Source: a virus. Taken from it: a stretch of 53,424 nt of DNA. The position numbers were made by a program, and so were the translations under genes. Every line of letters starts with the position of its first letter. Positions within the stretch are counted from its first letter, which is position 1. Shown here one piece after another: positions 1-53,424 of the stretch. Location of the stretch: IMG/VR virus record IMGVR_UViG_3300006945_000001, positions 1-53,424 of that record, one strand, 5' to 3'. The notes beneath the pieces are model-generated. The model was not told where the DNA came from and did no database searches. It worked only from the letters and a program-made list of their open reading frames with translations.

Positions 1-125
1 CCAAGGTCCCGGTAGATGGCCGGGGCGACGATGTGTTGCAGAGCGAAGAGCCCGGCGTGGCAGTACGGGATCAGTCCAAGGCTTCGTTCCGGCTGCAGGT
101 CTTCAAGTATAGCGCCCTCTTGCGG
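1..125 (-). pseudogene. Remnant of a terminase large subunit C-terminus (flanking prophage)
   Basis: Read on the minus strand, this segment encodes a stretch matching the C-terminal part of GpA-type terminase large subunits: ALYLKTCSRNEALD, then after a one-base frame change YCHAGLFALQH and APAIYRDLG. The intact terminase at 28916-30847 has the same blocks (VLYVKTYNRNEALD, YCHAGLFALQH, APAIYRDLG). At DNA level the two copies are clearly homologous but differ at many positions, so this is not a recent duplication of the resident gene. The frame is broken just after the LD, where one base appears to be missing. Homology fades near base 125, inside the 3' end of the recombinase frame, which marks a junction. 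Inferred: flanking DNA from a second, related phage. The rest of that gene lies outside the window. Confidence 0.75.
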
Positions 126-1657
126 CGGCTTTCCAATCTGCTAAACCCCACCGGCCTGACTACCTTCCCTCCGTGCGGCAGAATCATACAGATGGCCTTC
201 ACTGTGTAGTCTGCCACGTGAATTTCCGGCACCACTGCTGCCAGAATCCTTCGCTTGTCTTCCAGCGCCAGGAACCGCCAGTCGGAGAACGGCTGGAATA
301 GCTGCGATAGCTCCTCAGCCGTCACCTCCGGCGTGGGCGCTTCGCGCATCAGCGCCGTCTGGGCCAGCTTAAGGTCGCGCTCGACCGCTTCCAGCCGCCG
401 GTTCCGTTCTTCCACGTTGATCACGCCTTCGAAGTAGGCGTCAAGCACGCGCTGCTGCTTCTCGCGCAGCCCCGTGATCTGCGCTTGGAGCCGGGCCATT
501 CGCACCTGGCTGCCTCCTTGCTGCCGGCGTCGCTCCTGCTCGCTGACGATCTCCTGCAAAAAGCCGTTGTCGGTCAGCCGCACGGCCAGCAGGAAGTCCA
601 GCTTGTCTTCCAGTTTCTCGCGGCGCATGTAAAGCGTCTGGCAGGTGCGGAGATACTGGCGGCCCTTGCACACGTAATAGTCGAACAGCTTTCCCCTGTG
701 GCTGCTCTGGCTGTAGATCAACAACTGGCACGTGGCGCAGCGCAGAAAGCCGCCGTAGGTGAACTTGCGCCGCGTCTCCACGCGCGCCCGGCTGCCGCGC
801 TCGCGCTTGGCTTCGACCATTTTCTGCACGCGGTTGAAGTCGGCCTGGCTGATCAGGGGTTCTTCGATCACGCGCACGCGGATGATTTCGTCCGGGCTGC
901 GCAGGGCTTTGCGGCGGTCGCCCTGGCGTCCATCGGTTTTGACGCGCAGAGCGCCGGGGCTCATATCGCGCCGCTTGTCGTACACCCGCCAGCCCGTATA
1001 GATCGGGTTACGCAGGATGATGGGCAACGCGCTGCGCGGGATGCCCGCCTTGCGCGATAGCTCGCTGTAGCAGGTGACGCCGCTCAGAAATAGCCGAAAA
1101 GCCTCGCGTACTTTCTCAGCCTCGGGCTTGTAGTGCCAGCCGGTTTCTTTGCTGAACCCCACGCCATACGGCCAGGTGATATGCCCCGACGGGCACGCGC
1201 CCGCTCGCCGCTTTTCTTCCTTGGCCGTCCAGCTTCGCTCCAGCAGTTCGGAGCGTTCCAGCCCTGCGATGGCCGCGCGGATGGCTCCCATCAGCCTGCC
1301 GGTCTTGGAGTTGAAATCAATCGGGCCTTCGGGCAGGTAGAGGATAGTCTTGCTGTCCACAAAGGCTTGCAACAGGGCGTAGTCGCTGAAATTCTCGGGG
1401 CGCATCAGGCGCGAGAACTCGCGCGCCACGACACCGTGAATCTCCGGGCTTTGGATCAGCTTGAGTAGCTGCTGCATTTCGGGCGCAAGCAGGACGGCCG
1501 CGCCGGAGACATCGGCCATCTCGACCGAGTGCGTGATCTCCAGCCCGTAGGCCTGCGCTGTTCGCCGGTTGATGGCCCTCTGCGCCGGAATGCTGGCGCG
1601 GTCGTTTTCTGCCTGTGCTTCCGTGGACACACGAATCAACTCAATGACCTTTTTCAT
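71..1657 (-). CDS. Large serine recombinase (phage integrase), 3' end fused to flanking terminase DNA
   Basis: This site-specific recombinase would integrate and excise the phage. The N-terminal resolvase domain (about residues 1-150) carries the RVST motif with the nucleophilic serine near residue 11. It is followed by a Recombinase domain, a zinc-ribbon with CATC and YYVCKGRQYLRTC cysteine pairs (about residues 318-350), and a coiled-coil region rich in R, Q and E (about 370-445). The length of 528 aa fits large serine integrases. The last 20 or so residues are not integrase sequence: they read into the terminase remnant, so the native stop has been replaced by a junction. It is transcribed toward the window edge, as expected for an integrase next to an attachment site. 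A TTGACT-17-TAAATA promoter lies upstream of 1927 and probably serves the small gene and this one. Confidence 0.93.
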   Translation of the reverse strand: MKKVIELIRVSTEAQAENDRASIPAQRAINRRTAQAYGLEITHSVEMADVSGAAVLLAPEMQQLLKLIQSPEIHGVVAREFSRLMRPENFSDYALLQAFVDSKTILYLPEGPIDFNSKTGRLMGAIRAAIAGLERSELLERSWTAKEEKRRAGACPSGHITWPYGVGFSKETGWHYKPEAEKVREAFRLFLSGVTCYSELSRKAGIPRSALPIILRNPIYTGWRVYDKRRDMSPGALRVKTDGRQGDRRKALRSPDEIIRVRVIEEPLISQADFNRVQKMVEAKRERGSRARVETRRKFTYGGFLRCATCQLLIYSQSSHRGKLFDYYVCKGRQYLRTCQTLYMRREKLEDKLDFLLAVRLTDNGFLQEIVSEQERRRQQGGSQVRMARLQAQITGLREKQQRVLDAYFEGVINVEERNRRLEAVERDLKLAQTALMREAPTPEVTAEELSQLFQPFSDWRFLALEDKRRILAAVVPEIHVADYTVKAICMILPHGGKVVRPVGFSRLESRRKRALYLKTCSRNEALD

Positions 1658-1699
1658 TTTTCGTCTCTTGGTGTAAAATGCGCCGCTTTCATGGGCAAG

Positions 1700-1927
1700 T
1701 TAGACCAGGATCACGGGCAGCAAGACGGTGACAGCCATGACGATGGGCGTCTGCCCCAACCCTACCAGCAGCCGCGCCAGGCTCAGCGCCCGCTTTTCGT
1801 CGCCTGTTTCCAAGGCTTTGCGCATCTGTTCCATCATTTTTGTGCGTTTGCGGCTGATTTCCATCGCCGCTTCCACCAGCCCACTGCCAGCCTCTTCACC
1901 GTCCGCAACCGGAATCTGCGCGTCCAC
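1700..1927 (-). CDS. Small protein with C-terminal hydrophobic segment, upstream of integrase
   Basis: A 75-residue product that I do not recognise. It starts with GTG behind a strong purine-rich site (GGAGAGGGGG). The N-terminal half is charged and helical, with a run rich in K, R, M and E (about residues 25-50). The last 16 residues are hydrophobic and could be a membrane anchor. It ends 42 bases before the recombinase start and is co-directional with it, so they probably share the promoter at 1965-1993. Small genes beside serine integrases are sometimes recombination directionality factors, but the hydrophobic tail argues against that here. The function is unknown. Confidence 0.55.
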   Translation of the reverse strand: MDAQIPVADGEEAGSGLVEAAMEISRKRTKMMEQMRKALETGDEKRALSLARLLVGLGQTPIVMAVTVLLPVILV

Positions 1928-1951
1928 GGCCCCCTCTCCCCTGTGGTTTGT

Positions 1952-1965
1952 AAAGCGGGCGCTTT
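1952..1965. promoter_or_regulatory. Palindromic operator candidate at the integrase promoter
   Basis: AAAGCG-GG-CGCTTT is a perfect inverted repeat with 6-base arms. It sits immediately downstream of the -10 box, where the transcript would start, so a repressor bound here could block integrase transcription. The binding protein is unknown. Confidence 0.45.
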
Positions 1966-1993
1966 ATTTAGCAGGACGTAACGCGCAAGTCAA
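1965..1993 (-). promoter_or_regulatory. Predicted sigma70-type promoter for the integrase unit
   Basis: On the minus strand there is TTGACT, a 17-base spacer, and TAAATA, close to the bacterial housekeeping consensus. The -10 lies about 38 bases upstream of the GTG at 1927. Confidence 0.6.
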
Positions 1994-2007
1994 CAGGAAA
2001 ATTTACC

Positions 2008-2038
2008 TCAAGGTGTAGCTCCAGACGCGACACCTTGA
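2008..2038. repeat. Inverted repeat (9-base arms) between divergent promoters
   Basis: TCAAGGTGT and ACACCTTGA form perfect arms around a 13-base spacer. The right arm overlaps the -35 box of the rightward promoter at 2035-2064. A regulatory site is more likely than a terminator, because no T-run follows. Confidence 0.5.
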
Positions 2039-2064
2039 CTCATTGCGCACAATTTGATCCTAAT
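2035..2064 (+). promoter_or_regulatory. Predicted promoter for the 2182-3827 cargo pair
   Basis: TTGACT, an 18-base spacer, then CCTAAT. The -35 overlaps the inverted repeat at 2008-2038, suggesting repressor control. The leader to the ATG at 2182 would be about 110 bases. Confidence 0.4.
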
Positions 2065-2181
2065 GGCCGACTTCTGTAGCGTAGCTGGCTACCCATGCGG
2101 GCCTTTTCCTATTGAATTGCTTGGGCTTTATGAATGCGATAACATTGCGGCACCGATGAGCCCGCGCGGGGCTCTCGACGT

Positions 2182-3387
2182 ATGTCAGCATCCATCGAGC
2201 AGAGCGCAGGAGCCATTACGGCGTGGGTTGCTTTGTGGTCTGCCGCTTGGGTCTGGTGGACGTACAAAGGAACCGTCAGTGAGAAGAATGAGTCCCGGCG
2301 CGAAGCTAGGCTCAACTTGATCCGTGCTCTGAAAACAGAACTTGAGGTCATCTTTGAGTGGGTTGGTGACGGCTATAAACAACTTACCTTGGAGGAGTAC
2401 AAGCGTAAAGCAGATGCCGAGCTACCGGATCATTGGCTACGGACTTGGTATAGCCCTTCTCGGATAATCTTTTCCTTCCCCTACGCAACCATTAAGAACG
2501 TCATAAGTCATCCCCACCTGCATGAGCTGCCTGATGACGTTGTTAGGGCGCTTGCTTTGTTGGACCACTCGATCACTGGTTTCCTCGATTCCTATCATGC
2601 CCTGAGGGACTTTGTGGCCGAGCACCCTGAACTTGCTTTCAAAGTGGACTGGAAGTTGAGGAATGGCGTGAAGGATTTCACAAATGAAGAGCGTATGTTC
2701 AAGGAAGAAGTGTTTCGCCGAAACTACGGACTTCACATTAAACGAATAGGGTGTGCAGATTCACCGGAATCCGAACACTGTCTTTACCGCACGTATCACT
2801 CGGCCAAGCAAAGCCTAGAAGCGCTCGACGAGTGGATCAGACCGACCCTCACACCTGCATTGTTTCGGGCTGGGGATATCCTGGCAACGGTGTTGTTTCT
2901 TCTTGGCCTCTTGGTTGCCGTATTCGTGATCAAGAAGATTATCGTGGAAGGAGGTTCCATCATGCTTTGGCGCTTTGTCGATGCGTGGATTGTGCTCGCA
3001 ATTCTGGGCGTTTGGTCTTGGGCATGGTGGAGAGCACAAAACCCGCTATCCCTACACTTGGAGAGCACCCGCTCGGCCATCGAAGCTGGCTTGTCATTCG
3101 TGAGTATCGCGCTTCCGTTGGTCGTTGGGGCCATGCTTCTGACGTTTCAATCGGACGCAAATCCTCTGCCCGAGCGCGTCGTCCGAAACATGTTGGTAGC
3201 TACGTATTGGTTCATCGGCTCGGCCACACTGGCAATCTTGAATCTTTCAAGGCTTCCCTCCATGCCATTGAAGAACGACAGAATTGAGGATAGACTGACG
3301 CCTGTACTTGGCATTGCTCAGTTCATTTGTCTGCTCGCTGGTTCCGGGCGAATGGTTGTTGGAATCCGCGTGCTCTGGATAAGCTAG
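2182..3387 (+). CDS. Multi-pass membrane protein of unknown function (cargo)
   Basis: A 401-residue protein I do not recognise. A hydrophobic, tryptophan-rich segment at about residues 12-27 is followed by a long soluble, mostly helical region (about 30-225). Four further hydrophobic stretches lie in the C-terminal half (around 236-252, 265-285, 305-325, 333-350), with another near the end. It is on the plus strand, opposite to the neighbouring phage genes, and appears less GC-rich than the core, which suggests an acquired lysogenic-conversion gene. A second small gene follows 17 bases after the stop. Membrane proteins with a large soluble domain expressed from a prophage often act in superinfection exclusion or abortive infection; that role is an inference from context only. 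Confidence 0.7.
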   Translation: MSASIEQSAGAITAWVALWSAAWVWWTYKGTVSEKNESRREARLNLIRALKTELEVIFEWVGDGYKQLTLEEYKRKADAELPDHWLRTWYSPSRIIFSFPYATIKNVISHPHLHELPDDVVRALALLDHSITGFLDSYHALRDFVAEHPELAFKVDWKLRNGVKDFTNEERMFKEEVFRRNYGLHIKRIGCADSPESEHCLYRTYHSAKQSLEALDEWIRPTLTPALFRAGDILATVLFLLGLLVAVFVIKKIIVEGGSIMLWRFVDAWIVLAILGVWSWAWWRAQNPLSLHLESTRSAIEAGLSFVSIALPLVVGAMLLTFQSDANPLPERVVRNMLVATYWFIGSATLAILNLSRLPSMPLKNDRIEDRLTPVLGIAQFICLLAGSGRMVVGIRVLWIS

Positions 3388-3404
3388 CAACGGAGGGTAT
3401 CAAA

Positions 3405-3827
3405 ATGGGCGAGTACTATCCTGGTACCGAATACTTCCTGCGTGCAGAGAGGTCAGTTAAGAAGGCTCTTAAACCGGTAAAGCTAGCTATGGAACCGAAG
3501 ATGTTACGCACCGTTGTACTTGTGGCATCTGCGAGGGCGACAAGACAGAGAAAACGTGAGCCCAGCCTAGATGACATCCATGCGGCTCTAGGTCTTCTGT
3601 GTTTTCTGCCCTGGTGGCCGAAAAAGGCCGCAGAGCGCAAAGCAGCACGGCAGCTACGGAACGAAATCGCATCCCTAGGCTTTGCTTTTCCCCTCGGCAG
3701 GCTGCCACGCTCGTTCTTCAGGTCGTACTCCTCTTTGATGCGGTCGCTATCCGTTAAGAGTTCGGTTCATGGAGCCCTAAGGCCTTTTCTCGGCCATATG
3801 GGGGGTGCGGGGTCTGTTGGTCGCTGA
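3405..3827 (+). CDS. Small basic hypothetical protein, partner of 2182-3387
   Basis: A 140-residue product. The ATG at 3405 has a GGAGGG ribosome site at 3392-3397; upstream in-frame codons overlap the preceding gene and lack such a site. The sequence is rich in R and K, with a short hydrophobic patch around LGLLCFLPWW, and no recognised domain. It lies 17 bases after the membrane protein gene on the same strand, so the two are probably co-transcribed. It ends three bases before the convergent gene at 3831-4166. The C-terminal third is compositionally odd (serine, arginine and glycine), and the true gene end or a small frameshift there cannot be excluded. Confidence 0.5.
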   Translation: MGEYYPGTEYFLRAERSVKKALKPVKLAMEPKMLRTVVLVASARATRQRKREPSLDDIHAALGLLCFLPWWPKKAAERKAARQLRNEIASLGFAFPLGRLPRSFFRSYSSLMRSLSVKSSVHGALRPFLGHMGGAGSVGR

Positions 3828-3830
3828 GTT

Positions 3831-4166
3831 TTAACGATTAGGCAACCGGAGGATCTTGACGCAGGCGGCGAAGACGTCGCCGCGCTTGCCATATTTCTCG
3901 CGTAGCTGCTCGATCAGCTCTACAGTCCTGGGCGTCAGCTTGTAGGTCATGCCGACCATCGCGCCGTCGCCCCGCTGGTTCACCTTCACGCGCCTTTTCT
4001 GCCGGATCAGCAGTTCGGTGCCCACCTGTACGGCGCGACCCTGCGAGCCATAAACGGGTGCTTGCTTGCGGATGGCTTTGACCACCCAGCGGGGAAGAAA
4101 GTACCGCTTGGCGACACAGCGGGTGTTGTACGTTCTGGGCCTGGGCCGTCGAACTCCTCTGCTCAT
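3831..4166 (-). CDS. Small basic protein, possible DNA binder
   Basis: A 111-residue protein with a strongly basic N-terminal half (runs such as RGVRRPRPR and RQKRRVKVNQR) and a C-terminal helical segment (LTPRTVELIEQLREKYG) that resembles the helices of ribbon-helix-helix or phage accessory DNA-binding proteins. No family can be named with certainty. The ATG at 4166 follows an AAGGGGG-like site. It has phage-core orientation and is divergent from the XRE gene at 4346, with 179 bases between them that contain the palindrome at 4297-4313. Confidence 0.5.
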   Translation of the reverse strand: MSRGVRRPRPRTYNTRCVAKRYFLPRWVVKAIRKQAPVYGSQGRAVQVGTELLIRQKRRVKVNQRGDGAMVGMTYKLTPRTVELIEQLREKYGKRGDVFAACVKILRLPNR

Positions 4167-4296
4167 ACGCCTGGCCCCCTTGAACCGACCAGTTGGCTGG
4201 ATTGTAGGCTACCTGTCACGCCAAACGCTACAGTAAGTTTCACAGCACACCTCCAGGAACACCTGATGCTCGGCCATGAATAGCGAAGGGAGATTG

Positions 4297-4313
4297 TATC
4301 CCATTTTGGGATA
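4297..4313. promoter_or_regulatory. Perfect 17-base palindrome, probable XRE operator
   Basis: TATCCCA-TTT-TGGGATA is a perfect inverted repeat centred about 40 bases upstream of the XRE gene start at 4346. Its size and position fit a dimeric helix-turn-helix repressor acting on its own promoter. Confidence 0.6.
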
Positions 4314-4345
4314 TACGGAAGCGGCTCGCCATAATCCGGGCCGCC

Positions 4346-4567
4346 GTGAAAGACCCCACCTACCGCCAGAAGTATCGGCAATTCTTGCGGCGGCTCAGGC
4401 AAGCCCGCCAGGAAGCAAAGCTCCGACAGGTGGATGTGGCAAGAAAGCTGTGCCGCCCGCAGTCGTTTGTTTCGAAGGTCGAATCAGGCGAGCGCCGCGT
4501 GGACGTGATCGAGCTCGCCGAATTCGCCCGCCTCTACCGCAAACCAATCTCTTTCTTCGTGGTTTGA
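4346..4567 (+). CDS. XRE-family helix-turn-helix regulator
   Basis: A 73-residue single-domain DNA-binding protein. The HTH_3 fold is clear: LRQARQEAKLRQVDVARKL forms the first helices, RPQSFVSKVESGERR contains the recognition helix with the family's SxVSKxExGxR pattern, and VIELAEFARLY is the closing helix. It starts with GTG at 4346; no good ribosome site is visible, so the transcript may be nearly leaderless. The palindrome at 4297-4313 just upstream suggests autoregulation. It is convergent with the helicase gene at 4586-6652. It may control that gene, the opposite gene at 3831-4166, or only itself. Confidence 0.85.
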   Translation: MKDPTYRQKYRQFLRRLRQARQEAKLRQVDVARKLCRPQSFVSKVESGERRVDVIELAEFARLYRKPISFFVV

Positions 4568-4585
4568 ACTTGCGTGGATAGGCAG

Positions 4586-6652
4586 CTACAGGTTGTTCAC
4601 ATCTGCCACGATCTGCGCCGCTTCGGCTGGAGTTAGACCGCCATTCCGGTTAACGCTGGGGACATTCATTTCGTTAAGATATTGGGACCTTGGGAGCATT
4701 ACCGTAGGTCGCTGTTGGAGGCGGAAAGCACTTGGGCCAGTGTGTTGCGCTGCGTGTGTGATGATACAAGCGGCCATCGCTCGCGTAACAGAAACATAGA
4801 AGAGCCTGCGTTGCTCGATCACGAGGCCGGCAGCTTGCAGCGCCCGAAAGCTGGGCATGATGCCCTGTTCAAGAGAGGGAATGAAGACAACCTTGCCGCT
4901 TAGCCCTTTAGCCCCATGCATTGTTAGGATTCGGATTCTCTTTTGCTGGACAAAGGTAGGAGGAGGGGTTTGAGCAGCTCCCAGTCTTTGATTAACCGAA
5001 TCGAGAATTGAGCGGCGGTCAGCATCATTGTCGGCCTCAAAGAAGCTCAGGAGCTCCTGGAGAGTCATGTCGCCGGGCAAAGCGCCAGCCAAGGCGTTCC
5101 AAGTAGCTATATGGTTCGCAGCCTGAGCAGAACCCTGAAATACCATACCAAGCAACTGCGCAACGTCCCCTGCCCTGTTGGTGAGCGTGTCTGCAAGATT
5201 CCACGTGCTGACGGCCTGGATCATCGCCGTAACGCGGATCACAGCGTTGGCAGATCTCGTTGGCAACCACGGAGGGGGCGCTGCTAAATAGAAGAGATCG
5301 TGGAAGTTCTGATTATTCGCGACACAGGCATCTGCAACTGCTCGGGCGGTACCAGGGCCGACTCCGCTAAGCAGGCCAAGCAGTGCGCGATGAGCCACGT
5401 AATCTGGTTCGCCGGTGCCAATGTCCCTAGCAATTCTCAGGGCCGAGTACACTGCCCGAATTGGATCAACGTCCGTCAATGCCTCGCCCGGTGGAGGATC
5501 ATAAGGCAAGCCCAAATTGCCAAGCTCCTGGGCTATGAGTTGGAGTTGAAGCCCGCGGTCTGAGATCAGGACGAGTATTCCGTCCTCTTGTCCTGCCATA
5601 CCTGCATTGATCAGCTCTTGGCACGACGCGGCAATCGCCCGCGCTTCGTCCTGTTCCGAGGGAAAAGACCACACGCACAGACTACCTCCCACAGGGGGAG
5701 CAGCGTTGTGATACAGAGAGACAAGGTTTTTCGGAATCCTATTGGGGTTGACAGAGATCATCTGAGTTGCTGGGCCTAGAATCTGCGGAGTACTGCGGAA
5801 GCAGTCGGTCAACACATGTGTTGAGGAGTGCGAATAGGCAGTTGTGAACTGCACCAGTCCCGTGGGGTCTGCGTGCCTGAATGAGTAGATGCTTTGGTCA
5901 TCGTCCCCCGCAACAAAGAGGACAGCCCCTCGGTTGGCCAGATAGCGTACGAATTCTTGGTCACAAGCATTCAGGTCCTGGAATTCGTCAACAATTAGAT
6001 GTTCAATGGTGGGCAGCTGCGCAGGCTGAATTTGTCCCATTCTAATCGCTTCAACACAGCGATAAATCACCTCGCCAGGCAGAACGCAACAGTACAAATT
6101 CGTACGAGCAGGATGGAAAACATTGAAACCCTGCACCTCCACTGGGGTGATCGCTGCTTGGTTTATGAAGTTCGGGTTAAGGGTTTGCCACGCCGCGTCG
6201 TGAGCGGCACGTATTTCTGCTGCTCGGCCAGGTGTGCAGCCGAGCGAATTTGCAAGTTCGATATCATACACATGCCGCCTCTCCCAATCATCAAGCACGG
6301 CAGGATTGGCGGGGTAAAGCGTCGCTAGCAGGTTTGCGGAGCGGAGAATGCGCAGGGCAAGGGAATGCATGGTTGAAACACGAACCGCTACTGCGGCTTG
6401 CGCGCAAGGTTGGTTAGCGCAGTAGGCGGTTATGCGTTTCCGGAGTTCCGTGGAAGCGGCCACAGTGAAGGAAATCACGTAAACATTTTGAGGTGTGGCC
6501 CCTGCGTTCAAGACGTGAGCAACGCGCTTTTCGATGGTTTTGCTTTTGCCTGTTCCTGGACCAGCTACCAACCGTACTTGAGGTGAAGCATCGCGTGCAG
6601 CATTCCATTGTTGCTGTTCGGCAGCAGCTTTCTGGGCTGGGGTAATCGCCAT
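4586..6652 (-). CDS. UvrD/Rep-type superfamily 1 helicase
   Basis: A 688-residue ATP-dependent 3'-5' DNA helicase by family. Visible motifs in order: Walker A GPGTGKS (residues 31-37), Walker B DEFQD followed by the GDDDQSIYSFR motif III region, and motifs V/VI near the C-terminus (MHGAKGLSGKVVFIPSLEQG and RRLFYVSVTRA). Length matches UvrD/PcrA. It stands alone: the 8059-8916 nuclease is co-directional but separated from it by the lysis genes. It is not a standard part of lambda-like genomes, and by eye the gene is less GC-rich than the tail genes, so it is likely cargo. UvrD-like helicases occur in several phage defence systems (GajB of Gabija, for example), but no GajA-like partner is present. 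A role in replication or repair of phage DNA is the alternative. Confidence 0.93.
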   Translation of the reverse strand: MAITPAQKAAAEQQQWNAARDASPQVRLVAGPGTGKSKTIEKRVAHVLNAGATPQNVYVISFTVAASTELRKRITAYCANQPCAQAAVAVRVSTMHSLALRILRSANLLATLYPANPAVLDDWERRHVYDIELANSLGCTPGRAAEIRAAHDAAWQTLNPNFINQAAITPVEVQGFNVFHPARTNLYCCVLPGEVIYRCVEAIRMGQIQPAQLPTIEHLIVDEFQDLNACDQEFVRYLANRGAVLFVAGDDDQSIYSFRHADPTGLVQFTTAYSHSSTHVLTDCFRSTPQILGPATQMISVNPNRIPKNLVSLYHNAAPPVGGSLCVWSFPSEQDEARAIAASCQELINAGMAGQEDGILVLISDRGLQLQLIAQELGNLGLPYDPPPGEALTDVDPIRAVYSALRIARDIGTGEPDYVAHRALLGLLSGVGPGTARAVADACVANNQNFHDLFYLAAPPPWLPTRSANAVIRVTAMIQAVSTWNLADTLTNRAGDVAQLLGMVFQGSAQAANHIATWNALAGALPGDMTLQELLSFFEADNDADRRSILDSVNQRLGAAQTPPPTFVQQKRIRILTMHGAKGLSGKVVFIPSLEQGIMPSFRALQAAGLVIEQRRLFYVSVTRAMAACIITHAAQHTGPSAFRLQQRPTVMLPRSQYLNEMNVPSVNRNGGLTPAEAAQIVADVNNL

Positions 6653-6764
6653 TTTTCCCTGACCCTCGCCGGGAGGATATCACTCCTGAGGAGAAAGACT
6701 AACTATGAACATCGAAAGGAGTCTAGGTCACAAACGATGGGGTCGCTGGGCGCGGGACCGGAGC

Positions 6765-7364
6765 CTACCAGCGTGCGGATTGGTAGCGGGGCCAGAGAAG
6801 AAACAGGATGCGGCGGGGATACTCGCGGTTCTCGCGGAGGGCTGCTGCGCTGCGGTTGCTGTGGTGCTCGACGCAGCAGAACCAGCGGGAAAGTGCGGGG
6901 TCACAGGATGGCCCGCCATGCGCGGCGGCAAGCTGGCGGTCTTTCCGGACGTTGCCCAGGCCGCCGTTGTAAGCCGATAGCGTAGCGCCCCAGCGGTGCA
7001 GCCCGTCGTCGCGGAACTCGGTCAGGCGCTCCCACAGCCACAGGTCATACGTCACCAGGGCGCGCAGCGCCCAGCGCGCATCGAGCGGCGCGGCGTCGCC
7101 AAGATCGGCAGGGTACAACTGTGCGATCCAGGCCGCCGTGCCCGGCATAAACTGAGCCAGGCCAAGCGCGCCCACGGGACTGCGCGCATCATCGCGCCAG
7201 CCGCTCTCCTGGTGAACCTGCGCGGCAAAGAGCGCCACAGGCGCTTCCAAGCCCCAGGCGGCCCGCGCTTCTCGCGTCAGTTGCGCGCGATAGATGTTCG
7301 CTTGCGCCGGAATCTGCCCCCAAGCAGGAACAGCCAACAGCACGATAATAAGAAAGGAACGCAT
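6765..7364 (-). CDS. Lytic transglycosylase (SLT-like endolysin)
   Basis: A 199-residue peptidoglycan-cleaving enzyme. The first 16 residues form a signal peptide or signal-anchor (a hydrophobic run after MRS, ending near AWG). The SLT/GEWL-like domain follows, with the catalytic glutamate in HQESG (near residue 52), then GALGLAQFMPGTA and LSAYNGG, the usual conserved blocks. The start codon overlaps the stop of the holin gene upstream, so the two are translationally coupled. Last gene of the lysis cassette; it would degrade the cell wall from the periplasm at the end of the lytic cycle. The N-terminal signal suggests Sec-dependent export independent of a large holin pore. Confidence 0.9.
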   Translation of the reverse strand: MRSFLIIVLLAVPAWGQIPAQANIYRAQLTREARAAWGLEAPVALFAAQVHQESGWRDDARSPVGALGLAQFMPGTAAWIAQLYPADLGDAAPLDARWALRALVTYDLWLWERLTEFRDDGLHRWGATLSAYNGGLGNVRKDRQLAAAHGGPSCDPALSRWFCCVEHHSNRSAAALRENREYPRRILFLLWPRYQSARW

Positions 7365-7678
7365 TACAGTCCTTGCGTAATGGCGAGAATAATGGCCGTG
7401 TAGAAGATCGCGACGCCCAGGAAGATCAGGCCGTCTTTGATCGTCTTATCCTGGTCCAGGACGGCGGAAAGGTCAACGTAATGGAACACCTGGCGGCGCA
7501 GATAGTGGGCCACTGCCACGGCCACGCCCACCAGCACGATCTTCCAAGCAAGCACACCTAACTGTTGCAGCGCCAGCGCCGAACCCTTGCCAGCGATGTA
7601 GCCCATGCCCAGCGCCGCCAGCAGCCAAGCTAGGCTTGTCTTCCGGCGCACCAGCAGATTCCGTAGCCCCTCGATCAT
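7364..7678 (-). CDS. Holin-like membrane protein with three predicted TM segments
   Basis: A 104-residue protein. The start at 7678 is chosen because GAGGAG lies just upstream and the frame above it overlaps the neighbouring gene. Three hydrophobic segments are visible: TSLAWLLAALGMGYIAG, VLAWKIVLVGVAVAVAHYL, and the C-terminal GLIFLGVAIFYTAIILAI. Small size, three TMs and the position directly before the transglycosylase gene all point to a class I-type holin that permeabilises the inner membrane. No specific holin family is identified from sequence alone. Confidence 0.72.
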   Translation of the reverse strand: MIEGLRNLLVRRKTSLAWLLAALGMGYIAGKGSALALQQLGVLAWKIVLVGVAVAVAHYLRRQVFHYVDLSAVLDQDKTIKDGLIFLGVAIFYTAIILAITQGL

Positions 7679-7685
7679 AGTCTCC

Positions 7686-7994
7686 TCACTTGCCCGCTGC
7701 CTTTGCCGCCTGCCAGAGCGCGAGCGCGTAGAGAATGATCGCGTCAGCAACGACCAAGCCGCCCAACAACCACCAGCGGAAGCCTTCCAGCTTGCTGATG
7801 CGTTCGGAATGGTTGTTGAGGCGCCGCTCCGCAACGACCAGCCGCCCTTCGTCGCCGGCGTCGCCTTCCGGGTTGCCGAACAGCCGCGTGTTGAGCGTGT
7901 CCATGCGGCGGTTCAGCTTCTGCAGCTCGGCCAGAATTTGCTGAATTCCTTCAGCGCTCAGCTGTTGCACACTCCGCTCGGGATCGCTGCTCAT
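7686..7994 (-). CDS. Coiled-coil protein with C-terminal TM (holin partner candidate)
   Basis: A 102-residue protein with a soluble N-terminal coiled coil (IQQILAELQKLNRRMDTLN, then a second helical stretch VVAERRLNNHSERISKLEG) and a single TM near the C-terminus (WWLLGGLVVADAIILYALALW). This layout resembles XhlA-like or hemolysin XhlA-type lysis accessory proteins. It is the first gene of the lysis cassette and ends eight bases before the holin start. It may modulate lysis timing; this is inferred from architecture and position. Confidence 0.65.
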   Translation of the reverse strand: MSSDPERSVQQLSAEGIQQILAELQKLNRRMDTLNTRLFGNPEGDAGDEGRLVVAERRLNNHSERISKLEGFRWWLLGGLVVADAIILYALALWQAAKAAGK

Positions 7995-8058
7995 CGGCAG
8001 AAGTTCTTACCACAGCATCGAAGAATCTGTGATGTCCTATTTGCGACGACAGGACACT

Positions 8059-8916
8059 TTAAGGTGTACCTGCTGGGCGAATTAATTTGACGAAGTCCGG
8101 GTTCGGTGGGGCCAGGGCTGACTCACAAAGGCGAACGACATTAAACTCGCAGACCCGGCACCTATTTTGATGTTGGGTTGGCATTGCCGCCCGCGAACCG
8201 CGCCAGAAGGCGATAGGCTCACGTATCAGCTTTCTTGCGCTAGCCAAATCAAATCGGTACGCAAAACAGGTTGCACCCTCTTCTGTGTGCGTTGCGTAGC
8301 CTTGCTTTGCCAGAACCACCTGTCGCAATTGCTGGTAAGTGGTGAGGAGCTTCTTCTCCAGAGCTTCGAGTCCTTTCTGCCTTTGCTCCGGCGACAGGAA
8401 CACCAAAATCGTGGCCAGTTGGCGAGTGTCAAACTTATTGTGATGGAGCAACAACCCATAAAGTGCCAGTTGGAGGCGGTGATCGGGGTAGGGTTCGCGT
8501 CTCCGACTGAATTTGTAATCAGCGAGCAGCAGTGCCTTGGGGCCATCGAACTCAACCAAGTCAGGCTTCCCGATGACTGGTACACCTTGGAGTCGACCAG
8601 AGAAAGGGAACTCTCGGAGCAGGATTCTCTTTCCGCTAGCAAGCTGTTCTCGTAGTTGTTTTTCGGTGATTGGTGTGGCGCGGGCAGTCAATTGCTCGTG
8701 GGCTTCGGACCCCGCACGCTGCTCTGCTGTTTCCTTTTGCACCTCTCGATGCAGCAACCTGAGCTCAACTCTCTTTTCACAGTACAGCTGGTCAGCAATA
8801 TCTGAAGCCCTGACTGCTTCGAGGCCATAGCGCTCCTTAATACGCTTTCTTACTTCTGGTGAGGACGGCTTCTTGCGGGATCGTTTGGGCTTCGGAATCC
8901 AGTGCGGAACTCCCAT
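8059..8916 (-). CDS. Cas4-like PD-(D/E)XK nuclease with Fe-S cysteine pattern
   Basis: A 285-residue protein with the hallmarks of the Cas4/AddB-like exonuclease family: an N-terminal cysteine in YCEKR (about residue 49), the nuclease core GKPDLVEF then LLADYKFS (D...DYK), QLALYGLLL (motif QxxxY), and a C-terminal cysteine cluster NRCRVCEFNVVRLC. The four cysteines would bind a 4Fe-4S cluster. In the family such enzymes are DNA exonucleases. No CRISPR array or cas1/cas2 is visible in the window, so this is a stand-alone copy. It lies between the tail fibre and lysis genes, a common cargo position, beside the unknown gene at 8963-9664. Confidence 0.85.
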   Translation of the reverse strand: MGVPHWIPKPKRSRKKPSSPEVRKRIKERYGLEAVRASDIADQLYCEKRVELRLLHREVQKETAEQRAGSEAHEQLTARATPITEKQLREQLASGKRILLREFPFSGRLQGVPVIGKPDLVEFDGPKALLLADYKFSRRREPYPDHRLQLALYGLLLHHNKFDTRQLATILVFLSPEQRQKGLEALEKKLLTTYQQLRQVVLAKQGYATHTEEGATCFAYRFDLASARKLIREPIAFWRGSRAAMPTQHQNRCRVCEFNVVRLCESALAPPNPDFVKLIRPAGTP

Positions 8917-8962
8917 GACATTCTACCGCCCTTGCTCTAAGGCCAATGCGAGCCTTGGAGGA

Positions 8963-9664
8963 TTAGGCTCGTTCTGAGATAAAGCGTAGGAATTCGCGGC
9001 CCCAATTAGTGATGCGGGGCTGCCATAAGCCGTGCCCGGAAACCATCACGTGTATGCCTCCACCGGGCATCAGACCACGGGCTTCTAGGTCCTTGATGAT
9101 CTGGTCGTAGAATTCGCGTTGACCTCGAAGGTCCGGTATTCCGGCTTCCAAAATGTGAGACTGACCGCCCGCCGTGATGTTCGGGCGTCGGATATTGTGG
9201 CGTTCAAACCAGGCCTCAGGGGAATCGAAAAAAGCTAGGATGCGAAGATGCCAAGGCGTGAGGCTATCCACGTGCTCTAGGAAAATCTGCTGCTTTGTTT
9301 CGTCTGGCGCGCCTGGGAGCGCCGCATTCACAATCGCATTACGCAGTGCTCTCAGCTTTTCTTCCTGATGGGCTCGAGATGCAATCTGCGAAGCGTGCAT
9401 TGCCGTAGTTACGAAGGCCTCGTTCTGTGAGAGCTTCTCGGGCGAGAAATTCTCGAGCTTCTGCTTGATTTCTTCGATTGCATCGGCCAGAGTCTGAAGC
9501 CATTTCTCTCGCCGTTTTTCGAGCGGAGGGCTGAAGATTAGTGACAGCGTTTCGGAAAGAACCCCGCCCACGACCGGCACAGCGGAGACGGCCCCCTTCA
9601 CGACAGCGTGGGCTACGTCGGCGGCTGAAACCTCAGGTTTTTCACTATTATCTGGCATGGTCAC
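8963..9664 (-). CDS. Unrecognised protein in tail-lysis cargo spot
   Basis: A 233-residue product; start GTG at 9664, with an ATG two codons later. Near the N-terminus is a small hydrophobic, glycine-rich segment (VKGAVSAVPVVGGVLSETLSLIF). A charged helical region follows, with notable blocks such as PPLEKRREKWLQTLADAI, ALRNAIVNAAL, and LTPWHLRILAFFDSP. The C-terminal 60 residues look like a small globular domain ending in GREFLRFISE. From memory I believe similar proteins recur as scattered prophage or defence-island genes, but I cannot name a family. A TAGAAT box upstream of the start (minus strand) could be its own -10. It is near the Cas4-like gene (46 bases) and may be co-transcribed. 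Confidence 0.65.
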   Translation of the reverse strand: MTMPDNSEKPEVSAADVAHAVVKGAVSAVPVVGGVLSETLSLIFSPPLEKRREKWLQTLADAIEEIKQKLENFSPEKLSQNEAFVTTAMHASQIASRAHQEEKLRALRNAIVNAALPGAPDETKQQIFLEHVDSLTPWHLRILAFFDSPEAWFERHNIRRPNITAGGQSHILEAGIPDLRGQREFYDQIIKDLEARGLMPGGGIHVMVSGHGLWQPRITNWGREFLRFISERA

Positions 9665-9714
9665 GCCTAGTTAGTGAGACGCGAAATTCTAGCATGACCG
9701 TACAGCTTGGCATC

Positions 9715-10263
9715 TTATTTCCAGGCGGGAATGTAGGCGGTGCTGCCGTCTGCGGTTTTGACCTGAATCCAAGTATAGGGTGCGGTCGGAGTGACAGCAG
9801 GGCAGTTCGCGCCGAGCGATGCGCTGCCCGCGCCGGTTGTGTTGGTGCCCGCGAATTGCGGAATGCCCGCGATCTTGAAATCGAACGTCCAAGCCGTTCC
9901 GTTGTAGAGCATCAGCGCGTCGTCCTGCTCTACGTAGGCCAGCCAGCCCTCTTTCGGCGTGTAGAACTCCCAGGCTGGCACCTTCGTGTCGGTGTCCGTC
10001 GTGGCGATCTCGGTGGACCAGACGGCGATCTTCCCGGCTTGGCCTGACCATGCGCCGGTGGGGGCGGAGCCGATGATGTAGGCGTCGCCGTTCGCCGGGC
10101 TGCCGGGCGGCGTGTTCACGCCCTGCTGCTTCACCGTGGCTTGCACCAGTTGATCGAAGGCGCGCAGGAAGGCGCGGAAGCCGTTGATGTGGCCCGCGCC
10201 GATGTTGCCGTAAATCATTTTGCCCAGCTTCGGGCCGTTGGTGACGCTAGCGTGGTCAGGCAT
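9715..10263 (-). CDS. DUF2793-type tail fibre-associated protein
   Basis: A 182-residue protein whose central block (about residues 50-125) matches the DUF2793 pattern seen in tail fibres of GTA-like and lambdoid phages: PPGSPANGDAYIIG, APTGAWSGQAG, WEFYTPKEGW and LYNGTAW. It is the last gene of the tail module and overlaps the stop of the J-like gene by eight bases. It likely forms part of the distal tail or host-contact structure. Confidence 0.8.
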   Translation of the reverse strand: MPDHASVTNGPKLGKMIYGNIGAGHINGFRAFLRAFDQLVQATVKQQGVNTPPGSPANGDAYIIGSAPTGAWSGQAGKIAVWSTEIATTDTDTKVPAWEFYTPKEGWLAYVEQDDALMLYNGTAWTFDFKIAGIPQFAGTNTTGAGSASLGANCPAVTPTAPYTWIQVKTADGSTAYIPAWK

Positions 10264-12715
10264 TCCTTCCCCCTAATTCAAGTCCCAGGCACATTCCCAT
10301 GCCGCCCATCGTGAAGGCGTCGGTGTCCCGGACGGTGCCTGTCAGGCTGCCGTTGATTGGCTTGATTCTGAATCGCGTGGTCTTAATGCCGTCCTTGTCG
10401 TCGGCGAACCGCTGCAAGGCCGTGTAGACCTGAGATGTGCCGGTGAGCGCGGCGTAGGTCTGGCGCAAAACGCCGCCCACATAGACTTCAACCGTGTAGT
10501 TGCCCTCCGGCGCGGCGGCCTGATTGCCGGCGTCCTGCTGGACGACGCTGGTCTGGCCGGTGCGATGCCGATGCGCCCAGGTTATTGAAGCGTCGCCTAC
10601 CGTCGCCACGGGCCAGTACGCGCCGTTTACTTGCACGTTGCCGGGCGGGTAGGGCTTCTGCGCTCGGCTGGCCATCGCACGGCTGACGGCGCTGACGCTG
10701 CCAATCGGCACGGTGTTGCGCGAGTTGAAGGGCAGGCACTTGGCGCTGATGGTCTGGTCAGCCGGGTAGTCATCCTCTCGCGTGAGGCCCGAACCGTCGC
10801 TGACAAAGGACACACGTGTACCCACCGAGTGATCTGCGGGGATCGTATCGAAGATTCCGCGGACGATGCCGCTGATGGTGTAGGTGCCGTCTCCGTTGTC
10901 GGTGACGGTCTGCCAGCTCATCCACTCATCGTCAATCACCAGCAGGTTGTCGCCGCGCGCGCGGCCCCCGGCGTCGGTCGAGACCAATCGCTCCAGGTCC
11001 TTGCCGCCCTGCACGATGAAGCCAGTATTGTCGAGAGCCGCCGTGTTTCGCGGGTAGGCCGATTGCAGCACTCCGCTGGGGCAGAAGATCTCCACGGTGC
11101 TCGACTGATAGAAGCCCGCGCCTTCATCCGTCCAGACCTCGTAGCCGGTGCTGGTGCCATCGCCGCGCACCGCCGCGACCACGAGCCGCCGCTCTCCAGC
11201 CTCGGTCAAGTGGTAGGGCACCTCCTGAAGGAACTGCGCCGTGGGCGCAACCGGGTCGGTCAGCGGGTCAGTCCATCCGCTGCCCGTGGGCGGCGTGTAG
11301 CCGGTGAAGGCCACAGCGAAAATGTCCTCTACGAAATCAATCTGAATCTCGCCCGCTTCGAGCGCGCCGTAATTAATGCCGGTGATGCGTACGACCATCC
11401 CGCTGATACCCAGCGGAGCCCAGGAGAACTTGAACACACCGCCGATGCGGAGATTCCACGCCTTGCGGTTGGCCTTGAGCCGCCCGCGCGCCAGCGGGTA
11501 GCTGTGCGTCTTCAGCTCGCGCATCGCAACCTTCTGCGCGATGGTCGGATTCGAGAAGCCGCGGAAGGGGATGGTGTCGCTCGATAGCTGGCCACGGATG
11601 GCGAAATTGGCCATCTCCTGCGCCTGGACGACGCGCTCCTTGAAGCTGGTGCGGTCAAGGTAGGTGACCTTGACCTCATTGAGTGTTTCTTCCCAGGAGC
11701 CACGCGAGAACTCCGGGGCGTCCAGGATGTCGTTCTCGTTCAACTCCAGCAGCGAAGGGATGTTGTAGTCGGCGCGCGCCAGCGTCAGGTTCCACAGCCC
11801 GGTTGCCGGGTCGGTGTAAAGCACGCCGTCAATGTGGCGCAGGATGTCGTCCACGACCTGGTCGGCGGCCGCTTCCGAGTCCAGTTGAAGGCTCATGCCC
11901 ATGCCTTCGGTTGCCAGCGTGTTGCCCGCAGCTTGGAAGCTGACCAGATTGAAGCGCGTGCTGGGAATGCCTAGGCCCCAGACGGGGTTGGTCATCAGTT
12001 CGTAGATGATCTCAGCCGGGTTCGCATCGCCGCCGATGTCGTGGTTGTTCCCCGCGAGGCCAAGGTTGCGGGGAAGGCGCTTCACCACGAAGGCCAGGTT
12101 CTTCATGTACTGGCTCGTGCCGACGTAAAGCTGCTGGGCGACGGCATGGCACATCCCGCGATACGCGGGTGCTGGAGACAGGCCCAGCTTGCTCGCGAGG
12201 TAGCTGTTGCCCTGCTGCGTCTGCTGGCCGCGATAAAAGAAGATCGTGCCCTTCAGCCCGCCCTCTTTGTCGTCGCCGCCGAACAGCCTGGGCTGGTCAA
12301 TGGTGATCTTCAGGTAGTCCTCGCCGCCCGGCCCGTTGACCAGCGCGGACGTGAAGGGCACGTTCTTGTCCTCACCCGCGACGATCTGAAGCAGGCTGTC
12401 CACTACGCCGTGGCACAACGCCATGTGCAGCCCGACGAAGTACTTGTAGCCGACCGTGACCTTCTTCGCGCCGATGCCCAGGAAGCCGCCCGCCTTCTTC
12501 TTGATGGGATCGATGCGCAGATCGCCGAACCACACCACGTTTGGCGCGGCCAGCTTCACCGTTCCGAAGATGGCGGGGATCACGCGGCCTTCCTCGGCGG
12601 TCGGGGCCTGGAAGTCGCCAAGCGAAGAAGGCTGCACGTCCTTCGGCTTCTTTTGCAGCAGGGCCGAAAGAACTGTGGTGCCCACGAACAGAAAGAACGC
12701 GAACCAGAACCCCAT
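10256..12715 (-). CDS. Tail tip / host-specificity protein (J-like)
   Basis: An 819-residue protein occupying the tail-tip position just before the fibre gene. It begins with a short hydrophobic segment (FWFAFFLFVGTTVLSALL) and continues with a region typical of phage tail-hub proteins, including IPAIFGTVKLAAPNVVWFGDL and YFVGLHMALCHG, then beta-rich and fibronectin-like sections toward the C-terminus. Its gene follows the BR0599-type protein by two bases. By analogy with lambda J or gp27/GTA hub proteins it would form the tip and contact the receptor. The hydrophobic N-terminus is unusual for a virion protein and worth noting. Confidence 0.8.
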   Translation of the reverse strand: MGFWFAFFLFVGTTVLSALLQKKPKDVQPSSLGDFQAPTAEEGRVIPAIFGTVKLAAPNVVWFGDLRIDPIKKKAGGFLGIGAKKVTVGYKYFVGLHMALCHGVVDSLLQIVAGEDKNVPFTSALVNGPGGEDYLKITIDQPRLFGGDDKEGGLKGTIFFYRGQQTQQGNSYLASKLGLSPAPAYRGMCHAVAQQLYVGTSQYMKNLAFVVKRLPRNLGLAGNNHDIGGDANPAEIIYELMTNPVWGLGIPSTRFNLVSFQAAGNTLATEGMGMSLQLDSEAAADQVVDDILRHIDGVLYTDPATGLWNLTLARADYNIPSLLELNENDILDAPEFSRGSWEETLNEVKVTYLDRTSFKERVVQAQEMANFAIRGQLSSDTIPFRGFSNPTIAQKVAMRELKTHSYPLARGRLKANRKAWNLRIGGVFKFSWAPLGISGMVVRITGINYGALEAGEIQIDFVEDIFAVAFTGYTPPTGSGWTDPLTDPVAPTAQFLQEVPYHLTEAGERRLVVAAVRGDGTSTGYEVWTDEGAGFYQSSTVEIFCPSGVLQSAYPRNTAALDNTGFIVQGGKDLERLVSTDAGGRARGDNLLVIDDEWMSWQTVTDNGDGTYTISGIVRGIFDTIPADHSVGTRVSFVSDGSGLTREDDYPADQTISAKCLPFNSRNTVPIGSVSAVSRAMASRAQKPYPPGNVQVNGAYWPVATVGDASITWAHRHRTGQTSVVQQDAGNQAAAPEGNYTVEVYVGGVLRQTYAALTGTSQVYTALQRFADDKDGIKTTRFRIKPINGSLTGTVRDTDAFTMGGMGMCLGLELGGRNA

Positions 12716-12717
12716 GC

Positions 12718-13512
12718 CTACTCCAGCCCGTTAAACGGGTTGCGCCCAGGGATGAACTCGAACCCGAAGAAGTTGGGGGCGTTGTTGAACTTCGTGTTGC
12801 AATCGCTGAAGCTGCGGTTGCAGCCCGCGTAGGCCGTAATCACGTCGCCCGCGACCAGCCCGGCCATCGCATTGAGCAGCGTCACCGTGTTGCCGACGTG
12901 ATTGATGATCATGCGGCGCTCGGTGCCCTTCTCGATGTAGCCTGCGTTGAACCAGTCGTTCGGTTTCGTGGCGAAGGCCGCTGCCTGAATCGTTTCTCCG
13001 TTCACGCTGGTCACTGTGGCCGCGACCTTGAACAGGTTTTTGTCCACTTGGCAGCTGGAGTCGTAGAGGATGTGATTGCAGGGCTTCTGATAGCGTGGGC
13101 CAGGCACGCGCTTCTTCAGCACATCGCGCTCAGGCACCACGGTAAGCTCGCAGTCCTCACCGAACGTGGCCATCGTCACGCGGCCCGTGAAATGCGTCAC
13201 GACTTCGCTGTCCGGCTCGCCTTCATGGCCCCGGAAGATCACCAGGCTGAGCGGCGTGCTGGGGATGTAAGAGACAAAGAGCAGCGCGATGGCGTGCTCC
13301 TTCGGCAGCGTCACCTTGATTGAGCCGCTGGTTGTTTCCTGGCCCTGGCCTGTGGCCGTGCGGATGATGGCTTCGGGCTCGTAAATCTGGCCGTTGTAGG
13401 TGATCTTTCGGTCCGCGCCGGTCAGCCGCCAGGTTTGCGTCTCGGTCTGGAAGAGGTAAAGCTCGAACGGCTGGCCGCTGTACGGGCTCGTCTCGCGCGC
13501 CGCGTAGGTCAC
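12718..13512 (-). CDS. BR0599/DUF2163-family tail tip protein
   Basis: A 264-residue baseplate or tail-tip protein. The start is GTG at 13512: AAGGAGGT lies just upstream, and GTG overlaps the TGA of the previous gene. The C-terminal signature is characteristic of the BR0599 family: AGCNRSFSDCNTKF, then NNAPNFFGFEFIPG with cysteines around it. The family is widespread in siphophages and gene transfer agents between the tape measure and the tip protein, as here. Further cysteines occur in KPCNHILYDSSC. Confidence 0.85.
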   Translation of the reverse strand: MTYAARETSPYSGQPFELYLFQTETQTWRLTGADRKITYNGQIYEPEAIIRTATGQGQETTSGSIKVTLPKEHAIALLFVSYIPSTPLSLVIFRGHEGEPDSEVVTHFTGRVTMATFGEDCELTVVPERDVLKKRVPGPRYQKPCNHILYDSSCQVDKNLFKVAATVTSVNGETIQAAAFATKPNDWFNAGYIEKGTERRMIINHVGNTVTLLNAMAGLVAGDVITAYAGCNRSFSDCNTKFNNAPNFFGFEFIPGRNPFNGLE

Positions 13513-14123
13513 GCGGGGACCTCCTTCGGCAATTCCACGAAGTCCAGCACGGCTTCGGCCAAGTCGCGGCCATGCCAGGTGAGCTCGGGGTCGTCCGTCG
13601 CCAGACGGCACAGCGTCAAGAAGGAAACCATCGTGGCCTTTGGCACCAGTGCGCCGATGCTGCTATCGAGCGTCAGTACTTCGTTGCTGGTGCCTTCGCT
13701 GGCCCCGGCGATCTTGCGGTAGTGCCTGGTGCCATCGGGCAGCAGGAAAGCGATGTGCCGCCGCGCCACAGTTGGAAACATGAACTTGGTGTAGCCGATC
13801 TTGCTGATGCTCAGGTTCACGTTGCCCGCCGATAGGTCGGTGTCCATCTCCAGGTCGCGGTTCCATGTGGGCACCCACACGGGCACCAGCGTGCCCTTGC
13901 GGGCCGCGATAAAGTCGCGGTACGACTGAATCTCGGTCCTGCCATCCAGAAGCCACACGAAGCCTCCCGGCCTGACCACGGCCACGCCGCTGCGATCCCT
14001 GGCGCGCAGTTTCCCCGTGCGAGAATCGAGCCGCGCCATGCTTCGCCGGTGAGTAAACTCCCGGTGATTCACGGCGCTTGGCTCGATCTCGAACACATCG
14101 AAGCCCTGGTAAACAGTCGGCAT
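13509..14123 (-). CDS. Tail protein (distal tail module)
   Basis: A 204-residue protein within a run of overlapping tail genes. Its start overlaps the stop of the gene at 14123-15193, and its stop overlaps the BR0599-type gene, so translation is coupled throughout. Aromatic and beta-rich sequence (VWLLDGRTEIQSYRDFIAAR, LVPVWVPTWNRDL) resembles a DUF2460-like distal-tail component. No catalytic motif is seen. The specific family is not certain. Confidence 0.7.
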   Translation of the reverse strand: MPTVYQGFDVFEIEPSAVNHREFTHRRSMARLDSRTGKLRARDRSGVAVVRPGGFVWLLDGRTEIQSYRDFIAARKGTLVPVWVPTWNRDLEMDTDLSAGNVNLSISKIGYTKFMFPTVARRHIAFLLPDGTRHYRKIAGASEGTSNEVLTLDSSIGALVPKATMVSFLTLCRLATDDPELTWHGRDLAEAVLDFVELPKEVPA

Positions 14124-15193
14124 CAGACCACCTCACACTCGAACTCGGCCTCGAGCTCGGCCACGGCATTGTTCATTCGGAGCACGCCGACCTCATCCGG
14201 CAGGCGGCCAGTCAGCAGCGGCACGACGTAAGTCCGGCCGTCCGCAGCCCAGGCTTGTGTCGTGGGGGCGGTGAGCGTGATGCTGCCCGCCGCAACGGTC
14301 TGAATGCTCAGGGCTTCAACCGTGTGCATGTCGCGCCAGAGCATCATCAGTCCGTCTGCGACGAACTTCCTCAGCGTGGTGTCCACCTGAATCACCGTGG
14401 CCCCGATGTTCGCATTCGCCAGCAACAGCTGGGCGTCTGGCCAGAAGGGAACGCCATAGATGCGTCCCTGCCAGCCCCACAGCAGGGCGTGAAGCGCGGC
14501 GGTGTCCCGCACGTCGAGCGTCAGCACCTTGTAGCGCAGCCGGGTGCGCGGGTTGGTGCGCAGTTGAACGCGCTGCTCTTTGTCGGCGTAGGCGTTCATG
14601 ATCTCGGTCAGGTACTCGGTGCGCTCCATGATTGGCTCAGTCCAATCCGGGTCGGGCGAGAACACCGTAATGCGGGTGCCCGTTACAAGCAGGTCTGTCC
14701 CGCTGATTCCGGTGAACACGAAGACCACCGTGTTCTGAATCTGCGCGTCACCATCTTGGGGCACCGTGGCCTGGAACTGGCGCGACTGCATGGCACCGAA
14801 GACCAGCGGCACACCGAACGGGTTGTCAATCAGCGTTCCCCCGCCGCCCGCGATGTCAATGCGCACCATCGTGCGCAGCGTCTCTCGGAAGGTGTTCCAC
14901 ACGTCCACACTGAAAAGGTTTGTGCTGAGCACAAAGCCCAGCTTCTTTTCGCGCGGCGTGACGATGATCTTCTCGAACAGCTCGCTGCCGGTCATCGGTT
15001 CCAGCGTCCCCCCGTAGAGCAGAGGGATTTCCTGGATGGGATCGAGCGTCTGCGGGCCGAACAGCATGACGGACTGCGCGCTCGCTCCGGGGTAGCCGGA
15101 GACGCCAGCGGCGAACTGGCTGAGAGACGCCGACGCGCCGGGATGTTGCGGCGACGCGATGCCAGGAAGCAGGTTGCCGTCGAAGATAGCCAT
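14123..15193 (-). CDS. Tail protein (distal tail module)
   Basis: A 356-residue structural protein lying two bases after the gene at 15196-16188 and overlapping the next gene start. It is beta-rich, with a middle section FGVPLVFGAMQSRQF and a C-terminal half similar in style to other phage tail components that contain WGWQGRIYGVPFWPD. Position between two paralogous tail proteins and the DUF2460-like protein suggests a distal-tail or hub role. No named family. Confidence 0.7.
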   Translation of the reverse strand: MAIFDGNLLPGIASPQHPGASASLSQFAAGVSGYPGASAQSVMLFGPQTLDPIQEIPLLYGGTLEPMTGSELFEKIIVTPREKKLGFVLSTNLFSVDVWNTFRETLRTMVRIDIAGGGGTLIDNPFGVPLVFGAMQSRQFQATVPQDGDAQIQNTVVFVFTGISGTDLLVTGTRITVFSPDPDWTEPIMERTEYLTEIMNAYADKEQRVQLRTNPRTRLRYKVLTLDVRDTAALHALLWGWQGRIYGVPFWPDAQLLLANANIGATVIQVDTTLRKFVADGLMMLWRDMHTVEALSIQTVAAGSITLTAPTTQAWAADGRTYVVPLLTGRLPDEVGVLRMNNAVAELEAEFECEVV

Positions 15194-15195
15194 TC

Positions 15196-16188
15196 TCAGC
15201 CGACCTTCTTCACCGCGAACTCGGGGAAGAGCATGTAGCTGTCCGCGCCCAGCGTCAGCACCGTGCCCGGTGCGAAGCCGTTGCCCACAGCGCGCGTCCA
15301 GAACACGATGGGCATGGTGCCGAGCAGCGAGTAGCCGCCGGCGTCGCGCGACACCCAGATGCGCACCGGAACCAGGTGCGCCTGAGAGCTCAAGATCGAG
15401 ACAGTGCGCTCCAGGAAGTACTCTAGGTTAGGGATGTCGCTCGGCGGGGCCGTACTTTGACCGCGAAACTCCGTCGCGCAGTTCCGGCCTGTGTAGCCGC
15501 CGCTCGGTTGCGAGGTGCTGTCGGTGCAGCCGACCCACTTGCCCGTGAAGCTGTCCACATCGGCGCGCACGTAGCCGCTGGCCGCGCCGTTGAGCGGGTC
15601 TTTGAACATGAACGGGGCACGCGCCGAAGGGCCGTTCTGCGCGCCGGGAGTCGTCGTGCTGTCGTTGGCGAAGCCGTAGCCGTGAGTTGCAGCGAACGAG
15701 TACGGGCCGCCTGTCCAAGTGCCCGACTTGTTCAAGGATGTGCCCCAGCCCAGGTGAGTAAAGACGCCCGTGGTCTTTTCAACGACCACCACAACGTTAT
15801 CCGCCGTCGCATCGCTGAAAAAGTAGTATGCGCTGATGGCTCCCGTGGGCAGAGGCATACTGTGGCCGGTGATTGTGCTCGTGCCGTTGAGAACCGGCCC
15901 GCCCGCCTGAGCGTTCCAGTTCGCGGCTCCGCTGAAGCCCGTGCCCAGGTAGATATGCAGGGCCGCATCGCTGGCATTGGGCGACGGGCTGGGAGTAAAG
16001 GCCCACGGATTGACCGCGCCCGTGGTGCTCTTCAGGTTGACGTACACACTGCCTTTGTGCAGGTGCGCCCGCCAGCCCGTTCCGTCAGCCTGGCTCATGT
16101 CCTGCACCCAGCCGATATTCACCAGCCACGTCACGAGCTTCTGCAGCAGATCGTTCGGGCTTGTTGCCGTGCCAGTCTGATAGGCCAT
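15196..16188 (-). CDS. Tail protein, paralogue A
   Basis: A 330-residue protein. The N-terminus (YQTGTATSPNDLLQKLVTWL) resembles that of the next gene upstream (FENGTATDVADLMAKLNSFL), and both have beta-rich, glycine and tryptophan-rich bodies, so the two look like diverged paralogues. This pair appears between the tape measure gene and the tip genes, where distal-tail proteins are found. Possible carbohydrate-binding or tail-knob function is speculation. Confidence 0.7.
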   Translation of the reverse strand: MAYQTGTATSPNDLLQKLVTWLVNIGWVQDMSQADGTGWRAHLHKGSVYVNLKSTTGAVNPWAFTPSPSPNASDAALHIYLGTGFSGAANWNAQAGGPVLNGTSTITGHSMPLPTGAISAYYFFSDATADNVVVVVEKTTGVFTHLGWGTSLNKSGTWTGGPYSFAATHGYGFANDSTTTPGAQNGPSARAPFMFKDPLNGAASGYVRADVDSFTGKWVGCTDSTSQPSGGYTGRNCATEFRGQSTAPPSDIPNLEYFLERTVSILSSQAHLVPVRIWVSRDAGGYSLLGTMPIVFWTRAVGNGFAPGTVLTLGADSYMLFPEFAVKKVG

Positions 16189-16196
16189 TGCCGCTC

Positions 16197-17384
16197 CTAA
16201 GCGAGCTTCACCGCAAAGAAGTCCGTCTTGGTCGTGCGGTTGATGTTCTGCACAACCAGATAGTCGGTGCGCCCTACGGTGATGATGTTCTCCGCGGCGT
16301 TGGCGTGCCCCGTGATCGCGTACACGCCGTCGAGTTCGCCCCAGATGTTCGGGTTCACGATGGAAATGTTCGGGTAGATGCCGCCGTTTCCTTCGTCGGC
16401 GTGGAGCACGATGGGCAGCAGCGGATAGGTGCCGTCGAGATTCGGCAGCACGTTGCTGAAGGTGTAGCCGTAGGGCCAGACGTAGCCGTTCTGACTGCCG
16501 CCCGAGCGCGTGCCCGCCATGCCTTGCCAGACGCCGTCCGGCTTGCGCAGGCGCAGCTGAAACTGGTCCTGGTTCGCGTTCGAAGTCGGATGCGGGTAAG
16601 GGAATGCCCGGTGCTCGTTGCCTGAATAGCTCCAGCGCCAGTTCTGCGAGTTGCTGGCAGGCTCAGAGGTCCAACTCATCGAGCCACCGACCATCAGCGG
16701 ATAGGGAAACTGGGTCGGGTTCGCGTAGGTGCTGAAGAAGCCCAGGTACATGGCTTCATAGACCGTGCTGGCTTTCACCACCATGACCACGCGCCGCCCA
16801 TTCGCCACGAACCAATACGGCATCGAGCCCACGCGCAGCAGGGGCACGACGGGCCGCGTCATCGCGCCGGGCTGGGTTGTGAACGCAAGCCCGCTGTCAA
16901 AGCCGTTGAAGCCGCCCAGCCGCCAGTTGTCGTAGTCCGCGCCGGCGTCGCTGAAGCGCAGAACGCCCACGAAGATTTGCGCTTCGTTCCCGTTTCCCGG
17001 TGCCTGCCAGATGTACTCGCTGCCTGCCGCGCCGCGCTTCTGAATCCAAGGCGGCGTCATCGTGAACACGATGGTGTCGCCCGATTGCCAAGCCGTGCCA
17101 CCAGCCGTGATCGTGAAGTTGACAACCGCACTGGTGAACGCCACGCCTACGGTTCCGGTGCCCAGCGCGCCGCTCACGCTTCCCGATACGCTGAAGGCGG
17201 TGGAGCTCGAGAAAGTGACCGTGATCGTCTCCAGGACGCTGCTGGCCGTGCCGATCAGGTTCGTGATCCTGCCTGTACCCGCGCCCGTGTACGTCGGTTC
17301 GAGCGCGTGGCCTTTCAGAAGAAACGAATTCAGCTTGGCCATCAGATCAGCAACGTCTGTAGCCGTTCCGTTCTCGAAGCTCAC
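16197..17384 (-). CDS. Tail protein, paralogue B
   Basis: A 395-residue protein. The true start is GTG at 17384, overlapping the stop codon of the tape measure gene by four bases (GTGA); upstream in-frame codons lie inside that gene. It shares the N-terminal GTA-x5-L-x2-L pattern with 15196-16188. The body contains a threonine, valine and glycine-rich beta segment (about residues 50-110) of the kind found in tail-tube or Ig-like decoration domains, then WNxxx-type repeats rich in W, G and Y. Structural role inferred from the neighbourhood. Confidence 0.7.
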   Translation of the reverse strand: MSFENGTATDVADLMAKLNSFLLKGHALEPTYTGAGTGRITNLIGTASSVLETITVTFSSSTAFSVSGSVSGALGTGTVGVAFTSAVVNFTITAGGTAWQSGDTIVFTMTPPWIQKRGAAGSEYIWQAPGNGNEAQIFVGVLRFSDAGADYDNWRLGGFNGFDSGLAFTTQPGAMTRPVVPLLRVGSMPYWFVANGRRVVMVVKASTVYEAMYLGFFSTYANPTQFPYPLMVGGSMSWTSEPASNSQNWRWSYSGNEHRAFPYPHPTSNANQDQFQLRLRKPDGVWQGMAGTRSGGSQNGYVWPYGYTFSNVLPNLDGTYPLLPIVLHADEGNGGIYPNISIVNPNIWGELDGVYAITGHANAAENIITVGRTDYLVVQNINRTTKTDFFAVKLA

Positions 17385-19969
17385 CGTATCCCCCTGCCCA
17401 GCGCGTTGTTCACCGACTTGCGGTTGTTCTCCAGTGTCCGCACGATGACCCGCGACCACATCGGGCTGGCCTCCAGCTTCTTCAGCACAAGCTCTGGTTC
17501 TAGGCCAATCGTCAGATCGGCGCTGCCATTGCCGCCGCCCGTGCCGCCCACTTCTACCAGGCCGCCCTCGGCGAAGCCCCGGACGCCGCGACGCCGCAAG
17601 ACAAGAGAGCCGTCAGCGTTCAGTTCGCTCAGGAATTCCAGTACTCCCGGCTGGCGGACCACGGCGGCGCGCACCACGAACTCGTGGTCGCTCAGCCGCG
17701 CCGGGATGCTGTCGCTGGTGCCTGTGCCCGGCCCGCGAATCAGGCCCCCGCCCGCCGCCTTCACGACGCCGCCCTGCGAGAACAAGCCGAAACCGCCGAA
17801 CGCGCCCAGCAGCTTCTGGATCGCGAGATTCGCCAGCATTTGCGCGGCAATCTGGCGCAGGCTGTCCACGACCGAGAGCGCCAGCTGGCGCATGGCGTCC
17901 CCGAAACTCTCCGCGTTCTCGATGCCCTGGGTGAAGAAGTTCTGAAGGCTGCTGGTAAGCGCCTGCTCGACGCTGCCCTTGAACTGCGCCATCTCCTGCG
18001 CGGCGCGGTTGCTGCTGACGGCCAGCGCTTCAATGGACTGCGCGAACTCGCGGGCCTGGGCAATCTTCTCCGGGTCGCCCGTAGCCTCAGCCGCTGCGAG
18101 CAACTGCTGGGCAATCTGCCTCAGCAGCGGCAGGCGCTCACGCTCCAAGGCCACTATCTGCTGCTCGCCCTGGAACTGGAACAGGATGCCTTGTTGCACC
18201 TGAAGCTCGACGTCGCGGCGGTCGGCCTCGATCTGGGCAAGGGCCTGACGCCCTTGGGTCAGCACTTCATCGAAGTTGATCTGCGCTTCGCCAGCGGCGC
18301 GGAACTCCTGCACACGGCGCGCGCTCTCGGCGTCAGCCACGCCTTGCTTGCGGAGAATTTCGTCCAGCTTCCACGCTTCTTCGTCCAGGGCAGCGCGGGC
18401 CGCCGCGAAGCGGTTGCCCTGCATCTCGGCCAGCTTGACCTCGAAGGCGGTCTGCTCCTTTTGCAAGCCCCGCGCGGCCTTGCGTTTCTCGGCAGCCAGG
18501 TCCGCGAGCTGTTCCTGAAGCTCGATGCGCCGGATGGCGATCTGATTCTCGATCTCGGCGATGTTCTTCTGCCGGTCGGTTTCCGTTTCGGTTTTCGCCA
18601 GCGGCCGTGCGTGCTCGAACTGAAGCCGCTTCTCCAGTACCTCGATCTCCTTCTCCGCTTCCTGCTCGATGATTGAGCGACGATTGGCGAAGAACTCTTG
18701 CAGGCCGATCAGCCCTTCCTCAAACCGGCGCTTTTCCTCAGCCGTCTGCGCCTTCAGGTTGGCCTTCAGCAGGTTGAGCTCATTCTCCAGCAGTTGTTCC
18801 TGTAAGGCGCGCTCGGCTTTTGCGTTGCGCTCGCAGTCTTGCAGGTTGGCGCTGGTTTCCCGCTTGCGAATGCGCCGCCGCTGGGCGGATTGCTCGCGGT
18901 TCTGGCCGTCGAGCGCCTGGAAGATCCGCGTGACGCGTTCTTCGATCTTCCTGTCCAGGTCGTCGGCGTCCGTGACGATGCCGTTCTTGAAGTCTTCCCA
19001 GCCCTGCCGGATATTGCCTTGCAGGACGTTGCCAACCAGCCTGCCGCCATGCACGATCAGCGCAGTCGTGCGGCCCACGATCTTCACCAAGCCAGCGCCT
19101 ACGGCCGTCAGCAGTACGATGATGCTTTTCAGCACCTTGCCCGCGAAGTCACCTAGCGTGCGGAAGGCGTTGACGGCGTCTCCGCTGGCCGCTTCCACCA
19201 GCGAATCAGCTACGTCTGCCAGGGCAGGAGCGAAGCCCGCCGTGAATTGCGTGGCGATCCCCTCAGCGGAACTCTGCAAGTCCGTCATGGCATCGTTCGC
19301 GCGTTGTGCGGCGTCGACCAACTCGCGGTTCACGACCAGGCCCAGCTTCTCGGCCTTGAGGCGCAGCTTTTCAAACCCGCCATCGGCCAGATCGTCAATC
19401 AGCGGCAGGAGCTCAGCGCCCTGCTTGCCGAAGAACTCCATCGCCAGGCCGGTGCGCTTTGCGCCGGGCTCCAGCTTGGCCAATGCGTCCACGACCTTGA
19501 GAAAGCGCGTGTCCTGGTCGAGCCCTTCGAGCGCTTTGCTCGTGCCGAACAATTGCTCGACAGCATCGCGGGCGCTGCGCAGGCCCTGGTCGTAGTCATC
19601 GGTCACCTTCGTGAACTTGACGAGCGTCGCGCGAAGCTGCTCCTGGTCGAGATCGGCGGTTCGGGCCGCGAAGGAGAGCGTGCTGAGAGTTTTTACGGTG
19701 AGGCCGGTTTTCTGTTCGAGTTTTCCCAGCGCGTCGGCATTTTCCAGAGCGCGCTTGGTGAGCACCGTCGCGCCAGCAGCGACGGCGGCAAAGCTCAGCG
19801 TGGGCAGCAATCGGCCCAGGGCGGCAGCCTGGCCGGTCAGGAAATTCAGGGCGCGCCCGGCACCTCTGCCGGACTTCTCGGCTTCCACCTGAATCCGCTT
19901 GAAGGCGTTGACGACTTCCTGCACGCCTTCGGCGCTGAGCCTTACCCGTACATCGGGCGCTTGAGCCAT
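17381..19969 (-). CDS. Tail tape measure protein
   Basis: An 862-residue protein that sets tail length. It starts with a conserved tape-measure entry region (VRLSAEGVQEVVNAFKRIQ), then a hydrophobic stretch (LSFAAVAAGATVLTKRAL), a second membrane-like segment near residue 285 (VLKSIIVLLTAVGAGLVKI), and a long coiled-coil section rich in E, Q, R and K (about residues 355-640). The C-terminal part has another hydrophobic and glycine-rich region (LLGAFGGFGLFSQGGVVKA). By the usual tape-measure proportion of roughly 0.15 nm per residue the tail would be about 130 nm. It lies downstream of the two assembly-chaperone frames, the canonical arrangement. Confidence 0.92.
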   Translation of the reverse strand: MAQAPDVRVRLSAEGVQEVVNAFKRIQVEAEKSGRGAGRALNFLTGQAAALGRLLPTLSFAAVAAGATVLTKRALENADALGKLEQKTGLTVKTLSTLSFAARTADLDQEQLRATLVKFTKVTDDYDQGLRSARDAVEQLFGTSKALEGLDQDTRFLKVVDALAKLEPGAKRTGLAMEFFGKQGAELLPLIDDLADGGFEKLRLKAEKLGLVVNRELVDAAQRANDAMTDLQSSAEGIATQFTAGFAPALADVADSLVEAASGDAVNAFRTLGDFAGKVLKSIIVLLTAVGAGLVKIVGRTTALIVHGGRLVGNVLQGNIRQGWEDFKNGIVTDADDLDRKIEERVTRIFQALDGQNREQSAQRRRIRKRETSANLQDCERNAKAERALQEQLLENELNLLKANLKAQTAEEKRRFEEGLIGLQEFFANRRSIIEQEAEKEIEVLEKRLQFEHARPLAKTETETDRQKNIAEIENQIAIRRIELQEQLADLAAEKRKAARGLQKEQTAFEVKLAEMQGNRFAAARAALDEEAWKLDEILRKQGVADAESARRVQEFRAAGEAQINFDEVLTQGRQALAQIEADRRDVELQVQQGILFQFQGEQQIVALERERLPLLRQIAQQLLAAAEATGDPEKIAQAREFAQSIEALAVSSNRAAQEMAQFKGSVEQALTSSLQNFFTQGIENAESFGDAMRQLALSVVDSLRQIAAQMLANLAIQKLLGAFGGFGLFSQGGVVKAAGGGLIRGPGTGTSDSIPARLSDHEFVVRAAVVRQPGVLEFLSELNADGSLVLRRRGVRGFAEGGLVEVGGTGGGNGSADLTIGLEPELVLKKLEASPMWSRVIVRTLENNRKSVNNALGRGIR

Positions 19970-19972
19970 CGA

Positions 19973-20182
19973 CTACTCCTTCAGGATTGCCGGTAACTCC
20001 GGGGTCCTCTTGCGTTTCGTCGCGCCAGTGGCGGCCAGAACCGCCCACGCCAGATACTCGACGTGGTAGTCGCGGCGCGCGTCCTCGCGCAGCTTGTTCT
20101 CGTAGGCGGCCAGGGCTTCGGCCAGCGGCCAGCGCGTGATCTCGGCGTAGCGGGACACGTCATAGCCCGCCAGCTCGCGCAC
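19973..20182 (-). CDS. Second tail-assembly chaperone frame (T-like, possibly by frameshift)
   Basis: A short coding stretch of about 70-85 residues between the first chaperone and the tape measure gene. From the GTG at 20182 it reads RELAGYDVSRYAEIT..., and the same frame is open upstream with convincing protein (NDYGEWGQLV just before), so the coding region begins before any good start codon. This frame is -1 relative to the 20209-20667 gene and stays open through its 3' end. That is the classic G/GT layout, in which ribosomes slip to make a long fusion protein. I see no canonical X XXY YYZ heptamer, so initiation at the GTG remains possible. It ends four bases before the tape measure start. 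Confidence 0.65.
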   Translation of the reverse strand: MRELAGYDVSRYAEITRWPLAEALAAYENKLREDARRDYHVEYLAWAVLAATGATKRKRTPELPAILKE

Positions 20183-20208
20183 CAGCTGGCCCCATTCGCC
20201 GTAGTCAT

Positions 20209-20667
20209 TCAGTAGGGCGGCACGGGCACGAACGCGGGCGGCTGCGGCTGCTCGGGCTGGGGCTGGCTTCCCGCTGTCGAAACAGTGACGGAATTGGCGT
20301 AGGAGCGCAGCCCGGCCTCTAAAAAACCTGTGAGCAGCGAGATGATGGCACTCGTGACAGCGGCCTTGTCCTCATCGGCTGACAGGGAGCGCATAATGGC
20401 GGCTGTCTGCTCAGCGCGCTCGGGCGACCAGTGCTCATCGGGCACGCCGTCCGGCAGCAGCATTCCGCCCAGAAGCGTGAAAGCTCTGCCGCTGCCAATC
20501 ACTTCATGCAGCAGCCGCACGGCGAACTCCTCCGGCTTCTCGCCGGGTCGCAAGCGCACAGCGTCCAGGCCGGCCTCGCGGATGTGTTTCATCAGCCAGA
20601 AGTCGTGCTCGATGGTGCTGCGCTTCACCGCGCGCCAGTTCTGCCCGCCGATCTGCAGGTAGTCCAT
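20209..20667 (-). CDS. Tail assembly chaperone (G-like)
   Basis: A 152-residue protein between the tube and tape measure genes, the conserved slot for tail assembly chaperones. It is alpha-helical (MKHIREAGLDAVRLRPGEKPEEFAVRLL is broken into helices) and ends in a proline and glutamine-rich tail (about residues 128-152). Chaperones of this type bind the tape measure during assembly and are not part of the virion. The overlapping -1 frame continues into 19973-20182. Confidence 0.72.
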   Translation of the reverse strand: MDYLQIGGQNWRAVKRSTIEHDFWLMKHIREAGLDAVRLRPGEKPEEFAVRLLHEVIGSGRAFTLLGGMLLPDGVPDEHWSPERAEQTAAIMRSLSADEDKAAVTSAIISLLTGFLEAGLRSYANSVTVSTAGSQPQPEQPQPPAFVPVPPY

Positions 20668-20735
20668 CCATCCCCTCCTGTGAAAAGGGAAGCGGCTCTA
20701 CCGCTCCCCCGGCGTCCAGGTTGCGGATCGCCCGT

Positions 20736-21512
20736 TTACAACTTCCGCGCCACGAAGAACTGCTCGCCCGCAGGCTTCGCCGTGTCCTTCTGCGCCTTGC
20801 CGCGCAGGGTGAACGTGCCAAACTCCTCGGAGATGAACTGCAACTCGCCATCCGGATTGAGCGTGAGCTTGTGGATGTCCACTTCCCAGCGTGGGCCGGA
20901 AGCCTGGTTCGTAGCGCTGAAGTACTTCAACCGACCTTCGACCTTGCCGACCGAGAGTCCGCGCACTTGCGTGCTCGTGACGGCTGCGGCGCTGCCGTCC
21001 CACGTGGTCACGGCCTCGGTGAACGCGCCGCCCGACTTGATCTTGACGAGCCCAAGCTCGGTGTTGAGCTCGTAGTCCGTGCCCAGCACGCCCGTGGTCA
21101 CGCCCTGCTTCACGGCAGTGACGGTCACCTGCTTGAAGCCCAAGTAGTACCAGCGGTCGAATTTGAGCGCCGAGCCGCCGTTGATCTGGCGGCCCGTGGA
21201 TGAGCTGGACGACGCCTGAGAGAACGTGGCCGTGTCGCCCATCAGCGCCAGAGCCAGGTTCTCCGGGTCATACTCGCTGAGCACCATCGAGACTTCGGCT
21301 TCGCTGCCGATCACGGCCTCTTTGTAGATGCCGCGCGCGCCGTCCATCGAAGATTTCTTCTGGACGGTCTCCACGGTGGTCGTGATGGCCAGCGATTCGA
21401 CGTTGCCCAGATGACGGTAGCCCGTTGGGTTGCCGTTCGCGTCGAAGCGGTCAAACAGCACCTCGCCCGCGCCGAGCGAAAGATTTCCTGCATCCGGTGT
21501 AGGCATTTGCAC
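20736..21512 (-). CDS. Major tail tube protein
   Basis: A 258-residue structural protein. Features of the tube family are a beta-rich core and characteristic segments such as LSLGAGEVLFDRFDANGNPTGYRHLGNVESLAITTTVETV (here split) and VSMVLSEYDPENLALALMGD. It contains a serine-rich loop (SQASSSSSTG). Genes on either side, spanin-like upstream and chaperones downstream, match the tail region. It would polymerise around the tape measure to form the tail shaft. Confidence 0.82.
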   Translation of the reverse strand: MQMPTPDAGNLSLGAGEVLFDRFDANGNPTGYRHLGNVESLAITTTVETVQKKSSMDGARGIYKEAVIGSEAEVSMVLSEYDPENLALALMGDTATFSQASSSSSTGRQINGGSALKFDRWYYLGFKQVTVTAVKQGVTTGVLGTDYELNTELGLVKIKSGGAFTEAVTTWDGSAAAVTSTQVRGLSVGKVEGRLKYFSATNQASGPRWEVDIHKLTLNPDGELQFISEEFGTFTLRGKAQKDTAKPAGEQFFVARKL

Positions 21513-21532
21513 TTACCTCCAAGAGATTTGTC

Positions 21533-22174
21533 CTACCGCGACAGCGCCACGCCGATGGCGATGCCCAAGCCCACTTTGCCCAGCGTGCTGAAGAACCGCT
21601 TCACCTTGCCGCCGCCCTTGGCGGCCTTCTCCCACCGCGCGGCCTTTTCTTCGGCGGCCTTGGCCTTCTGCTCAGCCGCCTGAATCTGTGCACGCAGATC
21701 GGCAGTGTCCTGCTCGCACTTGCCCAGCGCGGCCTGGTCCTGGCGGCACTGCACAAGCTCGCGCGCAATCTCGACCGTCGTCTGCTCGGACATGACGCTG
21801 TACTTGGGCGCATCCGGCAGTTGCTCGGCCACCGCAGGCGTCAACTCCTCGCGCTTCAGTTCGGCAACGGCGCCTTCTGCCTGGGGCACGTATCTCTCGA
21901 TTACTCGAACGGCTTGGGCTTGAGTCTTGATTTCGCGCTTCTCCCGCTCCCAGGCCGCCCGCTCGCGCTGCCACTGCTTCTCGCGCCGCTCGATCCGCCG
22001 CTGGGCCTCGTCAATCAGCCTCTGTTTCGCCGCGATCACCTGATCTTTAGCTTGGGCGTAGGTCTCGGCCTCTGCTGTTAGCTTCACCTGCTGGACGTAC
22101 AAGTACGCAAAGACCGCGCCCAGCAGCAGGAGGACGCCGACGGCGACGGCCAGCAGTTTTTCGGTCAGCGTCAC
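21533..22174 (-). CDS. Membrane-anchored coiled-coil protein (spanin-like) within tail module
   Basis: A 213-residue protein. It starts with GTG at 22174, overlapping the TGA of the preceding gene. It has one N-terminal TM (LLAVAVGVLLLLGAVFAYLYV, about residues 6-26), a long charged coiled coil (about 30-185) and a weakly hydrophobic C-terminal tail. This topology is that of an inner-membrane spanin (Rz-like), which normally sits beside the endolysin gene. Here it is between the tail terminator and tube genes, about 14 kb from the lysis cassette. Alternative: a virion or assembly protein with an accidental anchor. Confidence 0.6.
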   Translation of the reverse strand: MTLTEKLLAVAVGVLLLLGAVFAYLYVQQVKLTAEAETYAQAKDQVIAAKQRLIDEAQRRIERREKQWQRERAAWEREKREIKTQAQAVRVIERYVPQAEGAVAELKREELTPAVAEQLPDAPKYSVMSEQTTVEIARELVQCRQDQAALGKCEQDTADLRAQIQAAEQKAKAAEEKAARWEKAAKGGGKVKRFFSTLGKVGLGIAIGVALSR

Positions 22175-22614
22175 GACTTGTTCTCCAGGTTGAACCGGCT
22201 GGTGCTGTAGCGCACGACGAAGTCCACGGCGGCCACGCTGTAATCCGCGTCGGTTGCGTCGTCCGCGTCCCAGTCCGTGGATTCCTCGACGATCTCCAGC
22301 GCCAGCCCGCCCAAGCTCTGATCGGTCATGAGCGACTGCACGGCCCACTTGCGCAGCGCGTCGTTGTCCTGGTCGTCGCCCACGACGCGGCATTTCACCT
22401 CGACGCGCAGCCTGCGCTCGACCAGCGGACTGCGCCGTTGGTCGGTTGCGCGGGTGACTTCTTCGCGGATCGGGTACACGCTGATCATGGGCAGCTGCGA
22501 TTTCTCGACGGACTGCCGTCGCGACCGATTCACCGTCACGCCCGCTGGCTTGCCCGCGCCGTCGAGCGCCGCCACAACCGCCTGAAGTACCCGTTCCGTG
22601 TAGGAATCAGCCAC
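22171..22614 (-). CDS. Tail terminator-like protein
   Basis: A 147-residue protein in the slot between the head-tail connector and tail tube genes, where lambda gpU-type tail terminators are found. It begins ADSYTERVLQAVVAALDG, a helical start typical of this group, and continues with a mixed alpha-beta fold (RLRVEVKCRVVGDDQDNDALR). The family assignment rests on synteny and general resemblance. It is three bases after the previous gene and four bases overlapping the next. Confidence 0.65.
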   Translation of the reverse strand: MADSYTERVLQAVVAALDGAGKPAGVTVNRSRRQSVEKSQLPMISVYPIREEVTRATDQRRSPLVERRLRVEVKCRVVGDDQDNDALRKWAVQSLMTDQSLGGLALEIVEESTDWDADDATDADYSVAAVDFVVRYSTSRFNLENKS

Positions 22615-22616
22615 GC

Positions 22617-22913
22617 CTACACCTTCCTCAAAAGAAGCTCCGTGATTGCGCCGTCGCCTTGGCGCAACCTGCGCCAGACGGTGTAGCTCACGCCGTCCAC
22701 GATGCAGGCGTCGTCGTTCGCCACGTTCGGGAAGTCACTGGTTTTGATCGTAGCCACGGCCACGCGCATGATCTGGCCCGCGCCGCCGTCTTGCTCCAAG
22801 GCGATCTCGTCGCGCTCGTCGAACAGGCACGGCTTGGTGACGCCGCCGATGGTGATGCTGTGGCCCCAATCGGCCAGCATCGTGTCTACGTCAGCGTCGC
22901 CGAAATATGCCAT
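22617..22913 (-). CDS. Head-tail joining protein (FII-like)
   Basis: A 98-residue protein, similar in size and position to lambda FII and HK97 head-tail adaptors. Sequence features include an N-terminal acidic helix (DADVDTMLADWG) and beta-rich middle parts (VSYTVWRRLRQGDGAITELLL). Related small proteins in siphophage genomes are often annotated as head-tail joining proteins. Function inferred from position after the capsid gene and before the tail terminator. Confidence 0.65.
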   Translation of the reverse strand: MAYFGDADVDTMLADWGHSITIGGVTKPCLFDERDEIALEQDGGAGQIMRVAVATIKTSDFPNVANDDACIVDGVSYTVWRRLRQGDGAITELLLRKV

Positions 22914-22919
22914 CCCCCC

Positions 22920-23111
22920 TCACTGCCTGCTCTGGTTCTTGTCCTTGCCTCCGGCTTCCTGTTCTTCTTCGTCTTCGACCGGAGACAAGACGCCGCCCAG
23001 GTAAGGCTCGGCTTCTTCCGGGCGCAGCCGGATGGTTTCGCCGGGCAGCACTGTCTTGCCCTTGTGCCCTTCGAGCACCCAGTTCGCCCGGTACAGCTTC
23101 TCTCCTGCCAT
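22920..23111 (-). CDS. Small acidic hypothetical protein after capsid gene
   Basis: A 63-residue product. The ATG at 23111 has an AAGGAGGAG site just upstream; an in-frame extension upstream overlaps noncoding sequence. The C-terminal third is strongly acidic (EDEEEQEAGG). It contains the phrase KTVLPGETIRLRPEEAEPYL, reminiscent of small head-region proteins in lambda-like phages. Unknown function, possibly a head completion factor. Confidence 0.6.
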   Translation of the reverse strand: MAGEKLYRANWVLEGHKGKTVLPGETIRLRPEEAEPYLGGVLSPVEDEEEQEAGGKDKNQSRQ

Positions 23112-23142
23112 CAGTGCTCCTCCTTCAAGTGTCGGTTGCGCC

Positions 23143-24165
23143 TTAGATGACCTGCACGGCCATCGAAGCATTGGGGCGGTACGGCACGATGAGCGGCGCG
23201 GACTGCATCATCAGGAACCGCACCGGCGGGTCTTCGACGAACCAGGACTTGCTGAAGAACTCGCGCGCCTGGAAGCCGGCCTGCTCATCGCGGATGGCCC
23301 CGAAGTGTCGCGTGCCGAGCAGTCCGTTTTGCGCGACCAGGATCACCCAGCCATCCTGAATGATCGCGACTTCAGTACCGGTCTGCGGGTCCACATACCA
23401 GCCGGTGTAAACCCACAGGCGCTTGCCGCCGATGGTGCCCTTGAACTCCAGCCCCTCGACGCTGGCGATGGGAATCTGGAAATTGGCAAGCTGGCCCAGC
23501 TGTGTGTCAATGGCGTTCTGGGCGTCCGCGTTCTCGCGGAATTTCCGCCAGGCCCCGACCGTGAACAAAACGTCGGTAACCGTAGCGCCGCTGGCCTGCG
23601 CGACCGTGAGCGCCCAGTCTTCGAGGTTATTGAGCGGCTTCACGCCGGCGTCACCCCACTTGCTGCCAGCGCCCAGTGTGAGCGTTTGGCCGACGGCACG
23701 ACCAAAGTCCACGACGACGCCGGGAAAGCCTTCGCCCGTAATCGTGGCCTTGCCCGTCCGCAGCACTTCGGCGGCCATGACTTCCAGCCGCCGCGTGAGC
23801 ATCCCCAGCTGGTCTTCGAGCGCCACGGTCAGGTTCGCGCGGGCGCGATCCATGTTGGAGAGGTCGCCGCCGATGCGCTCACCCGCGCGGCGCTTGAGTG
23901 CCTTCGAGGGATCGAACACGCGCTTGTCCTTGATATAGGCGGGCGTGAAGGTGTTGGTCTTGTAGCCTAGGCTCTCGACCACCTTGCCTTCCTTGAGCGG
24001 ATGGACGAACGGAGCGATGCGGCGTTTGCCGTCGGCCACGTCGAACTTGATCTCCTCCTGCTCGGAGGTGACCACGTTCGGGAAGAACATATCGAGCAGG
24101 AACGACGGCGGGCGCAGCAGCGAATCCACGACGCCGTTCAGAAATGCTGTGGTGTAGATGTTCAC
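23143..24165 (-). CDS. Major capsid protein, GpE family
   Basis: A 340-residue capsid protein, the same size as lambda E (341 aa). Recognisable family parts include the N-terminal FLLDMFFPN, the glycine-rich VVDFGRAV loop, and the C-terminal SWFVEDPPVRFLMMQSAPL followed by VPYRPNA, which are hallmarks of the E-type fold. It is preceded by the GpD-like decoration gene, as in lambda. It self-assembles into the icosahedral head, with the S49 protease/scaffold gene product controlling maturation. Confidence 0.93.
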   Translation of the reverse strand: MNIYTTAFLNGVVDSLLRPPSFLLDMFFPNVVTSEQEEIKFDVADGKRRIAPFVHPLKEGKVVESLGYKTNTFTPAYIKDKRVFDPSKALKRRAGERIGGDLSNMDRARANLTVALEDQLGMLTRRLEVMAAEVLRTGKATITGEGFPGVVVDFGRAVGQTLTLGAGSKWGDAGVKPLNNLEDWALTVAQASGATVTDVLFTVGAWRKFRENADAQNAIDTQLGQLANFQIPIASVEGLEFKGTIGGKRLWVYTGWYVDPQTGTEVAIIQDGWVILVAQNGLLGTRHFGAIRDEQAGFQAREFFSKSWFVEDPPVRFLMMQSAPLIVPYRPNASMAVQVI

Positions 24166-24177
24166 GTTCGCTCCTCC

Positions 24178-24552
24178 TTAGGTGCTCACCGGCTTGTGCA
24201 GGTAGATGTTGAGATCGCGAAGCCCCGCGCGCACGCTGTCGGCGGTGTGCCCGGTGCCGTAGGTGATCGCGGTCTCGCTGAAATCGCCGCTGATGTAGAC
24301 GATTCCGCTTTTGTCTCCTCCCGTAGCGTCCACGTCCTCGGCAAGGATGGCCACGGGAGTCTGCGAGCCGTCGATGGCAGCAGCCAGGCTGAGCACGTAC
24401 TTGCCCGACGCAGTGATCTTGCCGAGCAGCGCCCCGCGCACGAGGTTCTGCCCCGACGCGATGGTCACGTCGAGCGTGCGGATGGGGAAATCGCCCGCGT
24501 GCAGGCGGTCGGGCGTGTAGCTTTCCGTGGTGAATTTCGGTTGCAGGTTCAT
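24178..24552 (-). CDS. Head decoration protein (GpD-like)
   Basis: A 124-residue protein between the scaffold and capsid genes. It resembles lambda gpD in length and in its beta-tulip-type sequence (LVRGALLGKITASGKYVLS, VAILAEDVDATGG). It probably trims the capsid shell as trimers at the threefold sites. Only 12 bases separate it from the capsid gene. Confidence 0.85.
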   Translation of the reverse strand: MNLQPKFTTESYTPDRLHAGDFPIRTLDVTIASGQNLVRGALLGKITASGKYVLSLAAAIDGSQTPVAILAEDVDATGGDKSGIVYISGDFSETAITYGTGHTADSVRAGLRDLNIYLHKPVST

Positions 24553-24578
24553 TGCGTTCTCCTCTCTCGTATAGCTCG

Positions 24579-24965
24579 CTAGCGAACCAGGCCGGCCTTG
24601 CGGGCCTGCTCCACGGTTGCCGCCGCTTGCTGTTCCTCCGGGGCATCAGCGGGAGCCGGTGCCTCGGCGTGCGGCACGGGCGCGGGCGCATCGGCCCTCA
24701 GGTCAGCCAGAGTCTTCGCGCGCTTCTCCTTCTCAGCGGCCAAGACCTTCACCGCTGCCTCCGGCCCTGTGGTTTTTCCGTCGAACTTCAACTCGGCAAT
24801 CAGGGCCTCATGTCCGGGCACCGCCTGGGCCTCCACGGACTTGATTCGCTCGCGCTCGGCTGTCGAGCCATCGGCCTTGCCACGTTCATAGGCCGCCTGC
24901 TCCAGGGCCTCGATCTCGCTCTTGAGCTCGGCCCGAAACTCAGCGGTCAACGCTTCGCTTTCCAT
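24579..24965 (-). CDS. Capsid scaffold-like protein (Nu3-like)
   Basis: A 128-residue protein that overlaps the end of the protease gene by 19 bases. The sequence is highly charged and helical (ESEALTAEFRAELKSEIEAL) with a proline and alanine-rich tail. The piece GHEALIAELKFDGKTTGPEAA resembles the C-terminal extension of S49-type capsid proteases in other phages. That suggests a scaffold protein separate from the protease, as in the lambda C/Nu3 arrangement. Confidence 0.68.
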   Translation of the reverse strand: MESEALTAEFRAELKSEIEALEQAAYERGKADGSTAERERIKSVEAQAVPGHEALIAELKFDGKTTGPEAAVKVLAAEKEKRAKTLADLRADAPAPVPHAEAPAPADAPEEQQAAATVEQARKAGLVR

Positions 24966-25864
24966 GCGTTTCTCCTCTCATTCAGGATTTGCCGGGCAAC
25001 CGCCCGCGCTCTTTCATGGGTTCTTTGCTCATGCTCCTGGTTCAGCTGGCGGATCAGATCGGCTTTGGTCGAGACACCGTCTACCAGGCCGGCGTCAATT
25101 GCCTTGCTGCCCAGGAAAATCCGCCCATCGGCCATCTTGTCGAGCACCGTCTCTACGTCCGTGCCGCGATGCCGCGCCACTTCGTTCACGAACACGCTGT
25201 ACACGTGGTCCACCTGCTCCTGAATCGCGGCGCGCGCTTCGTCGCTCAGCGGCCTGTGTTCGCTGGCAATCCGCTTGTACTTCCCGGCGGTGATCTCCGT
25301 CGTCTTCACGCCGCGCATCTCCTCGGCCTTGCTGATGTCGGTGTGCGTGGCCACGACGCCGATGCTGCCCACCTGCGTCGTTTCGCCGGTGATCAGCACG
25401 CGGTCAGCGGCGCTGGCGATCCAGTACGATGCGCTGGCCATCATTCCGTTCCCCAGGGCCACGACCGGCTTCCTGCCGCGTGCATCGCAGATCGCTCGGG
25501 CCAGTTCAAACACGCCGTCCACGTTCCCGCCCGGGCTGTCCACGCTGAGCAGGATCGAGTGCGCGCGGTCGTCGGAAAGCGCGGCCTTGAAGTCGCGCTC
25601 CAGGAGTTGCGTGCTGACGCCGCCGCTCACGCGCGTGAATAGATTCATCCGCTTGGCGATGACGCCCTCTATGGGCAGGACCGCTACGCCATCCACCACC
25701 TCGTAGCCTTGGTGTTCGTTGTTCAGCGGCTGGCCCAGGCGCGCCTCAATGCTGCGCAGGTCAATCTTTTCGCCCCGGAGATGCGTGAAGTAGATTTCGC
25801 GGATCTCCAGCAGCTTCTCCGGCACGATGGCCCAGGGCGCGTTCAGCACGTCAAGCAGCCGCAT
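24947..25864 (-). CDS. S49-family capsid maturation protease (lambda C-like)
   Basis: A 305-residue serine protease. The start at 25864 is preferred because an AGGAG site lies eight bases upstream; an earlier in-frame codon at 25885 has none. The S49/SppA motifs are present: VDSPGG, the catalytic serine in MMASASYW (about residue 144), and a lysine in AGKYKRIASEH that could act as general base (about residue 195). It begins just inside the portal gene's 3' end. In lambda-like phages this enzyme cleaves portal and scaffold during prohead maturation. Confidence 0.92.
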   Translation of the reverse strand: MRLLDVLNAPWAIVPEKLLEIREIYFTHLRGEKIDLRSIEARLGQPLNNEHQGYEVVDGVAVLPIEGVIAKRMNLFTRVSGGVSTQLLERDFKAALSDDRAHSILLSVDSPGGNVDGVFELARAICDARGRKPVVALGNGMMASASYWIASAADRVLITGETTQVGSIGVVATHTDISKAEEMRGVKTTEITAGKYKRIASEHRPLSDEARAAIQEQVDHVYSVFVNEVARHRGTDVETVLDKMADGRIFLGSKAIDAGLVDGVSTKADLIRQLNQEHEQRTHERARAVARQILNERRNAWKAKR

Positions 25865-27449
25865 CTTCACGCTCCTCTGTCTCACGGTCCGTGTCGCGCT
25901 CTGGCTGCGCCGAAGCCGCAGGGCCGGGCAGCTTGACCACGACCAGGCCGTCGCGCTCGCGCATCCGGCGCTCTTTCACCTGCTCGCGGTGCTTGTCCTT
26001 CCACACGCCGCCGGTGAGCTGCATCGTCTCTTCGGCCAGCGTGCTGACGCCGATCTCCAGGCGCTTCGCCGCCGCGTCCACTTCCTTCGTGGGGTCAATC
26101 TGCGCGGGCGCGTCCCCGATCCAGTCCGCTTGCAGGTAGGCGATGCGGCGTGCTGGATCATCGAAGAAACCCGGAGCGACGATGCGACCCAGCGCCACGG
26201 CTTCTTCCATCCACGCCTCGTACACCGGCGCGCAGAACGTCTGCGCCAGAAACTCCCGGCGCAGGCGGAAGAATTTCCAGGCCTCCATCAGCGCCGCGCG
26301 TGCCGCGCTGTAACTCGCGGTGAAGTGCTTGATCAGCACCTCGAACGGCAGGCCCAGCGCGACGCCGATCTGCCGCAGGACCGACTGCACAAACGGGTCG
26401 AATGCCGTGTTCGGACGGTTCGGGCTGACCGTCGCGATGTCTTCGCCGGGAGCCAGGTCCACGATGGTGCCCGTGCCCAAGCGGATCTCTGCGTTGCCCG
26501 CTGCCACTGCGGAGTCGCCCACGGGGGGCGCAAAGCCGTCGCCCGATTCGGATTTGACGAACACAGTCAGCAGCGATGCCACGACGGCGGCCATCAGTTC
26601 CGACTCGGTGTATTTGTCCAGCTGCTTCAGCGGCTCGATCACCGGGGCAAGGTAAGGCACGCCGCGCGTCTGTCCGGGCCGCGTGCGCTCGAAGATGTGC
26701 AGGACGTTGCGGCGGCCCGTTCGCGCGCCAAAGGCGGGCACGCGGGTAAACTCCTGCTTGATTCCTTCCGGGCTGCCGGGATGATGGCGCAGGATGTGGT
26801 AGGCCAAGGGCGCGCCGTTCGCGTCCATCTCGACGCCGGCGACGATCTTGTTGCCCGCGTTTTCCTTCTTGCCCGTGGGCGTTTCCACGCGGTCGGCTTC
26901 CACCACCTGCACGCGCAGCGCGTAGGGATTCGTGCGGCTCTCGATCATCGGTAGCAGCACGAAGGCGTCGCCACTTTCGAGTGCGGAGCGGAAGACCAGG
27001 CTTTGCAGGCCGTAGAAATTCTGCGTGCGGGTCACGTCGCACTCCGCGGACTCGGCCCACACGCGGAACTCGCGCTCTACTTGGGCCGTCCACTCGTCGG
27101 CTTGCTCCTCGGTCATTCCAAGGGCTTCCCAATCGGGACGGGGAAGAAGGCTCAGGCCCGTGCCCACCACGTTCATGACCACGGTGTTGACGGCGCCCGT
27201 GGCCAGCGGCGCGTTGCGCACCATGTCGCGGCTTCGCGCGCGCAGCGTATCGAGATCAAACAGCGTGTCCTCGTCGGCGCTCGCGGGCGTAACGAACCAG
27301 TCCCTGAGCGACCGGCGCGTGTAGCTGGCACCCGTCCAACTACCGGCAATGGCCATGACCATCCGCGCGTGCATCCGGCGCGCCCCGCGCACAGGCGAGA
27401 AGAAACTCACAGCGCGGTCAAGCCAGTTCGGTTGTGCCAGAGCGCTCAT
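25851..27449 (-). CDS. Portal protein, lambda family
   Basis: A 532-residue portal, the same length as lambda B (533 aa). The start is the ATG at 27449, which overlaps the gpW stop (ATGA); the longer in-frame extension runs through the gpW gene. Typical lambda-portal signatures are visible: the N-terminal WTGASYTRRSLRDWF, NPYALRVQVVEADRVETP, the HILRHHPG and RTRPGQTRGVPYLAP blocks, and a C-terminal acidic tail. It forms the dodecameric ring through which DNA enters and leaves. Confidence 0.95.
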   Translation of the reverse strand: MSALAQPNWLDRAVSFFSPVRGARRMHARMVMAIAGSWTGASYTRRSLRDWFVTPASADEDTLFDLDTLRARSRDMVRNAPLATGAVNTVVMNVVGTGLSLLPRPDWEALGMTEEQADEWTAQVEREFRVWAESAECDVTRTQNFYGLQSLVFRSALESGDAFVLLPMIESRTNPYALRVQVVEADRVETPTGKKENAGNKIVAGVEMDANGAPLAYHILRHHPGSPEGIKQEFTRVPAFGARTGRRNVLHIFERTRPGQTRGVPYLAPVIEPLKQLDKYTESELMAAVVASLLTVFVKSESGDGFAPPVGDSAVAAGNAEIRLGTGTIVDLAPGEDIATVSPNRPNTAFDPFVQSVLRQIGVALGLPFEVLIKHFTASYSAARAALMEAWKFFRLRREFLAQTFCAPVYEAWMEEAVALGRIVAPGFFDDPARRIAYLQADWIGDAPAQIDPTKEVDAAAKRLEIGVSTLAEETMQLTGGVWKDKHREQVKERRMRERDGLVVVKLPGPAASAQPERDTDRETEEREDAAA

Positions 27450-27667
27450 TCGTGCGGCACCACCGCCCCGCGCGCCCTTACGCCGCCCCGTGCAAGCTGC
27501 TTCACCATCTGCTGCCAGTAGCGGATGTTTTCGCGGATCTCGCGAGCGTCCGCGCGAGTGAGCGCGCGCCCGCCGAGCGAGTACGCCTGCCCCTTGGCAA
27601 CCGCCGAATCCGCGGACAGCCACTCAGTCAGGTGCTGCTCGGCTTGCGCGAGCGTCAGTCCGGCCAT
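27446..27667 (-). CDS. gpW-like head-tail joining protein
   Basis: A 73-residue protein with the gpW layout: LTLAQAEQHLTEWLSADSAVAKGQAYSLGGRALTRADAREI and IRYWQQMVKQLA (written here in parts). The gpW fold binds beneath the portal in lambda. The gene is directly upstream of portal with an ATGA overlap. In lambda it follows terminase; here a plus-strand cargo unit separates it from the terminase gene. Confidence 0.9.
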   Translation of the reverse strand: MAGLTLAQAEQHLTEWLSADSAVAKGQAYSLGGRALTRADAREIRENIRYWQQMVKQLARGGVRARGAVVPHE

Positions 27668-27694
27668 GATGCGACGCAGTATGGGGACACCTAA

Positions 27695-27715
27695 AGGTGT
27701 ACGTCAATTGTCTTG
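27695..27715 (+). promoter_or_regulatory. Shared motif upstream of cargo gene 27819
   Basis: AGGTGTAC (27695-27702) is followed by CAATTGTCTTG (27705-27715). The same pair occurs at 34698-34722 before another cargo gene. Just before it, ACACCT-AA-AGGTGT is an inverted repeat (27688-27701). Likely a regulatory or insertion-associated element. Function not known. Confidence 0.4.
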
Positions 27716-27818
27716 GTTAACGAGACGCGTCAGAAGAGGGCGGCGAATCCGGTTTCTCTGGTGCGTAGCGCGACTTGGTTGACCCTGATGTAGAATGCCG
27801 CCATCTCGGAGGTGTCAA

Positions 27819-28406
27819 ATGCAGACCATGAGGCGCCCTGGGGGAAACTGGTCGATTTCCAGAATTGATGAGGCAGAACACTTCCAGACAGTTCTTTATG
27901 AGATCGACATGCTCCGTTTTGCATATTCGCGGATCGTACAGCCTCCTGAAGGAGCTAGGGAGGCAGATGTGTGGGCGTACCTAGAGTCGTTCTTGCTGCA
28001 TTACAGAAACCTTTTGGAGTTCTTTGGGAAATCACGTGCGCGCGACACAGATTTGACCATCCAACGGCCCGAGGCGATATGGTCGGCTCAAGCCGGTGTT
28101 CCGGATGGTCCTGCCAAAGAGGTTCTGGAAAAGATGCGGGCGCTCGGGAACAAATTGTGGGAGAAATACGAAGACTCAGACAGAAGAGACGATACTATTT
28201 CGAGATATCTACAGCACTGCACGACTTACAGAGTATCTCCCAAGGCGTGGTTTCCAGCTGAGATGATGAGCGAGATAAGCGAGCTTCTCGCCCTTTTTGA
28301 CAAACATCTTCCCAAGTTCCAGCCAGCCACACACTCACGGCAAGTAGATCGCGCTCACTTCCTTGGCGGCGAGTCGGTCAGTACACATTCGGGCTCTACT
28401 TCGTAG
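27819..28406 (+). CDS. Soluble helical protein, first gene of a two-gene cargo unit
   Basis: A 195-residue product that I do not recognise. The ATG at 27819 follows a perfect GGAGGTG site at 27808-27814. The protein is predicted to be mostly helical with a well-defined opening block (EAEHFQTVLYEIDMLRFAYS, then FLLHYRNLLEFFG), which by appearance could be a HEPN-like or other all-helical fold, but the RxxxxH HEPN signature is not clear. Orientation is opposite to terminase and portal. A membrane protein gene follows 49 bases downstream. Two-gene combinations of a soluble and a membrane protein in this position suggest exclusion or abortive infection; this is an inference. Confidence 0.65.
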   Translation: MQTMRRPGGNWSISRIDEAEHFQTVLYEIDMLRFAYSRIVQPPEGAREADVWAYLESFLLHYRNLLEFFGKSRARDTDLTIQRPEAIWSAQAGVPDGPAKEVLEKMRALGNKLWEKYEDSDRRDDTISRYLQHCTTYRVSPKAWFPAEMMSEISELLALFDKHLPKFQPATHSRQVDRAHFLGGESVSTHSGSTS

Positions 28407-28454
28407 CGGATCACCCAGTAGCGCAAGGAGACGTGCTTGGGACTGGAGGTAACC

Positions 28455-28919
28455 ATGCCGCCGACAAATTCCGGACCTATTAACAGGAGTACCCTGAAGG
28501 AACTGACCGATTTTCAATCTGCGATGTACGAGAAGGCCTCTACGTACACCAAGATTATCATGGGCCTGGGTTATGGCGGTTTCTTTGCCGCTTGGTCAGG
28601 AACCAAGTCGCATCTTTCACCCAAACTATTGATAAGCTCCGCTTTGCTAGTCACCGTGTCCCTTGTTCTGTACATCGTGTTCGAGATTATTCAGACCATG
28701 ATTGCGTCCTATCTTTCGATTGAATTCGCGAACGCTGTGAACAAGCCCGATGCAGACGTGCCTGCTGCTCTGCAGGCGTACCGCAACCGGGCGTCAAAGC
28801 TCACCAAGCCCTTGCTGTCGGTCTGGAAGTTCGTTTTTCCACTGAGCGCTCTGACCGGTCTGGTTGGTGCAGGCATTCTGATTTATGCGTTTGTCGCCGG
28901 CCTCTTCCGTATGTGCTAG
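28455..28919 (+). CDS. Multi-pass membrane protein, second gene of the cargo unit
   Basis: A 154-residue protein. The start at 28455 has a GGAGGT site at 28445-28450. Hydrophobic segments lie at about residues 37-53 (IIMGLGYGGFFAAW), 62-90 (a long stretch LLISSALLVTVSLVLYIVF) and 125-150 (FPLSALTGLVGAGILIYAF). There is no recognised family. The stop codon overlaps the terminase stop codon on the opposite strand by three bases, so the gene was fitted exactly behind terminase with no visible terminator. Confidence 0.65.
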   Translation: MPPTNSGPINRSTLKELTDFQSAMYEKASTYTKIIMGLGYGGFFAAWSGTKSHLSPKLLISSALLVTVSLVLYIVFEIIQTMIASYLSIEFANAVNKPDADVPAALQAYRNRASKLTKPLLSVWKFVFPLSALTGLVGAGILIYAFVAGLFRMC

Positions 28920-30847
28920 AACGCACCTTGGGTGCGGACGCGACGCACTTTTGCAACCCACGTTTCTGGAGTCCGCCCCTGCCGCACGGCTTCGGCGAGC
29001 TTGCCCAAGTCGCGGTAGATGGCAGGGGCGATGGAGTGTTGCAAGGCAAAGAGTCCCGCATGGCAGTACACAGTCAGGTCCAGCGCCTCGTTGCGATTGT
29101 ACGTCTTGACGTAGAGCACCTTCTTAGTGCGGGTGCGCTTGTCGCGCACCGTGATCTTCTTCTCGCCGGTCAGCTGCTCCAGATATTCGTCTGTCACCCA
29201 ATCGGGAAGGTGCATGTAGCCGGAGCCGGGGCGTGGAATCTTCATCCGGGCGAAGACGCGATCTTTCGCGGCGTAGGTCGCGACGGCGAAGAGACGGATG
29301 TTGCTGCGTTTGGTCGAGCCCTCCTGAACGAGCCCCGGTTTACTCAGGTAGTCCACGCCCTTGCAGGCAAAGATGCGGCGGCGGGTGTGCTGGCGCGGCA
29401 GAACGTAGTCGTACACGCTGTCGGCGTGCGCGCCGGCGTCCACCAGCACAATCGCCGGCGTCAGAGTGGCTCCCTTGGGATGCGGCCACTGCTTCAACAG
29501 AAACTGGTCTAGCTGCTCCCACACGTTGACAGCCGTCTCCGGGTCAACCTCGACGCCGGGATTGCCCCAAAAGACTTCATGGGCGATCAGCCAGGATTCT
29601 TCGCCCGGCCCGAAGCCCACGATCTGCGCCTCGATCCGGTTGTGCTGCACGTCCGCCGCCGCGACCAGCACGCAGACACCTTCCGGCACGGGCGCGGGAT
29701 ACTTCTCGCGGCGCGCGGCCAGGACGTGCGCCCCGAAACTCTCGCCGCCTTCATCCCACGTCTCGCCCAGGCGCAGGTTCACAAACGCCTTCAGCTTCTC
29801 GGGGTTGTCCTGGGCCTCGGTCCACTCCTGGGCGAGCTCGTGCCAGTTGAGGCGCCACGGGCTGTAAAGCGCGTTGATGTGGAAGCCCACTACTTTCGTG
29901 CGCTCTGGAAACTTGGCTCTCCATTCTCCGCCCGCGAGCATCCGCTGCTTGAACTTCTCATCTATGCCCCTGCCGCACCTGGGGTCGGCGCAGAGATAGC
30001 GCACCGTCTCCGGGATCGGATTCCCGTTCGCGTCCTTATCCCACACCAGCCGATGCACGCCATTTTCATCGCGCCAGCAGAGCACCTGCATGTGCCCGCA
30101 AAACGGGCAGGGGACGAAGTAGCGCATCTGATTGCTGCGCTCGTAGTCGGCCTCGATGCGGGAGAGGCCCCTCGGCCTGCCGGGCGTGCTGCCCTTGAGG
30201 ATCTTCGCGTCGTCGAACGTGTCGGTGCGCCGCGTGGCAATCTCCACCGGATCGCCCTCGCCGTCCACGTCGTCCGGGTAGCCGTCCACTTCATCGAGCA
30301 GCAGGATGGCGATAGGGTCGGAGCGCAGGCCTGCGCCCGCGTTCGCCCCGGTGATCTTCAGGAAGCCGCCGTCGAATTCCTTGAGCAGCATGGAGTTTCC
30401 GGGCCGCCGTGACGTGGCTTCGCGCACCTTAGCCTTCAGCGCCGGGCACGCGGCAATCATCGGCGCGATGCGCTTGCGGCTGTACTCTTTGGCTGTGTGG
30501 TCGGTGGGCTGCACCAGCATGATGGGCTTCGGGTCGGCGTCAATGAAGTAGCCCACGATGTTGTTGAGCACGCCATCGCTCCAGCCCACCTGCGTGCTTT
30601 TCATGCAGACGATCTCGCGCACCTCAGGATTGAGTATGGCGTCCATCATCTCGCGCTGGAAGGATTCGGTAACCCACTGCCCAGGGCGGGCGCTGGTGCC
30701 TTTAGGAAGGATACGGTTTCGCTCGGCCCACTCGCTGACCTTCAGCGTCGGCGGCGGAGCCAGCAGTTGCCGCGCCAGGCGGCCCCTTGCGCTCCGAATC
30801 CGGGCCAGCGGTTCCGGGGTGGTCAGCGGTTCCATTGGCAAACTCAT
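28916..30847 (-). CDS. Terminase large subunit, GpA family
   Basis: A 643-residue packaging motor, close to lambda A (641 aa). N-terminal block LKVSEWAERNRILP, the P-loop-like KSTQVGWSDG, the Walker B LLLDEVDGYP, the zinc-like VPCPFCGHMQVLCW, the ALYSPWRLNWHELAQEW block and the C-terminal nuclease region DAGAHADSVYDY are all present. It cuts and translocates DNA into proheads. The gene overlaps the small-subunit gene by 146 bases, more than usual; starts inside the overlap (for example the ATG at 30835) are possible. Its 3' end meets the cargo gene on the other strand. Confidence 0.95.
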   Translation of the reverse strand: MSLPMEPLTTPEPLARIRSARGRLARQLLAPPPTLKVSEWAERNRILPKGTSARPGQWVTESFQREMMDAILNPEVREIVCMKSTQVGWSDGVLNNIVGYFIDADPKPIMLVQPTDHTAKEYSRKRIAPMIAACPALKAKVREATSRRPGNSMLLKEFDGGFLKITGANAGAGLRSDPIAILLLDEVDGYPDDVDGEGDPVEIATRRTDTFDDAKILKGSTPGRPRGLSRIEADYERSNQMRYFVPCPFCGHMQVLCWRDENGVHRLVWDKDANGNPIPETVRYLCADPRCGRGIDEKFKQRMLAGGEWRAKFPERTKVVGFHINALYSPWRLNWHELAQEWTEAQDNPEKLKAFVNLRLGETWDEGGESFGAHVLAARREKYPAPVPEGVCVLVAAADVQHNRIEAQIVGFGPGEESWLIAHEVFWGNPGVEVDPETAVNVWEQLDQFLLKQWPHPKGATLTPAIVLVDAGAHADSVYDYVLPRQHTRRRIFACKGVDYLSKPGLVQEGSTKRSNIRLFAVATYAAKDRVFARMKIPRPGSGYMHLPDWVTDEYLEQLTGEKKITVRDKRTRTKKVLYVKTYNRNEALDLTVYCHAGLFALQHSIAPAIYRDLGKLAEAVRQGRTPETWVAKVRRVRTQGAF

Positions 30848-31295
30848 TGGCCAAAGCGGTCAGGGCCTCGCGTATCGCTTTATCGAGCCGCGTTTTGACG
30901 ACCGTGCGATTCTCGCCTTCGAGATGTGGCGCGAGCCGCGCGGGCAGCGTGAGCAGCCGCTGGCGCAACACCGTGAAGATCTCGCCCACCTCCTGCTCAT
31001 AGACGGCCGCCGGGATCAACTCGCCGCGACGCGCGCCGAGTTCCAGCTCCTCCCGGTCCGCCTGGGCCTTGACGAGCCGCTGCCGCTCCTGGCGCAGCGA
31101 CGCGCCGATGGCGTCCTGCGGAATCTCCCGGCGCTCCAGGGCCTTTTGCAGGTAGCGGACGTACCACATCAGACAGAGCCCGACGTCGTACTTCCCCTTC
31201 TCCGGGCGCGGCATCCCATCGGCGACCAACTGCTGCACGCGGCGCACGCCGATGTTGAGCGCACGCGCAACCTTTTCGACTCCCACCAGCGCCAT
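30702..31295 (-). CDS. Terminase small subunit (Nu1-like)
   Basis: A 197-residue protein. A winged-helix or HTH segment at the start (VGVEKVARALNIGVRRVQQLVADGMP) recognises packaging sites in this family. The central part is helical (DAIGASLRQERQRLVKAQAD, then EVGEIFTVLRQRLLTLPARLA) and presumably mediates assembly with the large subunit. The C-terminal 40 residues are alanine and glycine-rich and overlap the start of the large-subunit gene in another frame. Confidence 0.87.
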   Translation of the reverse strand: MALVGVEKVARALNIGVRRVQQLVADGMPRPEKGKYDVGLCLMWYVRYLQKALERREIPQDAIGASLRQERQRLVKAQADREELELGARRGELIPAAVYEQEVGEIFTVLRQRLLTLPARLAPHLEGENRTVVKTRLDKAIREALTALANEFANGTADHPGTAGPDSERKGPPGAATAGSAADAEGQRVGRAKPYPS

Positions 31296-31301
31296 GCTGC
31301 C

Positions 31302-31874
31302 TCACCCCTGGGGCACCCAGGATTTACCGAAGTCTGTGCGCTCGCGGCCCACCTGCTCAGGCATCCCGGCGCGATCCTCCAGCCGCTCGACTTCTTCATC
31401 TTCCATCACCAGCCGCTGCATGATGTCGGCCTTCTCGACCCCCTCAGCGACCATCGTGCGCACGATCTCAGCCATCGGCAGGACGGCGTGCGTGCCGCGC
31501 GCGCGGTTGTGGCGAATCGTGCTCATCATGCGATGCACCGGGTCAAGTGCGACTTTGACCACGGGCACCATCCCGCCGTAGAGCTGCATCAGGCGCAGGT
31601 CGCCGCTGACCAGGTAGCGGTGGAAGCCGTCTACGATGGTGTAGTCAGGCAGCACGACGATGGGCTGCGTGAAGCCATCTTCGAGAATGCTGACGATGAG
31701 CAACTCCAACTCGGGCGGGGCGACCCGGTTCGGGTTGTAGTGGTTCGGCTTCAGCAGGTCGCGATGCACCCACTCGACGCGGCTCACCGGTTCGCTGGCC
31801 AGATCGCGTGGCCCCGATGAATCGGGGCGCGGCGCGCCTGCTACGATCCTCTCGCCTTTCGCGTTCTCTGTCAT
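31302..31874 (-). CDS. ParB/Srx-domain protein, IbrB-like
   Basis: A 190-residue protein with a ParB-like nuclease fold: HRDLLKPNHYNPN, ELELLIVSILEDGFTQPIVVL, then IVDGFHRYL, the usual three blocks. ATG at 31874 overlaps the end of the IbrA-like gene. The pairing of a PP-loop reductase-like protein (IbrA) with a ParB-like protein (IbrB) is known from coliphage-like elements where they regulate surface Eib proteins. The C-terminal helical part (MAEIVRTMVAEGVEKADIMQRL) may act in partner binding. Located just upstream of terminase in the packaging operon. Confidence 0.8.
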   Translation of the reverse strand: MTENAKGERIVAGAPRPDSSGPRDLASEPVSRVEWVHRDLLKPNHYNPNRVAPPELELLIVSILEDGFTQPIVVLPDYTIVDGFHRYLVSGDLRLMQLYGGMVPVVKVALDPVHRMMSTIRHNRARGTHAVLPMAEIVRTMVAEGVEKADIMQRLVMEDEEVERLEDRAGMPEQVGRERTDFGKSWVPQG

Positions 31875-31878
31875 CGGC

Positions 31879-33063
31879 TCAGTACCTCGTGCCCAGGTCA
31901 AGCTCGGTTACGTCGGCGATGCTGACGCCGGCCTTCTTCCGCGCCTGCGTCGCGTGGCTGTTCATTGTGCGGCTGCGGCGGCCCTTCAGGTCGCCGCGAT
32001 TGACCACCATCGCCAGGAACTTCCAGCTGAGGCCAGTGAGCAGATCGGGCTGTTCCTCAGGGACAGGCCTGCTGGTTTTGGTCTTGTGCTCGCGCAGTAA
32101 CATCACCAGATTTTTGGCGATGGCCGCCTTCAGGTCTGCTGGGTAGAGATCAAGCAGCCGGTACGTCCACTCGCGCCACGTCAGGCCAGGCGGCTTTTCG
32201 ATCTTCCCGTAACCGTAGAGCTCGGTGTTCGCGTAGCGGCCCGCCGTAGCCGCTCCATGCACGCGATTGATCATCTTGTGCCAGAGGTCGGGCCAGCACT
32301 GCGCGTAAATCCAGAGCCCGCTCAGCGGCTCTTCGCCGTAAGGCGGGCAGACGCGCTGGTCGCTCAGCGGCATCCCGGCTTTCTGCATCAGATCGTAGGC
32401 GCGGTTGTAGTCCCAGCCGAACCGCTTGGGCGCAACCCACACGTCGAACGTCGTCCAGTCATAGATCGGGCTGGCGGGGTAGCTGTAGCCTTCGCGCGGG
32501 TTGCCGATCCAGTTGTCGCGCAGCTTCATGGCCACGCTGCGGTATCGGCGCAGCGATTCGTCGGCGCGGATGCCGCGAATGTCAGCCACGGTGCCGTGTT
32601 CTTTCCCATAGACCAAATGGGCCAGCTCCGGGATGCCCATGCCCCACTGGAAGCCGGGCAATTCGGTGATTGCGCCTTCCGGCATCGGGCGCACCCAGAG
32701 GTGTTTCTCTGCCGGGTCCCAGCAATACCAGTAGGGTTGTTTGCGGCTGCAAGCGTTTCTGTGGCGCACAGGAATGCAAAGCCACTTCAGGCGCACATCC
32801 GGGCGCTGGGCCACGCGCGCAACGTACTCGATGGTTTCCGGGTGAATCGCTTCCTCGTCCCAGAAGTACACATCGAGCGGCGTGCGGCCCCGTTCGCCCG
32901 CGACCTGCAAGGCCAGGTTGAGACAGACGGTCGAGTCCTTGCCGCCGCTGAAGCTGACCACGACGGTATCAAAGCGCTCGTAGCATTCGCGGATGCGACG
33001 CAGCGCCGCCGCGTACACGTCTTCCTCGACCAGCTGCTTTTTGTAGATTCGCGTCTTGGCCAC
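31879..33063 (-). CDS. PAPS-reductase-family PP-loop protein, IbrA-like (DUF3440)
   Basis: A 394-residue protein with the ATP pyrophosphatase P-loop SGGKDST at residues 39-45, followed by LDVYFWDEEAIHPETIEYV and the conserved blocks RGIRADESLRRY, YSYPASPIYDWTTFDVW and the CPPYGEEPLSGLW region. The length and DUF3440-type C-terminal half match IbrA-like proteins rather than CysH. These enzymes activate a substrate by adenylation; the substrate is unknown. It lies in a compact operon with cupin and ParB genes, and this combination suggests nucleotide or DNA modification, or gene regulation. Confidence 0.88.
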   Translation of the reverse strand: MAKTRIYKKQLVEEDVYAAALRRIRECYERFDTVVVSFSGGKDSTVCLNLALQVAGERGRTPLDVYFWDEEAIHPETIEYVARVAQRPDVRLKWLCIPVRHRNACSRKQPYWYCWDPAEKHLWVRPMPEGAITELPGFQWGMGIPELAHLVYGKEHGTVADIRGIRADESLRRYRSVAMKLRDNWIGNPREGYSYPASPIYDWTTFDVWVAPKRFGWDYNRAYDLMQKAGMPLSDQRVCPPYGEEPLSGLWIYAQCWPDLWHKMINRVHGAATAGRYANTELYGYGKIEKPPGLTWREWTYRLLDLYPADLKAAIAKNLVMLLREHKTKTSRPVPEEQPDLLTGLSWKFLAMVVNRGDLKGRRSRTMNSHATQARKKAGVSIADVTELDLGTRY

Positions 33064-33075
33064 GCGCGCCCTCGG

Positions 33076-33777
33076 CTACCTGGTGCGGATTTCTTCGATC
33101 TCGGACGCGCTCACGCCGTTGACGATGGTGCGGTTGATCATCGGGTGCTTCTCGTCGGTCGGGCCGAAGTCGCTATCCGGGTGATAGGCCAGCACGCGCA
33201 TGTCTTCGCCGCAAGGCGTGCGGAAGCTGTGCAGCCCGCCCGTGTGGATGCAGAAGATCATGCCGGGCACCAGGTCAACCGTACCGTCCGGCGTAATGCA
33301 CTGACCGCGCCCGCTCAAGATCATCCCAATGCGGTCGCTGGGATGCGTGTGCTGCGTCTGGTCAATTCCGGCGGGGAAATACAGCAGGTTGAGGCACGGA
33401 TCGCCCAGGCGCACGGGCGGAATCAGCAGGCTGTCCGTGCAGCCGTCAATGTACTTCAGCCGTCCGGTATGTTCGGTAGGCCCGCCGATGTGGAAGAAGC
33501 CCTGCCAGTTTTCGCGCGTCACGACGATGCCCCTGCCGCCGCCAATCATGCGGAAAGCGCCCGGCACGCTGAAGTACATGCCGGGATGCAGGTGGAAGAC
33601 GCGGCCGTCCACGAGCAGGATCGGCTGGCCTTCGTGTACATAACCGAAGTGCGTGCCCGCGTCGTCTTCGGCCACCAGCGCCTGGTCGGGCACAAAGGCG
33701 CTCAAGTAGCTGGGAAACTGCCGGTCTAGGTCGGCGATCTTTCCGTGCTGCCAGTCGAAGTGGCTAAAACTTCTCAT
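33076..33777 (-). CDS. Cupin-fold protein
   Basis: A 233-residue protein with a cupin beta-barrel in the C-terminal half: THPSDRIGMILSGRGQCITPDG and VDLVPGMIFCIHTGG followed by LHSFRT, giving the H/x/H-G-H pattern of metal-binding cupins. The N-terminal half also contains a cupin-like block (EGQPILLVDGRVFHLHPG). It could be a bicupin. The start overlaps the ParB stop by 14 bases, and the end is 13 bases before the IbrA-like gene. Probably part of the same pathway as the IbrA-like protein. Confidence 0.82.
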   Translation of the reverse strand: MRSFSHFDWQHGKIADLDRQFPSYLSAFVPDQALVAEDDAGTHFGYVHEGQPILLVDGRVFHLHPGMYFSVPGAFRMIGGGRGIVVTRENWQGFFHIGGPTEHTGRLKYIDGCTDSLLIPPVRLGDPCLNLLYFPAGIDQTQHTHPSDRIGMILSGRGQCITPDGTVDLVPGMIFCIHTGGLHSFRTPCGEDMRVLAYHPDSDFGPTDEKHPMINRTIVNGVSASEIEEIRTR

Positions 33778-34450
33778 CGTGTTCCTCCAGGTAGAGTTCG
33801 CAGATGTGGAACAGCGCGTCGCCGCGCCGCTCGAACCGTTCCCGCTGTTTCGCCAGCTGAATGGCCGCGTTCACCACGTTGCGCTGCTCGAACGACAGCA
33901 CCTCGCTGAACGTCACCAGCGGGTTCCCATCGCCCTGGCTTCCATCAGCCGGCGCGCCGTCAGCCTGGCCGGCTTCAAGAGGCTCATCGTCCTCGCCAGC
34001 CTCAGCGCCCGCGATCTTTTCAAGCGCCGATTCGTCCAGATCGTCGGCGATGCGCTTCAGGTCGTCCTCGGTGAAGCCCGCCTGCCCGATCAGCTGCACG
34101 TCCAGGCCGCGCAGCTCCTCGATCTCCTGAGCCAGCAGGCCGATGTCCCAATCGCTGTCGCGGTTTGTGCGGTTGTCGGCCAGGCGCAGCGCCTTCACTT
34201 TCTCCGGCGAAAGGTTCCCCGCGACCACGACAGGCACCTGCTTTGCTTCCAGCAGCTTCGCCGCCTCCAGCCGCCCGTGGCCGATGATGACCACGAACTC
34301 TCGGTCCACCACGATGGGCTGCTGCCAGCCGAACGCCGCGATGGAGTCCGCGATCTTGCGAATCGAGTCTTCGCTGCGCCTGCGCGGGTTGGGCCAGTAG
34401 GGCTTCAGTTTCTCGATTCCGACCCACTGCACCTTCACCGGACACCCCAT
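33764..34450 (-). CDS. ParB-like nuclease-domain protein (phage type)
   Basis: A 228-residue protein. N-terminal ParB/sulfiredoxin-like fold is clear: LKPYWPNPRRRSEDSIRKIADSIAAFGWQQPIVV (in parts), then IIGHGRLEAAKLLE and ALRLADNRTNRDSDWD. In many phages this domain is fused to a DNA methylase; here it is alone and ends with an acidic linker (AGEDDEPLEAGQADG) plus a C-terminal helix region. Start could be ATG 34450 or the GTG four codons later, which has a GGGGT site. First gene of the packaging-side operon. Confidence 0.85.
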   Translation of the reverse strand: MGCPVKVQWVGIEKLKPYWPNPRRRSEDSIRKIADSIAAFGWQQPIVVDREFVVIIGHGRLEAAKLLEAKQVPVVVAGNLSPEKVKALRLADNRTNRDSDWDIGLLAQEIEELRGLDVQLIGQAGFTEDDLKRIADDLDESALEKIAGAEAGEDDEPLEAGQADGAPADGSQGDGNPLVTFSEVLSFEQRNVVNAAIQLAKQRERFERRGDALFHICELYLEEHDEKF

Positions 34451-34795
34451 TTCGCTTTCTGGCGGGGTCTCCGCGCAGGCCGAAAGTGCTCAAAACTCGC
34501 ATCAGGACTGGTCAAAATGCCCATTTCGCTGCTCGCTCCAAGCGAAACGAAATGACAAATTTTTCCGGCTTACACTGGCGTGAGGCCGCGCCCGCCGTCA
34601 CCCGCGAAGTCAGGGGTGCTGAAAGGACCCGCTGCCCTTCACGCTTGAGCATTCTTTGCCTTTCAAAGCGCCAGCGAAGGAGAGAAGGTAATCCTCTAGG
34701 TGTACCTAATGCAATTGTCTTGCTAAAGTGAACATCTTTCAGTGCCTTCGCATCAGGGGTTAAGGCATACTTCTGGGTGCACAAGGAGAGACGCG
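34451..34795. other. Intergenic region at the core/cargo boundary
   Basis: These 345 bases separate the divergent ParB gene (minus) and the first island gene (plus). They contain the motif pair AGGTGTAC and CAATTGTCTTG (34698-34722), a weak CATACT -10-like box at 34766-34771, and an AAGGAG site for the gene at 34796. No RNA gene or open reading frame with protein-like character is seen. Confidence 0.5.
34698..34722 (+). promoter_or_regulatory. Shared motif upstream of cargo gene 34796
   Basis: AGGTGTAC (34698-34705) and CAATTGTCTTG (34712-34722), the same two elements as at 27695-27715 but four bases further apart. Both copies lie directly upstream of plus-strand cargo genes. Confidence 0.4.
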
Positions 34796-35773
34796 ATGAG
34801 TGCTCAAGCTATCCAAGCCGTAGGCGAGTGGCTCGCAAAGGCAGAAAACGCCGATGCTCAATGGCTATTGGGAGATGCTCTCCGTATCCGTATGCAGTAC
34901 GTAAACTATTTGGAAAATCCAGCAATCCAGGTGATAGCCAGAGGGAGAGGTGGCCCGCTGGCATCGGTCATAAAAGCAGTTCGAGGCCTGGCCAAAAACC
35001 CGGATGACTTGCGCGGAAAGCTGACTCAAGAACTCAATCCCGAAGCCGCCGACTTCGATAACAGAATAGAGGATTTTTTGGCAGAGCTTGTATCGGTCAT
35101 CTACCTAGCGAAGTGTGGGTTTAAGGAGTTCGAGTTCCTATTGGCCCGCGATTCAGCCATGCCAGACCTGCGGGCAATCGACAAGGATAACGTCGCGTAC
35201 TTTGTGGAGGTCAAGAATCTGCGCGAACCCAACTCACCGACCACGGCAGCTTTCAGCATATGGCATCGCAAACAAATCGAGGAGCCTGAAAGGTTCCGCT
35301 TCACTGCGTCAATAGACTTTCGCTCACAGATCGAACCTGACCTTGACCAGGAACAGGTCAAGGCCGTGAAGGAACTCGTGGATTCACTACCAGATAGGAA
35401 GCGGCCTTCCGAATTCAAAGTGACTATCCCCGGCGGGCTGGAGATCCAGATTAAGGTCGAAGATGGGGAACCCGTGATGCTCTCCTATGGGACGGGAGGG
35501 GCTTTGGATGATGTCAGGGAAAAAAGGGCCAAAACGTTCTTAGTTAAGGTGCTCGACCAAACCTCAAAGGGTCTGCGCCAGCTTTATGCTTCTCACCTAG
35601 ACGGTGACGCAAGACGGCTGCTTCTATTGCGATGGAGAGTGCCGAGTGATACTTGGCTGGTTGCCGACGAGATGCGCAACGCAGTCCGAGAATCGCTGAA
35701 GAACTTCCTTGCGCCTTACTTTGCAAACCTCGACGTACACATTCTAAACAATACCGACCAGCTGGAGACTTGA
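34796..35773 (+). CDS. PD-(D/E)XK-like nuclease or restriction-type protein
   Basis: A 325-residue protein. The ATG at 34796 has AAGGAG upstream. The nuclease core is visible as SAMPDLRAID, then VAYFVEVKNLRE: D124, E138 and K140 give the D-x(n)-E-x-K triad. A helical N-terminal domain (about 1-95) precedes it and a mixed domain follows (RFTASIDFRSQIEPDLDQEQV, RAKTFLVKVLDQTSKGLRQL). No family name can be given. As the first gene of the cargo island it stands alone, convergent with the CDGSH gene. Confidence 0.72.
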   Translation: MSAQAIQAVGEWLAKAENADAQWLLGDALRIRMQYVNYLENPAIQVIARGRGGPLASVIKAVRGLAKNPDDLRGKLTQELNPEAADFDNRIEDFLAELVSVIYLAKCGFKEFEFLLARDSAMPDLRAIDKDNVAYFVEVKNLREPNSPTTAAFSIWHRKQIEEPERFRFTASIDFRSQIEPDLDQEQVKAVKELVDSLPDRKRPSEFKVTIPGGLEIQIKVEDGEPVMLSYGTGGALDDVREKRAKTFLVKVLDQTSKGLRQLYASHLDGDARRLLLLRWRVPSDTWLVADEMRNAVRESLKNFLAPYFANLDVHILNNTDQLET

Positions 35774-35812
35774 TCTTCCCCAGAATCGGAAGACTTCGGG
35801 CGTGGACACCGG

Positions 35813-35831
35813 TCAGGGAGTTTCTCCCTGA
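35813..35831. terminator. Perfect hairpin at convergent gene ends
   Basis: TCAGGGAG-TTT-CTCCCTGA, 8-base arms with a 3-base loop. It includes the CDGSH stop codon. No T-run follows, so a terminator is possible but not certain. A weaker TCTTCC...GGAAGA pair at 35774-35793 lies just before it. Confidence 0.4.
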
Positions 35832-36067
35832 GGTCCAGGTGCAGATTCCGATCTAGGTGCTACGTCATCGGCCTGGAAGCCGATCTTGCCGTGGGTGCCA
35901 TCGCAAAAAGGCTTGTTTGCACTGTGCCCACAACGGCACAGCGAGAACGCCGTCTTGCCTTGCAAATCGAACGCTTTGCCGTCCGCGTCCACCACTTTGA
36001 TGTCGACCCCGTCCGTCGCTTCCACGCGATACGGCCCATTCTTCTTCGCGGTTATCGTAACTGGCAT
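35813..36067 (-). CDS. CDGSH-type iron-sulfur domain protein
   Basis: An 84-residue protein. The CDGSH signature CRCGHSANKPFCDGTH (about residues 44-59) gives three cysteines and one histidine for a labile 2Fe-2S cluster, followed by GFQADD. The ATG at 36067 follows AGGAGG. N-terminal beta strand region PVTITAKKNGPYRV is the usual lead-in. A tail of 18 residues rich in S, P and E follows. Such proteins act in redox or iron handling; a role in the phage is unknown. It sits between the nuclease-like gene and the TIR operon and is divergent from the latter. Confidence 0.9.
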   Translation of the reverse strand: MPVTITAKKNGPYRVEATDGVDIKVVDADGKAFDLQGKTAFSLCRCGHSANKPFCDGTHGKIGFQADDVAPRSESAPGPQGETP

Positions 36068-36196
36068 CAAGCTTCCTCCTAACCTTCCTGAGTGCTTCGT
36101 TAGGATAGCGCACAGTTCGCCCAGCAGTCACTGAGCATCGGTTCCCAGCCAGAATTGGTGTGTTAGAGTGTGGCCAAATTTGGCAGAGAGGGTCTT

Positions 36197-36871
36197 ATGG
36201 ATAAGGGACAGCTACTCGATTTGATCGTTGGTCAGGAGCGGGAAGCGATTATCCGAACGCTGGCCATGATGGCCTACAACCCCGCGATTGGGCGGGTGCT
36301 GGAAAGAGGGGGAGTGGAGAGATTCTCTGACCTGATGATGGAGACGATCCCAAAGTTCTACGGTTTGGTGACGCCCGACCACTTTGAGCGAATCCACGCT
36401 GAAGCCTGCGAGCGACTTCTGTCTTCCTTCAAGACGGCTAGGAACGAAACCCTGTCTTACGGGCAAGCCCAAAAGCCTCTGAACGTCTTTCTTAAAGTGT
36501 ACGTGGATTGGGCAAAGCGGCCTGAGCCGCCACTGGCCGAAAAGCTAATACCGCTGCTCCACTGTCCGCTCGATAGTCTGCTGATGGAGTTTATCAAGCG
36601 GGAGTTCCCAGAGGAGTACGAGAGATTCATCGGCGGACTTCGCCGACGCCAGATTGAGCACATCGCTGGGCGATTGGGACAATCGCCGAAGACCATTGCT
36701 CGCGCAATGGGCGATGAGTTCTCACTGACGGCCATAAACAAAGAGCTTTATCTCGCATGGCAGGAGCTTCTGCGGTCGCTCTATCCGGTCAAGCCCGTTA
36801 TGCTTGACATCATCTGGGTCCACGAACGAAGGCGGCTACGGGAATCCGCAAGCTCAGGCCAAGCTGGATGA
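36197..36871 (+). CDS. Unknown helical protein preceding the TIR-SLATT-TIR genes
   Basis: A 224-residue protein I cannot assign. The ATG at 36197 has AGAGGG upstream; an in-frame GTG at 36170 is possible. Notable block: SYGQAQKPLNVFLKVYVDWA, then LLHCPLDSLLMEF. From memory a GQAQKxxN-type helix followed by an H-x-P-x-D motif recurs in uncharacterised bacterial proteins near defence genes, but I cannot confirm a family. It lies 40 bases before the first TIR gene, though a TATAAT box between them suggests the TIR genes can be expressed separately. Confidence 0.6.
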   Translation: MDKGQLLDLIVGQEREAIIRTLAMMAYNPAIGRVLERGGVERFSDLMMETIPKFYGLVTPDHFERIHAEACERLLSSFKTARNETLSYGQAQKPLNVFLKVYVDWAKRPEPPLAEKLIPLLHCPLDSLLMEFIKREFPEEYERFIGGLRRRQIEHIAGRLGQSPKTIARAMGDEFSLTAINKELYLAWQELLRSLYPVKPVMLDIIWVHERRRLRESASSGQAG

Positions 36872-36873
36872 CT

Positions 36874-36879
36874 TATAAT
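36874..36879 (+). promoter_or_regulatory. Consensus -10 box before the TIR-SLATT-TIR operon
   Basis: TATAAT begins three bases after the preceding stop codon and lies 32 bases before the ATG at 36912. No strong -35 is visible 17 bases upstream (AGCTCA). It would give the TIR operon a transcript separate from the upstream gene. Confidence 0.45.
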
Positions 36880-36911
36880 CCCGAATCGCTGAGCGGATTG
36901 AAGGAGACGGC

Positions 36912-37313
36912 ATGGCTGGAAAGAAGCGCGTATTTCTCAGCTTCCTAGCGGAAGACAGACAACGAGTTGAGGGCCTTCGGCTGCTCGCTGCGAATCCCGA
37001 CTACGACTTGGAGTTTTACGATGAGTCAGTAAGAGCCGCAATTGACAGCCGAGATGCCGAGTACATCAAACGGCAGATTCGCGAAAAGATCAACCGCACC
37101 AGCGTGACCGTGTGCTTGATAAGCGAAAACACTCATACAAGCAAATGGGTTGATTGGGAACTCGAAGAGAGCAACCGCAAGGGGAACGTTATCATCGCAA
37201 TGGCACTCAAGGGTGTCGAACGAGCTGTGCTGCCGAAGCTGATCAAAGAGAAGAATCTGGCATTCCACGCCTGGGACCCCGCGCAACTCAGCAAGCTCAT
37301 CGCCGAGGCCTAG
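36912..37313 (+). CDS. TIR-like protein (ThsB/DUF1863 type), copy 1
   Basis: A 133-residue single-domain protein. The opening KKRVFLSFLAEDRQRVEGLRLL and the block YIKRQIREKINRTSVTVCLIS are typical of the MTH538/DUF1863 TIR-like family, which includes Thoeris ThsB. The WVDWE segment gives the W-x3-E motif whose glutamate is catalytic in NAD-consuming TIRs. The start is supported by AAGGAG. The stop is one base before the SLATT gene start. In Thoeris a ThsB senses phage and makes a cyclic ADP-ribose-like signal; here the partner to receive it is likely the SLATT protein. Confidence 0.88.
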   Translation: MAGKKRVFLSFLAEDRQRVEGLRLLAANPDYDLEFYDESVRAAIDSRDAEYIKRQIREKINRTSVTVCLISENTHTSKWVDWELEESNRKGNVIIAMALKGVERAVLPKLIKEKNLAFHAWDPAQLSKLIAEA

Positions 37314-37314
37314 C

Positions 37315-37758
37315 ATGTCAACGCCCAACGCCACTATGCAGCGACTCGACGACCAAATCGAGTGGTATGACAAGAGAAGCATGTCCAATCAACGGGCTTT
37401 CAAATGGCTCAAGGGCATTGAGATCGTGGGTGCTGCTCTTGTTCCGTTCGCCGCAGGTGCGAGCGCACCGGCGGTAATCACCGGCGCGCTCGGAGTGCTA
37501 GTCGTCGTTCTAGAGGGAGTGCAACAGCTGAACCAATACCACCACAACTGGATCATCTACCGCTCTACGTGTGAGAACTTGAAGCACGAGAAGTTCCTGT
37601 ATCTTGCCAAGGCAGGGCCATACGCCGCAGTCAATGATCCACAAGCACTTCTTGCGGAAAGAATCGAGTCACTAATATCCCAAGAGCACGCTAAGTGGAT
37701 CGCAGGACGAGAGCAAGTGGCGAAGTCCACGGGGCCAGCTCATCAGGCTGGAGGATAA
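37315..37758 (+). CDS. SLATT/DUF4231 two-TM membrane protein (candidate effector)
   Basis: A 147-residue protein with the DUF4231/SLATT pattern: RLDDQIEWYDKRSMSNQRAF at the start, two TM helices at about residues 36-68 (VGAALVPFAAGASAPAVITG and ALGVLVVVLEGV), and a C-terminal helical part containing WIIYRSTCENLKHEKFLYLA. SLATT proteins are predicted pore-forming effectors in nucleotide-signalling conflict systems. The gene is nested between two TIR genes with gaps of one and eight bases. No ThsA-like SIR2-SLOG protein is nearby. Confidence 0.85.
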   Translation: MSTPNATMQRLDDQIEWYDKRSMSNQRAFKWLKGIEIVGAALVPFAAGASAPAVITGALGVLVVVLEGVQQLNQYHHNWIIYRSTCENLKHEKFLYLAKAGPYAAVNDPQALLAERIESLISQEHAKWIAGREQVAKSTGPAHQAGG

Positions 37759-37766
37759 CTTAGGCT

Positions 37767-38339
37767 ATGTTTCGAGCGAAACGAGACGACACCCTCGTAG
37801 GAACCATAGAGCGGCAATACGGGATCGACCTGCATGCTCGCAGCGACATGACGCTGGGTACCCTGTTGGATGAAAGGGGCTTTGACTCCCTCACCCAGCT
37901 TCTAGCGGCATACCAAGGCAGGCTGACTTATCATGCAAGGCGGAGACGCCTCTTCATCAGTTTCGACGCGGACGACAAACCACAGGTTCAGGGGTTCCGG
38001 TTGATGGCTTACAATCCCAACGTTGATTTGGACTTCTATGACGGTAGCCTGCAAATGCCCGTGAATAGCGAACGGAGCGGCTACGTCAAACAGGTTCTAC
38101 GTGAAAAGATTAGTCGCTGCTCGGTGGTGGTTTGCTTAATCGGCAACGCAACGGCTTGGAGCGAATGGGTTGATTGGGAACTCAGGACCGGTCGCAATTT
38201 TGGCAAGGGTCTTTGCGGTGTCCGCCTCAAGGGATCGCGAGGCCAAGCCCCATCTGCGCTCGCGGGCGAGCCAGTGGCGGGCTGGGACACTGAACAAATC
38301 GTCCGCGCCATTGAATGCGCAGCTGCTCGAAGAAGCTGA
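37767..38339 (+). CDS. TIR-like protein copy 2 with N-terminal extension
   Basis: A 190-residue protein. Residues 1-60 form an extra domain (TIERQYGIDLHARSDMTLG, then GFDSLTQLLAAYQGR). The TIR domain follows: RRRLFISFDADDKPQVQGFRL, FYDGSLQMPVN, YVKQVLREKISRCSVVVCLIG and WVDWELRT with the W-x3-E motif. It is homologous to the first TIR protein; 20 bases around WVDWEL are identical in both genes (37144-37163 and 38164-38183). GGAGG lies 13-15 bases upstream, inside the SLATT gene end. Confidence 0.86.
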   Translation: MFRAKRDDTLVGTIERQYGIDLHARSDMTLGTLLDERGFDSLTQLLAAYQGRLTYHARRRRLFISFDADDKPQVQGFRLMAYNPNVDLDFYDGSLQMPVNSERSGYVKQVLREKISRCSVVVCLIGNATAWSEWVDWELRTGRNFGKGLCGVRLKGSRGQAPSALAGEPVAGWDTEQIVRAIECAAARRS

Positions 38340-38388
38340 TTGAGTTGTCTTCGGACGGCAGACACGAGAACAGGGGCAAAGTGCTAGT

Positions 38389-39396
38389 ATGAGTCTGATC
38401 TGGACCAAAGGCGGCTCCTACCGTCGTGTTGAGTACGAAGACGAGGCCGATCTAGAAGCGGCCATCGTCGAAGTCCAGGCTGAACTGTTTGGCCCCAATC
38501 GCATATATCTGGATGCAAAGAAGAAGATCGGGGCCAAGGGCGGCCTGCGCAACATTCCGGACGGTTACCTGATTGACTTGAGCGGACGCCAACCGCGCCT
38601 GTACGTTGTCGAGAACGAGCTCGCTTCCCACGATCCGCTCCGCCATATCGCCGTGCAAATACTCCAGTTCTCGCTCTCCTTCGAGGAAGAGCCCAGGGCG
38701 GTGAAGACGGCTCTTTTCAGTGCCCTTCAATCTCAGCCGGACGCAAAGAAGCAATGCGAAGAATACGCGGCGTCACACGGGTTCCGGAACCTCGACCACA
38801 TGCTTGAACACATGGTCTTCGAGGGTCCTTTCGCCGCACTGGTCGTAATTGACGAGCTGCCCGAGAAGCTGGAAAGCGTTCTGGCTGAGCGGTTTCAGTT
38901 TGGTGTGGAAGTCTTAGAATTGGGACGATTCGAGAACGGTCAGGGAGATCGCCTGTACCACTTCGAGCCGTTCCTAGCTGACTTGCGGGAAGATGTGGCA
39001 GCCGCGGAGCAGGTCGCGAAGGCCGGTGTCAGCCGGGTGGACGCATCCGAAGTTGATACCGTCGTCGTCCCGGCCCGAGAAGAAGGCTTTCAAGAGGTTT
39101 TCCTCGGGGAGAACCGCTGGTACGCCATCCGAATCCACGGGACAATGCGCCCGCAGATCAAGCACATCGCTGCCTACCGCGTAGCCCCGGTTTCTGCCAT
39201 TACCCACATTGCGCCCGTCCAGTCCATCGAGCCGTGGAAGGACACGGGCAAGTTTGTGGTGAACTTCGCTGAACCAGCACGCGAGATCGGCCCCATCGAA
39301 CTGGTCAAAGGCGGACGCGGCAAGGCCCTGCAAAGTCTCCGCTACACAACTCGGGCACGCCTAGAGGCCGCAAAGACCCTTGACGACATTTGGTAG
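38389..39396 (+). CDS. PD-(D/E)XK-like protein at the end of the TIR run
   Basis: A 335-residue protein. A nuclease-like core is near the N-terminus: LRNIPDGYLIDL (D58), LYVVENELASHDPLRHIAVQ (E75, E77, H86, Q90). The E-x-E variant of the D...ExK triad lacks the lysine, so activity is uncertain. The C-terminal domain has GENRWYAIRIHGTMRPQIKHIA and VNFAEPAREI, possibly a DNA-reading or regulatory module. It begins 49 bases after the second TIR gene on the same strand and could belong to that operon or stand alone. Confidence 0.65.
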   Translation: MSLIWTKGGSYRRVEYEDEADLEAAIVEVQAELFGPNRIYLDAKKKIGAKGGLRNIPDGYLIDLSGRQPRLYVVENELASHDPLRHIAVQILQFSLSFEEEPRAVKTALFSALQSQPDAKKQCEEYAASHGFRNLDHMLEHMVFEGPFAALVVIDELPEKLESVLAERFQFGVEVLELGRFENGQGDRLYHFEPFLADLREDVAAAEQVAKAGVSRVDASEVDTVVVPAREEGFQEVFLGENRWYAIRIHGTMRPQIKHIAAYRVAPVSAITHIAPVQSIEPWKDTGKFVVNFAEPAREIGPIELVKGGRGKALQSLRYTTRARLEAAKTLDDIW

Positions 39397-39459
39397 CCCC
39401 CTGGTTAGACCTCTGCCTCGCGGATCGCCCTCAGCCCCTCTCCAGTCAGCATCGAACGC

Positions 39460-40704
39460 TCACCTCGGAATGGCCGCCTCGATCTTACTGAGCGTATCTT
39501 GTATGCCCTCTCTCATTTGGTCGGCTACTGAGTCGATCACGGAGAGAATCTCTCTGATCTCAGTCGCCTTCCGCTTGATTTGGGTCAGATGGTTGAGGCT
39601 GTCTCGAAACCGGTCAAGCTGCGCGGACAAAGTTGCGATATCAATCTCTCTCCGCTCCTGAGCAGCAGTTCTAAGCTTAGTATCAACGAGAGCGAAGCGC
39701 AGAGCCGTCCGCAGATGATCAGCTATGCAGGCAACAACGGGCCCACGGTCACAGTCGAGTTCTCTCCATTCTCCGATTTCCTGTGCAAGGCCGTCTTGGG
39801 TCTTACTCACGTAGATGCCATAGTTGCCATTCCATTCAGACAGGGATGCCGACATTTGTTCGTTTATGCGTACTCGTCCCCAGGCGTTTTCACGGTCTCT
39901 TGCTTCCACAACAATCCGCAGCGGACTAGGGCCAAGCCCGGTTTCTCGGAGCGTTAAGACAAAGTCACCTGGCCTGTTTTGAGGTGCCGTGTATTCTAAG
40001 TCCGCCCCGACGGCTACTGACCAATCGCGCAGAAGGGGCAGCAACTCCTCCTCGAATTGGTATCCCTTCTCTGGACTCGCGGCCACCACTTCTTGGACGC
40101 CTCGCTCTCTTTCCAGAGCGAGCGAAAGTGTTGCGATAGCCGTGCTCAAGGGGGCCGTGACGTCCTGGACTGCTTTCTTCACCGCATTCGCTAGTGTGCC
40201 GTCCGTTGTCGCTATGGATGCGATGATACTCTCCACACGCTTTTGGACGGAATCATCGCGAGAAGCGTCCAGAAGATTCTTGAGCTCCTGAAGCGCCTTG
40301 CCTAGAGTGGTCTCCGTCTGACGGGGATCGAGGTGCTTTTCAAACAGCTGCTGAACCTCGGTGAGTTTTCCGCTGATAGCAGTTTGGACTGACTGGACGG
40401 TAGAGCTTACCTGAGCCATGGGGCCATCCGGTGCAGTCAATTTGGATCGCAGTACTTCAGGCAGACCATCAACAGCGCTCCTCGAAGCTTGGATCAACCG
40501 TTCTAGTTCGAGCCGAACAAACTCTAGGCTTTGCCCCACCTCGGCTCTTTGGAGGCAAAACACACCCAGTTCAATTGCTCGAACGGCCGCCTCGGGACGC
40601 CGGTCCTCGGGTTTCTGTTTGAAATACTGAATGACATCGGGGTTGGCGACTGTTAGACCCTCGAACCGAACAGTTGCGTCCTCAAGTATGACTTGGCCGG
40701 GCAT
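39460..40704 (-). CDS. Coiled-coil protein with PD-(D/E)XK-like domain
   Basis: A 414-residue protein. The N-terminal half (about residues 60-205) is helical and coiled-coil. Residues 213-310 carry a nuclease-like pattern: GYQFEEELLPLLRDW (E), RPGDFVLTLRE (D247), IVVEARDRENAWGRV (E267; lysine replaced). This layout resembles RmuC or DUF2130-type proteins. The C-terminal part is again helical. The start at 40704 follows a TAGGAG site. It is transcribed opposite to both neighbouring island operons and faces the 40835 operon across a 130-base divergent intergenic region. Confidence 0.65.
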   Translation of the reverse strand: MPGQVILEDATVRFEGLTVANPDVIQYFKQKPEDRRPEAAVRAIELGVFCLQRAEVGQSLEFVRLELERLIQASRSAVDGLPEVLRSKLTAPDGPMAQVSSTVQSVQTAISGKLTEVQQLFEKHLDPRQTETTLGKALQELKNLLDASRDDSVQKRVESIIASIATTDGTLANAVKKAVQDVTAPLSTAIATLSLALERERGVQEVVAASPEKGYQFEEELLPLLRDWSVAVGADLEYTAPQNRPGDFVLTLRETGLGPSPLRIVVEARDRENAWGRVRINEQMSASLSEWNGNYGIYVSKTQDGLAQEIGEWRELDCDRGPVVACIADHLRTALRFALVDTKLRTAAQERREIDIATLSAQLDRFRDSLNHLTQIKRKATEIREILSVIDSVADQMREGIQDTLSKIEAAIPR

Positions 40705-40819
40705 CGAATCGCTCCTATTCTCCGTCCATCAGGATTGGCCCCGCTTGGCCAATTCTACATGCGCGAGGCGGTTAGCGTGGTAGTAAAGTCCGGGCCCATC
40801 TGTTTCGTGCGGCCCGTGC

Positions 40820-40825
40820 TAAAAT
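40820..40825 (+). promoter_or_regulatory. -10-like box for the 40835 operon, possible leaderless start
   Basis: TAAAAT ends nine bases before the ATG at 40835, and no ribosome site is seen upstream of that ATG. If used, the transcript would start at or a few bases from the start codon, so translation may be leaderless. Confidence 0.35.
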
Positions 40826-40834
40826 CGCCCGGCG

Positions 40835-41152
40835 ATGCAACCCCTTTCCAGCGGCAAACACTGGAGACACCCTGGCGGAAAAATGCGAGAGCTTGGCCCG
40901 AAAAGTTTGGAAGATGCTGAGCTGCTTGCAATCCTGATCTCTACGGGGATGCGAGGACGGTCCGCCGAGTCTATTGCGCGGGATGTGCTCGATCATTTCG
41001 GCTCTCTTGCTGGACTGGCTAATCAGCCCCTTGAACGCCTGCTAGCGTTCAAAGGTCTCGGCGATGTAAAAATTCTGAGAATCGCGGCAGCGTTTGAGAT
41101 CGCGCGCCGCGTAGTTGCGCGGAATGCCCACGAACCAAGGCCAAAGAACTAA
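40835..41152 (+). CDS. RadC N-terminal (HhH) domain protein
   Basis: A 105-residue protein matching the N-terminal domain of RadC: RELGPKSLEDAELLAILISTG, then SAESIARDVLDHFGSLAGL and LLAFKGLGDVKILRIAAAFEIARR, the helix-hairpin-helix region. The MPN/JAB metal-binding C-terminal domain (HNHPSG) is absent, and the frame ends cleanly with a stop. Start may be ATG 40835 or 40883. First gene of the five-gene operon, overlapping the next by 29 bases or more. A DNA-binding or adaptor role is plausible. Confidence 0.85.
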   Translation: MQPLSSGKHWRHPGGKMRELGPKSLEDAELLAILISTGMRGRSAESIARDVLDHFGSLAGLANQPLERLLAFKGLGDVKILRIAAAFEIARRVVARNAHEPRPKN

Positions 41153-44100
41153 GAAGAGCAAGCTCTGGGAGAAGCCCACTCGCGTTCCTTCTGTCCAACT
41201 GGAGCGCAAGACCCATGCCATTCGTGCCTACGTCGGGCATCTTAGCCAGCGCCCCGATCTGTCCGAATATGCTCGTGGGGTTGCCTTCGTTCAGCTACTC
41301 AAGGACCTACTCATTGACGCCGATCCTCAGTTTCTCCAGGACTACCTCGGCGGTATGGAACACTCCCTGGCGGGACCGAAGACCGCCCTGTACAACAGAG
41401 GTAGGGTGGATGCGCTCTACGGAAACCTGATCATCGAGTTCAAGCGCAGCCTGTCGAAGTCACTCCCCGAAGCTGAAGAGCAGATCAAGAAATACTTGGC
41501 CCTGCTGTACTGCAACGCTGAAGAGCGGGCCCGGCCATTCATTGGCATGGCCACGGATGGAATTCAGTTCGTTACCTATGCACCCCGCCTGAACCCCGAT
41601 GTGGCTCAACCCACGCCGGGAGACATCCAACTCGTTGAGATCGAGAAGGCGAATTTCGAGTCGCTGACTCCTGAGGAGGCTTTCTACTGGCTAGACCGGT
41701 ATTTTGTTCGCAAGACAGGTCTGCTGGCTCCGCGCACGGATAGCATTGTCAAAGATTTCGGGCCGACCAGCGGCTCCTTCGTCCATGCGATGAACGTGCT
41801 TGACGGCGTTTGGAAGCACGTTGCCGACGACACGGAATCCCAGGTCTTCTACGAGAGCTGGCAAAAATACCTGAGAATCACCTACGGAGGTCCGGTCGCT
41901 GAGCGTGAACTTTTTCTTCGGCACACCTACCTGGCTACGCTCGCCAAGATCATGGTGTGGATTAGGCTCACAGGGGCGACTGAACCGCCCAGGGAACCCG
42001 AGCTAAGAAGTATCCTCAACGGACACTACTTTGGGCAGCGGGGCATACAGAACTTTCTCGAAGAGGATTTCTTTGCTTGGGTAGCCCGCGATGCGGCCTG
42101 GCTTCATACGCAGGTACTTGGCCGCCGGCTCGTCCTGCAACTGGCGACCTACAACCTACGCGAGCTTTCGGAAGACGTGATGAAGGGGTTGTACGAAAAG
42201 CTCGTAGACCCCAAGGACCGCCATGACCTAGGCGAATACTACACTCCCGACTGGCTTGCGGCCATGATCGTGCGCGAATGCCTGCGGCGTAACCCCCAGG
42301 CGTCAGTTCTCGATCCTGCTTGCGGCTCTGGCACCTTTCTCTATCAAACGATTCTCTACAAGCGGGAGCACTTGGGCCATTCAGCAAAGACCTTGAAGCA
42401 CATCGAGGAGAACGTCGTCGGAATCGACATTCACCCCTTAGCGGTCATCGTGGCCAAGACAATTTATCTGCTTGGCCTTGGCGATCTGCTTGAAAAACGG
42501 GGTAAGGCCATCCGTATTCCGGTCTATTTGGCGGATTCCGTAAGGCCGCCTCAAGAAAAGCTGCGAAAAAAGAGGGCTGCGCAGCAGGGAGATTTCGAGT
42601 TTCCCAGCCCGCTATACGTCGTACCTCTCGACGGTGATGCGGCCGAGTTCCCAGAGGATCTGGCCCTGACTGGCGAGCTTTACGACCGGGCGATTGAGCT
42701 CTGTGCGCAGTACGCCGCGTCCACTGCCAAGCACGCAATGCCTTCCGAGCAGGAATTGGCAAATTATCTTCGCCAGAACGAGCCTGCGCTTATCCAGAAC
42801 GCCGTTTGGCGCGCTTCGCTTTATGAACTTTTTCGCGTCTTGCGGACCAAGATTCGGGAACGGAAGGATACGATCTGGGCTTTCATCCTGAAAAACGTCT
42901 TCAAGCCGCTGCTGATGAGAGAGCGGTTCGATGTGGTCATCGGAAATCCGCCGTGGCTCTCTTATCGTTACGTGGAAAAGGGCGAATACCAGGAGTTCCT
43001 CAAAGGGGAGATCACCAAACACTACGGGCTGCTCACCGGACGGCCTGAGCTTCTGACCCACATGGAGCTTGGCACGCTCTTTTTTGTCCGCAGCGCCGAT
43101 TTCTATCTTCGGGCCGGAGGCAGGATCGGGTTCGTACTCCCCAAGAGCATCTTCGTAGCCGACCAACACCATGCCCTGCGCCAGGGCACCCACGCTGCCC
43201 GCCTCCGCTTGACGCAGGTCTGGAACCTCGAAGGCGTGCGGCCACTTTTCAACGTCCCTGCCGCCGTAGCCTTCGGCGAGAAGTCGTCCGGAGAAACCGA
43301 ATGGCCACTCCAAGGACGTGTGCTCACGGGTGAGCTTGCTGGTAAGAATGTTCCCCTTGAGGAGGCGGCGCAGAAACTTTTTGAACAAGCCACTCAATAC
43401 TGGCTCTCGATCAAGGGAACGCGCAGCTACTTTAGCGAGAAAAAAGAGAAGGCGGTCACACAAGGCAGCCCTTATGGTGAAAAGTTCGCCGAAGGTGCCA
43501 CGATTGTGCCGCGTTCGTATTGGTTCGTCGAGGTGCAGAAATCATCGGGCCTTGGGGTTGATCCGGCGCGGCCTTATGTGAAGACCGATCCGCGCGCGAT
43601 GGAAGCGGCCAAGGAGAAGTACCGGGATGTATGCCTCGAAGGTAACGTCGAAGCCGAGTTTCTTTACCAGACGCTGCTTTCCACTGACCTTGTCCCCTTC
43701 GGCCATCTCCCCTTTCGCACCGTCGTGCTGCCCGTCCGCTGGAGGGGTGACCGCTACGAAATGCTGACCGCAAAGCAGGCGCGGCAGGAAGGGTTTCTCG
43801 GCCTGGCCGAATGGCTGGAGAAGTGCGAAGCGATCTGGCGGGAGAAGCGCGGAGATAAAGCCACGCGTGAGACCATCTACGATTGGCTTGACTACCGCAA
43901 GAAGCTCACCCAGCAGCGCCGCAAGCGGTATACGGTGGTGTATCCTGCTTCAGCGACCTACCTTTGCGCTGCGGTCGTGGAGAATAGCGAATCTGAAATG
44001 CGATTGCGCCGATTCCTCGCTGAGAGCAAGCTCTATTATTTCGACACTGACGAACTGGACGAAGCGCATCTTCTGACGGCAGTGCTGAACTCCGGAGTCT

Positions 44101-44384
44101 TGGACGCTGAAGTCAAGCCGCTGCAGTCAAAAGGGGGCTTCGGCCCTAGGGACATTCACAAGAAAATGTGGGCATTCCCAATTCCTATGTACGAAGAACA
44201 GTCCGCCTGCCACAGGGAGTTGGCCCGTCTTGGCGACGAATGCAGCAAATTGGCCGGGAGTTTCGTCGCGAGTCTTTCTGCAAATGTTCGGGAGGGCAAC
44301 CTAGGTCGGCTGCGGAGTCTGGTGCGGGAAAAGTTGCAGCCGCAAATCGCCGAGATTGACAAGCTGGTTTCCAAAATCCTTTAG
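41124..44384 (+). CDS. Type IIG-like restriction-modification enzyme (nuclease plus adenine methylase)
   Basis: A 1086-residue protein. Near the N-terminus RVDALYGNLIIEFKRS supplies a PD-(D/E)XK triad (D96, E105, K107). The methyltransferase domain has motif I DPACGSGTF (about residue 396), VVGIDIHPLAVIVAKTIYLL and catalytic motif IV NPPW (about 608). The order gamma-class I then IV matches N6-adenine methylases. The C-terminal third (about 800-1086), including YRKKLTQQRRKRYTVVYPASATYL, is a likely target recognition domain. The single-chain layout fits type IIG/Eco57I-like or IIL enzymes that both cut and methylate. Overlaps the RadC gene end; the earlier TTG at 41115 is another possible start. 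The HTH-ImmA gene follows 26 bases later. Confidence 0.88.
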   Translation: MPTNQGQRTKKSKLWEKPTRVPSVQLERKTHAIRAYVGHLSQRPDLSEYARGVAFVQLLKDLLIDADPQFLQDYLGGMEHSLAGPKTALYNRGRVDALYGNLIIEFKRSLSKSLPEAEEQIKKYLALLYCNAEERARPFIGMATDGIQFVTYAPRLNPDVAQPTPGDIQLVEIEKANFESLTPEEAFYWLDRYFVRKTGLLAPRTDSIVKDFGPTSGSFVHAMNVLDGVWKHVADDTESQVFYESWQKYLRITYGGPVAERELFLRHTYLATLAKIMVWIRLTGATEPPREPELRSILNGHYFGQRGIQNFLEEDFFAWVARDAAWLHTQVLGRRLVLQLATYNLRELSEDVMKGLYEKLVDPKDRHDLGEYYTPDWLAAMIVRECLRRNPQASVLDPACGSGTFLYQTILYKREHLGHSAKTLKHIEENVVGIDIHPLAVIVAKTIYLLGLGDLLEKRGKAIRIPVYLADSVRPPQEKLRKKRAAQQGDFEFPSPLYVVPLDGDAAEFPEDLALTGELYDRAIELCAQYAASTAKHAMPSEQELANYLRQNEPALIQNAVWRASLYELFRVLRTKIRERKDTIWAFILKNVFKPLLMRERFDVVIGNPPWLSYRYVEKGEYQEFLKGEITKHYGLLTGRPELLTHMELGTLFFVRSADFYLRAGGRIGFVLPKSIFVADQHHALRQGTHAARLRLTQVWNLEGVRPLFNVPAAVAFGEKSSGETEWPLQGRVLTGELAGKNVPLEEAAQKLFEQATQYWLSIKGTRSYFSEKKEKAVTQGSPYGEKFAEGATIVPRSYWFVEVQKSSGLGVDPARPYVKTDPRAMEAAKEKYRDVCLEGNVEAEFLYQTLLSTDLVPFGHLPFRTVVLPVRWRGDRYEMLTAKQARQEGFLGLAEWLEKCEAIWREKRGDKATRETIYDWLDYRKKLTQQRRKRYTVVYPASATYLCAAVVENSESEMRLRRFLAESKLYYFDTDELDEAHLLTAVLNSGVLDAEVKPLQSKGGFGPRDIHKKMWAFPIPMYEEQSACHRELARLGDECSKLAGSFVASLSANVREGNLGRLRSLVREKLQPQIAEIDKLVSKIL

Positions 44385-44410
44385 GCCTCCGGTTTTAGCG
44401 GGAAGAGGCA

Positions 44411-45574
44411 ATGGGTCGAAACGTAAAGATTCCGGTCAGCCCCCAGGTACTGAAATGGGCGCGGGAAACCTCGGGCGCGACCGTTGAGGATGCCGCCAAA
44501 CGAGTCAAGGTGCCTGCTCTCACTTTCGCAAGGTGGGAGAACCAGGGGACTACACTCAGTCTCACACAGGCGAGGGCCTTGGCGGCTTATTTCAAGAGGC
44601 CGCTGGCCGCGTTCTTGTTACCCGAACCGCCCCCTGAGCGGCCCCTGCCGCGAGACTTTCGCACCTTACCCAATCGCCAGGGCCAGCTTGAACGTGAAAC
44701 GCGCCTAGCCCTCAGGAAGGCACGCCGTCTGCAAACAGTCGCTCGGGAACTCATGCAGTCCTTGGAGCGGGAAACCACTCCTCCATTTGCGGGCGTAAAG
44801 CCTTCGGACGACCCCGCAACTGTGGCGGGCCGAGAAAGGGATCGATTGGGGGTAAGCCTTGACCAGCAGCAAGATTGGCAAGACGAGTGGGAAGCCTTCC
44901 GCGAATGGCGCGCCGCTATCGAACGGCAGAACATCCTGACCCTTCAGTTCCCCATGTCGGTTGACGATGTGCGCGGGTTTTCCTTAGGCGACGAGGAACC
45001 ATATGTAATCACCGTGAGTTCATCGGATGCGGTTCGTGCGCGCATTTTCACGCTGTTCCACGAATACGGCCATCTGCTTCTTCACAGTGCAGGTATCTGC
45101 GCCCCAAGGTTCGAGGCCAGCAGTCAGAGACAAGAGCTTCAGATCGAGCAATGGTGCAACCGCTTTGCTGGCGAGTTTCTTGTTCCGAGGTTGGCACTAC
45201 AGTCCTTATCGTTAGGGCGAGTTCCGCTCGAAGGCCAATCCCTCGCCGACGCACTTTCAGAGGGAGCTAGGAGGTTCAAAGTCAGCGAAGCGGTCATGCT
45301 GTTCAGGTTGCTGCACGCCGGCCTGGTTTCGAGAGCTAGATTCAGGGAGACACTTGCGGATATCCAAGCAAGAGACCATCGAGCTAGGCGCAAAGGCGGC
45401 CCAATCCGCCCTGCAAGAAAGTGTCTCGCCGAAAATGGCGTCCTCTTTTCCTCTTTGGTTTTGGAAGCGAGAAACCGGGGCGTCATCACCTACGCCGACG
45501 TGAGCGACTTTCTGAGTGTGCGCCTGAAGCACTTGCCGGAGATCGAATCGTCTTTGATGGCACGCGCAGCATGA
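44411..45574 (+). CDS. XRE HTH plus ImmA/IrrE-type metallopeptidase
   Basis: A 387-residue protein. The N-terminal HTH (KWARETSGATVEDAAKRV, FARWENQGTTLSLTQARALA) is followed by a proline-rich link, a helical region, and the DUF955 peptidase domain with the zinc-binding HEYGH (H217, E218, H221). Downstream blocks (EQWCNRFAGEFLVPRLAL and FKVSEAVMLFRLLHAGLVS) are typical of the family. This type often pairs with a DUF4411 PIN-like protein, exactly as here (seven bases between genes). In related systems the protease is a regulator or antitoxin, cleaving a repressor on stress. Confidence 0.93.
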   Translation: MGRNVKIPVSPQVLKWARETSGATVEDAAKRVKVPALTFARWENQGTTLSLTQARALAAYFKRPLAAFLLPEPPPERPLPRDFRTLPNRQGQLERETRLALRKARRLQTVARELMQSLERETTPPFAGVKPSDDPATVAGRERDRLGVSLDQQQDWQDEWEAFREWRAAIERQNILTLQFPMSVDDVRGFSLGDEEPYVITVSSSDAVRARIFTLFHEYGHLLLHSAGICAPRFEASSQRQELQIEQWCNRFAGEFLVPRLALQSLSLGRVPLEGQSLADALSEGARRFKVSEAVMLFRLLHAGLVSRARFRETLADIQARDHRARRKGGPIRPARKCLAENGVLFSSLVLEARNRGVITYADVSDFLSVRLKHLPEIESSLMARAA

Positions 45575-45581
45575 GAACTTC

Positions 45582-46070
45582 ATGGCCGATGACGTATATT
45601 GCATCGACGCGAGTTCGCTGATTAAGTTGAGGCAGGATTTTCGGCGGAGCGTTTTCCCGACGCTGTGGGACAAAGTTGAGAAACTGATTCAGGGAGGCAG
45701 ATTGGTCGCGGCCAATGAAGTGTTAGAGGAAATCAAGAAGGACGACGTCCTTGGACCGTGGGCCAAAAAGAACAAGAAGATGTTTCGAAAGCTGGACCAG
45801 AAGCAAGTGGAGCTGGCGGCTGAGGTTGCGGGCAAGTTCCGAGAGCTGGCAAAGCCAGGGCGCTTTGGACCAGCGGCAGATACATTCGTCGTTGCACTTG
45901 GGAGTGCGCAAGACCAAGCTCTGTCTGGCTCGCTTCTTTCGTCGCCGTCTCGATGCCTGGTGGTAACCGAAGAACGCGGCCCAAACAAAATTCCCGGCGC
46001 GTGCAAACACTACGGCGTGATCTGCGTGAGCCTTGTAGACGTGTTTGAGCGCGAGGGTTGGAAATTCTAG
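45582..46070 (+). CDS. DUF4411 PIN-like protein (toxin candidate)
   Basis: A 162-residue protein. The first acidic motif YCIDASSLI (D9) and the later VLEEIKKDD and AADTFVVALG, with a third acidic or asparagine region near CLVVTEER, give the PIN-like spacing of acidic residues that bind metal for RNA cleavage. DUF4411 proteins regularly follow XRE-ImmA genes as a toxin-antitoxin-like pair. The start overlaps the previous reading frame closely and lacks a clear ribosome site, so translation is probably coupled. Confidence 0.88.
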   Translation: MADDVYCIDASSLIKLRQDFRRSVFPTLWDKVEKLIQGGRLVAANEVLEEIKKDDVLGPWAKKNKKMFRKLDQKQVELAAEVAGKFRELAKPGRFGPAADTFVVALGSAQDQALSGSLLSSPSRCLVVTEERGPNKIPGACKHYGVICVSLVDVFEREGWKF

Positions 46071-46117
46071 GGTGCCGGTTGAAGCGGTGACCGGGACCTC
46101 TTGGAGCAGGAGGCACC

Positions 46118-47422
46118 ATGCCAAAGATAGGTGAAATCCCTCGAAGCGGCCATGAAAAACTCGACCTGCCGGGCCTGCCTTGGCTTCAAGAAGCTTTACA
46201 CGGCGGCCTCGTGCGAGGCGGAGTTTATCTGCTTGCCGGTGAGCCGGGCATCGGGAAGACAACCTTGGCGGTTCAAATCCTGGCCGATTTGTCGAAGCGT
46301 GGCATTCCCTCCCTGTACCTCACGAACGAGCAAAGTTTGAACGACATTGTGGGAGTAGTGGACAGAGTTACCAGCCATCTGCCGCCGCAAGAGGCTTCTG
46401 CCGTCAAAGACAATCTATTCTGCGACGATGCAGTGGCCGAAGTGAAAGACCTCCCTGATTTCCTTGCCCGGCGTGTGCTTTCGGAGGGGCAGGAATACCA
46501 CGGCAGCCGCATCATGGTTTTCGATTCCATCCAAGGTCGAGGGCTCGCGGCCACCGCGACCCAACAGTACCGTTCGCTTTATCGCTTCAACGATCTGGCG
46601 AAGAACGCGGGCTTATGCAGCCTTCTGATTGGGCACATCACGAAGCGCGGCCAGATCGCTGGTCCCAAAGACTTGGAGCACAACATTGATGCGGTCATTT
46701 ACTTGCGCCGGGCGTTCCGGCTGCGTCCGCTGTTCGTGCCCAAAAATCGGTTCGGGCCAGCGTTGTTCGATCCACTCGTCCTTACGATGGACGACCACGG
46801 GCGACTTTCAAAGGCCCCTCACACCACGGCCCAGAGCAGCACGGTCTTCGGCTGGTCAGGAATCGGGGAGCGGCTGACGGAGGCGCAGGCGACGGTCAGT
46901 CTGCCGCGCTACGGCTCCAGCCCCGAGCTTAACGCGCCCAACCTGCCGCGTGCTCGCGTCAAACAGCTCATGAATACTATCAGCCAGCTGAAAGACGTGG
47001 ACGTTACGAATCTTTCGTACAACATCAACTGCTACCTGCCGGGACGGGAACGGTATGCCGAGGAGCTAGACCTCCCGATTGCAATCGCCCTGTTGAGTTC
47101 CTATCTGCAGCACCCCGTCCCATCAGGCAGCTTGTTTGTTGGTGAGCTAGACCTTACTTCACGCATTCGCCCACCCGAACCTCAGTACCTGGCTGAATTG
47201 GCTCAGGTTCTCGTGCGGAACCATCTGGGCACGATCCAGCATGTCTATCTGGCCGCTGACTTGCAGCGCGACATGGAACAACATCTGGCCGAGCAGATCA
47301 AAGCTGCCCGAGAAGAAGGCATTGCCGTCCCCCAAGGGAACCACAGCATCCAAGTGCACGGTGTGCGGAATCTGTCTGAGTTGCTCAATCTGCTCTGGTC
47401 GGACATCGGCGTGACCACCTGA
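46118..47422 (+). CDS. RadA/Sms-like ATPase with Lon-like C-terminal domain
   Basis: A 434-residue protein. Walker A GEPGIGKTT (residues 41-49), a Walker B-like IMVFDSI, the RadA hallmark KNRFG (about 208-212), and a C-terminal P/Lon-type domain with SYNINCYLPG, LDLPIAIALLSSYL and FVGELDLTSRIR. The N-terminal zinc finger (CxxC pairs) of chromosomal RadA is absent, so this is a distinct branch. RadA is a DnaB-type helicase for recombination intermediates; here it closes an operon that opens with a RadC-derived gene and includes a restriction enzyme. GGAGG precedes the ATG. Confidence 0.92.
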   Translation: MPKIGEIPRSGHEKLDLPGLPWLQEALHGGLVRGGVYLLAGEPGIGKTTLAVQILADLSKRGIPSLYLTNEQSLNDIVGVVDRVTSHLPPQEASAVKDNLFCDDAVAEVKDLPDFLARRVLSEGQEYHGSRIMVFDSIQGRGLAATATQQYRSLYRFNDLAKNAGLCSLLIGHITKRGQIAGPKDLEHNIDAVIYLRRAFRLRPLFVPKNRFGPALFDPLVLTMDDHGRLSKAPHTTAQSSTVFGWSGIGERLTEAQATVSLPRYGSSPELNAPNLPRARVKQLMNTISQLKDVDVTNLSYNINCYLPGRERYAEELDLPIAIALLSSYLQHPVPSGSLFVGELDLTSRIRPPEPQYLAELAQVLVRNHLGTIQHVYLAADLQRDMEQHLAEQIKAAREEGIAVPQGNHSIQVHGVRNLSELLNLLWSDIGVTT

Positions 47423-47458
47423 TGTGGGGTGCCCTCACCTGAGTATTAAAGTGGTCAC
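47411..47458. terminator. Inverted repeat between convergent RadA-like and GpZ-like genes
   Basis: GTGACCAC (47411-47418) pairs with GTGGTCAC (47451-47458) around a 32-base loop that contains a smaller GTGGGG...CCTCAC stem. It spans the stop codons of both convergent genes. Possible bidirectional terminator; no strong T-run. Confidence 0.4.
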
Positions 47459-48111
47459 TTCCCGTTCGGGCGGCTGAACGCTCTCCCGAACTGCTGCACG
47501 AACTCGCGGGTGAAGATGCGCACGGCAATCCTCGTGAAATCGAGCAGGGCTTTGAGGCGCGGGCGGCGCTGGAAGGCGTAGATCAGCTTGGAGACGCTGC
47601 TTTTAGCCTTTCCGCCGACGCGCTGTAGGACGCCCAAGTCTGGAATGATGAAGGTGCGCAGCTCGCCCTTCCATTGCACCTTGCCGGTTTTGGTTCTGTG
47701 GCGGCGGAAGCGGAGCTTGCGGAAGGTGAACTCCTCTTGGACAGGCTGCTTGAAGCTGGGCCGTGCGGGGCCGCCTGTGAGTGGCACGGCGACGGACTTA
47801 CCCTTGGCCGGTTCTTTTTCGCCGCCCTTCTCGAAAAAGCCGAGTAGCACGCGCTTCTTCGTGGGGTCAATCGCGACTTCGGCGAACGGGCGGCCCTTCC
47901 GCGGACTGGCAAAGGCCGTGATCTTGATAAGGCGATACAGGAAGCCGGTCTTGCGCACGGTGAACTTCCTGTCGAGGTTGACGCGCTCGGCCGTCTGGAT
48001 CTCTTTGGCCGTTTCGTTGAGGGCCTGCGCAGTGCTGAAGGCCAGCCGCTTGGCTTCTCGGTGTGTCCGTGCCTTGAGGGCTTTCGCGTCGATCTGGGCT
48101 TTGATCTGCAC
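47455..48111 (-). CDS. GpZ-like tail completion protein, detached from tail module
   Basis: A 218-residue basic protein. FSTAQALNETAKEIQTAER, then DRKFTVRKTGFLYRLIKI, resembles the N-terminal part of lambda gpZ and related minor tail proteins, as does the basic middle section (FRKLRFRRHRTKTGKVQW). It lies four bases after the HD gene and well away from the other structural genes, which start near 31 kb. Cargo island insertion between this gene and ParB may have separated it from the late operon. Family assignment is moderate. Confidence 0.6.
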   Translation of the reverse strand: MQIKAQIDAKALKARTHREAKRLAFSTAQALNETAKEIQTAERVNLDRKFTVRKTGFLYRLIKITAFASPRKGRPFAEVAIDPTKKRVLLGFFEKGGEKEPAKGKSVAVPLTGGPARPSFKQPVQEEFTFRKLRFRRHRTKTGKVQWKGELRTFIIPDLGVLQRVGGKAKSSVSKLIYAFQRRPRLKALLDFTRIAVRIFTREFVQQFGRAFSRPNGK

Positions 48112-48115
48112 GCTT

Positions 48116-48661
48116 CTATCGCCCCGCCGTGAGTTCTTGGAAGCGCTGCAAGAAGGCTGCCTTTGCTTCAGTTGGTGACAGCGGGACGATTCTGTCGGGT
48201 AGCGGCACGCCTGTGCCGTTCAAGGCCTTCGGGAGTTTGCCGAACAGGTCGCGCTGCTCGGTTGCCAGAAGAATCTGGTCGGCCAGGCCCACGCACTCGG
48301 GCTGCATGGTGTCCAGGCCAAACCGCTGGCAGATCACGCGCATTAGTCGCTGCTCGGCGCGTCGGTAAAGCCACCCCATCAGGCCGCTCTGTTTCAGCGG
48401 GCGCGGCCAGTCGAGCAGGTAGGCTTCAGCCGCGTCGTGCAACAGCGCCCACAACTGATGCGGGGCCGGGACGATCTGGCTCACACGCACGCTGTGTTCG
48501 GCCACGCTGTAGAACTCGCGCGTGTGGCCGCTGAAGCGGCACTGGTGAGACAGCGAGTGGGCGATATCGAGGATCGAAACTTCATCGGGTCTCGGGTCCA
48601 TCGGCCAGAATATCCGCCCGGTGTAAGTTTTGAAGTGCGGCCCTCTGCGCTTAACGGCCAT
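48116..48661 (-). CDS. HD-domain hydrolase (YfbR-like, nucleotide metabolism)
   Basis: A 181-residue protein. The start at 48661 follows AGGAGGG; upstream in-frame sequence overlaps the loader gene and is not conserved in style. The HD motifs are VAEHSVRVS (H), LLHDAAEAYLLDWPRPL (HD) and a later D in LADQILLATEQRDLF. Such phage proteins act as deoxynucleoside 5'-monophosphatases or related hydrolases that tune nucleotide pools. Located at the end of the replication genes. Confidence 0.87.
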   Translation of the reverse strand: MAVKRRGPHFKTYTGRIFWPMDPRPDEVSILDIAHSLSHQCRFSGHTREFYSVAEHSVRVSQIVPAPHQLWALLHDAAEAYLLDWPRPLKQSGLMGWLYRRAEQRLMRVICQRFGLDTMQPECVGLADQILLATEQRDLFGKLPKALNGTGVPLPDRIVPLSPTEAKAAFLQRFQELTAGR

Positions 48662-49385
48662 TGGCCGGCCCTCCTGAGTGGGATTTGCGCTCCCGCCTGT
48701 CGCGCCCGGCGAAGGCCAGCAGGGTAAAGCTGGAAAGCCGCGATGCAATGCGTTCATCCATCTGCTCTCTGATCTGCGCGAGCGTCCAATTCGTCGTCAC
48801 GATGGTCGGCAGCATTGCGTTCAGCCGCCTGTCGAGCACTTCCAAGGTGTAGCGGCGCTCGAAGTCGGTCAGCGCGCCCGCGCCCAAGTCGTCGAGCACC
48901 AGCAGGCGCGCTTTCGCGTACTCTGCGAGCACGCCTTCTTCGGTGAAGCCCTGGTCGTAGGTCTGGCGGATTGCTTGGAACAGGTCGGCGGCGCGACGGA
49001 ACATGATCGGTCTGCCGAGCTCGATGCACGCCCTGGTGATCGCAGCGGCAAGATGCGTTTTGCCCGTACCAGCCGGGCCGCACAGCAGCAGGCCGTCTCC
49101 CGGCTTGGCGAACCACGCCGTCACGCCTTCGACGATCTGAGCGGGGAAGTCGCTCAGCCGGGCCTGCCGGTACCGCTGGGGCAGCGCAGCGGCAATCTTG
49201 CGTTCTTTCTGGCAACCGCAGGGCACCGCCGCGCGATGCCCGTCGGACTCCGTCAGCTTCCAGCCCGTGTCACCGCACTCAGGGCACGTTGACGACGAGA
49301 TCGGGCTCTCGCTCATAGGTTCGCGTAGGGTCGCCGCTGTGGTATGCCCCGCCAGTTTTTCTGCGATCTCCTTTACGGCCTGCAT
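48651..49385 (-). CDS. DnaC/IstB-like helicase loader
   Basis: A 244-residue AAA+ ATPase. An N-terminal zinc-binding part (CPECGDTGW, then VPCGCQKERK) is followed by Walker A GPAGTGKTH, Walker B LLVLDDLGAG, sensor region IVTTNWTLAQI and arginine finger-like R residues in DERIASRLSSF. It loads the host replicative helicase onto phage DNA after the initiator at 49279-50112. The start has a perfect GGAGGG site and lies inside the initiator gene's 3' end (107-base overlap). Confidence 0.92.
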   Translation of the reverse strand: MQAVKEIAEKLAGHTTAATLREPMSESPISSSTCPECGDTGWKLTESDGHRAAVPCGCQKERKIAAALPQRYRQARLSDFPAQIVEGVTAWFAKPGDGLLLCGPAGTGKTHLAAAITRACIELGRPIMFRRAADLFQAIRQTYDQGFTEEGVLAEYAKARLLVLDDLGAGALTDFERRYTLEVLDRRLNAMLPTIVTTNWTLAQIREQMDERIASRLSSFTLLAFAGRDRRERKSHSGGPANGR

Positions 49386-50112
49386 TTATGCCCTCCGTTC
49401 CCGCTTTGTCTTGCCGCTTGGCCAGCCAGGCGTTGATGAAGCGTTCGATGCCGCGCCGGGTTTTTCGCTTTTCTCTATTAGCCAGGAGCCAGCCCCGCAT
49501 GTTGCGCAGCTCCTGCATGACATCCACGGCGGGGTACAGGTGCTTCCACTCCGCGACGGCTTCAGGCAGAACCACGTGCTGGCTTCCGTCGTTCAGGGGA
49601 AGCTCAATAACTGCTGCCGGGGCTGGCGGGGACACCTGCTGCGCGGAGTGATCGGTTTTTGATCGCTCCGCGCAAGAAGGTTTTTCTGACGGTTTTGTGT
49701 GATGGTTCTCTGATGGTTCGGGTGACACAGCTATGTCACCCTTTTCGGCACTGGATGTCACCCTTTCCTGTCCTGAATGACACCCTTTTGATTCGGAAAG
49801 GGCCTTACCGATGTCACTCATTCCCGCAAAGGGTGACAATTTGACGCCCTTTTGCGGCTGCACCTGATACACGGCTGCGTTTCCTCTGCCGCCCTGCGCG
49901 TGTCTCAACAGGACGACCAGCCCTGCGGCCCTCAGCTTCTTGACGATGCGCTGCACCTGGCGCTCGCTGACTCCCGTTTTCCAGGCTATGCGACCCACGC
50001 TGGGGTAGCACACTCCGTCGTCGTCGGCGTGGTCAGCGAACGCCAGCAGCACCAGCTTCTGGTTTTGCGGCAGGTCCAACTCCCACACTGCTGACATGAC
50101 TTTGACGCTCAT
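49279..50112 (-). CDS. Phage replication initiator (HTH plus DnaD-like C-terminus)
   Basis: A 277-residue protein. The N-terminal winged-helix (LVLLAFADHADDDGVCYPSV, GRIAWKTGVSERQVQRIVKK, LRAAGLVVLL) is followed by a low-complexity, serine and proline-rich linker (about residues 90-170), then a DnaD/phage-replisome type C-terminal region (EWKHLYPAVDVMQELRNMRGWLL, RRGIERFINAWLAK). Its ATG overlaps the preceding stop (ATGA). It probably binds the replication origin, which may lie within its own gene as in lambda O. Confidence 0.82.
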   Translation of the reverse strand: MSVKVMSAVWELDLPQNQKLVLLAFADHADDDGVCYPSVGRIAWKTGVSERQVQRIVKKLRAAGLVVLLRHAQGGRGNAAVYQVQPQKGVKLSPFAGMSDIGKALSESKGCHSGQERVTSSAEKGDIAVSPEPSENHHTKPSEKPSCAERSKTDHSAQQVSPPAPAAVIELPLNDGSQHVVLPEAVAEWKHLYPAVDVMQELRNMRGWLLANREKRKTRRGIERFINAWLAKRQDKAGTEGINAGRKGDRRKTGGAYHSGDPTRTYEREPDLVVNVP

Positions 50113-50486
50113 ATCCTTGCGCCCTTTGCCGCTTCTTCCTTTTCAAACTGAGCGATCTCTTCTGGCGTTGGCTCCCAAGCGTCGTGCCAGCCCTTGTCAT
50201 GATTCGTCCACCTGATTTGCCAGCGGCCATTTCGGAATCGGACTCTTGTTACAGGCACCACGCCATCGATCCAGTTCGCTCCGTCACGCTTGAGGAACTC
50301 CCCTAGGCAAGCTCTGCAGAACGAAGCGGGGGGATCGTCGTAGTCGCCCATGAAAATCACGGCTACAGCTATGCGTCGGCAGGGGTATGTGTGGACATGT
50401 TCATGGCCACAGTCGCACCTAACGTCTGCTTCCAGCTCATAGTTGCAAAGGATTTTCCTGTTCTTGCGTTCAAGGTCGGTTGCCAT
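50109..50486 (-). CDS. Hypothetical zinc-binding early protein
   Basis: A 125-residue protein with cysteines and histidines that could bind zinc (VRCDCGHEHVHTYPC, then FCRACLGEFL) and a C-terminal acidic helix (TPEEIAQFEKEE). Unknown family. It is in the early operon between RusA and the initiator, overlapping both by a few bases. Confidence 0.65.
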   Translation of the reverse strand: MATDLERKNRKILCNYELEADVRCDCGHEHVHTYPCRRIAVAVIFMGDYDDPPASFCRACLGEFLKRDGANWIDGVVPVTRVRFRNGRWQIRWTNHDKGWHDAWEPTPEEIAQFEKEEAAKGARI

Positions 50487-50838
50487 GTTGAATCCCCCTC
50501 ACTGTGATTTCTGTGCGTGGGTTACTTGCGTCCCGCCGCTTGCGAAGAATCCAGTCGGTCACTGCGGCGTCGCTGTGGATCACGCCGGCGTCCAGCAAGC
50601 CGTCGGCGATCACTTTCCAGAAGTTATCGCCGTCGCCGCGTTGCCCGTGGCCCAGGTAGATCACGGCCTCAAGCTCATACCGCTTGGCTCGCACTCGGCG
50701 GCCACGGGCAAACAGCGCGACTGCTTCCTTGAAAGCCCTGCCCTCACGCGTGACGTAGTGCCGTCCGGCCCGTGTGTGCTTCCAGTAGTGGTTCACGCTG
50801 GGCGGGACCAGAGGCACGGTGATGGTCAGCGTGTTCAC
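50470..50838 (-). CDS. rusA: RusA-type Holliday junction resolvase
   Basis: A 122-residue enzyme. The RusA family pattern is plain: VPLVPPSVNHYW near the start, GDGDNFWKVIADGLLDAG with the catalytic aspartates, then HSDAAVTDW. Start is GTG at 50838, sharing one base with the previous stop. It resolves recombination or replication junctions produced with the YqaJ exonuclease and its partner. Confidence 0.92.
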   Translation of the reverse strand: MNTLTITVPLVPPSVNHYWKHTRAGRHYVTREGRAFKEAVALFARGRRVRAKRYELEAVIYLGHGQRGDGDNFWKVIADGLLDAGVIHSDAAVTDWILRKRRDASNPRTEITVRGIQHGNRP

Positions 50839-51917
50839 TAGCGGCGAGCTTTCCCCTTGCCGCGTTCGGCCTGGGCGTCCTGGGGTTCCTCCTGGGCACC
50901 CTGAGGTGTACCCGCTTCGTCTGGCACGGCTGAGGCGGCCTGAGGCGAAACGGCGGGCATTCCTTGGGCGGCCCTGACTGCATCGAGCACGGCGCTGGTG
51001 CGGCTGCCCGTGGCCTCTTCCCGCGTGGTGCCGCGCACGGCGTCGCGCTGTTCCATGATCTCGCGCCAGTTTGTTTCGCCGTCGCGGAGCGCTTGGTACA
51101 CGGCGCGCAGATTCACCAGGTCCTTGGGCGTGAGCGTCTCCAAGCTGTCCACGCCTAGGTAATCCTTCAGGTCGGTGACGCGCACGCCGAGATCATCGAA
51201 GGCGTCGATAATTGCCTTCTTCTCGGCGTCGGGGTCTTCGGCGGCCTTGCGGCGCACGGTTGCCAGCACCGTCTCCATGCACTCGTCCACCAGATCCCCC
51301 GGCACGATGCGCAGGCCCAGCTGGCGCATGGCCTTGCTCGTGAGCGCGGCCTCTTTGTTGAGCATTTCGTCTTCGGTTGCTTCGACCAGGTACACGCGCT
51401 CGCCCCGGCTGTTGATGCGGCTCCCCTGGGGTATCTGGCCGGGCTTCAGTTGCTTCCGCTCGACGGTTTTCTCCAGCAGGATTTCCTTGCTGTAGGTCAG
51501 GTTGGCTTCGAGATCGGTGACGGTCACGCGGATGATGCGTTTCTGGCGGTCGTCGTAGAGGACAACTTGTTCAGGCATGACATTGCCCATGATTTTCAGC
51601 GCCGCTTCCACAAAGCGGATGCTCGGGCCGGTGACGGTGCCCGCGCCCACGGGCTTGCTGTAGCGTGCGACGCCGGCGAAGCTAGGCCGTTCGCATTCCT
51701 TGAGGAGCCGTTGGCGCACCACGTCCCAATCGCGCGGGTTCTTCATCGCCATGATGTAGCGGGCTTGCACTGCGGCCTTGGCCTGCTCGGCGAGAACCTG
51801 GGCGGCTGTCTCCAGTTGTGCTTGTTTTTCGATAGCACCGAAGCCTTCACTCAACACGCTGGTCGGTGATGGCGCGGGCGCGGATGCAAGTGCTGTCGTA
51901 TTAGGCAGCGTGCTCAT
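50838..51917 (-). CDS. Putative recombination partner of YqaJ (annealing-protein candidate)
   Basis: A 359-residue protein not matching RecT, Erf, Sak or Redbeta by obvious motif, but in the slot next to a YqaJ exonuclease where single-strand annealing proteins lie. Blocks of interest: ARYIMAMKNPRDWDVVRQRL, GPSIRFVEAALKIMGN, RVYLVEATEDEMLNKEAALTSKAM (in parts), then an acidic C-terminal linker rich in A, P, Q and E. The ATG at 51917 follows GAGGAG. Function inferred from position. Confidence 0.68.
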   Translation of the reverse strand: MSTLPNTTALASAPAPSPTSVLSEGFGAIEKQAQLETAAQVLAEQAKAAVQARYIMAMKNPRDWDVVRQRLLKECERPSFAGVARYSKPVGAGTVTGPSIRFVEAALKIMGNVMPEQVVLYDDRQKRIIRVTVTDLEANLTYSKEILLEKTVERKQLKPGQIPQGSRINSRGERVYLVEATEDEMLNKEAALTSKAMRQLGLRIVPGDLVDECMETVLATVRRKAAEDPDAEKKAIIDAFDDLGVRVTDLKDYLGVDSLETLTPKDLVNLRAVYQALRDGETNWREIMEQRDAVRGTTREEATGSRTSAVLDAVRAAQGMPAVSPQAASAVPDEAGTPQGAQEEPQDAQAERGKGKARR

Positions 51918-52911
51918 TGCTCTCCTCTCTTTCGGCGAAAGTGACCTTCAGGTATGCGCTTCTGGATTGCTCTGTGGTGAACCTCTCGATCTGTTCCGGC
52001 GTCGGATTGAGAGATCGCGCCAGGGCTTCCCAATCGGTTGCAGCCTGGGGCCGGGGCCGCACCCAAGTGGCCTTGCCGAAGGCGCCCTTCATGCCTTTGT
52101 TGTGGCCCACCAGATTCATCAGGTGGTTTCGGGCGAGCTGCTCGGCTTGTCGGAGTTTTTCGATCTGCGCTTGCGCATCGCGCAGACGCGCTGCCCAATG
52201 CTCGACCTCCGACGTGGCTTGGACTACTTGCTCGGTTCCTTGGTGGAATCGCTTCGCGAGGTACTGCGCGTAGGACTTGCTGGCGTCTATCGGCGGGGGC
52301 GTTTGCGTGAGTACATGCCGCTGCCAGAAATCAACGCCAGCTTTCAGCAGCGCGGACTCGAGCTCGGCGTTGCGCCGCACCGTGTAAACCTCCAGCCGGT
52401 TGCCGGAGAAGAGGACAGCCACATCCCAATGGCTCAGGCCGGTCAGCGCCATGTACCACGCGCACTGAAGCAAGTAGTGACGCGGGATTTCGTCTGTGCC
52501 CGGCTTGCCCCATTCCCGGCCCTGGAAGCCGGCGTTCTTGATCTCCAGGCCGCGCTCGGCGTCCGGCACGATGGCGTCGGGCGTGCCAATCAGGAAGCGA
52601 TGCTCGGCGTGCTCAATAATCGTGTGCCCGCGCCAGACGTTCGCGACGCCAGGGAATAGGCGCGCGATCTCCGCGCCGCGCACCAGCGTCGAGCCAGTCA
52701 GATCGGCGTACTCCTCGGCGATCACTGGCTCCAGGCGGTTACCGAGCCGCATCGCCTGAGTCTCCGGCTGCTGGGCCAGGCCCAGCTTGGCCAAATACAC
52801 GTCAATCGCATTGCGCCAGGGGTTCAGGCCGAGGATCGCGGAAATGTCCGTGCCGCCGATCCCGCCCTTGCGCTGGGTGAGCCACTGCTCTTTCAGGTCG
52901 GTTGAACTCAC
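51901..52911 (-). CDS. YqaJ-type viral recombinase (exonuclease)
   Basis: A 336-residue nuclease. N-terminal QRKGGIGGTDISAILGLNPW, then LGNRLEPVIAEEYA, GTPDAIV and LEIKNAGF give the lambda-exonuclease-like PD-(D/E)XK core (E, D, E-x-K). The C-terminal third is coiled-coil plus a helical segment. GTG at 52911 overlaps the HTH gene stop (GTGA). It resects DNA ends for recombination with the adjacent partner protein. Confidence 0.92.
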   Translation of the reverse strand: MSSTDLKEQWLTQRKGGIGGTDISAILGLNPWRNAIDVYLAKLGLAQQPETQAMRLGNRLEPVIAEEYADLTGSTLVRGAEIARLFPGVANVWRGHTIIEHAEHRFLIGTPDAIVPDAERGLEIKNAGFQGREWGKPGTDEIPRHYLLQCAWYMALTGLSHWDVAVLFSGNRLEVYTVRRNAELESALLKAGVDFWQRHVLTQTPPPIDASKSYAQYLAKRFHQGTEQVVQATSEVEHWAARLRDAQAQIEKLRQAEQLARNHLMNLVGHNKGMKGAFGKATWVRPRPQAATDWEALARSLNPTPEQIERFTTEQSRSAYLKVTFAEREESNEHAA

Positions 52912-53183
52912 TGCGCCACCTCAACCCGGCCATACACATCCTCGTAGCTCAGCGGCCTGCCATCGGCAGGCTCGACCCTGCTCAGGGCGATGATCAGTTT
53001 GGCGCTCACCAGTTCGGGCACGCGCTTGGACGGCGTGGACACCCAAGTGTGCACGGTGGTCCTGGACACCCCCAAGGCGCGGGCCAACCGGCTCACTCCA
53101 AACCTGCGCGCCCAAGTCCGAAAGCGGTCCGATGGCGCTGTGGGTTTCAGGAACACAACGGGATGGGGCTGTAACCTGCTCAT
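52908..53183 (-). CDS. HTH regulator at head of early operon (Cro-like candidate)
   Basis: A 91-residue protein. ATG at 53183 follows GAGGAGG. The helix-turn-helix segment is RFGVSRLARALGVSRTTVHTW, followed by VSTPSKRVPELVSAKLIIALS. It is the first gene of the leftward early operon and is preceded by an intergenic region with the palindrome at 53301-53316. By position it could be a Cro or a phage regulator of replication genes. Confidence 0.78.
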   Translation of the reverse strand: MSRLQPHPVVFLKPTAPSDRFRTWARRFGVSRLARALGVSRTTVHTWVSTPSKRVPELVSAKLIIALSRVEPADGRPLSYEDVYGRVEVAQ

Positions 53184-53424
53184 GGCCTCCTCTCGATTTC
53201 CAGGGGACACCAAGGCGATCCCGGCGTCCCAGGCTGTTTGAAGGACTAGATTGGCAGGTAGATCAAGCTAGGGGAGGGTTCTGCAAGATTGAAAGCCGTA
53301 GTGCAACGGGTTGCACAATCCGGGCTGGCCCAGTGGCGACCAGAATGTGCCCTCAGAATCAGAGATGCAGACGCGAGCGGAACTGGGGCGGCAGCGGGGG
53401 ACATACATCTGCCGGCCTGCGGAA
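53184..53424. other. Early control region at right edge
   Basis: 241 bases with the palindrome at 53301-53316 and, on the minus strand, TTGCAC followed 17 bases later by CAGAAC, a weak promoter candidate overlapping the palindrome. On the plus strand an ATG at 53365 opens a frame to the window end (20 codons), which may be the start of a divergent repressor gene; too short to identify. Confidence 0.4.
53301..53316. promoter_or_regulatory. Perfect palindrome, probable phage operator
   Basis: GTGCAAC-GG-GTTGCAC, 7-base arms with a two-base centre. It lies upstream of the HTH gene and between divergent frames, a typical place for a lysogeny repressor operator. Confidence 0.55.

Follow-up and report, generated by a model that had tools for sequence, protein, structure and literature searches.

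IMG/VR record IMGVR_UViG_3300006945_000001, a stretch of 53,424 nt analysed here at its full length (hereafter the window), almost certainly represents one complete prophage lying in a bacterial chromosome between the 3' end of a DCC1-like gene and a prophage relic, as judged from sequence comparison. It is an ordinary serine-integrase prophage with an unusually well documented site and one suggestive scar. Both junctions, the core, the empty site and the relic can be read directly from the DNA. The features of the element and its junctions are as follows.

121..53303: prophage, a complete temperate phage with a GpA-type terminase, integrated at a TG core, in all likelihood by its own large serine recombinase
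1..120, minus strand: left host flank (B half-site side), a C-terminal scrap of a frame-broken terminase gene that is part of a chromosomal prophage relic
71..1657, minus strand: large serine recombinase, with a length of 528 aa as integrated here and of 530 aa if the frame is followed through attP
121..122: core dinucleotide TG at attL, common to attL, attR and the empty site
123..150: P arm of attP, within the 3' end of the integrase gene, forming a dyad with the P' arm
53274..53301: P' arm of attP, forming a dyad with the P arm; the phage/host boundary falls at the same base in G001:C167
53302..53303: core dinucleotide TG at attR, common to attL, attR and the empty site
53304..53424, minus strand: right host flank (B' half-site side), identical to G021:C2 27012-27132
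53362..53424, minus strand: last 21 codons of a gene for a DCC1-like thiol-disulfide oxidoreductase, with the stop codon at 53359-53361, followed by the spacer to the core

The limits of the phage follow from a second prophage, located in genome G001, which carries the nearest relative of the integrase (L004, 94% identical and the sole close relative found; none was found in viral_contigs). On the left, the match between this prophage and the window ends at 122 (L004 9068). Beyond that point lies a chromosomal gene which, from its translation, we take to resemble benzoate-CoA ligase. On the right, another G001 contig follows the window as far as 53301, beyond which it enters chromosomal genes. 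Since the G001 prophage has the same two end points in the phage sequence, the phage occupies 121-53303 of the window. A prophage-free site colinear with the G001 insertion is present in genome G021 (81% over 602 nt), with the core bases diverged. The two integrases, 94% identical, occupy unrelated chromosomal sites, one being the site of the window and G021 and the other the site in G001. The MAG containing L004 (JAIMBE010000009.1) is titled 'Bacillota' while relatives of the group are titled Terriglobia and Acidobacteriales (G003 and G002), and it may be mislabelled.

The arms at both phage ends, GAGGGTTCTGCAAGATTGAAAGCCGTAG and TGGGGTTTAGCAGATTGGAAAGCCGCCG, form a dyad, as is expected of a serine-integrase attP. 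They flank a dinucleotide core, which recurs at each junction and in the empty site. The window prophage has TG here and the G001 prophage has AG at the same place. A perfect inverted repeat, TGCAAC-GG-GTTGCA, extends from the TG core into the host side of attR (53302-53315).

The empty site was located in G021, a genome with no integrase match at E <= 1e-60. Window positions 1-122 joined to 53304-53424 are identical to G021:C2 26890-27132 (243/243, 100%), so the flanks are contiguous in an element-free genome. This match excludes a chimera and assigns both flanks to one insertion; an origin of the flanks in two different insertions was rejected on the same grounds. The DCC1-like gene in G021 matches PF04134 (5.8e-21), and its 3' end lies 55-57 bp from the core. 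A weak match between the right flank and a lon-like gene in a Granulicella MAG (80% over 50 nt) was dropped, as G021 has the DCC1-like 3' end there. The right flank had no match in phage and plasmid collections, and exact 22-23-mers of the two flank regions were absent from viral_contigs. Judging by the reconstructed site, the phage inserted into the spacer that follows the DCC1-like gene, without interrupting anything functional.

The window and the empty site share exactly 123 nt at each end. This is how a prophage contig would end in a de Bruijn assembly at k=123, provided that the sample contained both the lysogen and the empty site. MEGAHIT with k-mers up to 123 was used for a JGI-processed data set (PMC6478937). 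A branch of the assembly graph at 123 nt would then account for the ends of the flanks, a reading which assumes an assembler setting whose use for this record we infer. Virus records may bear exactly one k-mer of host DNA per end.

The product of 71..1657 matches, in order, the Pfam families Resolvase (2.5e-14), Recombinase (4.5e-9) and Zn_ribbon_recom (3.1e-5, its 24.7 bits being slightly below the curated cut-off of 25.3), as well as the PHROG 95 integrase profile (1.9e-52). It has the three domains and the length of about 500 aa that characterise large serine recombinases, and is a predicted phage integrase that would catalyse recombination between attP and attB; the activity itself we infer. 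The gene spans attP (window 71-123 and 53240-53303). As a consequence, its last 16 residues (KRALYLKTCSRNEALD) and the stop codon, at 71-121, come from the host flank. In the free-phage form, the codons for the final 18 residues lie in the right end of the prophage, and these residues are conserved in both phages: read across attP, both integrases are 530 aa long with the tail (T/S)TAF(N/H)LAEPSPSLIYLPI, which supports the reconstruction of attP. After integration the protein is 528 aa long in the window prophage and 589 aa in G001. Since the tails are unrelated in the two lysogens, the swap is probably tolerated rather than used.

Two loci of the phage itself are relevant to the left flank and the relic:

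28916..30847, minus strand: own intact terminase large subunit of the GpA type (PF05876, E 1e-76; PF20454, E 9e-82)
27722..28934: variable cargo locus between the terminase and portal genes, on both sides of which DNA matches to related phages stop

Window positions 1-121 match the phage's own terminase at 29005-29125 with 75% DNA identity (122 columns, E about 2e-17). The flank is closer to other phages of the same genus (86% for L018/G009 and 83% for L014). Its minus strand encodes KRALYLKTCSRNEAL in one frame and YCHAGLFALQHIVAPAIYRDL in another, the terminase frame being broken by two 1-nt indels. These are real and not contig-end errors, because G021 carries the identical sequence. The homology to terminase stops at 121-122, not at 125. 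The left boundary is a real integration junction.

Much of the first-pass annotation of this DNA holds up against these results. It had recognised the left end as the C-terminal part of a divergent terminase in a broken frame, which the 75% and 86% identities and the two indels bear out, and had placed a serine-integrase attachment junction next to the recombinase gene, now confirmed by the G001 boundaries, the TG core and the empty site. The last recombinase residues were rightly attributed to the target, the short direct repeat anticipated at the junctions exists as the TG at 121-122 and 53302-53303, and the empty site foreseen in another genome is that of G021.

The same annotation went on to propose that the phage had inserted within a terminase gene belonging to a resident prophage and had thereby disabled that prophage's packaging, and that the other part of the gene would lie beyond the right end. 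Terminase C-terminal DNA does end at the core on the left. However, the right flank is the DCC1-like 3' end and not terminase, the right boundary has no N-terminal half of a terminase, and in the empty G021 site the truncated, frame-broken terminase is already joined to the DCC1 flank, which makes a split very improbable. No working prophage was disabled, since the relic terminase was broken before the window phage arrived. What survives of the insertion reading is an integrated prophage beside terminase-derived DNA; the split gene and the disabled resident prophage do not. That the left flank is an assembly chimera, named in that annotation as the alternative, or that window 1-121 is the P' arm of the free phage can practically be dismissed, since the flank is short and frame-broken like some contig ends but matches a separate genome at 243/243 positions and the true P' arm is at 53274-53301. 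A piece of terminase at the edge of a prophage need not signal one phage disabling another.

The target of the window phage is instead the edge of a decayed 2.4 kb relic of a related prophage, situated to the left of the site on G021:C2. Three pieces of it can be recognised:

G021:C2 26838-27010: terminase scrap, 75-86% DNA identity to the phage genus
G021:C2 24875-26776: gene for a 634-aa protein, in a place equivalent to the terminase-portal cargo locus
G021:C2 24577-24727: portal-side scrap, matching the phage region that adjoins the portal gene, 69-84% DNA identity to the genus

All pieces lie in phage order and orientation, as befits a prophage relic. Going by what the empty site preserves, the relic had lost everything except the terminase scrap, one cargo gene and the portal-side scrap before the window phage arrived. 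The 634-aa product had no match in Pfam, PADLOC or the compared relatives. Since the DNA separating terminase and portal forms a variable cargo locus throughout the phage genus (in the window phage and in G009, G006 and G011), the gene is probably cargo of the old phage. Synteny of G001 with the DNA on the relic side (left) ends at C2 24286, beyond which the contig stops.

Elsewhere in the window, 41115-44384 encodes a 1089-aa protein matching type IIG restriction-methyltransferase models (PADLOC 4.5e-82). Directly behind this gene, at 44411-45574, an RmrA/IrrE-type HTH-peptidase protein is encoded.

The origin of the sharp edge of the relic deserves separate consideration, as the homology to terminase breaks off precisely at the TG core. 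Ordinary deletion, with the position of the core being due to chance or the new junction having created a usable site, is an explanation whose chances we consider evenly balanced. It agrees with the other edges of the relic, which are ragged as in ordinary decay; an agreement to about 2 nt would, however, be unlikely if the two positions were independent.

Nearly even chances may be granted to an earlier integrase-mediated crossover that made the edge, later reused by the window phage. A TG in the terminase gene of the related prophage, acting either as a pseudo-attB or by way of a prophage inserted at that place, would have recombined with a TG on the DCC1 side. The crossover would have deleted the intervening DNA, leaving a terminase-TG-DCC1 junction, and the window phage would have used this junction again. 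Compared with ten terminases of the genus (those of nine relatives and the window phage's own), the relic agrees at 20-22 of 28 bases up to the TG and at 8-10 of 30 beyond it, the latter being chance level. TG is present at that terminase position in four relatives of the genus, and the relic and the window prophage are oriented alike relative to the DCC1 side. A small model built on three non-terminase half-sites also places the intact terminase site among the best 0.3-4% of TG sites. On the other hand, a search for an ancestral, relic-free form of the DCC1-side site found none. The chemistry is a further difficulty: serine integrases require a directionality factor for recombination between attL and attR, and pairings other than this or attP x attB are not normally used (PMC3783163). 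Because of these pairing rules, a two-step route, with insertion into terminase followed by excision across two prophages, would fit best.

Extending the crossover explanation, we tentatively suggest, as a somewhat improbable generalisation, that integrases of this phage group use the terminase TG of related prophages, in which case the hybrid junction would be a deletion scar that marks a destroyed prophage and is still usable as a site. The window phage's own terminase has CTTCTTA at 29116-29122, versus CTTCTTG or CTTTTTG in the four relatives, and therefore no TG core; TA in place of TG could spare the phage from self-attack. Should an integrase have made the scar, prophage relics could serve as a record of earlier integrase crossovers, by which successive related phages would erase one another. 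Irrespective of the scar, both ends, the core, attP and the empty site are settled for a metagenomic phage of an uncultured host group.

Helper-embedded PICIs integrate in late genes of prophages, in one case in a terminase gene; they have tyrosine integrases, and interrupt intact late genes of live helpers that are restored by excision (PMC10111431). The window resembles them in that an integrating element is joined to phage late-gene DNA. Unlike them, it has a serine recombinase, a full phage and a one-sided dead terminase scrap: no intact late gene of a live prophage surrounds the element, and the integrase is not of the tyrosine type.

The presence of 94%-identical integrases at two unrelated sites is reminiscent of the multi-targeting large serine recombinases (PMC10083194). 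Two targets were seen here, while the multi-targeting criterion is one 90%-identity cluster at more than three unrelated targets. The core also differs, TG versus AG, and because of this the window and G001 phages may each be site-specific.

In phages with integration-dependent immunity, such as BPs, the attachment site lies within the repressor gene and integration alters its product (PMC4557955). The window phage is similar in having its attachment site within a gene whose product changes on integration, and different in that the gene codes for the integrase rather than the repressor and the new tail varies between sites. Since the new tail differs between sites, a defined function for it is doubtful.

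A further comparison is with the general family of large-serine-integrase phages, which includes phiC31, Bxb1 and Listeria A118. The window phage shares with such temperate phages (PMC3783163) the resolvase, recombinase and zinc-ribbon domains, an attP adjoining the integrase gene, dyad arms around a central dinucleotide and a single crossover giving attL and attR. It departs from the typical members in two respects: attP lies inside the integrase reading frame, so that the C-terminal tail changes on integration, and the target of the prophage is the edge of a prophage relic.
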